NCBI GenBank assembly: GCA_029821755.1 | Contig: JALGSV010000029.1 | Coordinates: 1-43,154, forward strand | Direction of reading: 5' to 3' | Source: Candidatus Zipacnadum vermilionense | Lineage (GTDB): Bacteria; Armatimonadota; Zipacnadia; Zipacnadales; Zipacnadaceae | Length of the DNA: 43,154 nucleotides | Part shown: in pieces, positions 1-43,154 of the stretch | Numbering within the stretch: position 1 is the stretch's first letter | Layout of the letters: each line of letters begins with the position of its first letter | Position numbers and translations under genes: made by a program | Notes under the pieces: model-generated | The model's input: the letters and a program-made list of their open reading frames with translations, nothing else | Databases searched by the model: none | Told to the model about the DNA's origin: nothing

Positions 1-174
1 CGCGCGGCAGGCGCCCTCCGGAGCCGAGAAAGGATACGTTAGGAGCTGGTTGCTCCACTCCCGGTCGAGGTAGTCGCGCAGCACGATCTGCTGCTCTCCC
101 GCCTGCAGGGCGGCAAGAGCACCCAACCACAGCAGGAGAATGACCAGTAGAGAGCCGAGGAGCTTTGAAGACAT
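1..174 (-). CDS. N-terminus of an unidentified secreted protein (cut by window edge)
   Basis: The 58 codons run off the left edge of the window, so only the N-terminus is visible. It begins MSSKLLGSLLVILLLWLGAL, a classical signal peptide with a short basic n-region, a leucine-rich core and an AAL-QAG region that could be cleaved. The start is supported by AGGGGGTG about 4-10 bases upstream on the minus strand. The mature part (QQIVLRDYLDREW...) is not a family I recognise. It lies downstream of the Mrp gene on the same strand but is separated by 345 bases, so it may be a separate transcription unit. Confidence 0.6.
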   Translation of the reverse strand, partial: MSSKLLGSLLVILLLWLGALAALQAGEQQIVLRDYLDREWSNQLLTYPFSAPEGACRA

Positions 175-519
175 GGGGCACCCCCTGAGGACGGATACGC
201 AGCGGGGCCATTCGCCGACGGTCCTGAGACAACCTTCTGTGCTCGCCCGCTAATGTCTGCGCCCCCCAACCCCGACCCAGGACAAACCAGGAACGATTGG
301 GGGGGGCCGTAGGCTGGCAAAATCTTTTTTCCCTCCCGAAAGAAAGCGTAGAGTAGACAAGGGGCACAACGCTGGCGTCGCTAGTGGTAAGGTGATGAAC
401 GGCGGGGTGCTGGCGCTGGCGGACCGGTCTGCAAGTCGCCGCCGGGGTTCTGCGCCCGCGACGGCGACCTCAGTGCGACAGCGGAATCTGGCTTGCTTCC
501 GTTACGGGGAGCACCGGCG
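175..519. other. Intergenic region with no gene recognised
   Basis: These 345 bases lie between the stop of the Mrp ATPase gene and the start of the secreted protein, both on the minus strand. I see short open frames on both strands but none with a plausible ribosome site and family-like protein. A G-tract (about 299-306) and a weak imperfect inverted repeat near 186-229 are present. I could not find a convincing -35/-10 pair for the downstream gene, although one is expected here. Confidence 0.4.
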
Positions 520-1401
520 TCATGGCATGGTATTGTCGTCTGCGCTAGCGCTAACGAGTGCTTCCACTATTGAGGCAAAGGCGTCCCGTACCGCTGCGGG
601 TGCTCCGGCTCCGAGCACCGAATGACCATGGTCGCACAAGGTGACCACCTCAGGCGCAAGAGGCAACCTCCCCAGGAAGGGGACGCCCATTTCCTGGGCC
701 ATGCTCTCGCCCCCGCCCGCGCCGAAAACGTCGCTGACTTCCCCGCAATAAGGGCAGACAAACCCACTCATGTTCTCAATCACTCCGAGCACGGGCAAGT
801 CCACCGCCCGCAGGAAGTTGATGGCCTTGCGGCAGTCAGCGAGGCTAGCCTCCTGAGGGGTCGTGACGATCAGACCTCCATCGGCCTGGGGGCAAGCTTG
901 CGCCACCGTCAGGGGCTCATCTCCCGTGCCCGGCGGGAGATCCACGACCAGATAGTCAAGCTCTCCCCAGTCGATGTCCGCGATGAACTGGCGAACCACT
1001 CCGCTCCGCAGGGGGCCGCGCCAGATGGTCGGTGTATTTCGGTCTTCAAGTAGGAAGCCGATGGACATGACATGGAGTTGCTCCAGCACACGCACCGGTG
1101 AACTCGAAGCCAGGCCTTGCCCCAGACCTTTGTCTACCCCCATCATTAGAGGTATGCTCGGACCGTTGAGGTCAGCATCCAGTAAGCCCGTGCGGAGATC
1201 GCGCGCGGCTAAGCCCCAAGCCAGACTAGCCGCGACCGTGCTTTTGCCGACACCCCCCTTGCCGCTCAGGACCAGGATCTGATGCGAGATGGCGGCCACC
1301 TTCTCCCGCAACCGCTGCTCCTGAGCCTCGTAGTCATTGGCCCTTTTAGTTGCTGCTTGGTCCTGTTTGGGTTGGTACGTCGGATTCAAGTCTTTCGACA
1401 T
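520..1401 (-). CDS. mrp: Mrp/NBP35 (ApbC) family P-loop ATPase
   Basis: A 293-residue cytoplasmic ATPase of the Mrp/NBP35/ApbC family, which binds and transfers iron-sulfur clusters. The deviant Walker A motif SGKGGVGKST lies at residues 46-55, DLPPGTGDEP forms the switch region, and the conserved CPYCG pair in the C-terminal third is the motif that bridges a [4Fe-4S] cluster between two subunits. Length is typical for short Mrp forms without the N-terminal DUF59 domain. A GAGG ribosome site lies about 9 bases before the ATG, and the start is 46 bases after the upstream ferredoxin-ATPase gene, so it is the last gene of the ORP-like operon. Family assignment is secure. The client protein is unknown, but the NifX-like proteins of the operon are obvious candidates. 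Confidence 0.93.
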   Translation of the reverse strand: MSKDLNPTYQPKQDQAATKRANDYEAQEQRLREKVAAISHQILVLSGKGGVGKSTVAASLAWGLAARDLRTGLLDADLNGPSIPLMMGVDKGLGQGLASSSPVRVLEQLHVMSIGFLLEDRNTPTIWRGPLRSGVVRQFIADIDWGELDYLVVDLPPGTGDEPLTVAQACPQADGGLIVTTPQEASLADCRKAINFLRAVDLPVLGVIENMSGFVCPYCGEVSDVFGAGGGESMAQEMGVPFLGRLPLAPEVVTLCDHGHSVLGAGAPAAVRDAFASIVEALVSASADDNTMP

Positions 1402-1447
1402 TGCTTGTATCCCTCACTCTACTGGCATCCCTCGCGGGCTGCCCGAC

Positions 1448-2305
1448 TTATCCCAGCATAACCTCAAGTTGCTCCCACGCTTGGCGGATGCCCTGCGTCA
1501 CCGGACCGTCGTCATACTCCACCAGCGGAATCTGGGCCGCATTGGCGGCTACGACGACTTCGTCGAAAGGCAAGCTGGCCAGGACCGGGATGCCCTGGCG
1601 CTCGCAGTAGTCCTCGATAGTGAGAGAGTTCTCCCGGTTGATGTCCGCCTTGTTGATGATCACCGCCATCGGCACCTGGAGCTGCTGGGCCAGCTCCACC
1701 ACCCGCACCAGGTCATGAATCCCCGAGAGACTCGGTTCTGTCACCACCACCGCTAAGTCCGTGTCCACCAGGGAACCGGTGGCCGTGCAACCTATGCCGG
1801 GCGGTCCGTCAAGCAGGATCAGCTTGTGCCCCTCGCGCAGCGCGATGTTCTCGGCCGCCTGACGCACGTGGGTCACCAGGCGGCCGCTGTTCTCGGCCGC
1901 GGGTTTCAGACGCGCATGGGCCATGGGGCCGTAGCTGGTCAGCCCCGTGAACAACACCCCATTCGCCACTGTCTCGAGACGCAGCGCCTTGCTGGGACAC
2001 GTCAGCACGCAGAACCCGCAGCCCTCGCAGTTCGCCTCCCTGACCGCTTCAACGGTAATCGCGTCGAAGCGGCACCGCCGCTCGCACTCACCGCACCGCG
2101 TGCAGCGTCCGAGGTCACGCACCACAATCTTAGCCCCCAGAAACTCCTTCTGGGTCTCCTCCTGCGGATGCAACAGGAGATAGAGATTGGCGGCGTCCAC
2201 GTCACAGTCCGCCAGGACCTTATCCCGAGCCAAGACGGCAAACGAAGCCAGAACCGTGGTCTTGCCCGTACCGCCCTTGCCGCTAACTATAACCAGCTGT
2301 TTCAT
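1448..2305 (-). CDS. MinD-superfamily ATPase with inserted ferredoxin domain (COG1149 type)
   Basis: A 285-residue P-loop ATPase of the MinD/ParA superfamily carrying an inserted 2x[4Fe-4S] ferredoxin domain. I chose the ATG at 2305 because the deviant Walker A (SGKGGTGKTT) follows at once and the start sits one base after the stop of the radical SAM gene, implying translational coupling. An earlier in-frame ATG would overlap that gene by 65 bases. The insert shows CTRCGECERRC and CEGCGFCVLTC, eight cysteines in the usual spacing. DGPPGIGC is the switch II region. COG1149 proteins are known in anaerobes; two of them belong to the Desulfovibrio ORP complex. The probable role is ATP-dependent handling of a metal cluster carried by the NifX-like proteins. 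Confidence 0.9.
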   Translation of the reverse strand: MKQLVIVSGKGGTGKTTVLASFAVLARDKVLADCDVDAANLYLLLHPQEETQKEFLGAKIVVRDLGRCTRCGECERRCRFDAITVEAVREANCEGCGFCVLTCPSKALRLETVANGVLFTGLTSYGPMAHARLKPAAENSGRLVTHVRQAAENIALREGHKLILLDGPPGIGCTATGSLVDTDLAVVVTEPSLSGIHDLVRVVELAQQLQVPMAVIINKADINRENSLTIEDYCERQGIPVLASLPFDEVVVAANAAQIPLVEYDDGPVTQGIRQAWEQLEVMLG

Positions 2306-2306
2306 A

Positions 2307-3278
2307 TTACCTGGACTCCCCTTCGTTCGGCCCGTCGTTGGCGCTCCGGGCGCGGTAATAGGTATACCCATGGGCTACGGCTCCAGTCACCTCTCCGGCT
2401 CGCAGCAAGTGCCCCAGGTACTTGAGTACCTCGTTGCGATGCAGACCCAGGCCTTGGGCGAGGTCCTCCACCCGGCACGGGCGGCGGCGCAGCAAGGCCG
2501 TCACTTCCTCCTCGTCGGCGTGGCTTTGCTCCCCCTGAGTGGCAGGTTCATAGTCCATGATCACCTCAGCCCTCTCGCCAAAGGCTCCGGCATAGCCGCG
2601 CAGCGTCTGCAGCGAGACCCCGCGCGCATAGTCCTCCGCAGGGGGACGCGCCACGGAGTTGAGCTGCAGGCGGTCGGGCGAGATAGTGGCAGCTATCTCC
2701 GCGATTCTCACCAGCTCTGTCGGTATCGCCGTCAACCCCTCCAGGAGGAATACCTCCAGCCAGATCTGCTTAGCGAACTCGCGCCGGAACTCCTGCAGGC
2801 CGGCGACCATCCTTTCAAAGGTGACTTCGGGGTGAGGCCGGTTTACTCGCTGGAAGAGCGCGGGGCTCCCCGCGTCCAGCGAGGGCACTACCAGGTCCGC
2901 CTCGTTCAACGCCTCTCTGACCTCCGCCTGCCAGAATAGCGATCCATTGGTCAAAACCGCGACCGGTGTCGTGGTGACCCTTTTGATCGCCGAGATCACC
3001 TCCGCCAGTCGCGAGTGGAGGGTGGGCTCACCTGACCCGGACAGAGTCACATAGTCCGGGGCCGGCCCCTCCTTGAGCTTACGGCTGACCTCCGCCACCA
3101 CGGCGTCCAGCGGGACGTATTCGGCACGGTCCACGGTCTTGTGCGTTGTGCGCCCGAGTTGGCAGTAGATGCAGTCGTAGGTGCACGTCTTGAAAGGAAC
3201 CAGGTCAATACCCAGGGATCGTCCCAATCGGCGAGACGGGACCGGACCAAAAACGTACTGAGGCTGCTCCGTCTGCAT
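2307..3278 (-). CDS. Radical SAM protein (COG0731-like) with C-terminal winged-helix-like tail
   Basis: A 323-residue radical SAM enzyme. The cluster motif CTYDCIYC (Cys32, Cys36, Cys39) binds the [4Fe-4S] cluster that cleaves S-adenosylmethionine, and the SGSGEPTLH stretch matches the GGEP-like SAM-binding motif. The core resembles COG0731. Residues from about 245 (TALLRRRPCRVEDLAQGLGL...) look like a winged helix-turn-helix, as seen in some bacterial members. The start is a clear ATG, and the stop is one base before the next ATPase gene. The substrate is not known for these short bacterial COG0731 proteins. The operon context suggests cofactor or cluster maturation, which is inference. Confidence 0.88.
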   Translation of the reverse strand: MQTEQPQYVFGPVPSRRLGRSLGIDLVPFKTCTYDCIYCQLGRTTHKTVDRAEYVPLDAVVAEVSRKLKEGPAPDYVTLSGSGEPTLHSRLAEVISAIKRVTTTPVAVLTNGSLFWQAEVREALNEADLVVPSLDAGSPALFQRVNRPHPEVTFERMVAGLQEFRREFAKQIWLEVFLLEGLTAIPTELVRIAEIAATISPDRLQLNSVARPPAEDYARGVSLQTLRGYAGAFGERAEVIMDYEPATQGEQSHADEEEVTALLRRRPCRVEDLAQGLGLHRNEVLKYLGHLLRAGEVTGAVAHGYTYYRARSANDGPNEGESR

Positions 3279-3319
3279 GAGTTGCGCCCCCCAGCAAGGC
3301 CGAGGCTCTTCCTCTCAAC

Positions 3320-3356
3320 AAGCGGGGGTGGTGAGCCAGACTCACCACCCCCGCTT
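3320..3356. repeat. Perfect 16-bp hairpin between radical SAM and DUF5320 genes
   Basis: Arms at 3320-3335 and 3341-3356 are perfect complements (AAGCGGGGGTGGTGAG and its reverse complement) around a 5-base loop. The hairpin fills most of the 84-base gap inside the minus-strand operon. On the minus strand it is followed only by GTTGAG, not a T-run, so it is not a canonical intrinsic terminator. It could be an mRNA-stabilising hairpin that changes the ratio of upstream to downstream products, or a mobile palindrome. Confidence 0.75.
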
Positions 3357-3362
3357 TGCTCG

Positions 3363-3602
3363 CTACCAACGTCCGCGACCGCGACCGCAACCGCGACCCC
3401 GGCCTCTACCGCCGACTCCGGCGCCGAACGCGCCGAAACCACGCACGACTCCCTGCAGCGGATTGAACGTTCTTAAACCTCCCAGAAACCGCGCGCCGAG
3501 TGGCTGTTGCGGAACCTGGTCGGTAGGCAACGCGCAGTAGCCGCGGGCGCCACCGGTCATCGGTCCTTCTCCGCGAGGTCCTGTTCCATCGAATCCTGGC
3601 AT
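3363..3602 (-). CDS. DUF5320-type small Gly/Arg-rich protein
   Basis: A 79-residue protein beginning MPGFDGTGPRGEGPMTGGARGYC, close to the start I recall for DUF5320 proteins, which are typically encoded beside NifX-like/COG1433 genes. The C-terminal third is GRGRG-rich with a single cysteine (GRGCGRGRGRW). The start is well supported: AGAGGAGG lies 7 bases before the ATG. It is 39 bases after the zinc-ribbon ATPase gene. No biochemical function is established for the family. The cysteine and glycine-rich composition and location suggest a small partner of the metal-cluster proteins. Confidence 0.82.
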   Translation of the reverse strand: MPGFDGTGPRGEGPMTGGARGYCALPTDQVPQQPLGARFLGGLRTFNPLQGVVRGFGAFGAGVGGRGRGRGCGRGRGRW

Positions 3603-3641
3603 GATGTCGCCTCCTCTCTATTTCTTGCCACCCAATCGTGG

Positions 3642-4811
3642 CTACGTTTCCCGGGCCATAAGCTGACCACACTGCGGACACTTCATGGCATTGCAGGGCA
3701 CACCGCGCTGGTGCGGCTCTTTACGGCCGCAAGCCGGGCAAACGCAGTTGCCCCCCAATCCCAGGCCTAAGCCCCCCATCCGACCGCGGCCACCCCCGCC
3801 GCCGGCGCCTCCCCCGGTTGTCTGTCCCCTGTCAGATCCGCTTGTTCCTTGGCGCATACGTACCATCTCCTTCACCTGTGGTGCTTGGGGCGCAGTGGCC
3901 CCCCGCATCGGCTGCTCCTTCGCTCCATCAGCAGCCGCCTCGCAACTGGCGGTCACCGTCTGCAAAAGCTCCAGGAGCCTCACCTTCCACTCCGGCTGCA
4001 CCGCGACCAGCGTCTGACCCACCGCGTAAGCCTCAGCAATGGCGCGATCCTGAGGAATCGTCATCAGGACGGGCAGCTCTTCCTGCTCGCAGAACTGCTC
4101 GACACCCAGGAACCCCGAGCCATGCCGGTTGATCACGACACCACAAGGCACACTCAAACCACGGCAGGTCTCGACCGCCAGGCGCAGGTCGCTGAGTCCG
4201 AAGGGCGTCGGTTCCGTGATCAGGATGCAGTAGTCGCTGTCGGCCACGGTCTCCTGCATGGGGCACGCGGTGCCCGGCGGCGCGTCTAGCAGGGACACCG
4301 ATCTCTCGCGCACCAGACGCTTAACTGCCCGGGTCACCGGCGTCGCGCTCTGGGTTCCGACTTCCAGCTCGCCCGCGCCAAACTCGATCCCCTCCGGCGT
4401 ATGTCCGCGGCGGACCATTCCCACGGGCCGAGGATGCTCGGTGATGGCGCCTCGCGGGCAGACATAGGTGCAAGCCCCGCAACCCGAGCACAACTGAGGG
4501 AAGGTCAGCACGGCTTGGCGGACCACCGCGATGGCGCTCATTTGGCAGACATCCGCGCACCGGCCGCAGCGCACGCACGCCTCCAGGTCCACCTGAGGGA
4601 CGGGGATCTCTACCGGCTGCTCCTCCTCAATCACTGGGCGCAGGAGCAGGTGTGCGTTGGGCTCCTCCACATCCATGTCGAGCAGTTGCACGCAGCCAGG
4701 CCAGGCCTCCTGGGCCGCCAGGGCCAGGCTGGTTGTCAGCAACGTCTTGCCCGTGCCGCCTTTGCCCGCGGCGACAGTGATGGTCAGGCCTTGCCGGTCG
4801 CTTGAGCCCAT
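3642..4811 (-). CDS. Ferredoxin-MinD ATPase with C-terminal zinc ribbon
   Basis: A 389-residue paralogue of the ATPase at 1448-2305. It has a deviant Walker A (AGKGGTGKTLL), an inserted ferredoxin domain with CVRCGRCADVC and CSGCGACTYVC, and a DAPPGTACP switch region. Unlike the usual COG1149 length of about 280-300 residues it continues for about 90 more: a flexible Gly/Arg-rich linker, then a C-terminal ribbon with CVCPACG, PHQRGVPC and CPQCG, four CxxC-like cysteine positions suited to zinc or an iron-sulfur cluster. I recall this ribbon as part of small separate proteins next to NifX-like genes, so the fusion is notable. The gene starts 3 bases after the stop of the NifX-like gene and is probably translated with it. 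Confidence 0.87.
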   Translation of the reverse strand: MGSSDRQGLTITVAAGKGGTGKTLLTTSLALAAQEAWPGCVQLLDMDVEEPNAHLLLRPVIEEEQPVEIPVPQVDLEACVRCGRCADVCQMSAIAVVRQAVLTFPQLCSGCGACTYVCPRGAITEHPRPVGMVRRGHTPEGIEFGAGELEVGTQSATPVTRAVKRLVRERSVSLLDAPPGTACPMQETVADSDYCILITEPTPFGLSDLRLAVETCRGLSVPCGVVINRHGSGFLGVEQFCEQEELPVLMTIPQDRAIAEAYAVGQTLVAVQPEWKVRLLELLQTVTASCEAAADGAKEQPMRGATAPQAPQVKEMVRMRQGTSGSDRGQTTGGGAGGGGGRGRMGGLGLGLGGNCVCPACGRKEPHQRGVPCNAMKCPQCGQLMARET

Positions 4812-4814
4812 GAG

Positions 4815-5462
4815 TCAGTCCCCCGATTCCGGACGGCTCTCCAACTTGTCGAGCTGCCGCCGCAAGTCCTGCAGTTGGGCCTCCAGGGCCTCCGTCTGCG
4901 CCTTGAGCTCTTGTGCATCTGGAGGAGCGCCGGACGGTACCGAGCCCGTAGGCCCCGGGGCGTTGCCGCCCATGCCCACACCACCACCCATACCCCGGCC
5001 GCCACCCATACCCCGGCCGCCACCCATGCCGCCACCCATGCCGCCACCCATACCGCCACCCATACCGCCACCCATACCGCCACCGGCCATGCCTCCACCG
5101 GCTATGCCGGAATGGGAGGCTACGTTAGCGCCGCCGATCTCCGCTAAGGTCCCTGCCCCTAGCGCCTCAACCACTTCGCGTACGGTGCCGCCCTGATGAC
5201 CGTATGCCTTGATTCCGCCCGCCGCCAGTGTCTGGAAGGCGTTCGGCCCCAGGTTTCCGGCAATGACCGCCTCCGCTCCGGCGTTGGCGATTAGCTGAAC
5301 CGCGGCGATGCCCGCGCCGGAGCCTTGCAGCGCCGCCGTGTTCTCCATCGCCCTCGATTCCATCGTCTCGGTGTCCACCAGCACGAAGTACCCACAGCGC
5401 CCGAACCGGGGTTCGCTCTGCGCTTCCAGGTCCGTCCCGCTTGCGGCTACGGCTACTATCAT
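4815..5462 (-). CDS. NifX-like (COG1433) protein with Met-Gly repeat and coiled-coil tail
   Basis: A 215-residue protein. Residues 1-115 form the dinitrogenase Fe-Mo cofactor-like RNase H fold (MIVAVAASG..., FGRC at the cluster-binding loop, AGAEAVIAGNLGPNAF). After it comes a low-complexity stretch at about 117-165 made of repeated GGGM units (12-bp DNA repeats), then a C-terminal coiled coil of about 35 residues rich in Q, E and L. COG1433 proteins bind Mo/Fe or, in Desulfovibrio ORP, a Mo-Cu-sulfide cluster. Nothing in the window indicates nitrogenase, so a role in nitrogen fixation is not implied. It is a recent tandem duplicate of the gene at 5602-6021. The methionine-rich linker is unusual and might bind Cu(I). 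Confidence 0.87.
   Translation of the reverse strand: MIVAVAASGTDLEAQSEPRFGRCGYFVLVDTETMESRAMENTAALQGSGAGIAAVQLIANAGAEAVIAGNLGPNAFQTLAAGGIKAYGHQGGTVREVVEALGAGTLAEIGGANVASHSGIAGGGMAGGGMGGGMGGGMGGGMGGGMGGGRGMGGGRGMGGGVGMGGNAPGPTGSVPSGAPPDAQELKAQTEALEAQLQDLRRQLDKLESRPESGD
4978..5105. repeat. 12-bp tandem repeats encoding the GGGM tract
   Basis: Plus-strand units close to CCGCCACCCATA/G are repeated about eight to ten times, interrupted by CCCCGG variants. On the minus strand they encode GGGM and GGGRGM steps of the NifX-like protein. Unit length is a multiple of three, so slippage keeps the frame. The tandem sister gene (5602-6021) lacks the tract, so it arose or was lost after the duplication. 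Confidence 0.8.
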
Positions 5463-5520
5463 CTACCTCACTCCTTTGGGCAAGGCGTCCGGTACCAACA
5501 GGACGCCTTGCCGTGGCTGT

Positions 5521-5601
5521 TCACTGCTCGTCCAGGCCAGCGATCTGCTCCCGTAGGGCTTGCAGTTGGGCCTCCAGGGCCTCCGTCTGCGCCTTGAGCT
5601 T
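5521..5601 (-). pseudogene. Orphaned coiled-coil tail after the TAG of the NifX-like gene
   Basis: In frame with the 5602-6021 gene and directly after its TAG, this stretch encodes KLKAQTEALEAQLQALREQI and ends in TGA at 5521. The first half matches the tail of the NifX-like protein at 4815-5462; the second half (LQALREQIAGLDEQ) matches the tail after the small protein at 6212-6373. This hybrid shows where the duplication joined two similar coiled-coil sequences. It has no start codon of its own. Confidence 0.65.
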
Positions 5602-6021
5602 CTATGCATCTGCAGGAGCGCCGGACGGTACCGAGCCCGTGGGCCCCGGAGCGTCGCCACCCATGCCGAACTGGGAGGGCACGTTAGCGCCGCCGATCTC
5701 CGCTAAGGTCCCTGCCCCTAGCGCCTCAACCACTTGGCGTACGGTGCCGCCCTGATGACCGTATGCCTTGATTCCGCCCGCCGCCAGTGTCTGGAAGGCG
5801 TTCGGCCCCACGTTTCCGGCAATGACCGCCTCCGCTCCGGCGTTGGCGATTAGTTGAACCGCGGCGATGCCCGCGCCGGAGCCTTGCAGCGCCGCCGTGT
5901 TCTCCATCGCCCTCGATTCCATCGTCTCGGTATCTACCAGCGCGAAATACGCACAGCGCCCGAACCGGGGTTCGCTCTGCGCTTCCAGATCCGTCCCGCT
6001 TGCGGCTACGGCTACTATCAT
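5602..6021 (-). CDS. NifX-like (COG1433) protein, tandem duplicate; ends at an in-frame TAG before a coiled coil
   Basis: A 139-residue protein. I chose the ATG at 6021, which matches the start of its duplicate at 5462; an earlier in-frame ATG at 6057 would add 12 residues. The first 110 or so residues differ from the downstream copy at only about four positions. It lacks the Met-Gly tract. Translation ends at TAG 5604-5602, directly where the sister reads QEL. The frame continues open after the TAG for about 26 codons (KLKAQTEALEAQLQALREQI...), a coiled coil, until TGA at 5523-5521. The tail is either lost through a nonsense change or reached by readthrough. Confidence 0.82.
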   Translation of the reverse strand: MIVAVAASGTDLEAQSEPRFGRCAYFALVDTETMESRAMENTAALQGSGAGIAAVQLIANAGAEAVIAGNVGPNAFQTLAAGGIKAYGHQGGTVRQVVEALGAGTLAEIGGANVPSQFGMGGDAPGPTGSVPSGAPADA

Positions 6022-6079
6022 GTACCTCGCTCCTTTGGGCAGGGTGTCCGGTACCAACAGGACGCCTTGCCGTGGCTGT

Positions 6080-6208
6080 TCACTGCTCGTCCAGGCCGGC
6101 GATCTGCTCCCGTAGGGCTTGCAGTTGCTGCTCCAGCAGGTTGGCCTGTGCTTGCAAGAAGGCTAGCTCCTGCTGGGACCCCGGCTCGCCCGTCGGGGCC
6201 GTCGGCAT
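6080..6208 (-). pseudogene. Coiled-coil tail after in-frame TAA (42-codon frame)
   Basis: This frame continues directly, in phase, from the small protein at 6212-6373 after its TAA and one glycine codon. It begins MPTAPTGEPGSQQEL and ends LQALREQIAGLDEQ, a Pro/Gly linker and a heptad-like coiled coil. An ATG is present at 6208, but I see no clear ribosome site, so re-initiation near the stop is possible but unproven. The simplest reading is a once-continuous gene split by a nonsense codon; independent translation or readthrough are alternatives. Confidence 0.55.
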
Positions 6209-6211
6209 GCC

Positions 6212-6373
6212 TTACCAGGCCGCAGCCATCGCCGGGTTGGACCACTGGCCTGTCATCAAGTACTCGGCACTCGGCCCTAGTCCACTGGGGCTGCGTCCCA
6301 CCCAGCCCGGGCTGTATCCAAACCGCATCCACCCCGGCAGACCGGTGGCGTAATACATGTTGCGTCGTCGCAT
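6212..6373 (-). CDS. Small Trp/Gly-rich protein of the NifX-like cluster
   Basis: A 53-residue protein with a very good ribosome site (AGGAGAGG about 6 bases before the ATG at 6373). The sequence (YYATGLPGWMRFGYSPGW..., RSPSGLGPSAEYLMTGQW) resembles small proteins I recall next to DUF5320 and COG1433 genes, which usually carry a coiled-coil C-terminus. Here a TAA at 6214-6212 ends translation before an in-phase coiled coil. Function is unknown. Aromatic and Gly/Pro content suggest a small structured interaction module. Confidence 0.7.
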   Translation of the reverse strand: MRRRNMYYATGLPGWMRFGYSPGWVGRSPSGLGPSAEYLMTGQWSNPAMAAAW

Positions 6374-6418
6374 TTTGTTCCTCTCCTTTCGCTTACGTCT
6401 TGTCGTTTTGTGGGACCC

Positions 6419-7288
6419 TCAAGGGCCCAAAATCTCGTGATTTGCATCTCCGTCGATACGAATCTGCATCCCTGTGCTTATGGGTATGACCTCACCAGGG
6501 AACCTCGCCTGCAACACCTTAGTAGCGCGCTCCCCCGTGCAGTGGCCCGGCATCAGCGTTCGCACTCCTCGCGCGTACACCTCGGCGGCCAGATTGGCGA
6601 CCTCCTCGTCGGGGGTGGCCAGCAGATGCAGGCCGCCGATGACGACTCGTGGCGGCCGCCCCGGGGCCACGGTCTCCGCCTGGCGCAGTATGTTCAGCAG
6701 CCCGGCATGGCCACACCCGGTGATCACCGCGCTGCAAGCTTGCAGGAGCGCCAGCAGAGAGAGGTCGTCTCGAAAGCTGTCAGGCAAGACACTGGTCGGC
6801 CCCCGGCGCAGCAACCTTGAGTCTGTCGGAGCCGCCGACGACTCCTGGGGTACCTCACCCGTGGTGACCAGGCCCTCCCCAATCTGGAGCGGCGACTCGG
6901 AAAGCTCGAAGCGCGCGCCCCGCGCCTCGTATTCGTCGCGGCTCAGCGGCAGGCCGATGTAGCGCATGCCTTCCCGACCGTTCTGCGCGTAGGTCTGGTC
7001 GAATACTCCGGGATGGGCAACCACGCGGGTGGGCCCTGCCTCCGCCAATACCGCCGGCAGACCCCCGGTATGGTCGTAGTGGCCGTGGCTGAGCACGATG
7101 GCGGCCAGAGAGCCGAGCGGCACCTCCAGCGCACGGGCATTGGCCACGACCGTGTCATCCGGCCCCGTGTCAAAGAGCACGCGCGTTTGCCCGTACGCCA
7201 CCAGCAAAGCCAGGCCGTGGCCCGCTTGTACCTGCGGTCGAGCCGCGGTGTTCTCTTTCAACACGACTATACGCAGCGCACACTCCAT
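6419..7288 (-). CDS. MBL-fold metallo-hydrolase (COG1237 type)
   Basis: A 289-residue metallo-beta-lactamase-fold protein. Metal ligands are visible in LSHGHYDHTGG (HxHxDH), and the later TGCGHAGLLN and IGGLHLL segments match the COG1237 subfamily, which includes dihydropterin-type phosphate synthases and related small-molecule hydrolases. I prefer the ATG at 7288, 7 bases after the stop of the NifX-like gene, with AGGAGG about 12 bases upstream; an in-frame start at 7330 would overlap that gene. There is no signal peptide, so it is cytoplasmic. COG1237 genes often accompany COG1433 and COG1149 genes. The substrate is unknown. Confidence 0.87.
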   Translation of the reverse strand: MECALRIVVLKENTAARPQVQAGHGLALLVAYGQTRVLFDTGPDDTVVANARALEVPLGSLAAIVLSHGHYDHTGGLPAVLAEAGPTRVVAHPGVFDQTYAQNGREGMRYIGLPLSRDEYEARGARFELSESPLQIGEGLVTTGEVPQESSAAPTDSRLLRRGPTSVLPDSFRDDLSLLALLQACSAVITGCGHAGLLNILRQAETVAPGRPPRVVIGGLHLLATPDEEVANLAAEVYARGVRTLMPGHCTGERATKVLQARFPGEVIPISTGMQIRIDGDANHEILGP

Positions 7289-7295
7289 GGTGATT

Positions 7296-7637
7296 TCAGG
7301 CCTCCTGGCCGTGCAAGCAGGAGCTGTCACCGGCTTCGAGCATGCCGCAAGCCAGGGCCTGCAGCGCTTCGAGGGCGTTGCCGGTCACGCCCGGGATGAA
7401 CTCGATCCCGGCGGCGGCGAATAGCCCCTGCGCCCGCGGTCCGGCGCCCCCAGCCACCACCAGCTCCACGCCCTTCTGCCGCATGAGTTCGGGAAGCACC
7501 CCTGGCTCATGTCCCGGACTCTCCAGCCATTCTACCAAGGTAATGTCCGGGCTCTTGAGGTCGGCGATGAGGTATCTCTGACACCGCCCGAAATGTGGCG
7601 AGAGTTGGGTTCCGTCACAGGCCACTGCGACTTTCAT
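7296..7637 (-). CDS. NifX-like (COG1433) metal-cluster protein
   Basis: A 113-residue single-domain protein of the dinitrogenase Fe-Mo cofactor family: MKVAVACDG at the N-terminus, SPHFGRCQRY at the cluster loop and VVAGGAGPRAQGLF in the second half. It is divergent from the two duplicated copies further down the operon. It has two extra cysteines near the C-terminus (ALACGMLEAGDSSC). A GGAGGG site lies about 12 bases before the ATG. A palindrome matching the padR operator lies 31 bases upstream of the start, so this is probably the first structural gene under PadR control. Confidence 0.88.
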   Translation of the reverse strand: MKVAVACDGTQLSPHFGRCQRYLIADLKSPDITLVEWLESPGHEPGVLPELMRQKGVELVVAGGAGPRAQGLFAAAGIEFIPGVTGNALEALQALACGMLEAGDSSCLHGQEA

Positions 7638-7667
7638 AGCAAGCTTTCCCTCCGAGTGCGCAAGATG

Positions 7668-7682
7668 TATGTCATTAACATA
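7668..7682. promoter_or_regulatory. Putative PadR operator 2 (TATG-N7-CATA)
   Basis: TATGTCATTAACATA is an inverted repeat with TATG and CATA half-sites separated by 7 bases, the same half-sites and spacing as the palindrome in the padR promoter. It lies 31 bases upstream of the first nifX-like gene. PadR proteins commonly bind such ATGT/ACAT-type dyads. That PadR binds here is inference. Confidence 0.55.
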
Positions 7683-7699
7683 TGCCGGCTCCCACTAGC

Positions 7700-7717
7700 G
7701 CCAGGCCCGAGCCTGGC
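7700..7717. terminator. Small hairpin after padR
   Basis: GCCAGGC-CCGA-GCCTGGC forms a 7-bp perfect stem with a 4-base loop, 10 bases beyond the padR stop in the minus direction. There is no T-run after it, so it may attenuate rather than terminate transcription between padR and the metal-cluster genes. Confidence 0.35.
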
Positions 7718-7726
7718 AAGAGAAGT

Positions 7727-8113
7727 TCACGTAGTCCGGTTAGACGTCACGAAGTCCTGCATGGCCTTCGCGTGACGGTCCAGCACGATCAACCAGTCCT
7801 GGAGATGCTGCTCGCCGACTTCAGTGATCTCGTACATACGCCGGTCTGGACCTCCCGCACCGCGCTGCCATTGCGATACCACGCAGCCCACCTGCTCGAG
7901 GGTCCGCAGTGTACGATAGACCACGGCGGCGTCGATCTCCGAATCGGTGAGGGCCCGCCGATTGGCCTCCTCGATGATCTCGTAACCATACCGGGCCTCG
8001 TGCCGGGCCAGCAGGCTGAGGATGACAGGCTCCACCAGGCGCGACACTCTCCCCAATCCGCACGAGCAAGGTCCGTATTGGGCTCCATGTCTACGGCACT
8101 GACCGCGTGGCAA
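7727..8113 (-). CDS. PadR-family transcriptional regulator with Cys-rich N-terminus
   Basis: A 128-residue winged-helix repressor. The PadR core begins at LVEPVILSLLARHEARYGYE and continues through the recognition region (VVYRTLRTLEQVG) to a C-terminal dimerisation helix (LQDWLIVLDRHAKAM). I chose the TTG start at 8113: it is preceded by AAAGGAG 9-10 bases upstream, and no ATG is available in frame before the core. The leading 25 residues contain C6, C16 and C18 (with His9), which could bind a metal or cluster. A promoter and a perfect palindrome lie just upstream, suggesting autoregulation. It probably controls the whole metal-cluster operon; the ligand could be a metal, iron-sulfur status or redox signal. 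Confidence 0.88.
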   Translation of the reverse strand: MPRGQCRRHGAQYGPCSCGLGRVSRLVEPVILSLLARHEARYGYEIIEEANRRALTDSEIDAAVVYRTLRTLEQVGCVVSQWQRGAGGPDRRMYEITEVGEQHLQDWLIVLDRHAKAMQDFVTSNRTT

Positions 8114-8130
8114 ACAGACCAGCTCCTTTT

Positions 8131-8151
8131 CTATATGTTTTTAGCATATAG
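8131..8151. promoter_or_regulatory. Putative PadR operator 1, perfect palindrome
   Basis: CTATATG and CATATAG are perfect 7-base half-sites separated by 7 bases. They overlap the -10 region and spacer of the padR promoter, the standard place for an autorepressor. The inner TATG-N7-CATA is shared with the site at 7668-7682. Confidence 0.65.
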
Positions 8152-8166
8152 CGAAGGCTTTGTCAA
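8138..8166 (-). promoter_or_regulatory. Predicted sigma70-type promoter of padR
   Basis: On the minus strand TTGACA (8166-8161) is followed after 17 bases by TAAAAA (8143-8138), a perfect -35 with a 4/6 -10. The padR TTG start at 8113 is 24 bases downstream, leaving a short leader with AAAGGAG. The operator palindrome overlaps the -10. Confidence 0.6.
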
Positions 8167-8517
8167 GTGGTTCTCTGTGGCATTTTGTCCTGCCCCGGCG
8201 CTCCAGCCGTGGAAGTCCACCATCTCGAAGAGCACCCGGACCTTGCCGTGCTGTTGGATGAGGCGTTCGAGTTCCGGCACGAAGTGGTCGTAGTCCTCGC
8301 CGGTGAGGCGATCCGTGACCTGGACCTCCAGGACTTTGCCGCCGTCGGTCTCCTGCAGTTTCACTGACATAGCCGGGCTCCTTAGGGTGATGCAGTTGCC
8401 TAGGTTGACTCCGGCGGGACGCGGAGGTTCAATTGACGGGAGAGAGGTGTGGCTGCTGGTGGAGAGTGGGTGTGGTGGAGGCGGAGCGGTCAGGGCAAGC
8501 GGGGAGGGTCCGCCCCC

Positions 8518-8546
8518 TTGACGCGAGTCTCTGATTTGTGTTTGAT
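8518..8546 (+). promoter_or_regulatory. Candidate promoter of the heparinase-like gene
   Basis: TTGACG at 8518-8523 and TTTGAT at 8541-8546 are separated by 17 bases, 68 bases before the ATG at 8614. The -35 is 5/6 and the -10 is 4/6 of consensus. This is pattern matching only. Confidence 0.4.
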
Positions 8547-8613
8547 GTGCGCGTGGGGCCGGGCGCTGTCGTCTTTTTGCGCGCCACACTCTTGTCTCGA
8601 GGGGAGCAACCTC

Positions 8614-11029
8614 ATGCGTTTGATCGCCTCGCTGGCTCTCGCTCTCTGCCTCGTTGTGCCATTGTTCGCGCAGGACCCGTACTCTGTCGACTGGGCTACG
8701 GTCGTCAAGATCACGCCCCAGAGTGATCCCATGCAGATGGAGGCGCTCAAGCCGCTGCTGGCTACCGATACGCAGGAGCGAGTGGCGGGCAACTGGGGCT
8801 ATGTCCCGCCGGCCGGAGGGGAACCCCTCCCAGATAACCAAGGACGAGTACATCCAGCTAGCCGAGACCTTCCCCGGCATGTCGTATTACCTGGACACCT
8901 ACACCAAGGACCCCGACAAGCCCAACGGGAACGGCTACGAGGCCGTCCCGATATTCATTGCCAAGTACAAGCAGACCGGCGACCATAAGTGGCTGGAGTA
9001 CGCGGTGACCTGCGTCAAGAAGTACTGCCTCGCCACCGACGAGGAAGTGAAGAACCTCAAGGCCGCGCCGGGGGCGGACGGCAACTTGTCGTCGTACTGG
9101 CGCTACGACCTGGCCTACGTGATGATCCCGCTGCTGGAGGTCCAGGGCACCCCGGAGTTTGACGAGATGACGCAAGCCCTGGGCAAGTCCTTCGGCGAGC
9201 GGGCCAACGTCTGGCCGCTGGCACCCTTCCGGGGGGCGTACAACATGGCGATTGACGCCGCCTTTTGGTATGACCTGGCCGTCAAGTACAACCCCGACAT
9301 CCCCCGCGCGAAGGAGCTGAAGGCGTACGCCGACGACATTTGGGCCTTCTGGGACGAGATGTGGGATAGCGAGGAGGACGACCCGAACTACACGACCGGC
9401 AATATGATCGTGCTGCACGCCTGGGCGCTGCTGCGCGGGGAGAAGTGGTGGGAGGACCCCAAGCGAGCGACGATGTGGCGCGACTACGCCGAGCAGGTAG
9501 GTAACGACGGCTCCTGGCCGGCCTACGGCGACGGCGGGAATATCGGTCGCTATTTCATCGCGCAGATGATCTCGGAGATGAGCGCGAAGTACCTGCAGGA
9601 CGGGCGGTACAAGTGGCTCGCGCACCGGGCCTTCTGGAACGGCAAGGAGCGGATCAAGCCGGTGTGCATCGGCATGGGCTACGCGCCGGTGATGTACTCC
9701 GCCCTGGCCTACCTGTTTGCCGACGACACCATCAAGGAGGTCCCACCCTCCGCGGGCGTGGTGGAGACCACTCGACACTGGCACGATCTGACGCCGTCCA
9801 CCGTCCGCAGCGGGGGGGGGAGCTGGTTTGTGCAGAAGGACCAGGTCATTCCCTCCAAGCTGATGTTCCGGGGCGGAAGCGGGAGCCTGGATAGCTACCT
9901 GCTGGTGCAGGCCAATCAGCAGAGCGGGCACGGGCATACCGACTCCAGCGCTATTCTGGGCTACGGCGGGGACCTGGCCTATTACCTCAACTACGCGACA
10001 CTAAGGCTGGACAACTACATGGAGGCGCACAACCTGATGGCGCTGCGCAACCCGGCGACCCCCGAGAGTCCGTGGCCCAGCAGCGGCCCCGGCGGCCTGT
10101 ACTGTACGGAGGAGGTGACCGTCCCGGTCAAGGGCACGACCTCAGACGCCTCCTACGCGCGGGTGCATGTGCAGGAGTACCCCGGCCAGCCGGCCACGCC
10201 GGAGTTGTGGAAAACGGTGCAGGAGTGGAAGGGCAACTGGAACCTGGAGAAGGCCATCGGCTACAAGAACTGGCCGGTGCGGGAGGACCGCTCGGTGGTG
10301 TTCCTGCACGACAAGCCGGGGCTGCGGCAGTTCACGGTGGTGCGGGACGTCATCACGCCCACGATTGAGGTTCCGGCGATGCTGGGGCCGAACTGGACCT
10401 TCGGGGAACTGGGCCAGGCGGGGACCAACTGGGTCAACGTCTGGATGCCCAAGGTACTCAACGGCTGGTTCGGAAGCCTGCAGAAGATGCCGGACGGGAG
10501 CCTGTACAAGCTGGCGCCAATCACCACCGCCGCGCGCGACTTGCTCATCTGGTTCGTGCCACAGGGAGAGGCGACGCTGCAGATTGAGAAGCTGCACCAG
10601 GACCGCAGCGGCTACGACTGCTACGTGCCGCTCAACAGCGATATCAACCTGCGGCTGCGGGCCTGGTACTGGCGCACCGGCACCTGGTCGGCGGGCCAGC
10701 CGCAGGCCTTCACCACCGTGCTTATGCCGCACGCGCCTATCGCTGACGCCGGCCCGCTGGCGGAGAGTATCACCGTCCTCAGCGACAAGCCGGAGACGAC
10801 GGCCCTACGGGTGAAGGAGGGCGATACAGAGCGGCTGGTGATCCTCAACTCCGGCGGCAAGCGGGCAAACGTGGGCTCGATAGTCTTCGAGGGCGAGGCG
10901 GCAGTGGTGACGTATCTGAAGGGGCGTCGGACGCACTTCTCGGCCTGGAAGACCAAGTTCATCTCCCTGGACAACACGCCGTTCTTCCGCAGCGAGAAGC
11001 CGGCGAGGGTGGATGAGGATATCAAGTAG
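8614..11029 (+). CDS. Secreted heparinase II/III-like polysaccharide lyase, frameshifted near the N-terminus
   Basis: The start at 8614 has AGGGGAG about 8 bases upstream and encodes a signal peptide (MRLIASLALALCLVVPLFAQ). The frame holds to GYVPPAGG, then is lost at the G-run 8818-8821; removing one G restores PAGGNPSQITKDEYIQ and an uninterrupted frame to 11029. The corrected protein is about 804 residues. It has an alpha-helical toroid-like middle and, around GHGHTDSSAILGYGG, the His-rich motif of heparinase II/III-type lyases, followed by a beta-sandwich region. Such proteins cleave uronic-acid polysaccharides outside the cytoplasm; the substrate is unknown. The frameshift may be a homopolymer sequencing error or a real mutation. 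The rest of the frame shows no decay. Confidence 0.75.
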
Positions 11030-11147
11030 GGGGAGACTGCAGGCCGCGTTCGACGCTGGCCTGGAAACCGGCGCCCGGTAGCAGGCGCGGAAGGGCTTCC
11101 TCATGGAGGGCAGGCCCGCCCCTAGGAGGGCATAGCGCCTGCACCCC

Positions 11148-11200
11148 GCACCGGCGAGACACCGGTGCCACCCGGAGGGACGCAGGCTGGGACGCCTGCG
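11148..11200. repeat. Palindromic repeats between convergent genes
   Basis: Two palindromic units lie in the 171-base gap between the convergent heparinase-like and M20 genes. One is GCACCGGCGAGACACCGGTG at 11148-11167, a variant of which recurs near 42357. The other is a hairpin with 7-bp arms CGCAGGC/GCCTGCG at 11181-11187 and 11194-11200, directly at the M20 stop. They resemble REP-type extragenic palindromes and may also stop transcription from both sides. Confidence 0.55.
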
Positions 11201-12439
11201 CTACCCGGAGGGGGCTTGGCCCCACGCCTCGATGAACCTCCCTAGTACCTCCGCCCCTTGCCTGATCTCCTCCATCGCGATCTGCTCCTGGTTGGAGTGG
11301 GCGAAGCGGAGGGTGCCGGGGCCGAAGACAGCCGTGGGTATGGCTAGCTGGTTGTTGTAGAACCACGAGTCGCAGGAGGCGGTCATGGCCGTGACTTCCG
11401 TCTCCAGGGCCGCGGCGGCGCAGGCCTGCTGGAGGGTGGTCACCAGGGGATGGGCCGGGTCCAGCACGTGCGCATCGTGGCGGTACATGAAGTACAGATC
11501 GAAGTTGTCGCGCAGGTAGTCGTCGCCCTCGTCCAGGATCGCTTGCCTCATCTCCTCGGCCACTTGCTTCCAGGTCTTGTTGGGCAGCAGGCCCAGGACG
11601 CCCTCCAGCACGGCCTGGCTGGGAACAGTGGCGGGCCAGTCGCCGGCCCGGCAGCGGCCGAAAGTGATAGGCATGGGGTTCTCGAACTGGTCGAAGAACT
11701 GCAAGCCTCGCGAACCGGCCAGCAGCCGGTCGTGGTAGCCCTCCAGGATCTCCATGACCCGGGCCGCCATCTTGAGCGCGCTGACGGTGGCCCCGGCCTG
11801 GCCGCTGTGCCCAGCGCGGCCTCGGCAGGTGACGCGGAACCACACCGCGCCTCGCACGGACGAGAGTATCTTCCCCGCCGTCGGCTCCATCACGAGGCAG
11901 CCGTCGGCCTGCTCACCCCGACGGATCATCGTCAGGGACCCGTTACCGCCGACTTCCTCCTCCACCACCAGGTGCGCCATCAGGTCGCCGGGCGGGGTGA
12001 CGCCGGCTTCCTGCAATGCCGCCAGCAGCAGCCAGAGCGTGGCGATCTGGCCTTTGGCGTCGCAGGCCCCGCGGCCGTAGACGACGCCGTCCGCCACGCG
12101 CGGGTCGAAGGGGCGTTCCTGGCCCTCGGAGGCGGGGACTACGTCGGCGTGGGTGTTGAAGAGGAGGGACTTGCCGCCCCGGCCGGGGACGCGGACGCGC
12201 ACGTTGAAATGGCCATCGTAGGTCAGGTCGGGTATGGGGTCACAGTAGTCGGGATCGGAGGGGAGGTCGGCGGGAATCGGTACGCGCTCCACCTCCGGGG
12301 CGACCTGGGCGAAGCGCTCGGCGAGGAAGGCGAGGACCTCCTGCTCCTGGCCGGGAGTCGACGGGAAGCGGATGAGGTCGCAGAGGAAGTCCTGCGCGGC
12401 CGGGAGGAGGGTGGTGAGGGCGGAGGTGAGGTTGGGCAT
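11201..12439 (-). CDS. M20-family metallopeptidase (ArgE/DapE-like deacylase)
   Basis: A 412-residue zinc hydrolase of the M20 family. Ligand motifs are in order: THADVV (His97, with Asp99), GRGACDAKGQ (Asp127, bridging), VEEEVGGNG (catalytic Glu160, ligand Glu161), and a late region with GPGTLRFAHS for the last His. The central dimerisation/lid domain is present (VWFRVTCRGRAGHSGQAG). AAAGGA lies about 9 bases before the ATG. Family members remove acyl groups from amino acids or cleave dipeptides. With an aminotransferase and two dehydrogenases next door, a role in amino-acid or N-acyl-amino-acid breakdown is plausible but not provable here. Confidence 0.88.
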   Translation of the reverse strand: MPNLTSALTTLLPAAQDFLCDLIRFPSTPGQEQEVLAFLAERFAQVAPEVERVPIPADLPSDPDYCDPIPDLTYDGHFNVRVRVPGRGGKSLLFNTHADVVPASEGQERPFDPRVADGVVYGRGACDAKGQIATLWLLLAALQEAGVTPPGDLMAHLVVEEEVGGNGSLTMIRRGEQADGCLVMEPTAGKILSSVRGAVWFRVTCRGRAGHSGQAGATVSALKMAARVMEILEGYHDRLLAGSRGLQFFDQFENPMPITFGRCRAGDWPATVPSQAVLEGVLGLLPNKTWKQVAEEMRQAILDEGDDYLRDNFDLYFMYRHDAHVLDPAHPLVTTLQQACAAAALETEVTAMTASCDSWFYNNQLAIPTAVFGPGTLRFAHSNQEQIAMEEIRQGAEVLGRFIEAWGQAPSG

Positions 12440-12490
12440 GAGGTGGGTCCTTTCGGGATGGCGTAAACGCGGCGGGCGGGGGGGCCGGCC

Positions 12491-13807
12491 CTACAGGTGC
12501 ATCAGTACGTCTTCCATGATATCCAGTGACTCGTGGGCCTCGGCTTCGGTGATCACCAGGGGCGGGGCTACGCGGACTACGTTGCCGAAGATGCCTACCG
12601 AACCGACCAGGAGGCCGTGCTGGGCCGCTTCATCTATCACCCGGCGGACCAGGTCAGGGGCAGGCTCCTTGGTGTTCTTGTCATGAACCAGCTCCAAGCC
12701 CATGACCAGGCCCTGACCGCGCACGTCTCCAAGGTAGGGGCACTTCTCCTGTATCTCCAGCAGGCGGGACTTCATCAGGTCGCCCATGCGGGCAGCGTTC
12801 TCCACCAGGTTCTCCTGCTGGAGTATCTCCAGGACGGCGATGACCGCGGCCGAGGAGACCGGGTTGCCGCCGAAGGTGCTGGACATCTCCCCGGGGCCAA
12901 GCGCGCCGATGACCTCCGCCTCAGCCATCAGCGCCGAGACGGGGATGCCGCTGCCGATGCCCTTGCCGATGGCCATGAGCTGCGGACGAAGGTCTTCCCA
13001 TTCGGCGGCGTACATCTTGCCGGTGCGGCCGTAGGACGATTGCACCTCGTCGAGGATGAAGATGATCCCCTGCTCGCGGACCCAGTTCTCCAGGCGCTTG
13101 AGGTAGCCGACGGGCGGGAAGATGAAGCCGGCGGCGCCCTGGTAGGGCTCGATGATCAGGCCGGCCAGGCTGCCGGTGGAGGAGGCTTGCACCAGCGACT
13201 CCATCAGGTCAAAGCATTCCATGCTACAGCTCTCGCAACTCATCCCCAGCGGGCAGCGGTAGCAGTAGGGGTAGAGGGTCTTGATGACGCCGGGCATGAT
13301 GGGGCCATACTGCTTCTTGGGCCCGGCCAGGCCACCGGCGCCGGCGGCGGCGTAGGTGCGGCCGTGGAACCCGCCGGTGAAGGAGATGATCTCGTAGTTG
13401 CCGGTGTAGCGTTTGGCGATGCGCATCGCCCCCTCCACGGCCTCGCTCCCGGTGGAGAGGAAGAAGGTGCGGTCGAGGTTGGGCGGGGTAGTCTCGACCA
13501 TCATCTTCGCCGCGCGGATGCGCTCGGCCGTGGGGCTCTCGTAGTTGTTGAGCAAGCGCCCGGCCTGGGTGCGGACGGCCTCCACGAGATGCGGGTGGCA
13601 GTGGCCGACGTTGGCAACCAGGACGCCGGAGGTCCAGTCGAGGAAGACGTTGCCATCGACGTCGGTGACGACGCAGCCCGAGGCATGGTCCCAGACGACG
13701 GGGGCCTGGTAGCCAACGCAGTTGGCCTCGTATTGGTGCCACTCGGCTAGCAGGGCAGCGCCCTGCGGGCCGGGGAGGGGGGAGGATACGTGAGTTATGG
13801 GAGGCAT
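12491..13807 (-). CDS. Class III aminotransferase (PLP-dependent, 4-aminobutyrate/ornithine type)
   Basis: A 438-residue PLP enzyme of fold type I, class III. It has STGSEAVEGAMRIAK for phosphate binding, FILDEVQSSYGRTG (Asp253 to the pyridine nitrogen) and the Schiff-base lysine in AIGKGIGSG (Lys282). A cysteine-rich insert, YCYRCPLGMSCESCSMEC, lies at residues 181-198, as found in some omega-aminotransferases. I chose the ATG at 13807, preceded by AGGAG, over an upstream in-frame ATG inside palindromic repeat sequence. It is separated by 51 bases from the downstream M20 gene and is probably co-transcribed with it. The exact amino donor cannot be named. Confidence 0.88.
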   Translation of the reverse strand: MPPITHVSSPLPGPQGAALLAEWHQYEANCVGYQAPVVWDHASGCVVTDVDGNVFLDWTSGVLVANVGHCHPHLVEAVRTQAGRLLNNYESPTAERIRAAKMMVETTPPNLDRTFFLSTGSEAVEGAMRIAKRYTGNYEIISFTGGFHGRTYAAAGAGGLAGPKKQYGPIMPGVIKTLYPYCYRCPLGMSCESCSMECFDLMESLVQASSTGSLAGLIIEPYQGAAGFIFPPVGYLKRLENWVREQGIIFILDEVQSSYGRTGKMYAAEWEDLRPQLMAIGKGIGSGIPVSALMAEAEVIGALGPGEMSSTFGGNPVSSAAVIAVLEILQQENLVENAARMGDLMKSRLLEIQEKCPYLGDVRGQGLVMGLELVHDKNTKEPAPDLVRRVIDEAAQHGLLVGSVGIFGNVVRVAPPLVITEAEAHESLDIMEDVLMHL

Positions 13808-13841
13808 GGATGGGTCAACTCCTGACGGGTCTGATGCGGCC

Positions 13842-13987
13842 TGTAGGGCGCGGGCTCGTACCGCGCCCGGCAGACCATGAATATACCGGGCAACCACGAA
13901 AGGGCGGATGGTTTTCTCAGGTCAGCGGCAGCCCGGACAGGCGTTCCTTACGCCCAGGCGCGGCGCGGTACGAGCCCGCGCCCTACA
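13842..13987. repeat. BIME-like element: 26-bp perfect inverted repeats, each itself a hairpin
   Basis: The arms at 13842-13867 and 13962-13987 are exact reverse complements (TGTAGGGCGCGGGCTCGTAC... and its complement) separated by 94 bases. Each arm is also palindromic (GGGCGCGG...CCGCGCCC). It lies between the aminotransferase and hydroxyacid dehydrogenase genes. This arrangement is that of a pair of REP sequences in opposite orientation. Confidence 0.85.
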
Positions 13988-13998
13988 AGAAGACGTCC

Positions 13999-14985
13999 CT
14001 ACGCGGGTTTGTTCACCCAACACCGCGGCCCTTCCCCGCGCACGAAGCGGTCTACGTCCTCGACGATGTTCTTGCGAATGGCCTGGTTGGCCTCCTCGCT
14101 GGCCCAGGCCAGGTGCGGGCTCAGCAGTGCGTTCTCCAGGGGGAAGAGCGGGTAGGTGGTGGGCGGGGGCTCCACGTCGTAGACGTCTATCGCCGCGCCG
14201 GCAATCTGCTTGGTGCGCAGGGCCGCGGCCAGGGCCTCGTGGTCTACGATGGGGCCGCGGGAGCTGTTGATAAGGTAGGCGGTGGGCTTCATCATCGCCA
14301 GAGTGGTGGCGTTGACCAGGTGGCGCGTCTCGTCATTGAGGGGTGTGTGGCAAGTGATGAAGTCGCTGCCCCGGAAGACGGTCTCGTGGTCAGTCAACTC
14401 GATCCCCAGAGCCTCGCGCCGGCGCTCGGAAAGGTAGGGGTCGCAGATCAGCCAATTGAAACCGAAGGATTGCAGCTTCTGGTAGACGCGGCTGCCCACG
14501 CGGCCGCAGCCGATTAGGCCGATGGTCTTGCCAGCCAGGCGGTACAGGGGCATGACCTCGGAGAAGTCCCACTGGCCGGTGGCGCTGGACTGCTCCAGGC
14601 ACTTGCGGCCGGGGAAGAGCTTGCGGGCGCTGGCGAACAGCAGGGCGATGGCGTGCTCGGCGACCTCCTCCACGCAGTAGTCGGGCTGGTAGCCGAACAT
14701 GATCCCCGCTTCGGTGAGGGCGTCCACGTCCACGTTGTCGTAGCCGATGCCGTGGCGGATGACCAGCTTGACCTTCTCCCAGCGGGAGATGAGGTCGCGG
14801 TTGATGGGGGCCATGTTGACTAGGACGATATCGGCATCTTTGGTCTGGGCGGCCAGTTCCTCCACGGGGGCGGACTTAAGCTGGTGGTACTCAAAGTCCA
14901 CGCCGCGCTGCTGCATTTGCTCGACTTCCCAGTCGAGGTCGGGTTCGATGTAGTCGGTGACGACAAACTTGATGCGATCGGGCAT
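13999..14985 (-). CDS. D-2-hydroxyacid dehydrogenase (NAD-dependent)
   Basis: A 328-residue member of the D-isomer 2-hydroxyacid dehydrogenase family. The NAD-binding motif GCGRVGSR lies at residues 159-166; the catalytic set is Arg243 (INSSRGPIVD), an acid in the DVYDVEPP stretch near 267-272, and His291 (SPHLAWAS). The start is ATG at 14985 with AAGGAGAT about 9 bases upstream; the open frame extends further upstream but overlaps the Gfo/Idh gene. It reduces 2-ketoacids or oxidises D-2-hydroxyacids. The substrate cannot be read from sequence. It follows the Gfo/Idh gene by 59 bases. Confidence 0.9.
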   Translation of the reverse strand: MPDRIKFVVTDYIEPDLDWEVEQMQQRGVDFEYHQLKSAPVEELAAQTKDADIVLVNMAPINRDLISRWEKVKLVIRHGIGYDNVDVDALTEAGIMFGYQPDYCVEEVAEHAIALLFASARKLFPGRKCLEQSSATGQWDFSEVMPLYRLAGKTIGLIGCGRVGSRVYQKLQSFGFNWLICDPYLSERRREALGIELTDHETVFRGSDFITCHTPLNDETRHLVNATTLAMMKPTAYLINSSRGPIVDHEALAAALRTKQIAGAAIDVYDVEPPPTTYPLFPLENALLSPHLAWASEEANQAIRKNIVEDVDRFVRGEGPRCWVNKPA

Positions 14986-15044
14986 GAGTATGGATCTCCT
15001 TGGGTTCGGTTGAGGGCAGGGGCCGCGCAGGAACTGAGGGTCCC

Positions 15045-16268
15045 TCAGTCCTCTAGGAGTCTCGGGATCTCCTGCTCTTTTCCGCCTTCCTCCGCCGAGA
15101 CGTAGGCAGCGTAGATGGTGGCGGTGGTGTCTAGGGCGAGAGCGAGATCGCTCTGGGGCTGCCTCCGGCCGGCTATGCACTCCAGGAAGTCCTGCAGCTC
15201 GGCCTGGTAGCCCATGGTGAAATGCTCGTCGGGGGCGACCGGGGACCAACCCTCTTTGGTGCTGATCTTCTCGACAGTGTAGATGTCCGCAAAATTCTCC
15301 CCGCACGGGTTGAAGGTGTCCATCAGGTCGTTGGGGTTAAGCCGGCAACGGGCACGATGGTTGTTGGCAAAGACCTCCACGTAGTCGTATATGCCGCCCA
15401 GGACCAGCTCGCAGGTGATCACGTCCGCCACCGTGCCGTCCTCAAAGACCACGTGCATCTGGCCGTAGTCCTCGATGTCGTGGTAGTCGGTGCGGAGGAA
15501 GCCCTGGTCGTCGTAGTCGGGCAGGCGGGTTATTTCATGCGTGCGGGCGGAGACACTTACCGGGCGCAGCGGGCGGCCCAAGCGGGTGAGGCCCTCGACG
15601 CGCTTGAGGTACAAGAGCGCCCCCAGTGGGTGGCAGCCCTTGCCGATCAGCGACCCGCCTCCGGCGAAGCGCCAGATGCCGTAGACCGGCGAAGCCGAAC
15701 CATTATGCGACTCCTCCCCATACATGCGCAAGACCTGGGCGCGGGTCTTCTCCAGAATCTCACGCTCCTTTTGCACCGCCGGGGCGTAGACGAAGTTCTC
15801 GGCGTAGCCGCAGATCACGCCGGCGGAGGAGACGGCGGCGGAAAGGGCGGCGAGGGAGTCCATGACGGCGGCGAGCATGGGAGACTTGGGGGCGAGGTCC
15901 CCGCGCCAGGGGGAGGCCTGACTCCCGGCCCCCGCTCCTGCCGGGAGCGGGGGTTCCGAGGGGCCGAAGTAGCCCGTCAGCGGCTTCTCGATGATGAAAT
16001 GCTTGCCGGCCGCGGCGGCCTGGAGTATCTGCTCCTGGTGGACAGAGGGTGGGGAGAGGATGTCGAGGACGTCTACATCCTGCAGCAAGGCCTCCACCGA
16101 GTCGTAGGCCCGCAGGCCCCGGGCGGCGGCGAAGGCCTCGCGGCTCTCAGCGCGCAAGGAGGTAAGGCCGACGATCTCCAGCGGCACGCCGTAGACGCGG
16201 CGCAAGCACTCCACATGGTAATCGGCGGCAAAGCCCGCGCCAACCAGGCCGATGCGCAAGGGTTTCAT
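15045..16268 (-). CDS. Gfo/Idh/MocA-family oxidoreductase with palindromic insert
   Basis: A 407-residue NAD(P)-dependent oxidoreductase of sugar derivatives. The Rossmann motif GLVGAGFAADYH is at residues 7-18 and the catalytic EKP at 94-96. The ATG at 16268 directly precedes the Rossmann strand; a longer open frame upstream lacks family-like sequence. Residues about 104-123 (Gly/Pro/Ala-rich, with PPLPAGAGAG) are encoded by a near-perfect palindrome at 15929-15953, probably an in-frame insertion of an extragenic repeat in a surface loop. The rest aligns well, so activity may be kept. A TTGACA-N17-TATGGT promoter lies 112 bases upstream; this is the first gene of the four-gene minus-strand unit. 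Confidence 0.88.
   Translation of the reverse strand: MKPLRIGLVGAGFAADYHVECLRRVYGVPLEIVGLTSLRAESREAFAAARGLRAYDSVEALLQDVDVLDILSPPSVHQEQILQAAAAGKHFIIEKPLTGYFGPSEPPLPAGAGAGSQASPWRGDLAPKSPMLAAVMDSLAALSAAVSSAGVICGYAENFVYAPAVQKEREILEKTRAQVLRMYGEESHNGSASPVYGIWRFAGGGSLIGKGCHPLGALLYLKRVEGLTRLGRPLRPVSVSARTHEITRLPDYDDQGFLRTDYHDIEDYGQMHVVFEDGTVADVITCELVLGGIYDYVEVFANNHRARCRLNPNDLMDTFNPCGENFADIYTVEKISTKEGWSPVAPDEHFTMGYQAELQDFLECIAGRRQPQSDLALALDTTATIYAAYVSAEEGGKEQEIPRLLED
15929..15953. repeat. Palindrome inside the Gfo/Idh reading frame
   Basis: CCCCCGCTCC (15929-15938) and GGAGCGGGGG (15944-15953) form a 10-bp stem with a 5-base loop within coding sequence. It encodes low-complexity Pro/Ala/Gly residues on the minus strand and does not disturb the frame. 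Confidence 0.75.
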
Positions 16269-16649
16269 GAGTATCGTCTCGCTAAGGGGGAACCGGCGGC
16301 AGCCCGGCGTTGTTGTTCGTGGTATCTTCGCGGGGCACGGGGGGATTCCTCCCTGCCGCCGAGCCCGGGCCGAGCGCATACCATAGGCGGCCGAGAAGGC
16401 CCTGTCAATATTTTATCAACCACAAGAAGGTATCTGGGCAGGGCACGGAGAAGAGACCGACCGCTGCCGATTCTAGGACTGCGCTGTAGTGCCAGCCCCG
16501 TAAGGATCGTCCGCAAGCTCTCCCTGCAAATAACTGGTTGTGTGAGGGCGCGTGGGTGTGTCCCAATGGGGGGGACGGGCCGGACAGGTCCCGTCCCGCT
16601 ACTGCGCACGGATCACCTCTACGGCCCCCTCCAGGTTAGCAGACGGTAC
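16269..16649. other. Divergent intergenic region
   Basis: These 381 bases separate the divergent Gfo/Idh (minus) and OPT-like (plus) genes. An AT-rich patch at 16405-16430 contains the minus-strand promoter described separately. No convincing plus-strand promoter was found, though one should exist upstream of 16650. I see no gene; the open frame that extends upstream from the OPT-like protein here has no membrane or family character. Confidence 0.5.
16380..16408 (-). promoter_or_regulatory. Predicted sigma70-type promoter of the Gfo/Idh gene
   Basis: TTGACA (16408-16403, minus strand) is followed after 17 bases by TATGGT (16385-16380). The perfect -35 with a 4/6 -10 lies 112 bases before the ATG at 16268, in an otherwise GC-rich region. 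Confidence 0.6.
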
Positions 16650-19220
16650 ATGCCTGACGACAATCGCACAACTTACCTGCCCGGCATTACCCTGCGTTCG
16701 GTAGCGACCAGCGTGCTTTGCTTGCTGGTGGCGGGGATGTATCTGCAGATCGCCGAGGTCATACTGGGCGCCACCAACGCCATGGCCGAGCACGCGCTGC
16801 CGGTGCCGGCGATGGTGGTCTTCGTCGGGCTGACGCTGATCGTCGGGATCATCTACGCCCTGACTCGTTTCCGGCTGCTGACCAAGCCGGAGGTGCTGTG
16901 CGTGCTGGTGGCGATGCTGATCGCCGGGCCGATGATGACGCAGGGGATGTGGCACCGGCTGGTGGGGCTACTGGCCGCGCCGCCCAAGTCAGAGTCCTTC
17001 CAGTTCATCGACGCCTACAACGACAAGCTCTGGCCACACGGGCCGAATCTGGTACCGAAAGGCCTGGATCAAGCCCAGGAGAAGGACCTGAAGGTCACCG
17101 GCAACCCGCCGACCTGGCAGGAAGTCGAGTACGAGACCGGCCGCAAGGCGACGCTGCCAGTGCTGGCCAACCAGAACAAGGGCGAGGTCAGCTCCGTTAC
17201 CCTCACCATTCCCCTCAAGCGCGAGGGCAAGCCGCACCTGATTCCCGGAGAGCCTTACCTGATCAGTTTCCTCGCCAAGCCGGACGACCTGGCGCCGGAT
17301 GCCTTCTTTTTCTGCAGATTGCATAATGATGGAGGAGAGAAGTTCGCGGAGGTCATCAACTCCAAGGAGAAATCCAAGGTTACCTTCCTGCACCAAAAGG
17401 GGTTCCTGCGCGTGGGGACGTACGGGACGGTCGTGGGGGCGGAGGCCAAGGACTCGGTGCAGATGGAGTTGGGGCTGAGCGGAACGGGTTCACTGGCGGT
17501 GTACGACCCCAAGCTGTTTAGCGTCGCGGCGATGGAGCACATCTACACCGGGCGGCGGCTGATCAAGCAGAGCGAGTATGACAAGCTGCCGGAGGCGGAG
17601 CGGGCGGGGCTAGTCCCGCAGCCGGACAACATGATCAGCCCGGCCGGGGTGTGGTTCCTGACCACCGGCTACATTCCCCTGAAGCCGTGGCTGACCCCGG
17701 CGATTGCCTGGTCGACGCTGATCTTCCTCATCCTGCTGGCGACACTGGCGCTCAACGTCATCATGCGCAAGCAGTGGGCGGAGAACGAGCGCTATCCCTT
17801 CCCCCTGTTCCAAATCCCCTACGCCCTGATTGGGCATGAGGACGAGAGCCCCCGGGCGGCCTTCGCGGCCATCTGGAAGAATCCCTACCTGTGGATCGGG
17901 TTCGGCATATCCTTGGCCTGGTGTATGGTCAAAGGGTGGCACTTCTACAACAACAACATCCCGCCAATGAACCCGGAGATCGGGCTCAAGCAATACATCA
18001 CCGACCCGCGCTGGGGGCAGATGTGGGAGGTCACCTTCACCGTCAAAGCCCTGTTCGTGAGCCTGGCGATGTTCATGGAGCTCAACGTCCTGCTCAGCCT
18101 GGTGGTGGGGTTTTTCATCTACCGGTCGCTGTTCTGGATCGGGGAGTTCACCAACCTCAAGACCTACACCGGCTATCCCTTCCGCTATGAGCAGGCCATC
18201 GGGGCCTACCTCGCCTACGCGGGCGTGGTGGTGTTCTTCACGCGCAAGTACCTGTGGCGGGTGTTCAAGCAGGCCTTCGGGCGGGAGAATGCGCAGTCGG
18301 CCAAGGTGGAAACCTTCTCCTACCGGGTGGCCATCATCTTGCTGCTGGCATGTTTCCTGGGGGCGGCGGGGTGGGCGGCATGGCTGGGAGTGTCGCGCTG
18401 GGTCATCCTGCTGTACTTCGCCTTCCTGGTGCTCATCGGTTTCGTGGCCTCCAAGCTGCGGGCCGAGGCGGGGTTTGTCTTCGGCTACTTCACGCCCTAC
18501 AACGCCATGCTATTGCTGACGCTACTGGGCGGGATGACAGTCTTCGGGGCCAGCGGGATAATGGTGTGCCTGATCGCCTCGGGGTTCATCACGGTGACGG
18601 TTTTCTTCCTCATCCCTGGTGTGCAGCTGGAGTTGATGGAATTCGGCAGGCGCTACAGAATCGTGCCGCGGCATGTACTTTACACCTGCATACTTGGCAT
18701 CCTGGGCGGGCTGTTCATCGGCGGCTGGGTGTTCCTTTCCAACGCCTACGCGATAGGCGGGGACAACATCAAGTACCAGTGGGCCTTTGACCAGAACTGG
18801 TTCTTCGGGTCCTACCGGTCGGAGTTGTCGGCAGCCAGCAGTGAGTTCCAGCGGGCGAGCGAGGGGATACAGATCTCCAAGGCGGCGCCGCCCGCCAACT
18901 GGGGCTATGCCTTTGGGGGGCTGCTCACGGTTATCGTCGCCGTCTTGCGGCAGCTATATGCAGGATTCTGGTTCCACCCGATCGGGTTGATACTGGGGTC
19001 GTCGTACTACGTAGAGGGAGTATGGGGGAGCGTGCTGGTGGCGTGGATCATTCGCAGTGTGGTATTGCGTCTGGGCGGCGCAGCGACGGTCAAGAACAAG
19101 TTACTGCCCTTCTTCGCAGGCTTCTTCCTGGCGGCGGTGCTCAGCGTACTGATCTGGGATATGTACGCCTGGCATCTGCAGACCCAGGGAGTGGAACGAC
19201 TGTATAGCGGAATGCCTTAG
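16650..19220 (+). CDS. Large polytopic membrane protein, OPT-like (DUF6785/DUF6784 type)
   Basis: An 856-residue integral membrane protein. Three membrane segments lie in residues 1-95 (for example SVLCLLVAGMYLQIAEVI), then an extracytoplasmic beta-rich domain at about 100-345, then roughly ten further segments. The stretch NERYPFPLFQIPYALIG, the late FWFHPIGLILGSSYYVEG, and a final hydrophobic stretch with FFAGFFLAAVL match what I recall of DUF6785/DUF6784 proteins, which look distantly related to OPT oligopeptide transporters. The ATG at 16650 is chosen because the membrane region starts right after it; only a weak ribosome site is seen. It heads a plus-strand series with ABC transporter genes. 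The substrate is unknown; a peptide or metal-chelate is possible by analogy with OPT. Confidence 0.75.
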   Translation: MPDDNRTTYLPGITLRSVATSVLCLLVAGMYLQIAEVILGATNAMAEHALPVPAMVVFVGLTLIVGIIYALTRFRLLTKPEVLCVLVAMLIAGPMMTQGMWHRLVGLLAAPPKSESFQFIDAYNDKLWPHGPNLVPKGLDQAQEKDLKVTGNPPTWQEVEYETGRKATLPVLANQNKGEVSSVTLTIPLKREGKPHLIPGEPYLISFLAKPDDLAPDAFFFCRLHNDGGEKFAEVINSKEKSKVTFLHQKGFLRVGTYGTVVGAEAKDSVQMELGLSGTGSLAVYDPKLFSVAAMEHIYTGRRLIKQSEYDKLPEAERAGLVPQPDNMISPAGVWFLTTGYIPLKPWLTPAIAWSTLIFLILLATLALNVIMRKQWAENERYPFPLFQIPYALIGHEDESPRAAFAAIWKNPYLWIGFGISLAWCMVKGWHFYNNNIPPMNPEIGLKQYITDPRWGQMWEVTFTVKALFVSLAMFMELNVLLSLVVGFFIYRSLFWIGEFTNLKTYTGYPFRYEQAIGAYLAYAGVVVFFTRKYLWRVFKQAFGRENAQSAKVETFSYRVAIILLLACFLGAAGWAAWLGVSRWVILLYFAFLVLIGFVASKLRAEAGFVFGYFTPYNAMLLLTLLGGMTVFGASGIMVCLIASGFITVTVFFLIPGVQLELMEFGRRYRIVPRHVLYTCILGILGGLFIGGWVFLSNAYAIGGDNIKYQWAFDQNWFFGSYRSELSAASSEFQRASEGIQISKAAPPANWGYAFGGLLTVIVAVLRQLYAGFWFHPIGLILGSSYYVEGVWGSVLVAWIIRSVVLRLGGAATVKNKLLPFFAGFFLAAVLSVLIWDMYAWHLQTQGVERLYSGMP

Positions 19221-19310
19221 GGACAACAGGCACAACGCCAGAGAGAACAGCAGGGGACACCGGTGCAGAGCCCGGTGCTGCTGGGAATGCGTATCGTCGT
19301 ATAGGGAGAT

Positions 19311-22300
19311 ATGAAAGAACGCGGCTCGGGCATAATTGGGCAGATAGTGACGGCGGTGGCGCTGATCGTCGTGACCTTTGTGGCCATCGGTATCTTCCTG
19401 CACGTATTCGCGCCCAAGCCCTATGAGTCAAAGGTGGCGCCCTTCAGCGGGTACGATCCCGCACCGATGCAGAGCGCGGTGGCACCGACAGCGGTGCGGG
19501 CGACCATGGATACCATCGTGGACTTCGGCTCACGCTTCATGGGGCAGCCGGGGTTCTACAAGACCGAGGAGTTCATTAAGGCCCAGTACGAGGCGGCGGG
19601 GCTGGAAGTCCTCGAGCAAGATATTGACACCCCCGCCCCACGCACGACGCTCGCCGAAGTCCTCTCCCCCACCGGGGAGCGGCTCCCCGCCAAGCTATAC
19701 CCCTTCATGCCCAACCAGATGCAGCCGATGGTGACGCCGGAGGAAGGCCTGACCGGCGAGCTGGTGCTGCTCAACGATGAGGTGCTGCGCACCCGGCCCA
19801 GCTTCCTGGGTGTCATCGGGCTGCTCAACAACGCGGACAAGGCGCCGGAGGGCTTCGGGTACGACTGGATCAAGTACGCACAACTGGGCATCTCGGCGCT
19901 GATCATCACCCATCCGGACGGGATGGACAAGATCGTCTGGTCCAGCACGGCCACGATGACCTCCACCAACCCCGTGAACTACGTGCGGTTGGTGGCGACG
20001 CCGGATATCTTGGGGTATGTGGGGCAGCAGATCACGCTGCGGGTCAAGACCGAGTACGCACGGGTGGCCAGCCGGACCATCGTGGCCCACCTGCCGGCGA
20101 AGCAGGAGGCCAAGGAAGTGGTGGTGGTCTGCTCCACTTACGATGCCGCTAGCCTGCTACCGGATAGCGCGCCGGGGTTCGCCAATGCGCTCTCGACGGC
20201 GACGACGCTGAACATGGCGAAGGCCTTCCGCGGCTACCAGTCCGCACTGCGGCGCGATGTGATCTTCGTCAACCTGGGGGCGGGGGTGGTAGCGCAGGAC
20301 GCGCTCAACGAGCTGCTGTGGGCAACCGGGACCGCGATCAACCCGGCCTCGCGGCGCCCGGAGATCGTGGTCCTACAGAAGGAAAACGAGACGCGACTCA
20401 AGCAGGTGCAGGAGGTGCAGGACTGCTTCAAGGACCCGGACTTTGCCTCCGATCCCAACGCGACGGCGCAGAAGAAGGCCGGGCTACCCCCGGCGACGCG
20501 AGCCTTCCTGGAAGAGCAGTCCAAGTACGTCCTCAACACGCTGGTCTTTGAGTTGTCGGAGGACCTGCTGCAGGCCAAGCTGGTCTTCGAGCGTGAGGGC
20601 GGCAAGGACCTGTCTCTCCCCTCCTATGCGGCGTACCAGGTCGTGAAGGAGAAGTACGACGCGGCCTTCTCGTCGGCGGGGTACAACTTGGGGAAACTGC
20701 TAGCCACCAAGGCCGACTTCGTGCGGGACTACCGGATACAAGACCTGCTGCAGGCGCGATTTGAAGAGCTGCTGGCCTTCCACCAGGCGCAGCAGAGACG
20801 GCTGGAGCAATCGCTGGCCCTGCACGATCTCTTCCGGCAGTATAGCGGGGTGCTGGTGATCTGCCCGCAACTAGTCACCTCCGGGGACCGGAAGCTGCCG
20901 GAGACGATCAGTTTCTCGATGGGCCAGGACACCAAGCACGGGGAGCAGGCGCAGGCCCTCAAGAACCTGCTGACCGACGCGGTGGCGCGACTGGGGGTGG
21001 CCCAGCAGATCACGCTGGATTTCGTGGGTAAGGACCAGGGCTCGAAGGTCAGTACGACTACCAGCCTGATCCCGCTGGCAGCGGCGTTGTGGTCGGCATA
21101 CTCCTACCCGGCCTATAGCGTGGTCAACGGCACGGGGCTGTACGCCGAGTGGGCCGACCCGGTGGAACACCCCACCTCACGGGACCTGGAGAGCATCCAC
21201 TACTCGCTGGCGGTGCTGGGGGAGGCGACGCTCTCGGCAGCGCTAGGCAACGGGCGCTTCACTAGCCTAACTACCTCGCGCTGGATCCAGGACTACTACG
21301 GCCGGGTGTACTGCTCCAACGTTGGGGAGTCGATCATCCCCAACTACCCGCTCAAGAACGCGCTGATAGCCACCAAGCAGTGGGGGGCGCCGCTGGGCTG
21401 GTACCCAGGCTGGTTCCCACAGCGGATCTTCCTGACCGACCCCTACGGGCGCTACGATCATCGTTCTTCCCCAGGAACGCTGCAGTCCAACCCCTGGCTG
21501 CTTTCCCCGGACTGCGCCGGCTATGGCCGGGACGGGGTCATCGCCTACATGAAGGACGAAGGGCTGTCGGCCCAGTCGATCTACAAGTCGATGGAGATTC
21601 CGGGCAATGCGCTGAACAGGCCGATAAACCTGGTGGCATACCGGGCCGCCCCGGTGTCGATCATGGATATGATCAACCCACAGACCTTCAAGCCCTTCAG
21701 CGCGGCGACGCTGATCAGCGAGAAGAGCCTGGCGGCCTTCCCCAGCACCAATCTGAACATGGACGACGGTATCTGCACGACCTTCGTCAAACCCGACGAG
21801 CGGTTTTACGTGACGCTGAAGGCGGGGTCGGTACAGAACGAGTTGGTGCAGGTGATCCGCTCGTTCATGCTGGGGACGGCCCTGGAGGATGCGCTGGCTC
21901 AGCAGCCGGTGGCGGGCTTGGGCAAGGAGATCCAGGGGGCGGGGTACCTACCGGCGGATACGCCGCGAGTGCTGGGCGTGCCGATGGAGATCGCCAAGTC
22001 GATGATCTTCGTCAACGGACGGCGGCTGGCGCTGGCGGACAACTACGGCATGGCGGACGAGCGGACCAAGCAGTTCCAGACCAAGTCGGTGGAGCTGGCC
22101 GAGGCGGCTGCCGATCCGAACGAGCCCGAGCACGCCGCGGTGTTACAGGCGCGCGACTCGGCCACCTATGCCACGCTCAACCACCCGGTGCTGCGTCAGA
22201 CCATCTCCGAGGCGGTCGTGGGCATCCTGTGGTACCTGGGACTGCTGGTGCCGTTTGTGTTCTTCTTCGAGAAGCTGGTCTTCGGCTTCAACGACATCCG

Positions 22301-24383
22301 CAAGCAACTGGGCGCCAACCTGATAATCTTCCTAGTGGTCTTCGGTCTGCTGCGCATGCTGCACCCGGCCTTCATGATGCTGCGGTCGCCCACGATGATC
22401 CTGCTGGGCTTCCTGATCTTCCTGTTCTCGACGGGGATCACGCTGCTGTTCTGGGGCAAGTTCCAGCAGAACCTGGAACAGGTCAAGCAGGCGCGGGGGC
22501 AGGTGACAGCGGCGGAGGTCAACCGCATGGGGGTGGTGGGCACCGCCTTCATGCTGGGTCTGAACAACATGCACCGGCGCAAGCTACGCACCGGCTTCAC
22601 CTGCGCCACGCTGATCCTGCTGACCTTCGTGATGATCTGCTTCACCTCGATCCGCAGCGATATTGTGGATCAGGCTACGGCGGTGGGCAAGGCACAGTAC
22701 ATCGGCTTCCTGGTGAAGAACGAAAAGTTCATCCCGCTGAGCGACGCCGAGCTGTTCGCCATGCAGACCAAGTACGGCGAGAAGTACGCGATAACGCAGC
22801 GGGTGATGTACGTGGGGACGGAGGAATGGCCCGCCAATGAGCGCAACAATCCCACGTTGGAGCTGATCTACGAGACGGGGCCGGACCAATCGCGCTCGGT
22901 GAACGGCGACAGCCTCCTGCTCTTCGGCGCCAAGGAGCCGCTGGTAAAGCACATGAAGTTCCTGACGCCGAACTGCTGGTTCACCGAGGCCCAGCAACAG
23001 GCCCAGACCGGGGATATCCCGGTGATCATCTCCGACGCCATGGCCGACAAGCTGGGGATTAACCCGCAAATGGTGGAGCAAGACGGGCTCACGGCCGCGC
23101 TCAACGGGCAGAAGTGCCTGATCCAGGGGATCTTTGATTCTGCGACGCTCAACGAGCTCACCGACCTGGACGGCAAGACGCTGCTGCCCTTCGACATCAC
23201 CGCCTTCGCCAACGTTAACAAGTCGGCTGATCCCAGCACCGGGGTGCTAACGGTAATCGCCGAGGACACCGACCCGCGGATCGACGCGGCTAAGATCATC
23301 CTGGCGCCAGCTCGGCCGATGGCGCTGACGGTGGATACGTCGTCCCGGATCATCAACTCCATCGCCGTGGTGCTGCGCGAGGGGACGCCGTACAAACAGG
23401 CCAAGTCGGTGATCGACTCGTACCTGGAGCAAAGCGGCAAGGCGACCTACTACGGGCTGGACAACTACGCCTTCCTGGGCAAGCGGACGCGGCAGTCCAC
23501 GCTGCTGGGCTCGATTGACATGCTGATCCCGCTGGTGATCGCGGCCCTGACCGTGCTCAACACCATGAAGGGCTCGGTCTATGAGCGGCGGGATGAGATC
23601 TTTGTGTACAACGCGGTGGGGATCGCGCCGCGGTACATCTTCTTCATGTTTTTCGCCGAGGCGTTCGTGTACGCGGTGGTGGGATCGGTGCTGGGGTACC
23701 TGCTCAGCCAGGGCACGGGCACGGTTCTGACCTTGACCGGATATACCGGCGGGCTGAATATGACCTTTACGTCGGCGACGACGATCTACGCGTCGCTGGC
23801 GATTGCGGCCTCGGTATTCGCCTCCACCTACTATCCGGCCAAGTCAGCAATGCAGATCGCGGCGCCGGCGGAAGACGCCGGGTGGCAGCTGCCCGAGCCG
23901 GAGGGCGACGTGGTGGGCTTCAACCTGCCCTTCACCTTCGATTACCGTGACCGCATCGCGGTTTTGTCCTTCTTCCACAAGTACCTGGTGGACCACGGCG
24001 AGGGCAGTTCCGGAGCCTTCTTCGCAGGGCCGCCGGTTCTTGGAATCTCAGACCGGACCGATCCGCTGGCCGATGACGGTTACATCCCGCAACTGGCAGT
24101 TACCATTTGGTTGAAGCCCTTTGATCTGGGGGTGTCGCAACACATCGTCATCAGCCTGCCCACGGACCCGGAAACCAAGGAACATGTCGCCAACGTGCAG
24201 ATGAATCGGCTATCGGGGTCGCTGGAGAACTGGAAGCGCACCAACCACGGCTTTGTAACGCTGGTGCGGCGGCACTTCCTGTACTGGCGGGCGGTGGGTC
24301 CGACGGAGCGGGCGGCAATGTTCGTAGAGGCCCGGGAACTGCTCCAGGCGGACCTCGGCGCAAAGGAGGGTGAGCATGGCTAA
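19311..24383 (+). CDS. Giant M28-peptidase-like ectodomain fused to FtsX-type ABC permease
   Basis: A 1690-residue membrane protein. There is a transmembrane anchor at 10-32, then about 930 extracytoplasmic residues. Part of this resembles an M28 aminopeptidase: a FGSRFMGQPGF-type propeptide-like start near 75, a PA-like insert (QLGISALIITHPDG), a core at 266-340, a helical insertion at 355-545 and an EHPTSRDLE motif near 625. The expected ligands are mostly absent: VVVCSTYD lacks the HYD histidine, APGFANALST lacks the Asp, and LGAGVVAQD lacks the Glu pair. Three membrane segments follow (965-1053), then a full FtsX module: one segment near 1098-1118, an ectodomain, three segments at about 1404-1510. 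It ends with a 175-residue cytoplasmic tail. It overlaps the next gene by 8 bases. Confidence 0.8.
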   Translation: MKERGSGIIGQIVTAVALIVVTFVAIGIFLHVFAPKPYESKVAPFSGYDPAPMQSAVAPTAVRATMDTIVDFGSRFMGQPGFYKTEEFIKAQYEAAGLEVLEQDIDTPAPRTTLAEVLSPTGERLPAKLYPFMPNQMQPMVTPEEGLTGELVLLNDEVLRTRPSFLGVIGLLNNADKAPEGFGYDWIKYAQLGISALIITHPDGMDKIVWSSTATMTSTNPVNYVRLVATPDILGYVGQQITLRVKTEYARVASRTIVAHLPAKQEAKEVVVVCSTYDAASLLPDSAPGFANALSTATTLNMAKAFRGYQSALRRDVIFVNLGAGVVAQDALNELLWATGTAINPASRRPEIVVLQKENETRLKQVQEVQDCFKDPDFASDPNATAQKKAGLPPATRAFLEEQSKYVLNTLVFELSEDLLQAKLVFEREGGKDLSLPSYAAYQVVKEKYDAAFSSAGYNLGKLLATKADFVRDYRIQDLLQARFEELLAFHQAQQRRLEQSLALHDLFRQYSGVLVICPQLVTSGDRKLPETISFSMGQDTKHGEQAQALKNLLTDAVARLGVAQQITLDFVGKDQGSKVSTTTSLIPLAAALWSAYSYPAYSVVNGTGLYAEWADPVEHPTSRDLESIHYSLAVLGEATLSAALGNGRFTSLTTSRWIQDYYGRVYCSNVGESIIPNYPLKNALIATKQWGAPLGWYPGWFPQRIFLTDPYGRYDHRSSPGTLQSNPWLLSPDCAGYGRDGVIAYMKDEGLSAQSIYKSMEIPGNALNRPINLVAYRAAPVSIMDMINPQTFKPFSAATLISEKSLAAFPSTNLNMDDGICTTFVKPDERFYVTLKAGSVQNELVQVIRSFMLGTALEDALAQQPVAGLGKEIQGAGYLPADTPRVLGVPMEIAKSMIFVNGRRLALADNYGMADERTKQFQTKSVELAEAAADPNEPEHAAVLQARDSATYATLNHPVLRQTISEAVVGILWYLGLLVPFVFFFEKLVFGFNDIRKQLGANLIIFLVVFGLLRMLHPAFMMLRSPTMILLGFLIFLFSTGITLLFWGKFQQNLEQVKQARGQVTAAEVNRMGVVGTAFMLGLNNMHRRKLRTGFTCATLILLTFVMICFTSIRSDIVDQATAVGKAQYIGFLVKNEKFIPLSDAELFAMQTKYGEKYAITQRVMYVGTEEWPANERNNPTLELIYETGPDQSRSVNGDSLLLFGAKEPLVKHMKFLTPNCWFTEAQQQAQTGDIPVIISDAMADKLGINPQMVEQDGLTAALNGQKCLIQGIFDSATLNELTDLDGKTLLPFDITAFANVNKSADPSTGVLTVIAEDTDPRIDAAKIILAPARPMALTVDTSSRIINSIAVVLREGTPYKQAKSVIDSYLEQSGKATYYGLDNYAFLGKRTRQSTLLGSIDMLIPLVIAALTVLNTMKGSVYERRDEIFVYNAVGIAPRYIFFMFFAEAFVYAVVGSVLGYLLSQGTGTVLTLTGYTGGLNMTFTSATTIYASLAIAASVFASTYYPAKSAMQIAAPAEDAGWQLPEPEGDVVGFNLPFTFDYRDRIAVLSFFHKYLVDHGEGSSGAFFAGPPVLGISDRTDPLADDGYIPQLAVTIWLKPFDLGVSQHIVISLPTDPETKEHVANVQMNRLSGSLENWKRTNHGFVTLVRRHFLYWRAVGPTERAAMFVEARELLQADLGAKEGEHG

Positions 24384-26475
24384 GGCCCCCCTGGATACCG
24401 ACCTGGAAAGGTACCGTACGCTCCTGGAGACCCCGACCGAGTTCAAGGACGGGTTCAACTGGACAACCGTCGTAGGAATCGTCTTCTGCGGGCTGGTGAT
24501 GCTGCCGGGCTCCATCTATCTGGGGCTGATGACCGGCGGCAGCATGGGTGCGGCGGCGACCTGGGTGACGGTGATCCTGTTCAGCGAGATCGCCCGACGC
24601 GCACTCAAGACGATGTCGAAGCAGGAGCTCGTAGTCCTGCTGTACGCGGCGAATATCATGATCGCCGGCATTGCGATGTTCCCCGGTGGGCCCTTCGGGC
24701 AGTTCATCTACCGGGCGTACCTGGTGAGCAGTGACGCGGCGCGCGACGCGGGGATGAGCGAGGGCTTCCCCAGCTGGTTTGTGCCCCAGCCGAGCAGCCC
24801 GGCGATCCTCGAGCGCAATCTCCTGCATTCCGACTGGATGGTGCCCATCGGCATCGCCCTGTTCGTGATGGTCCTGGGCCTGATCAGCCGATATACCTTT
24901 GGGTACTTGCTGTTTCGGCTGACTTCAGACATCGAGCGGCTGCCCTTCCCGCTGGCGCCGATTAGCGCGCAGGGCGCGATGGCGTTGGCCGAGACTGATG
25001 AGGTCCAGGAGGAGAAGAAGACCAGCGTCGCGACCTCCCTCGCCGCCTGGGGCAAGGGTGCGACGGCCAAACGGGGCAGCGACCGCTGGCGGCTCTTCTC
25101 GCTGGGCGTGACCATCGGCCTGGCCTTCGGGTTTCTGCAAGTGGGCGTGCCGGCGTTGACTGCGCTGTTCCTAGCCAAACCGGTCTTCCTGATCCCGCAG
25201 CCTTTCGTTGACACCACGACGCTCACCGAGACCTTTCTGCCGGCCACGCCGACTGGGGTCGCGCTCGATCTGGGCGTCATCCTGATGGGTTTCGTCATTC
25301 CCTTCTGGGTGGTCGTGGGAACCTTCGCCGCGGTGCTGCTGACCTTCGTGGCCAACCCGGTGATGCATCACTTCGGCGTGCTGTCGCACTGGCAACCGGG
25401 GATGAACACGATCAACGCAACTTTCGCCAACAGCATCGACTTCTGGATGAGTTTCGGGATTGGAACGGGTATAGGAGTTGCGGCGATTAGTATCTACTCG
25501 ACGATCCGCGATATCCGGCAGCGGATGCAGGAGAGCCAGGCACAGGGGGCAGCCGAAGCGTCGTCGGAAGGGAGCATGTGGGCTACGCCGAAGAAGGGGC
25601 GGGGCGATTACTCGCTCTACTATGCGCTGGCCATTTACGCGGTGGCCTCCATCGGGGTTATCCTGCTGACGCACCGCTTGGTGCCGCAGATTCCTCTCGT
25701 CTTCCTATTCATCTTCAGCTTCCTATACAACCCGCTTATCTCGTACGTGAACGCGCGGCTGCTGGGGCTGGCTGGACAGCAAGTGGATATTCCCTTCGTG
25801 CGAGAAGCCTCGTTCATCCTGTCGGGAGCCAAGGGCGTGGATATCTGGCTGGCGCCGATTCCGCTGGAGAACTACGGGGGAATGGCGCAGCATTTCCGGG
25901 TCAACGAGTTGGTGGGCGTGAGTTTCTGGTCACTGATCAAGGCGGAGGCAGTGGCGCTGCCCACGCTGTTTATCCTCAGCCTGCTGTTCTGGTCCTTCAT
26001 CTGGCGCTCAGAGGCCATACCCTCGGCGATGTTCCCGGCAGCGCAGGTCAACTGGGAACTGATGGCCAAGAACAACGTGCTGCTGTTCTCGTCGACCTTC
26101 GTACCCGCAGGGGAGGATCCGGCGAGCAAGAGCATCATGGATAGCCAGTTCATGCGGGCGATCCATCCACAGTTCATTAGCGCGGGGTTCCTGGCGGTCG
26201 TGGTCGGCTTCGCGATCTTGACCATCTTCAACCTACCCGTCCTGATGATCTATGGCTTCGTGCGGGGGAGCGGCATCCTGCCTCACTTCGTGCTGCTGGA
26301 GATCGTGGGTGCGGTGCTGGGGCGGTACTACTACCAGCGCAAGTATGGCAGCACCAACTTCCTGCGCATGGCGCCGACAGTGATGGCCGGATACTTTACG
26401 GGCGTGGGGCTGGTGAGTATGGCGACCATTGGGATGAATCTGATCAAGGCTTCGGTGAGTAGTTTACCATTCTAG
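24376..26475 (+). CDS. Second OPT-like polytopic membrane protein
   Basis: A 699-residue protein with about 12-14 membrane segments. The N-terminal PGSIYLGLMTGGSMGAAATW resembles the first re-entrant region of OPT oligopeptide transporters, and IERLPFPLAPISAQGAMALA matches the corresponding segment of DUF6785-type proteins, so it is a distant relative of the protein at 16650-19220 without that protein's large ectodomain. The ATG at 24376 has AAGGAGGG 6-7 bases upstream and lies within the last codons of the giant permease gene, so the two are translationally coupled. The last segment ends close to the C-terminus. Transport of peptides or metal chelates is a guess from superfamily. Confidence 0.75.
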   Translation: MAKAPLDTDLERYRTLLETPTEFKDGFNWTTVVGIVFCGLVMLPGSIYLGLMTGGSMGAAATWVTVILFSEIARRALKTMSKQELVVLLYAANIMIAGIAMFPGGPFGQFIYRAYLVSSDAARDAGMSEGFPSWFVPQPSSPAILERNLLHSDWMVPIGIALFVMVLGLISRYTFGYLLFRLTSDIERLPFPLAPISAQGAMALAETDEVQEEKKTSVATSLAAWGKGATAKRGSDRWRLFSLGVTIGLAFGFLQVGVPALTALFLAKPVFLIPQPFVDTTTLTETFLPATPTGVALDLGVILMGFVIPFWVVVGTFAAVLLTFVANPVMHHFGVLSHWQPGMNTINATFANSIDFWMSFGIGTGIGVAAISIYSTIRDIRQRMQESQAQGAAEASSEGSMWATPKKGRGDYSLYYALAIYAVASIGVILLTHRLVPQIPLVFLFIFSFLYNPLISYVNARLLGLAGQQVDIPFVREASFILSGAKGVDIWLAPIPLENYGGMAQHFRVNELVGVSFWSLIKAEAVALPTLFILSLLFWSFIWRSEAIPSAMFPAAQVNWELMAKNNVLLFSSTFVPAGEDPASKSIMDSQFMRAIHPQFISAGFLAVVVGFAILTIFNLPVLMIYGFVRGSGILPHFVLLEIVGAVLGRYYYQRKYGSTNFLRMAPTVMAGYFTGVGLVSMATIGMNLIKASVSSLPF

Positions 26476-26541
26476 CAGTCTGTCCGAATATCGGTCTTGA
26501 GACCGGCCCCTGGGTAGCTGAATCAGTCGTCTTGTCGAACT

Positions 26542-27582
26542 ATGGACACGATCAAGGACCAAGTTAGACTGCCTTTCAATGTCGCCTTTGAGGTGGTAGT
26601 GCAGGGCATTCGCATCCGCTTTGGGCGGTCACTGGTGACCGTTACCGGCGTGGTGCTGGGGATTGCCTTCCTCATGTCCATTCTGAGCGGGCAGGCCATC
26701 AAGCAGGGCGTGAGCCAGGAGGCCGACCTGCGCACGGAAGTCAAGCGCATGATCAGCTTCCTTACCGCCGAGATGGGCCCGCCGAAGGACCGCACCATTG
26801 GCGTTATCCAGACCGGGCCGCTGGGCAAGACCGAGCAGCGGATGCTGCTGAAGCTCAGGGAGCAGGGGGCCAAGCAGTTCAACTGGGCCGCCGGCTCCGC
26901 CGGGAAGGAGACGCGGCTGGACCTGGGGCAGGGCATGGCTGACGTGCAGCCCGACCAAGTGGGCAAGGACGCGGCGGCGATCATCATCGTCGGCCAGCAG
27001 AAGCCGCCGGAGTTGGACTGGCAGGCGTTGTTGGCCTCCAGCAACCAGGGCATTGTGGCGGCGACCCAGAACCTGAGCCTCGAGGAGATCGCGCCGGGCG
27101 TGCCGCTGGTTACACTCGCCCGGGAACTGAAGCAGGATGAGATCGACCAAGCCGAGCGTGAGGAGAAGCAGGGGGCCTTCCGCAACCTGTGGATGACCAT
27201 CGTCTCTCTGATCGTCACCTTCATCTGCATCAGTAACTCATTGCTCATGTCGGTCACCGAGCGCTTCAAGGAGATCGGGACGATGAAGTGCCTGGGGGCG
27301 CTGTCGTCGTTTGTGCGGCAGTTGTTCCTGATCGAGTCGAGTCTGATCGGGGCGGTGGGAGCGATCGTGGGGGCCATCGTTGGCCTGCTGTTTGCCATCA
27401 CCGGATACGGGATCACCTTTGGCTTCCCACTGGTCTTGTCGTCGCTGAATTTCGGGACCATCCTGCTGTACTTTGTGCCGTGCCTGGTAGCAGGAGTGGG
27501 CCTATCGGTTTTCGCGGCGCTGTATCCCGCCAGCTTCGCGGCGCGGATGGTGCCTGGGACGGCGCTGAGGACAAATATTTAG
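26542..27582 (+). CDS. FtsX/MacB-type ABC transporter permease
   Basis: A 346-residue permease with the canonical FtsX plan: a cytoplasmic N-terminus, one membrane segment at about 30-52 (VTVTGVVLGIAFLMSIL), an ectodomain of about 160 residues, then three segments (MTIVSLIVTFICISNSLLMS, and two more to about 335). The coupling-helix region ERFKEIGTMKCLGA, typical of LolC/MacB permeases, is clear. There is no good ribosome site before the ATG at 26542. It is followed by two ATPase genes and preceded by the OPT-like gene; with the giant permease it would form a heterodimeric type VII ABC transporter. Such transporters usually extract or move envelope substrates rather than import solutes. Confidence 0.87.
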   Translation: MDTIKDQVRLPFNVAFEVVVQGIRIRFGRSLVTVTGVVLGIAFLMSILSGQAIKQGVSQEADLRTEVKRMISFLTAEMGPPKDRTIGVIQTGPLGKTEQRMLLKLREQGAKQFNWAAGSAGKETRLDLGQGMADVQPDQVGKDAAAIIIVGQQKPPELDWQALLASSNQGIVAATQNLSLEEIAPGVPLVTLARELKQDEIDQAEREEKQGAFRNLWMTIVSLIVTFICISNSLLMSVTERFKEIGTMKCLGALSSFVRQLFLIESSLIGAVGAIVGAIVGLLFAITGYGITFGFPLVLSSLNFGTILLYFVPCLVAGVGLSVFAALYPASFAARMVPGTALRTNI

Positions 27583-27672
27583 GGGAAGCTCGTTGCTGCG
27601 GGGATAGGAGTCGTGGCGGGGGGAGAGGGCAAGCTGGAAGGCCGCTCGACGCGGAGACGGATTGAGGCGAAC

Positions 27673-28449
27673 ATGGCTGTAGATGCCGAGAAACTGGAAG
27701 CGCTGTTCGAGGCGCCGGAAGAAACTCACGCTACCTGCATCATCCGCGCGGTAGAGGTGCAGAAGATCTACCACACCGGGACGCAAGAGGTGAAGGCGCT
27801 CCAAGGCGCCTCGGTCGACATCTACAAGGGTGAGTACCTATCCATTATGGGCCCCTCGGGGTCGGGGAAGACGACCCTGTTCAACATGATCGGCGGATTG
27901 GGCAAGCCGACCTCGGGCAAGGTCTACATCGACCAGGTAGACATCGCGCAACTGGACTACAACGAGCTGGCCTGGCTGCGCTGCCGCAAAGTGGGGTACA
28001 TCTTCCAGAGCTACCACCTGATCCAGGTGATGACCTGCCTGGAGAATGTGACGCTGCCCATGAGCTTCGCCGGGCTGGATGCCGAGGAGGCGCGGGACAA
28101 GGGCATTGCTCTGCTGGAGCTGGTGGGCCTGGGAGAGCGGGTGCTGCACAAGCCGGGGGAGCTGTCCGGTGGGCAGCAGCAGCGCTGCGCTATCGCCCGA
28201 GCCCTGGCGAACAGCCCGGAGATCATCCTGGCCGACGAGCCGACGGCCAACCTGGACTCGCACACAGGCCAGGAGATCATCGACCTGCTGGCCCAGCTGA
28301 AGAGCGAGCTGAACGTCACCATCGTGTCCGCCACGCACGACCTGAAGATGCTCCGGAAGTCCGACCGCATCCTGTGGATCGAGGACGGGCGGATTGTGAA
28401 GATGGCCCATCCCAGCGAGATTGACTTCTCGCTCGGGGACTTTGACTAG
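27673..28449 (+). CDS. ABC transporter ATPase (LolD/MacB type) 1
   Basis: A 258-residue nucleotide-binding subunit. Walker A GPSGSGKTT is at residues 60-68, the Q-loop is in GYIFQSYHL, the signature LSGGQQQRCAIARAL is present, Walker B is IILADEP and the switch His is in SATHD. I chose the ATG at 27673 (GAGG 7 bases upstream) over a GTG at 27613 that would add 20 basic residues. An N-terminal extension of about 20 residues precedes the first strand. The MSxxxxxN-type helical region (VTLPMSFAG) is typical of LolD/MacB ATPases, which pair with FtsX-type permeases like the two encoded upstream. Confidence 0.92.
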   Translation: MAVDAEKLEALFEAPEETHATCIIRAVEVQKIYHTGTQEVKALQGASVDIYKGEYLSIMGPSGSGKTTLFNMIGGLGKPTSGKVYIDQVDIAQLDYNELAWLRCRKVGYIFQSYHLIQVMTCLENVTLPMSFAGLDAEEARDKGIALLELVGLGERVLHKPGELSGGQQQRCAIARALANSPEIILADEPTANLDSHTGQEIIDLLAQLKSELNVTIVSATHDLKMLRKSDRILWIEDGRIVKMAHPSEIDFSLGDFD

Positions 28450-28625
28450 AGTAGCAGGTGGGCAAGGGCAGTGAGGCTCAGCGCCGCGGGGCGGGCTTAG
28501 GTGGCCGCGGCGGCAGTCGCGAAACCAACGGAGCGTGGGCCGGGAAGCCCGCACCACGTGCGAAGCGGCGGGGTATGTAGCTTTGCGCCTCGGAGTGCGC
28601 TATCCGCCCTATAAGAGACCAAGGC

Positions 28626-29333
28626 ATGTCCGCAAACAACGACATTATAATCCGGTCGGAGGGTGTCAGCAAGCGGTACGTCATAGGCGGCGAGGAAGTT
28701 TGGGCGCTGTGGGAAGTCACTCTGGACATCTACCGCAGCGAGTTTCTCTCCATCATGGGTCCCTCGGGGTCGGGCAAGTCCACCTTCTTCAACCAGGTGG
28801 GGGCACTGGACAAGCCAACCCGCGGAAAAGTCTTCTTCGAGGGGCAGTCGATCTTTGACCTGTCGGAGAGCAAGCAGGCGTGGTTCCGCTGCAATAAGAT
28901 TGGCTACATTTTCCAAACCTTCAACCTCATCAGCGTGATGAGCGCTCTGCAGAACGTGACGCTGCCGATGGTCTTCCAGGGGGCGAGCAAGCGGGAGGCG
29001 GAGCAGCGCGGGATCGACATCCTGGAGCGGGTCGGTCTGGGGCACCGCCTGCACCACAAGCCTTTCGAGCTGTCCGGCGGCCAGCAGCAGCGGGTAGCGG
29101 TCGCCCGGGCCCTGGCCAACACCCCCACCGTTATCCTTGCGGATGAGCCGACCGGCAACCTCGACACTAAGACCGGGCGCGAAATTATCGAACTGCTCCG
29201 CGAGCTGCAGCAGCGTGAGGGCGTGACCGTCATCACGGCCACGCACGACCGCCGGATGATTACCTCCTCCGACCGGGTGGTGTGGATACAAGACGGGAAG
29301 GTGGAGAGGGTCCAGGAGCAGGGACAAGAGTAG
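28626..29333 (+). CDS. ABC transporter ATPase (LolD/MacB type) 2
   Basis: A 235-residue ATPase with Walker A GPSGSGKST at residues 45-53, the Q-loop in GYIFQTFNLI, signature LSGGQQQRVAVARAL, Walker B VILADEP and switch His in TATHD. It is clearly a paralogue of the preceding ATPase but not a recent copy. All catalytic residues are intact in both, so either two homodimers serve two permeases or a heterodimer serves the giant/small permease pair. It is 176 bases downstream of the first ATPase, a gap that contains a degraded palindrome (around 28531-28551). Confidence 0.92.
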   Translation: MSANNDIIIRSEGVSKRYVIGGEEVWALWEVTLDIYRSEFLSIMGPSGSGKSTFFNQVGALDKPTRGKVFFEGQSIFDLSESKQAWFRCNKIGYIFQTFNLISVMSALQNVTLPMVFQGASKREAEQRGIDILERVGLGHRLHHKPFELSGGQQQRVAVARALANTPTVILADEPTGNLDTKTGREIIELLRELQQREGVTVITATHDRRMITSSDRVVWIQDGKVERVQEQGQE

Positions 29334-29347
29334 CTGCCAGTTGAGGA

Positions 29348-29446
29348 ATGACGATTGCTGATTGATGAGCGGGGAGAGGGGACCCCGGCGCGCCCTCCAG
29401 AGCCCGTACCTCCTCCCGCCTTCATCCATCACCAATCGTTAGTCAT
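29348..29446. repeat. Imperfect inverted repeat before the glycoside-hydrolase-like gene
   Basis: ATGACGATTGCTGATTGATG at 29348-29367 is matched by the reverse complement of 29422-29446, with 14 of 16 central bases identical and a 4-base insertion. The arms flank about 50 GC-rich bases. It fills the gap between the second ATPase and the next gene and is less GC-rich than its surroundings. It may be a degenerate extragenic repeat or a regulatory structure. Confidence 0.55.
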
Positions 29447-29469
29447 CGAGTTCCCCCGGAGGTCTTTCC

Positions 29470-31710
29470 ATGTCTACCCCTTCCCCTCTCCCCCATGTCA
29501 CCGTCGGTACGCGCCAGGGCCGGCCCGTGTTGCTGTGGGACGGTGATCCTTACTTCTATACCTCTTACTTCATCAGGCACGTTACCGACCGCGTCGAGGG
29601 GCGCGGGCCGACTAAGGTCGAGGACCGGGAGGACTATGTGCGGCGACTGGCGGAACTGTGCCGGCCCTTCGCGCAGCGGGGCATCCACGGCTATGAGGTG
29701 TCGATGGACGCGGGGTGGCAGGGGCCGGGCGAGTGGGACCCAACCCGCGCCCTCTGGAGCGAGCCGGCGCACGACCAGTTCCGCGCGGTGCTCCAGGGCG
29801 ACCCTGAGGCACGGATCATGGTCAACTTCCTCATCCACGCGCCCAAGCCGTGGCTGGAGGCCTTTCCCGAGGAGCGCGAGTGGGACGACCAGGGCGCCAT
29901 GCACGAGGTCTCCATCGGGTCGGACCGCTACTTGGAAGAACTGATCGGGCACATCCAGTCCTTCGTGCGCTACGTAGAGGAGAAGTCGGAGTGGGCAGCG
30001 CACGTGCTGACCTACTTCTTCTCCTACGGGCACGAGGGCTTCACCTGGGCCAGCATGTCCAACGCGCTGGGCGACTTCTCCCCCACCATGCACCGCTGCT
30101 TGCGAGCGTGGCTGCGGGAAAAATACCACGACGACGTGGCCGCGCTGCGCGAGGCTTGGCAGGACCCGGAGGTAAGCTTTGAAACGGCGGCGGTTCCGTC
30201 GCGCGAGCAGCAACTGCATGCCGACTTGGGCTGGTTCCGTGATCCCACCGGTTCGCGGCAGGTGCAGGATTACATGGAGTGTCGCGTGGACCGCTTCGTG
30301 GAAATTCACTACCGGATCGCAGCGGCGATAAAGGAGGCCTGCAGCCGGCGGGTGCCCGTGTACTGCTTCGGGGGGTACTTGCAGGTGACCGGCTGGCCGG
30401 GGTCGTACTGGGATGACAAGAGGGGGTTGGACTCGATAGAGTTCAGCCCGCATGCGCTGAGCGTGCAAACCGGTTGGCGACAGATTATCGAGTGCCCGGA
30501 TATTGACGGCTGGGAATCGCCCTACGACTACTACTACCGGCAGATGGGCGGGGTGTGCCTGAACCAGTCGCTCGAGCAGTCGATGCTGCTGCGCGGCAAG
30601 CTGTTCCAGGTCAATGAGGACACGCGAACGTTCCTGGCGGCGGAAGCGGGGGACGTGTACGGCACTGTGGAGACGCGGGAAGAGACGACGGCGGTCTACC
30701 GGCGCAACTTCGGGGCCATCGCCTCGCACTGGAGCGGCTGTAACTGGATGGAGCAGATCAATAACTGGCTCCAGGACGACGAGATCCTGGACACGCTGGG
30801 GGGCTTCCACCGGTTGCTGCAAAAGTCGCTGGACTGGCCGGAGACGGCGGTGGAGCCCATCGGCGTGTTCCTGGATGAGGCCTCCATCCGCTACGAGAAG
30901 CCGCTGATCGACCTGGACTGGGACCTGGTCTACAAGCAGCGCATCTTCGGGCTGTCGCACTGCGGCGTGCCCTTCCGCTTCCACCTGGTGGACGACCTGC
31001 TACTGGACAACATGCCGGAGTACAACCTGTACATGTTCCTGAACCTGTTCTACGTGGACGAGGAGCGGGAGCGGCTGATCCGGGAGAAGGTGCAGCGAGC
31101 GGGGAAGACGGCGCTGTGGATGATCGCGCCGGGGTTCTGCCACGCCACGGAGGGGCTGTCGCTGGAGTCGATGCGCCGGCTGACGGGGATGGGATTCGGT
31201 AAGTTCGACATGAACTTTGAGCAGTGGGTGACGATCAGCGACTACACACACCCCATCACCGCGGGGCTGCCGCATGACCTGGTCTACGGCAGTGATGCGC
31301 GCGTGGGGCCGGTGTTCTACGTGGACGACCCGGAAGCGACGGTGCTGGGGCGGCGGTTGCTCTTCCAGGGGCGACATGAGCCGGCGCTGGCGCTCAAGGA
31401 GTTCCCGGAGCACCGGGCGCTATATTCTGGCGCGCCGCTGCTGCCCTCAGGACTGCTGCGAGGCATCGCGCGATATGCGGGCTGCCACGTCTACACGGAG
31501 GACAACGACGTGGTTATGGCGGGGCGTGGGCTGGTCACCTACCACACGGTAGCGCCGGGGCCGCGCACATTGAAGCTGCCGGAGAAGGCGACGGTGTGGG
31601 ACCTGTTCAGCAGGGAATGCCTGGGGGAGAGCGTGGAGGAGGTCAAGCTGCATTTCGAGCAGCCCGGGACGAGGGTACTGACGACCCTGGAGCCAGGGCT
31701 CTGGCAGTAG
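29470..31710 (+). CDS. Large glycoside-hydrolase-like protein (GH42/beta-galactosidase-like)
   Basis: A 746-residue cytoplasmic protein with no signal peptide. The ATG has GGAGGT 7 bases upstream. The first 420 residues look like a TIM barrel of the GH42/beta-galactosidase type: an HGYEVSMDAGW loop, LTYFFSYGHEGF at the end of a strand, and WESPYDYYYRQMGG. Residues about 470-650 resemble a GATase-like trimerisation domain (EPIGVFLDEAS, YNLYMFLNLFYVD), followed by a small beta domain. I cannot assign the catalytic pair with confidence. It follows the transporter genes by 136 bases and may process an imported or cell-wall oligosaccharide; this link is inference. Confidence 0.7.
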   Translation: MSTPSPLPHVTVGTRQGRPVLLWDGDPYFYTSYFIRHVTDRVEGRGPTKVEDREDYVRRLAELCRPFAQRGIHGYEVSMDAGWQGPGEWDPTRALWSEPAHDQFRAVLQGDPEARIMVNFLIHAPKPWLEAFPEEREWDDQGAMHEVSIGSDRYLEELIGHIQSFVRYVEEKSEWAAHVLTYFFSYGHEGFTWASMSNALGDFSPTMHRCLRAWLREKYHDDVAALREAWQDPEVSFETAAVPSREQQLHADLGWFRDPTGSRQVQDYMECRVDRFVEIHYRIAAAIKEACSRRVPVYCFGGYLQVTGWPGSYWDDKRGLDSIEFSPHALSVQTGWRQIIECPDIDGWESPYDYYYRQMGGVCLNQSLEQSMLLRGKLFQVNEDTRTFLAAEAGDVYGTVETREETTAVYRRNFGAIASHWSGCNWMEQINNWLQDDEILDTLGGFHRLLQKSLDWPETAVEPIGVFLDEASIRYEKPLIDLDWDLVYKQRIFGLSHCGVPFRFHLVDDLLLDNMPEYNLYMFLNLFYVDEERERLIREKVQRAGKTALWMIAPGFCHATEGLSLESMRRLTGMGFGKFDMNFEQWVTISDYTHPITAGLPHDLVYGSDARVGPVFYVDDPEATVLGRRLLFQGRHEPALALKEFPEHRALYSGAPLLPSGLLRGIARYAGCHVYTEDNDVVMAGRGLVTYHTVAPGPRTLKLPEKATVWDLFSRECLGESVEEVKLHFEQPGTRVLTTLEPGLWQ

Positions 31711-31765
31711 GGCGGGGGCCTCACCTCCGGCTCCCTTCGCTCGAGGCGGGTAGGGATCAGAGCAG

Positions 31766-31795
31766 AAAAAAGGGGCGCGATTCGTCGCGCCCCTT
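31766..31795 (-). terminator. Strong intrinsic terminator of the dcw cluster
   Basis: An 11-bp perfect stem AAGGGGCGCGA/TCGCGCCCCTT with a TTCG tetraloop (31781-31784). On the minus strand it runs into a T6 tract (31771-31766). It lies 74 bases beyond the murG stop. On the plus strand it is followed by only two Ts, so it may also weakly stop transcription from the glycoside-hydrolase-like gene. Confidence 0.85.
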
Positions 31796-31868
31796 CTGCG
31801 CATATGGACCCACCCCACCTGTCTGGACCTCGGCACCATGGACACGCTCTCCCCTACCCTACGCCTCT

Positions 31869-32963
31869 TTACTTTCTCGCCATGCTTAGCAGCCCCTCGG
31901 CGATTCTCTCGGCGGCGTGGGGAAAGGACCAGCGGCGGGCCAGGCGGGACATCTCGTCGCAGTGAGTGGTGTTCTGGACGCAGCCGCCGATCAGCGCCCC
32001 CAGCGCCTGGGGAGTGCATTCGTCGTTGGGCAGCACTATCGCCCCGCCAGCGGCCTCCAGGGCATGCGCGTTGGACATCTGGTGCCCACCGGCGCCGGGG
32101 TAGGGGATGAGAATCTGCGCACAGCCGCGGACGGAGGCCTCGGCGAGGCTGCTGGAGCCCGCCCGGCCTACCACCAGGTCAGCGGCGGCCAGCAAGGGGC
32201 CCATCTCGTCGACGAAGGCCAGAGGGTAGTAGTGGCCGGTGAGCTCCGCGACCGGGGCAGCCTGGGCGACCGTGGCCTCGTACTCGCGGGAGCCGGTGAG
32301 GTGGACGATCTGCAAGGGGAGCCGGAGCAGCTCAGGCAGGGCGCCGACCAGTGCCTGATTGATGGTCCGGGCCCCCTGGCTGCCGCCCATGACCAACACC
32401 GTCAGCCGCTGCGGGTCCAGGCCCAGCCTCTGCCGGCCCTGCTGGCGGGAGGCTTCCATGATGGCACCGCGCACGGGGCAGCCGGTGACCTCGGTGAGGG
32501 CGCTAGGAAAACGGTCGGCAGCCTCGCGGAAGGCTAGGGTGATCCAGCGCGCCCAGCGGGAGACGAAGAGGTTGGCGCGGTCGGGCTGGGCGTCCAGGAC
32601 GTGCAGGGCCACGGGGATGCGCAACAGCCGCGCGGCGACGACCACCGGGACGGACACGAAGCCGCCGATGCCCAGGACGGCCTCAGGTCTGAGGCGGCGT
32701 AGCAGGCCACAGGCGCGGACGAAGGCCCCGCTCAGGCGCACCGCGGCAACGAGAGCCTGGGGGCTAAGACCGTAGGGGAAGGGGACGGTGGGCAGGCGAT
32801 GGAAGGTCAGGCCGGCTTCCCCCAGCATGTGCGCGTCAAGCTCGCGGGTGCTGCAGATGAAATGCAGTTCAGCCGCGGGGTCCTGCTGGACGAGGCGCTC
32901 GGCCACGGCGATCCCGGGGGACAGATGCCCCGCGGTGCCTCCGCCGGCGAGGACCAGGCGCAA
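31869..32963 (-). CDS. murG: MurG, undecaprenyl-PP-MurNAc-pentapeptide GlcNAc transferase
   Basis: A 364-residue GT28 glycosyltransferase that adds GlcNAc to lipid I to make lipid II on the inner face of the membrane. It has the GGGTAGHLSPGIA loop at the N-terminus, GIGGFVSVP, GGSQGARTIN in the C-terminal domain and GRAGSSSLAEA for UDP-GlcNAc binding. Translation starts with TTG at 32963, 4 bases after the ftsW stop, preceded by GGGGAAGG. It is the last gene of the cluster before the intrinsic terminator; murC and ftsQAZ do not follow as in many bacteria. Confidence 0.95.
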   Translation of the reverse strand: MRLVLAGGGTAGHLSPGIAVAERLVQQDPAAELHFICSTRELDAHMLGEAGLTFHRLPTVPFPYGLSPQALVAAVRLSGAFVRACGLLRRLRPEAVLGIGGFVSVPVVVAARLLRIPVALHVLDAQPDRANLFVSRWARWITLAFREAADRFPSALTEVTGCPVRGAIMEASRQQGRQRLGLDPQRLTVLVMGGSQGARTINQALVGALPELLRLPLQIVHLTGSREYEATVAQAAPVAELTGHYYPLAFVDEMGPLLAAADLVVGRAGSSSLAEASVRGCAQILIPYPGAGGHQMSNAHALEAAGGAIVLPNDECTPQALGALIGGCVQNTTHCDEMSRLARRWSFPHAAERIAEGLLSMARK

Positions 32964-32967
32964 GGCG

Positions 32968-34161
32968 CTAGCCTTCCCCTCGCACGCGTTCTTCCGCGGC
33001 TACAGACAGGATGAGGCCGGTGCCGATCAGACAAGAGAGAATGCTACTGCCGCCGTAAGAGATGAAAGGAAGGGTCAAGCCGGTGGGCGGAAGGCTGGCG
33101 GTGGCCACGCCGATGTTGACCAGCCCCTGCAGTGCAAAGGACAAGCCGATCCCGGAGGCGAGGAAGAAGCCTAGCCGGTGGGGGCAGCGGCGGGCGATGA
33201 GGAAGGCCCACCCCCCCAGCAGGACGGTGAGCGCGATGACTCCGATACCGCCCCATAGGCCCAGTTCCCCACCGATGACGCAGAAGATGGAATCGGTGAA
33301 GCGCTCCGACAGGTTGCTCCACTTCTCCTGGCTCACCCCCAGGCCTTGTCCGGCCGCGCCGCCGTGAGCCAGGGCGATCAGCATGTTGTAGACGTGCAAG
33401 CCGCCGCCCTGGAGGTACTGCTCGGGATGCAGCCACACCAGGATGCGCTGCCAGGCGTGGGGAATCATGCGGGCCAGCAACAACCCGAGGCCGCCGGTGG
33501 CAAGGGTGAGGGGGATCCAGCCGCGCAGCGACATGCCACCGATCAGGGCCATGCCCAGCGTCACCGCCATGACTACCAACGCCATCCCCAAGTCCTTCTG
33601 CCCGACCAGCAGCAGAGCGGTAAACAGGGCGGCGCCGACGATGGGAATCCAGACGCGGCCGCTCTGCTCACGCGGCAGAGGCCCCCGGGCCAGGCAGGAG
33701 GCAACGTAGACGATGAAGGCGATCTTAGCGAACTCGGAGGGCTGCCAGCGGATAGGCCAGGGCAGCCAGCAGTAGGCGCCGTTGAGTTCATGGCCGAGAA
33801 ACTTGCCCCAGATGATGGCGAGGAACATCAGGACCCAACCGGTGCTTAGCGCCGCCAGAGGCAGCCAGCGCCGACAGACTAACCAGCGCACCGGGATCTT
33901 GGCCAGCATCAGCATCGCGACCAGGCCGACCAGCGCGAAGCTCAGTTGCGCCCGGAAGTAGTGGTGGGGGTCGTTACCGTAGGCGGTGGGGCGACCGGCG
34001 AAAGGGTAGCTGGAGGAGAAGACGAAGACGAGCCCCAACACCACCAGACTGTAGACGAGCAGGAAGTAGCGCCGGCCGGCCGCGGTTAGCCAGGTGCGGC
34101 GGCCACCCCCTATGGTCGCCTCTCGTCCCCGCGCCGGCATTTCCCGCGCTCTAGCCAGCAT
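32968..34161 (-). CDS. ftsW: FtsW, SEDS-family peptidoglycan polymerase
   Basis: A 397-residue protein with about ten membrane segments after a basic N-terminus. The SEDS hallmark region is recognisable: WQRILVWLHPEQYLQGGGLH, then HGGAAGQGLGVSQEKW and TDSIFCVIGGELGLWGG. The usual YQ-S stretch is replaced by VYNMLIALAHGG. FtsW polymerises lipid II at the division site together with FtsI, encoded upstream in this cluster. The ATG at 34161 overlaps the murD stop by 11 bases, with GGAGGG further upstream; ATG 34140 is the alternative. Confidence 0.92.
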   Translation of the reverse strand: MLARAREMPARGREATIGGGRRTWLTAAGRRYFLLVYSLVVLGLVFVFSSSYPFAGRPTAYGNDPHHYFRAQLSFALVGLVAMLMLAKIPVRWLVCRRWLPLAALSTGWVLMFLAIIWGKFLGHELNGAYCWLPWPIRWQPSEFAKIAFIVYVASCLARGPLPREQSGRVWIPIVGAALFTALLLVGQKDLGMALVVMAVTLGMALIGGMSLRGWIPLTLATGGLGLLLARMIPHAWQRILVWLHPEQYLQGGGLHVYNMLIALAHGGAAGQGLGVSQEKWSNLSERFTDSIFCVIGGELGLWGGIGVIALTVLLGGWAFLIARRCPHRLGFFLASGIGLSFALQGLVNIGVATASLPPTGLTLPFISYGGSSILSCLIGTGLILSVAAEERVRGEG

Positions 34162-35581
34162 CGCCGGCGCTTCCCTCCTCCGGCACGGCGTAGCGGTAGC
34201 TTAGCTCCCGTACGCAACGGGTGAAGACCTGGCCGCGATCAGCCTGATCGCGGAACATATCGAAGCTGGCGCAGCCGGGCAGGAGCGCGACGGTCGTGCC
34301 CTCCTCCGCCAGGCTGAAGGCCGTCGCCACGGCCTGCTCCATGTCCGCGCACTTGACCACGCGGCCCCAGTTGCCGACGGCCTCGGCCAGGACGTCGCTG
34401 CTCTCACCGAGGAGGCAAACCGCGACGCATTCCCGGCGCAGGCGCTCGCCGAATTCGCTGAAGTCCACGTTCTTGCTGACCCCGCCGACGATGGGAATGA
34501 GCGGCCGGCCCAGGCAGTCCAGATCGGCCAAGGCCGCAGCGACGTTCGTGGCTTTGGAGTCATCCACGAAGCGTACGCCCCGGACAGTGCCGACCGTCTG
34601 CAGCAGGTGATCGGCAGGGCGGAAGGCGGCCAAGCCGGCGGCAATGGCGGCGGGCTCCGCCCCGGCCAGGCGGGCGACCAGGGCGGCGGCCAGGGCGTTG
34701 CGCAGGAAGTGGTTGCCGTACACCGGCAGGTCCTCCACCGCGCACACCACCTCGGGGGCGCCCGGCTCGATCTCGACCACCAAGAGATCATCCTCGACCC
34801 GCGCATTCACCTTGGGTTGGTGGAGACCGAAGGTGAGCAACTGGGCGGTCAGGTCACCGATGAGGGGCTGTAGACTGGGATCGTCGAGCGAGATGATGGC
34901 GAAATCGGTGGGGCGCTGGTTGCTGAACATGCGGTACTTGGCCCGCAGGTAGGTGCGGAAGTCGGGGTGGCGGTCCAAGTGGTCCGGGGAGATGTTGAGG
35001 AGTGCCGCCACATACGGACGGAACCTGTCGATGGATTCCATCTGGAAGCTGCTGACCTCCAGCACCACGAACTCCACTTCCTCGGTACGGTCCATCTGGC
35101 TGATCAGGGGCAGGCCAATGTTGCCGGCGACCAGGTGGTCAATGCCGGCGGCCTGGAGGATGTCACCGATCATGACACAGGTGCTGCCCTTGCCGTTGGT
35201 GCCGGTCACGGCCAGAATGGGGGCCGCGCAGAAGCGATAGGCCAACTCCAGCTCGCCGATGATGGGAATCCCCTCCGCGCGCAAGGCCTGGAGGGCGGCG
35301 TGATTCTCGGGCACGCCGGGGCTGACGACCACCAGGTCGACGGCACCCAACTGCTCGCACGCGGCGAAGTGCTCGACGAACTCCCCGCCCAGCTCTAGGA
35401 GTTGATGGCGCTCATCGGCCAACTCCTCCCCGGTCTTGGCGTCGGCACCGACTACGGCAGCCCCCCGCCCCAGCAAGAACCGGGCGGAGGCCATGCCGCT
35501 GCGAGCGAGGCCAATGACGGCCACGCGCTTGCCGGCAAGGTTGAGAGGTTCGGTAGAGATTGGATTGTCAGTAGCGGTCAT
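34151..35581 (-). CDS. murD: MurD, UDP-MurNAc-L-alanine:D-glutamate ligase
   Basis: A 476-residue Mur ligase. The ATP-binding TGTNGKGST replaces the usual TGTNGKST/TT with one extra glycine. VLEVSSFQME and ISPDHLDRH are typical MurD motifs, and DDSKATN and LLPGCASFDMF mark the C-terminal domain. It adds D-glutamate to UDP-MurNAc-L-Ala in the cytoplasm. The ATG shares one base with the mraY stop (TAATG), so I prefer 35581 over an upstream ATG inside mraY. An N-terminal GLARSGMASARFLLGRGA forms the first nucleotide fold. Confidence 0.95.
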   Translation of the reverse strand: MTATDNPISTEPLNLAGKRVAVIGLARSGMASARFLLGRGAAVVGADAKTGEELADERHQLLELGGEFVEHFAACEQLGAVDLVVVSPGVPENHAALQALRAEGIPIIGELELAYRFCAAPILAVTGTNGKGSTCVMIGDILQAAGIDHLVAGNIGLPLISQMDRTEEVEFVVLEVSSFQMESIDRFRPYVAALLNISPDHLDRHPDFRTYLRAKYRMFSNQRPTDFAIISLDDPSLQPLIGDLTAQLLTFGLHQPKVNARVEDDLLVVEIEPGAPEVVCAVEDLPVYGNHFLRNALAAALVARLAGAEPAAIAAGLAAFRPADHLLQTVGTVRGVRFVDDSKATNVAAALADLDCLGRPLIPIVGGVSKNVDFSEFGERLRRECVAVCLLGESSDVLAEAVGNWGRVVKCADMEQAVATAFSLAEEGTTVALLPGCASFDMFRDQADRGQVFTRCVRELSYRYAVPEEGSAGDAG

Positions 35582-36564
35582 TAGTACCTCCCTAGGAACG
35601 CCCCTAGGGCCAGGCCGCCCGCGACCAGGCCGACTAGGGCGAAGCGGGCAACGACTTGCGGCTCCTTCCACCCCCGCAGCTCAAAGGCGTGGTGGATAGG
35701 CGTCATGCGGAATAGGCGCTTGCCGCCGGTGCTGCGAAAGTAGAGCACCTGCAGGATCACGCTGACGACCTCGGTCACAAAAACCACGGCGGCCAGGGCG
35801 AAGAACAGCTCCAGCCCGGCGGCCACGGCTATCCCGCCCATAAGCGCCCCCATGCCGAGGCTGCCGACGTCGCCCATGAAGATCTTCGCCGGGTTGCTGT
35901 TGAACCACAGGAATCCGGCGGCGGCCCCGGCGAGGGCCACGGCGGGCCAAACCAGGCTGGGCGCCGCTACCGCGCAGGCGACGGCCATTACCGCCGCACA
36001 GATGGCGGTCAAGGTCGCAGCCAGGCCGTCCACGCCGTCGGCGAAGTTGCAGGCGTTGGCGGCGCCGACGATGGTGAAGACCCCCAGGGCGCCCCACAGC
36101 AGACCATACGGTCCGACCGAACCCCAGCCCGAAAAGCCCCACATCGGACGCGCCGTGAGCTGTGGGCCGATCAGCCAGACGAACCCGGCCGCGAAGAGTA
36201 TCTCCAGCACGATCCGGTAGCGGGCGGGGAGGCCGCGGGAGCTACCGCCTCGCATCTTAACGACATCATCAGCCAGGCCGACAAGGGCATAGAGCAGCGC
36301 TAGGCCCAGCGGATAGGCAACCTGGGCCCCCCAGCCGCCGCAAGCCAGGGCCGCGATGACCGTCGCCCCCAGAATCGCCGCTCCGCCCAGCGAGGGAGTG
36401 CCTTGCTTGGCCTTATGGCTCGCGGGACCGTCCTCGCGGACTTGCTGGCCGAGTTGCCACTTCCGGACAAACCCCAGCACTAAGCGGGTGAGCAGTACGC
36501 TCACCACCAGTGCGATGAGCGCGGCGGTGAGGGCGTGGGCTGCTTGGCTAGTCGTCGTCGGCAT
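35581..36564 (-). CDS. mraY: MraY, phospho-MurNAc-pentapeptide translocase
   Basis: A 327-residue membrane enzyme that makes lipid I from UDP-MurNAc-pentapeptide and undecaprenyl phosphate. Motifs: GLADDVVKM (Asp pair), NFADGVDGLA, FMGDVGSLGMG with the catalytic Asp, and TPIHHAFELRGW as the His loop (the usual third His is Ala here). About ten membrane segments are visible. GGAGG lies 9 bases before the ATG, which overlaps murF by 17 bases. Confidence 0.94.
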   Translation of the reverse strand: MPTTTSQAAHALTAALIALVVSVLLTRLVLGFVRKWQLGQQVREDGPASHKAKQGTPSLGGAAILGATVIAALACGGWGAQVAYPLGLALLYALVGLADDVVKMRGGSSRGLPARYRIVLEILFAAGFVWLIGPQLTARPMWGFSGWGSVGPYGLLWGALGVFTIVGAANACNFADGVDGLAATLTAICAAVMAVACAVAAPSLVWPAVALAGAAAGFLWFNSNPAKIFMGDVGSLGMGALMGGIAVAAGLELFFALAAVVFVTEVVSVILQVLYFRSTGGKRLFRMTPIHHAFELRGWKEPQVVARFALVGLVAGGLALGAFLGRY

Positions 36565-37921
36565 GACGCAAGCCCTCCACTATCTCCTCCAGGTGCATGC
36601 TGCGGGAGGCCTTGACCAGCACGGTGTCGCCGGGGCGCAGGAGGGTGCGCAGCGCCGCCAGAGCCCCGGCGGGGGTGTTTACCGCTAGCGCCGGCAGACC
36701 GGTCTCGCGGGCGGTCTCCGCGGCGCCCGCAGCCCCGGGGCCGACGGTGACCATCCCCTCGATCCCGGCGCGGGCCACCTGCCGTCCCACTTTGCGGTGC
36801 TCCGCCTCGGCGAACTGCCCCAACTCCAACATGTCCCCCAGCACCAAAATACGGCGGCCGGACAGCGAGGCGAGCAGCTCCACCGCGGCGGCCACCGAAC
36901 TAGGACTGGCGTTGTAGGCGTCGTTGATCACGGTGACCGGGCCGGGGAGGGTTACCACCTCACAGCGCATGGATTCGCCTTGTGCGCCTACCAGACCTTC
37001 CCGGAGGTCCCCCGGCGAGACCCCGACGGCCCAGGCGGCAGCAGCGGCGGCGAGTGCGTTGAGGACCTGATGGCGGCCGGGCAGGCTCAGCGACACCGGC
37101 AGACGCTCCCCGGCCACGCACAGCGTGAAGTCGCTGCCTTCCAGACCGCGCAGGGCGATCTCCTCCGCTCGCACCTCGGCGTCGGGACCCAGACCAAAGG
37201 AGACCACCGGGCAGGGGGCCATCTCGCGCAGGAGGCCGAAGAAGAAATCGTCGGCGTTCAGCACCGCCCGCCCCTCCGGGGGCAGGGCCACGAGCAGCTC
37301 CGCCTTGGCCTGGGCGACGGCCTCCCGCCCGCCCAAGCGGCCCAGGTGCGAGGTACCGATGTTGGTGATGACACCAATCTCGGGGTGGCTGACCTCGACC
37401 AGGTAGCGAATTTCTCCCGGCCCACGCATGCCGAATTCCAGGACGCAGAAGCGGTGTTCGGGCGCGAGCTGCAGCAGCGTCCGAGGGACGCCGACCTCGT
37501 TGTTCTCGTTTCCGGCCGCGGCGAGGGTGGGGCCAAGGCGCGAGAGGATACCGTCGAGGAAGGCCTTGGTGCTGGTCTTGCCCGTGCTGCCGGTGACGGC
37601 CAGGACGCGCGCCGGGCACTGCTCCCGCCACCAGCGCGCGATTTGCCCGTAGGCGTACAGCGTGTCAGGCACGGTAATCAGGGCGGTGTCGAGGGACAGA
37701 TCGGCCGGGCGTCGGGCGACCAGAGCGGCAACCGCGCCGGCCGCCAGCGCGGCGGTAACGTGGTCATGCCCATCATGCGTTTCCCCCCGCAAGGCGACGA
37801 AAAGCTCGCCGGGCTGCACCCGGCGTGAGTCGGTCGTCACCCCTGTCGCGGTCAGGCTGCGGTCAGGGCTGGTGAACTCCGCGTCAAGCAAGGCAGTAAG
37901 GTCGGCTAGTCTGAGAAGCAT
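36548..37921 (-). CDS. murF: MurF, UDP-MurNAc-tripeptide:D-Ala-D-Ala ligase
   Basis: A 457-residue Mur ligase that completes the pentapeptide. VTGSTGKTSTKAFLDG is the ATP loop, ENNEVGVPRTLL is the MurF-type motif, and VINDAYNASPSSVAAA marks the C-terminal domain. The ATG at 37921 begins right at the family N-terminus, but I see no Shine-Dalgarno sequence in front of it; the preceding 84 bases hold a 17-bp hairpin. Translation may depend on coupling or on a leaderless or internal entry. Confidence 0.94.
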   Translation of the reverse strand: MLLRLADLTALLDAEFTSPDRSLTATGVTTDSRRVQPGELFVALRGETHDGHDHVTAALAAGAVAALVARRPADLSLDTALITVPDTLYAYGQIARWWREQCPARVLAVTGSTGKTSTKAFLDGILSRLGPTLAAAGNENNEVGVPRTLLQLAPEHRFCVLEFGMRGPGEIRYLVEVSHPEIGVITNIGTSHLGRLGGREAVAQAKAELLVALPPEGRAVLNADDFFFGLLREMAPCPVVSFGLGPDAEVRAEEIALRGLEGSDFTLCVAGERLPVSLSLPGRHQVLNALAAAAAAWAVGVSPGDLREGLVGAQGESMRCEVVTLPGPVTVINDAYNASPSSVAAAVELLASLSGRRILVLGDMLELGQFAEAEHRKVGRQVARAGIEGMVTVGPGAAGAAETARETGLPALAVNTPAGALAALRTLLRPGDTVLVKASRSMHLEEIVEGLRHADDD

Positions 37922-37963
37922 GGCTGTGATGGTTGTGATGACCGGTGGTGCTTTGGTTTTCCG

Positions 37964-38000
37964 TCCGCGTGGGGCGGGCTGGAAGCCCGCCCCACGCGGA
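37964..38000. repeat. 17-bp perfect hairpin between murE and murF
   Basis: TCCGCGTGGGGCGGGCT (37964-37980) and its reverse complement (37984-38000) flank a GGA loop. The core GGGCTGGAAGCCC recurs near 42391. It has the form of a single REP unit. It has no T-run on either strand. It could separate or stabilise the murE and murF parts of the transcript. Confidence 0.85.
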
Positions 38001-38005
38001 AATCC

Positions 38006-39520
38006 CTACGGGAGGCTCTCCAGCGCCTCCCGGACCACTTCGCGGTCGTCGAAAGGCAGGCGGCGGTGGCCGAGGATTTGGTAGGGCTCGTGGCCCTTGC
38101 CGGCGATGACCACCATGTCGTCCAGCTCGCAGCGGCGGATGGCCTCGAAGATCGCCTCGCGCCGGTCCACGATCACTCGATAGTTGGCCTCTGGCCCCCC
38201 GGTAGCGCCACTGACTCCCTGAAGCATCTCGTCGAGAATGGCCTGCGGGGCCTCGGTGCGCGGGTTGTCCGAGGTCAGAATCGTGTAGTCGGCCTCCTCG
38301 GTGGCGATACGGGCCATGAGGGGGCGCTTGGTGCGGTCGCGGTCGCCGCCACAGCCTACCACGCACAGCAGCCGGCGAGGCTGCAGCCCGCGGGCGGTGC
38401 TCAAGACGTTGTGCAGGGCATCCGGTGTATGGGCGTAGTCCACGACGATGGTGAAGCCCTGCCCGCCCTCCACGCGCTCGAAACGCCCCGGAACCGCCCG
38501 CAGGTTCTCCAGCCCGGCGCGGATGGCGCCCCCCCGGTAGCCCAGCGCCCAGCAGCAGGCCGCCGCGGCCACAGCGTTGTAGGCGTTGAAGCGGCCGATC
38601 AGGGCGAGGTCCAGGGGCAGCGGGGCGGTCTTGTCGGGAAACTCCAGGGCCAGCCGCAGCCCCCGGCGGGTGCTGTGAAGGGACGTGGCCCGCACCTGCG
38701 CAGCGGACTCCAGACCGTAGGTCACCATCCGGCAACGGGCGTCCTGCGCCAAGCGCGGCCCGGCAGCGTCGTCCAGGTTGATGACACCGACCATCTCCTT
38801 CTCCGGCCGGGCTAGGTCGGCGTAGTCGGTGAACAGGCGGCGCTTGGCGCGGTAGTAGTCGTCCGGGTCGGAGTGGAAGTCCATGTGGTCCTGGGTGAGG
38901 TTGGTGAAGATAGCGCCGTCGAACTTGCACATCCACACCCGATCCAGCGCCAGGCCGTGCGAGGAGACCTCCATGGAGACGTGCTGCACGCCGCGGGCAC
39001 GCATGTCGGCCAGCAGCGCCTGCAACTCGATAGCGTCGGGGGTGGTGTGGGCGCTGGGGCGCTTCTCTCCGGCTACGGTAAGGCCCAAAGTGCCGATGAC
39101 GCCGGTGGTGAGGCCCGCGGCCTGGGCGATGCTGTCGAGCAGCAGGCAGATGGTGGTCTTGCCGTTGGTGCCGGTGACGCCCACCAGGCACAGGTCGCGG
39201 GAGGGGTGGCCGTAGAAGGCGGCGGCCAGCTCGGCGGCGACGCGGCGGGTGTTGGGAACCTGGACGGCAGTGACCGACTCCGGGATCAGGGCGGCGACCT
39301 GCGGGTCCGAGAAGACGAGGGCGGCGGCGCCTTGCTCGAGCGCCTGCGGGATGAACCGGTGGCCATCGGTCTCGAAGCCGGGGATGGCCACGAATACCCA
39401 ACCCGGCTGGACTTGCCGAGAGTCAGCGGTCAGCCCGGTTGCGAGGGTCGGGAGGCCCAGGCGCCGGCCCGCCGCGTAAGGCGCAGTCAGTTGCTCGATG
39501 GTGAATGCTGGTTCGGGCAT
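38006..39520 (-). CDS. murE: MurE, UDP-MurNAc-dipeptide:meso-diaminopimelate ligase
   Basis: A 504-residue Mur ligase. VTGTNGKTT lies at residues 114-122, and HTTPDAIELQ and EVSSHGLALDRV are MurE motifs. In the C-terminal domain SDNPRTE contains the DNPR signature that selects meso-diaminopimelate; lysine-adding MurE lacks it. This gives a DAP-type peptidoglycan. The ATG is 9 bases after the ftsI stop, with a GGAGGGG tract upstream. Confidence 0.95.
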   Translation of the reverse strand: MPEPAFTIEQLTAPYAAGRRLGLPTLATGLTADSRQVQPGWVFVAIPGFETDGHRFIPQALEQGAAALVFSDPQVAALIPESVTAVQVPNTRRVAAELAAAFYGHPSRDLCLVGVTGTNGKTTICLLLDSIAQAAGLTTGVIGTLGLTVAGEKRPSAHTTPDAIELQALLADMRARGVQHVSMEVSSHGLALDRVWMCKFDGAIFTNLTQDHMDFHSDPDDYYRAKRRLFTDYADLARPEKEMVGVINLDDAAGPRLAQDARCRMVTYGLESAAQVRATSLHSTRRGLRLALEFPDKTAPLPLDLALIGRFNAYNAVAAAACCWALGYRGGAIRAGLENLRAVPGRFERVEGGQGFTIVVDYAHTPDALHNVLSTARGLQPRRLLCVVGCGGDRDRTKRPLMARIATEEADYTILTSDNPRTEAPQAILDEMLQGVSGATGGPEANYRVIVDRREAIFEAIRRCELDDMVVIAGKGHEPYQILGHRRLPFDDREVVREALESLP

Positions 39521-39529
39521 GAAAGAAGG

Positions 39530-41353
39530 CTACCCCCTCCCCTCCGGCAGCAGGCCCTGGCGGCGGAGCAGGTAACGAGCGATCTCCTTGGCGACCGGCG
39601 CGCAGACATCCGCGCCGTGCTCACCCACCTGAGGGTTCTTCGCCGCGACCAGGATGCAGAAATCCGGCCGGCGGTCGGCGGGGGCGATCAGGACAAAACT
39701 GACCACCTTCTGATCTTCGGGGAAGGTACCGGTGGCCGGGTCGTAGACCTGGGCGGTGCCCGTCTTGCCGCCGACAACGACGCCGTCGACGTGCGCCAAG
39801 CGGCCGGTGCCCCTTTCCACCACCCCGACCATCATCTGCCGGATCAGGCGGGAGACTTCCGACGAGCAGACGGTCGCCTTGGCCCGGGGCGGGATGTCGC
39901 GGAAGACGGTGTCGTCGTCAGGCATGAGCACCCGTCGCACGATCTGCGGTTGCATATAGACGCCATCATTGACCACGCCGGAGATGGCGGCCGTGAGCTG
40001 CAAGGGCGTCACCAGGACGTGCTGGCCGAAGCCCATGTTGGCCAGGTCTCGAACGCGTAGTTGGTCAGCCGGGAAGACCTTTCCGCGCGCCTCCCCGGGC
40101 AGGCCCACGCCGGTCCGCTGACCGAAACCGCAGGTGGCCAGGAAACTGGTGAAGCGCTCCTTGCCGACGCGAGTGACCACTTGCGCGGCGCCCAAGTTGC
40201 AGGACTGCGCCAGGATGCCCGCCAGGTTGAGCGAGCCATGGCCATGAGCGATGTACCGGCCCCAGCAGTGCAAGGGGCGTCCCCCCAGTTCCATGGTGCC
40301 ACTACAGTAGAACCTCGAGCTGAGGGACACGGCGCCGCACTGCAAGGCGGCGGTGGCGGTCAGCACCTTGAAGGTACTGCCGGGCTCGTACTCCCAGACG
40401 ACGGGCAGATCACGTAGGCTCCGCTGGGAGATGGCAACGCGCCGGGACTCGGGCCCCAAGGGCGCTAAGTCGTTGGGGTTGTAGGTGGGACGGCTGGCCA
40501 GGGATAGCACCGCGCCGGTGCTCGGCTCCATCACCACCACCGTGGCGTTCTCCGGTCGGTTGTAGCTCCATAGGTGGTCCAGAGCGGCCTCGACTTGCCG
40601 CTGCAGGTCCAGATCCAGGGTGGTGACTAGGGACTTGCCGGGCTCCGAGGGCAAGGCCGCGTCGTCTTCCATGCCGACGATGGTGCGCCCCCACGCGTCG
40701 ACGTTGCGACGGGGGGTGCCGGACTGACCGGCCAGCAGAAAGCGATACTTCAGGTCCAAGCCCTCCAGGGGCCGCTGGTCGCCGCTGTAGGCGCCCAGCG
40801 CATGGGAGGCCAGCGTCCCGTAGGGGTAGACGCGCTTGAAGCCGGGCTCAATCACCAGGGCGGGAAGCTGCAGGGCCCGCAGCTTCCGTACGATGTCGGA
40901 GGGTACGCGCCAGGCCAGACGCTCGTAGCACCCGGAGGCGGCCATCTTCTCGTCGACCACTTCCGGGGGCAGCCCCAGCACCTCGATCAGTGCCTTCCGG
41001 GTTTTATCGGTACCTCGCTCCCGCGCCACCTGGGGATCCAGGGCGAGGTCAGCGACGGCCTGTGCATCGGCCAGCACCTGCTGGCTGGAGTCGTAGATGC
41101 GCCCCGGACGCACGGCGTCGGGCGGGGTCGGTGCGTCCAGCTCTCTCGCCGCCTGCATGTAGAAGTCATGGCGCACCGTCTGGACGTAGGCCAGCTTGAC
41201 TACGAGCAACACGGCGACGACAACCAGCCCGACGGTGAGGTAACGCAGGCCCCGCTGCTCTCCCCGCGAGGGGGGACGACAGATGCCCCAGGGGTCCGCG
41301 GCGAGGGAGCGGGAGCCGGTTTGCCCGAGGAGTTGTCGTTCCGGTCTGACCAT
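39530..41353 (-). CDS. ftsI: FtsI, division-specific class B penicillin-binding protein
   Basis: A 607-residue transpeptidase that crosslinks septal peptidoglycan. One membrane segment is at about 38-60, a PBP dimerisation domain follows, and the catalytic motifs are STFK (about residue 327), SCN (about 385) and KTGT (about 529). The start is uncertain: ATG at 41353 gives a conventional cytoplasmic tail but has a poor ribosome site. A TTG at 41443 would add 30 residues but overlaps the T-run of the terminator and the -35 of a candidate promoter, so I prefer 41353. No PASTA domain is present. Confidence 0.93.
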   Translation of the reverse strand: MVRPERQLLGQTGSRSLAADPWGICRPPSRGEQRGLRYLTVGLVVVAVLLVVKLAYVQTVRHDFYMQAARELDAPTPPDAVRPGRIYDSSQQVLADAQAVADLALDPQVARERGTDKTRKALIEVLGLPPEVVDEKMAASGCYERLAWRVPSDIVRKLRALQLPALVIEPGFKRVYPYGTLASHALGAYSGDQRPLEGLDLKYRFLLAGQSGTPRRNVDAWGRTIVGMEDDAALPSEPGKSLVTTLDLDLQRQVEAALDHLWSYNRPENATVVVMEPSTGAVLSLASRPTYNPNDLAPLGPESRRVAISQRSLRDLPVVWEYEPGSTFKVLTATAALQCGAVSLSSRFYCSGTMELGGRPLHCWGRYIAHGHGSLNLAGILAQSCNLGAAQVVTRVGKERFTSFLATCGFGQRTGVGLPGEARGKVFPADQLRVRDLANMGFGQHVLVTPLQLTAAISGVVNDGVYMQPQIVRRVLMPDDDTVFRDIPPRAKATVCSSEVSRLIRQMMVGVVERGTGRLAHVDGVVVGGKTGTAQVYDPATGTFPEDQKVVSFVLIAPADRRPDFCILVAAKNPQVGEHGADVCAPVAKEIARYLLRRQGLLPEGRG

Positions 41354-41414
41354 GAGGTATGCGCCGTGGAGCGCCGCACGGGCCCGCCGGAGCGACCAGC
41401 GCGACGCTGCTTGG

Positions 41415-41443
41415 ATGATAGCAGAAAGCCCCCTGAAGGGCAA
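41415..41443 (-). promoter_or_regulatory. Candidate promoter of ftsI
   Basis: On the minus strand TTGCCC (41443-41438) is followed after 17 bases by TATCAT (41420-41415), which is 5/6 of the -10 consensus. It starts at the T-run of the terminator behind ftsL, so ftsI and downstream genes could be transcribed independently of rsmH-ftsL. Confidence 0.45.
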
Positions 41444-41471
41444 AAAAAGCCACGGCGGTTAGGCCGTGGCT
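41442..41471 (-). terminator. Intrinsic terminator between ftsL and ftsI
   Basis: A 9-bp stem AGCCACGGC/GCCGTGGCT (41448-41456 and 41463-41471) with a 6-base loop, followed on the minus strand by seven Ts (41448-41442). The stem overlaps the ftsL stop codon. It has all features of a rho-independent terminator, within what is normally a continuous operon. Confidence 0.8.
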
Positions 41472-41922
41472 AGTCCGGCGAGCCCCCCAGAGGAGCCCGC
41501 GCCAATGCGTTGTCGGGTGCCCTCGCCACCTTGGTCGGCGCTGGCTGCAGGGCCGCAAGAGGCGAGACCTCTCCCTCCGCCGGCGGCGGCACGTTCCGGC
41601 TGAGTCGCACGTGGTCCACATGCGCCGGCGTGAAGACCATGCCCTGCCCGCCGGCCCAGTCGCGAAGCTTGGCCGGATCGCGCTGCCGATCGATGGCCGC
41701 ATTCCATCCCTGCTGGTGAGCCCTGAGCGATTCCACACGCTGCACGGTCTGCTTGAGTTCCGAGTCGAGTTGGGTCTTGCGGGCGCAGCAGTGCAGGAAG
41801 ACGATGGAGACCGCGCCCATGGCCGTGATCAACAGACAAGGAGTCACGAGAGCACGCCACCCCTCAGGCCGTCTGCTCCAACCATCCGAGCCAATTGCGC
41901 CTCGCACGGGACTGCGTCCCAC
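41470..41922 (-). CDS. ftsL: FtsL-like division protein (membrane segment plus coiled coil)
   Basis: A 150-residue bitopic protein. A basic N-terminus leads into one membrane segment (ALVTPCLLITAMGAVSIVFL, about 25-44), then a coiled coil (LDSELKQTVQRVESLRAHQQ) and a region RDWAGGQGMVFTPAHVDHV that matches the place and style of FtsL proteins, followed by a Pro/Ala tail. Sequence identity in this family is always low, so the call rests mainly on topology and position between rsmH and ftsI. The GTG start at 41922 is well supported by AAAGGAG 7 bases upstream. Confidence 0.75.
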   Translation of the reverse strand: MGRSPVRGAIGSDGWSRRPEGWRALVTPCLLITAMGAVSIVFLHCCARKTQLDSELKQTVQRVESLRAHQQGWNAAIDRQRDPAKLRDWAGGQGMVFTPAHVDHVRLSRNVPPPAEGEVSPLAALQPAPTKVARAPDNALARAPLGGSPD

Positions 41923-41935
41923 GGCGGTCTCCTTT

Positions 41936-41977
41936 GAGTCGCGAGTCGCGAGTCGCGTGTGGCGAGTCGCGAGTGCA
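41936..41977. repeat. 7-bp tandem repeat (GAGTCGC)
   Basis: Six consecutive 7-base units: GAGTCGC three times, GTGTGGC, GAGTCGC, then GAGTGCA. The array abuts the ribosome-binding region of ftsL, with the first exact unit about 7 bases upstream of AAAGGAG on the minus strand. Copy number could vary by slippage without touching coding sequence. Confidence 0.8.
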
Positions 41978-42356
41978 GCATGGCGGCAGAACGTCTCAAG
42001 AAGTCAGGCCGCCCTCGGTAGGTATGACAATGTTCCCGTCCAACAACCAACGACCGTTTACTTTCTGGTAGGGAACCCGGCGGGCGCCGCGGCGGCGGTG
42101 ATGCTGCGATGCGGCAGCGGATAGGCCTTGCACCCAACGGCGAGATTTGGTAGAATCACGCCACTTCCTGGCAGAAGTGGGTGCGGTGCGATGGGGCTGC
42201 ATTCGGGCTGCGATGTTAGAGTGTAGTTGCTGTGAATGCGGCGCCCGCCGAGCTCTTCGTCGTCCCCCCTCGACGTAACCGACAACCGACTAGAAACATA
42301 TCGTTTCGCGTGGCGCGGGCTTCTCTAGCCCGCGTTTTGCGTGTGTGGACCATTCT

Positions 42357-42407
42357 GCACCGGTGAGACGCTAGTGCCACCGGCGGGGCCGGGCTGGAAG
42401 CCCGGCC
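42357..42407. repeat. REP-like palindromes downstream of rsmH
   Basis: GCACCGGTGAGACGCTAGTG at 42357-42376 is a variant of the unit at 11148-11167. It is followed by GGCCGGGCT-GGA-AGCCCGGCC at 42387-42407, a 9-bp hairpin sharing its GGGCTGGAAGCCC core with the element between murE and murF. They lie just beyond the rsmH stop in the minus direction. Confidence 0.65.
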
Positions 42408-42413
42408 TACGAA

Positions 42414-43154
42414 CTACAACTTCACCGCGGCCTGCAGGCGGCAAGTGCGGACGGCGGGGTTGCGGTGGATCTCCTCTTCGTCCGGCGCTAGCGGTCCTCG
42501 GGTCAGGACCTGCACCAGCGGCTGTTTGCCGCAAGTGCAGGGGAGGGCGGGAAGGCAAGTGCAAGGTCGTTGCAGGCCACGGAGCGTCTGGCGGACTAGC
42601 CCATGTTCATGTCCGGCCCAGGTCAGGACGACGAGTCGCCCTACCCCTGGTCTCAGCACACGTACTACTGCCTGCAACCCCCGACTGATTTCCTCGAGTT
42701 CGTCATTTACTGCGATTCGGAGGGCCATGAGCCACGGGGTGGCCGGGTGTCGCTTCTTTCCCCGGTCCCTGGCCCCGCCCACCGCTGCTGCGATCGCTGC
42801 GGCGAGTTGTTGCGTTGAATTGATCGTGCGCCCTTCCTCCCTACGGGCCACAATCGCCCGGGCAACCCGCCTTGCCTCCCGCCCTCGACCCAAAAACGCG
42901 AAGACTTCCAGAAGCTGCGCCACTGAGTAGTGGTTCACCATCTCGGCCACGTCCGGCCCCGGCTCCCGCGGGTCCATTTTCATGGAAAAACCCGCACTGT
43001 CGAAGGAGAAGCCGCGCTGTGGGTCGAGTAGCTGATCGCGTGACAGACCCGTGTCCATCAACGCTCCGTCGAGCCACTCGATCCCCGCGGTGCGCACCAC
43101 CTCGTCCACGGCGCTGAAGCGCGAGTGCACCAGGCGGAACCGTCCCGCGTAGGG
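42414..43154 (-). CDS. rsmH: RsmH (MraW), 16S rRNA m4C1402 methyltransferase, 5' end outside window
   Basis: The C-terminal 246 codons of the SAM-dependent enzyme that methylates C1402 of 16S rRNA. The frame is open to the window edge and continues upstream (YAGRFRLVHSRFSAVDEV), so the first 60-70 residues with the SAM-binding GxGxG loop are not seen. Diagnostic segments: PQRGFSFDSAG, MKMDPR, HPATPWLMALRIAVNDELEE and, at the end, CTCGKQPLVQVLTRGPLAP with EEEIHRNP. The usual SFHSLED motif reads TWAGHEHG, a clear divergence. It is the first dcw gene visible. Confidence 0.92.
   Translation of the reverse strand, partial: PYAGRFRLVHSRFSAVDEVVRTAGIEWLDGALMDTGLSRDQLLDPQRGFSFDSAGFSMKMDPREPGPDVAEMVNHYSVAQLLEVFAFLGRGREARRVARAIVARREEGRTINSTQQLAAAIAAAVGGARDRGKKRHPATPWLMALRIAVNDELEEISRGLQAVVRVLRPGVGRLVVLTWAGHEHGLVRQTLRGLQRPCTCLPALPCTCGKQPLVQVLTRGPLAPDEEEIHRNPAVRTCRLQAAVKL

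Follow-up and report, generated by a model that had tools for sequence, protein, structure and literature searches.

What kind of machine is formed by a single chain of 1,690 residues that joins a peptidase-like ectodomain to an ABC permease, and with which partners would it work? The gene concerned, here called gene B, lies in a 43,154-nucleotide stretch of DNA from Candidatus Zipacnadum vermilionense (Armatimonadota), which as a whole is referred to below as the window (Table 1). As the preliminary description had stated, its frame is uninterrupted by any internal stop codon. Codon composition is of the coding type, with a strong third-position GC bias (GC3, 0.87; GC2, 0.42), and the opposite strand carries many stops throughout the stretch. 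Hydropathy and Pfam analyses bore out the layout claimed earlier, namely, an N-terminal anchor, an ectodomain of ~930 residues (no transmembrane [TM] segment was predicted between residues 31 and 967), three extra membrane segments (at about residues 968 to 986, 996 to 1023, and 1021 to 1050), an FtsX module, and a cytoplasmic tail. The extra segments and the tail had been placed outside the usual permease plan, a view that is supported here, and both are conserved family-wide; motifs PF..F.E.L and HPAF in the extra segments were invariant in the family comparison. The 350 to 650 residues given earlier as the usual permease size agree with the lengths of the profiles for MacB (648), LolCE (411), FtsX (292), and ADOP (803).

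Table 1. Features of gene B and of the surrounding gene cassette (window coordinates unless a locus is named)
Feature	Coordinates	Strand	Basis
Gene A, DUF6785/DUF6784 membrane protein, likely 855 aa	16653..19220	+	PF20581, E = 1.7e-69
Gene B, giant FtsX-type permease, 1690 aa	19311..24383	+	ORF, Pfam, phylum-wide relatives
N-terminal membrane anchor, residues 12-30	19344..19400	+	Hydropathy
PA-like region and first half of M28-like domain, residues ~60-345	19488..20345	+	Pfam, PDB profile
Helical insertion and probable second M28-like half, residues ~395-660	20493..21290	+	Family alignment, weak YwaD second segment
Conserved ectodomain region of no known family, residues 655-945	21273..22145	+	Family conservation, searches
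Three extra membrane segments, residues ~968-1050, motifs PFxFFxE(K/R)L and HPAF	22212..22460	+	Hydropathy, family conservation
FtsX/MacB module (TM, extracytoplasmic domain, three TMs), residues 1096-1516	22596..23858	+	PF02687, MacB_PCD, PDB profiles
Conserved cytoplasmic tail, residues 1517-1690 (~174 aa)	23859..24380	+	C-terminal alignment
Gene C, polytopic OPT-related protein, ~699 aa	24376..26475	+	Distant OPT membership, gene order
Gene D, small FtsX-type permease, 346 aa	26542..27582	+	PF02687, E = 6.7e-14
Gene E, LolD/MacB-type ATPase	27613..28449	+	PF00005, E = 1.6e-33; TIGR02211, E = 4e-69
Gene F, second LolD/MacB-type ATPase	28626..29333	+	PF00005, E = 1.8e-30; TIGR02211, E = 7e-69
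PqqD-like/~325-aa side loci in relatives	L048:4010-4546, L051:14063-14551, L055:13927-14343, L049, L047; weakly L035:11740-12168		

The FtsX module consists of a TM segment (residues 1096 to 1114), an extracytoplasmic domain of ~280 aa, and three further TM segments (residues 1398 to 1416, 1443 to 1461, and ~1490 to 1515), the last of which was placed by alignment with relatives, its hydropathy peak in the window protein being below the threshold. This MacB-type plan, with TM1 followed by a large extracytoplasmic domain and TM2 to TM4, is present in the window protein and its relatives according to hydropathy. PF02687 was matched at residues 1406 to 1516 (E = 9.8e-14) and in all 22 family members searched, MacB_PCD was matched in 14 of the 22, and the PDB profile matches of the module were to the structures of YtrF, MacB, LolF, and LolC. 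Two cognate ATPases of the LolD/MacB type are encoded in the same operon. The assignment of gene B to the type VII (MacB/FtsX/LolC) ABC permeases is well supported. The protein missed the NCBIfam equivalog cutoffs for MacB (39 bits against 966), FtsX_Gneg (32 against 255), and lolCE (12 against 362).

Gene B belongs to a plus-strand cassette with the order A-B-C-D-E-F, and the same order from A to F was found in loci L035 and L036. The listed ORF of gene A begins at position 15222, and a start at 16653 is likely; its relatives have 835 aa. The ATG of gene C lies within the end of gene B, with AAAGGAGG (Shine-Dalgarno) upstream, and gene E has an alternative ATG start at 27673. For both E and F, TIGR02211 was the best NCBIfam match, yet the scores were under the equivalog cutoff. 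Among the 19 main-family loci examined, gene C adjoins gene B in 14 and a DUF6785 gene does so in 2 more, while 3 (L050, L052, and L054) have neither C nor A adjacent; a small FtsX gene is found near gene B in 11 of the 19, usually together with an ATPase gene. Several gene C relatives reach the Pfam cutoff for the OPT oligopeptide transporters (PF03169), including those beside gene B in G008 (37.9 bits) and G209 (30.4 bits), which were matched to B by coordinates and whose OPT match spans much of the model, whereas the window gene C and most C members score under the cutoff. The sequence thus suggests that gene C is a distant relative within the OPT transporter family, from which it differs in recurrently neighboring an ABC permease. 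The structure model of gene C had a pLDDT of 31.5, too low for the model to be of use. Homology between genes C and A was not supported.

In some relatives, the interval separating the OPT-like gene from the small FtsX gene contains two further genes, one for a PqqD-like (RiPP recognition-type) protein and one for an ~325-aa protein without a known family; no PqqD was recognizable in the window operon. Pseudopilin-like genes neighbor the cassette in relatives and may be of the kind found in Armatimonadota. The DUF6785 proteins are expanded in the 4.4-Mb genome from which the window comes (about eleven genes at 11 loci), and no DUF6785 gene was found in 14 control genomes.

On the basis of the FtsX core, the small permease D and ATPases E and F in the operon, and the recurrent OPT/DUF6785 partner, we think it probable, although by no means secure, that the product of gene B is the larger of two different permeases in a type VII ABC complex that works by mechanotransmission, with an ATP-moved pseudo-M28 ectodomain and an OPT-like partner. 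The gene order suggests that A/C and F are members of one complex with B; complex membership, direction, and substrate are points that we infer. A substrate-translocating or MacB-like efflux transporter, in which the big ectodomain replaces a separate adaptor, would be in keeping with the resemblance of the ATPases and the FtsX core to MacB and LolD, and the search of the neighbors turned up no adaptor of the HlyD/MacA type. We nevertheless regard efflux as rather unlikely, because the cassette showed no gene for an outer-membrane exit duct and the recurrent partner is of the OPT/DUF6785 type, which is absent from MacAB.

The N-terminal half of gene B also has, by hydropathy, the same topology as MacB (TM1-ectodomain-TM2-TM3-TM4, with the two termini on the inside), and the superfamily includes fused permeases (PMC5985334). 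The anchor, the 930-aa ectodomain, and the three membrane segments could in principle be a diverged FtsX unit that arose by internal duplication, making gene B a fused pseudo-dimer, as in ADOP or YbbP. This origin appears quite improbable: it is without sequence support, since the two halves showed no similarity in profile-profile comparison (hhalign probability, 0.1 to 2%), and the operon encodes a separate small FtsX permease, D.

The ectodomain had been described as M28-like, and with respect to the fold this held. Searched alone, gene B matched Pfam M28 at residues 257 to 323 with E = 0.029 (14.5 bits versus a cutoff of 21.3); within the family, however, PF04389 (M28) was matched by 21 of 22 members (best E, 1.1e-13) and the PA domain by 5 of 22. 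The family profile matched the aminopeptidase structures 2ek8 (E = 1.4e-23) and YwaD (6hc6; E = 6.1e-20), as well as the transferrin receptor, nicalin, and nicastrin (E = 1e-10 to 3e-4). The extent given earlier was correct for residues ~60 to 660, a stretch that also takes in a PA-like region ahead of the domain and an insertion, but not for residues 655 to 945, which form a separate conserved region. The significant M28 match is limited to the first half; the second half rests on the family alignment, the match to the second segment of YwaD being weak and nonsignificant. The second half searched alone gave just SnoaL-like matches at chance level (E of at least 0.19). In L048 and L056, one or two extra membrane segments were seen at residues ~390 to 438, within the insertion that splits the M28 domain.

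What did not stand is the peptidase. In the main family, the first His ligand is replaced by Tyr or Phe in 32 of 32 scored sequences, the catalytic Glu is replaced by His in 33 of 33 scorable members, and the Glu that follows the catalytic position is retained in none of the 33 (Phe in 30); the bridging-Asp region reads PGAE in 31 and PGAD in 2. According to the alignment, an Asp is kept in the motif LDLSS further along the domain, and the His of the aminopeptidase yHTP motif aligns with the Asp of the VDTP motif of the relatives (ADP in the window copy). The window subtype has diverged beyond this pattern, with T276, D278, A291, G325, and V326 at the pocket positions and nearly all ligands lost, and L035 and L036 keep H276, D278, and one Glu, the remaining ligands being lost. 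Judged by these residues, the ectodomain is well supported as M28-like in fold and a pseudo-peptidase. An active M28 peptidase would fit the fold, and a type VII ABC transporter that forms a complex with a hydrolase is already on record (PMC12646458), but we hold it to be very unlikely and, in view of the replaced ligands in the main family and the window copy alike, have set it aside. The uniform, conserved replacement of the pocket argues for a new, nonpeptidase role and against decay.

In the heteromeric type VII complex that we favor, B and D would pair in the membrane, and the binding of ATP by E and F would move their extracytoplasmic domains, a movement that may in turn drive the PA/pseudo-M28 ectodomain of B. 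The latter would act not as a peptidase but in binding or as a scaffold, as in the transferrin receptor, nicastrin, and nicalin, and could capture or release an envelope substrate or hand it over to or from the OPT-like partner, while the tail is probably a docking site for a ligand or regulator in the cytoplasm. A bolder version, which we would not expect to prove right, is that the M28 pocket has been rebuilt as a conserved nonpeptidase ligand site or alternative metal site, through which mechanotransmission powered by ATP gates a secondary transporter of the OPT-like type or supplies it with substrate. Candidate residues of such a site in the main family are D278, E291, H325, and the aspartates of LDLSS and VDTP. 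If true, an ABC machine would operate a partner transporter through a pseudo-peptidase receptor, and two classes of transporter would be coupled in a way not described before. Whether an ABC machine is coupled to a second transporter is a testable question posed by the linked OPT-like partner, and the ligand of such a domain could be tested directly through the invariant replaced pocket residues.

With the type VII permeases (MacB, LolC/LolE, FtsX, YtrF, and BceB/YbbP), gene B shares the FtsX C-terminal domain, the TM-ectodomain-3TM core, and, in many members of its family, a MacB-like periplasmic core, and its system shares the LolD/MacB-type ATPases; heteromeric permeases, as proposed for B and D, are found in LolCDE. 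Compared with these, gene B has about 1,100 additional N-terminal residues, four additional TM segments, the pseudo-M28 ectodomain, and the conserved tail, and its system adds the OPT/DUF6785 partner. BceB also has extra TM segments, 10 in all (PMC5985334), but lacks the ectodomain that gene B has N-terminal to them. The PA and M28 regions are common to gene B and the PA-domain M28 aminopeptidases (2ek8 and YwaD 6hc6), whereas in gene B the ligands and the catalytic Glu are replaced, a helical insertion splits the domain, and an ABC permease is fused to it. Like gene B, the transferrin receptor, nicastrin, and nicalin are membrane anchored and M28-like and lack a peptidase site; unlike it, they are eukaryotic and stand outside the ABC transporters, so the likeness is one of fold and working principle and not of membership. 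YbbAP-TesA is a type VII ABC transporter with a hydrolase-type extracytoplasmic partner (PMC12646458); that hydrolase is separate and active, whereas the domain of gene B is fused and has no active site. The presence of an M28 pseudo-peptidase in a bacterial ABC machine is of interest, as such domains are known mainly as eukaryotic receptors.

The architecture was as claimed but is far from unique: it typifies the phylum and lies within a conserved gene cassette. In a genome-wide search across 291 members of the phylum, 281 had a gene B match, many of these matches covering just the common FtsX part, and ~193 had a strong match (E of 1e-28 or below; table rows counted by hand), the weak or absent ones being concentrated in a few families. 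The best matches listed mostly cover residues ~650 to 1680 at 27 to 35% identity, and the relatives are single frames of about 1,500 to 2,000 aa, a few of which end at a contig edge. That gene B is an assembly or gene-calling fusion of two adjacent genes, a possibility raised in the preliminary description, has practically no chance of being correct, as no evidence for a fusion was found and the many intact relatives with the same single-frame architecture in independent assemblies, one-contig genomes included, rule it out. A second copy is present in the same genome (contig C71), a metagenome-assembled genome (MAG) of the same genus has a relative with 71% identity that is truncated by the contig end, and two MAGs labeled Spartobacteria in the submitters' record titles have relatives with 40 to 42% identity. 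Among the matches listed for the 291 genomes, the window subtype was seen only in the window genome and its congener, and in the tree of the FtsX part, whose rooting is unsafe owing to long branches, a long, fully supported branch divides it from the other family members. No relatives were found in the plasmid and viral collections searched.

A literature search of open-license PMC papers found no published description of the architecture, and the system, though of a known ABC class, is apparently undescribed, despite being conserved in roughly two-thirds of the genomes sampled from the phylum. Its largest subunit, gene B, bears two conserved regions of no known family. The first, residues ~655 to 945, had no Pfam family or PDB sequence match; Cry3A matches there were noise (E of at least 0.65). 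The second, the tail, had no significant Pfam or PDB sequence match and has 21 invariant columns in a C-terminal alignment of 23 sequences, among which the WLxPxDLGVS and W-R motifs stand out for their conservation. In a low-confidence structure model of residues 640 to 1690 (pLDDT, 37.4), the tail was the best part, with blocks of pLDDT 60 to 74, and its top Foldseek matches were nearly all to helix-grip (Bet v1/PYL/START-like) folds, the best at E = 0.008 and none below 0.001. We treat this possible helix-grip (Bet v1/START) resemblance as a weak lead only.

Downstream of the ATPases in the window, a 746-aa protein (29470 to 31710, plus strand) looks by eye like a glycoside hydrolase; it had no Pfam or NCBIfam match, is absent from the cassettes examined in relatives, and was not counted as part of the cassette. 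A convergent cluster on the minus strand (31869 to 41443) resembles, by eye, a dcw cell wall/division cluster from murG to ftsI, and relatives showed no such cluster next to their cassettes. At 1448 to 7637 on the minus strand, several small proteins, some of them partly repeated, look by eye like nitrogenase-cofactor/Mrp-type accessory proteins, with P-loop ATPases.
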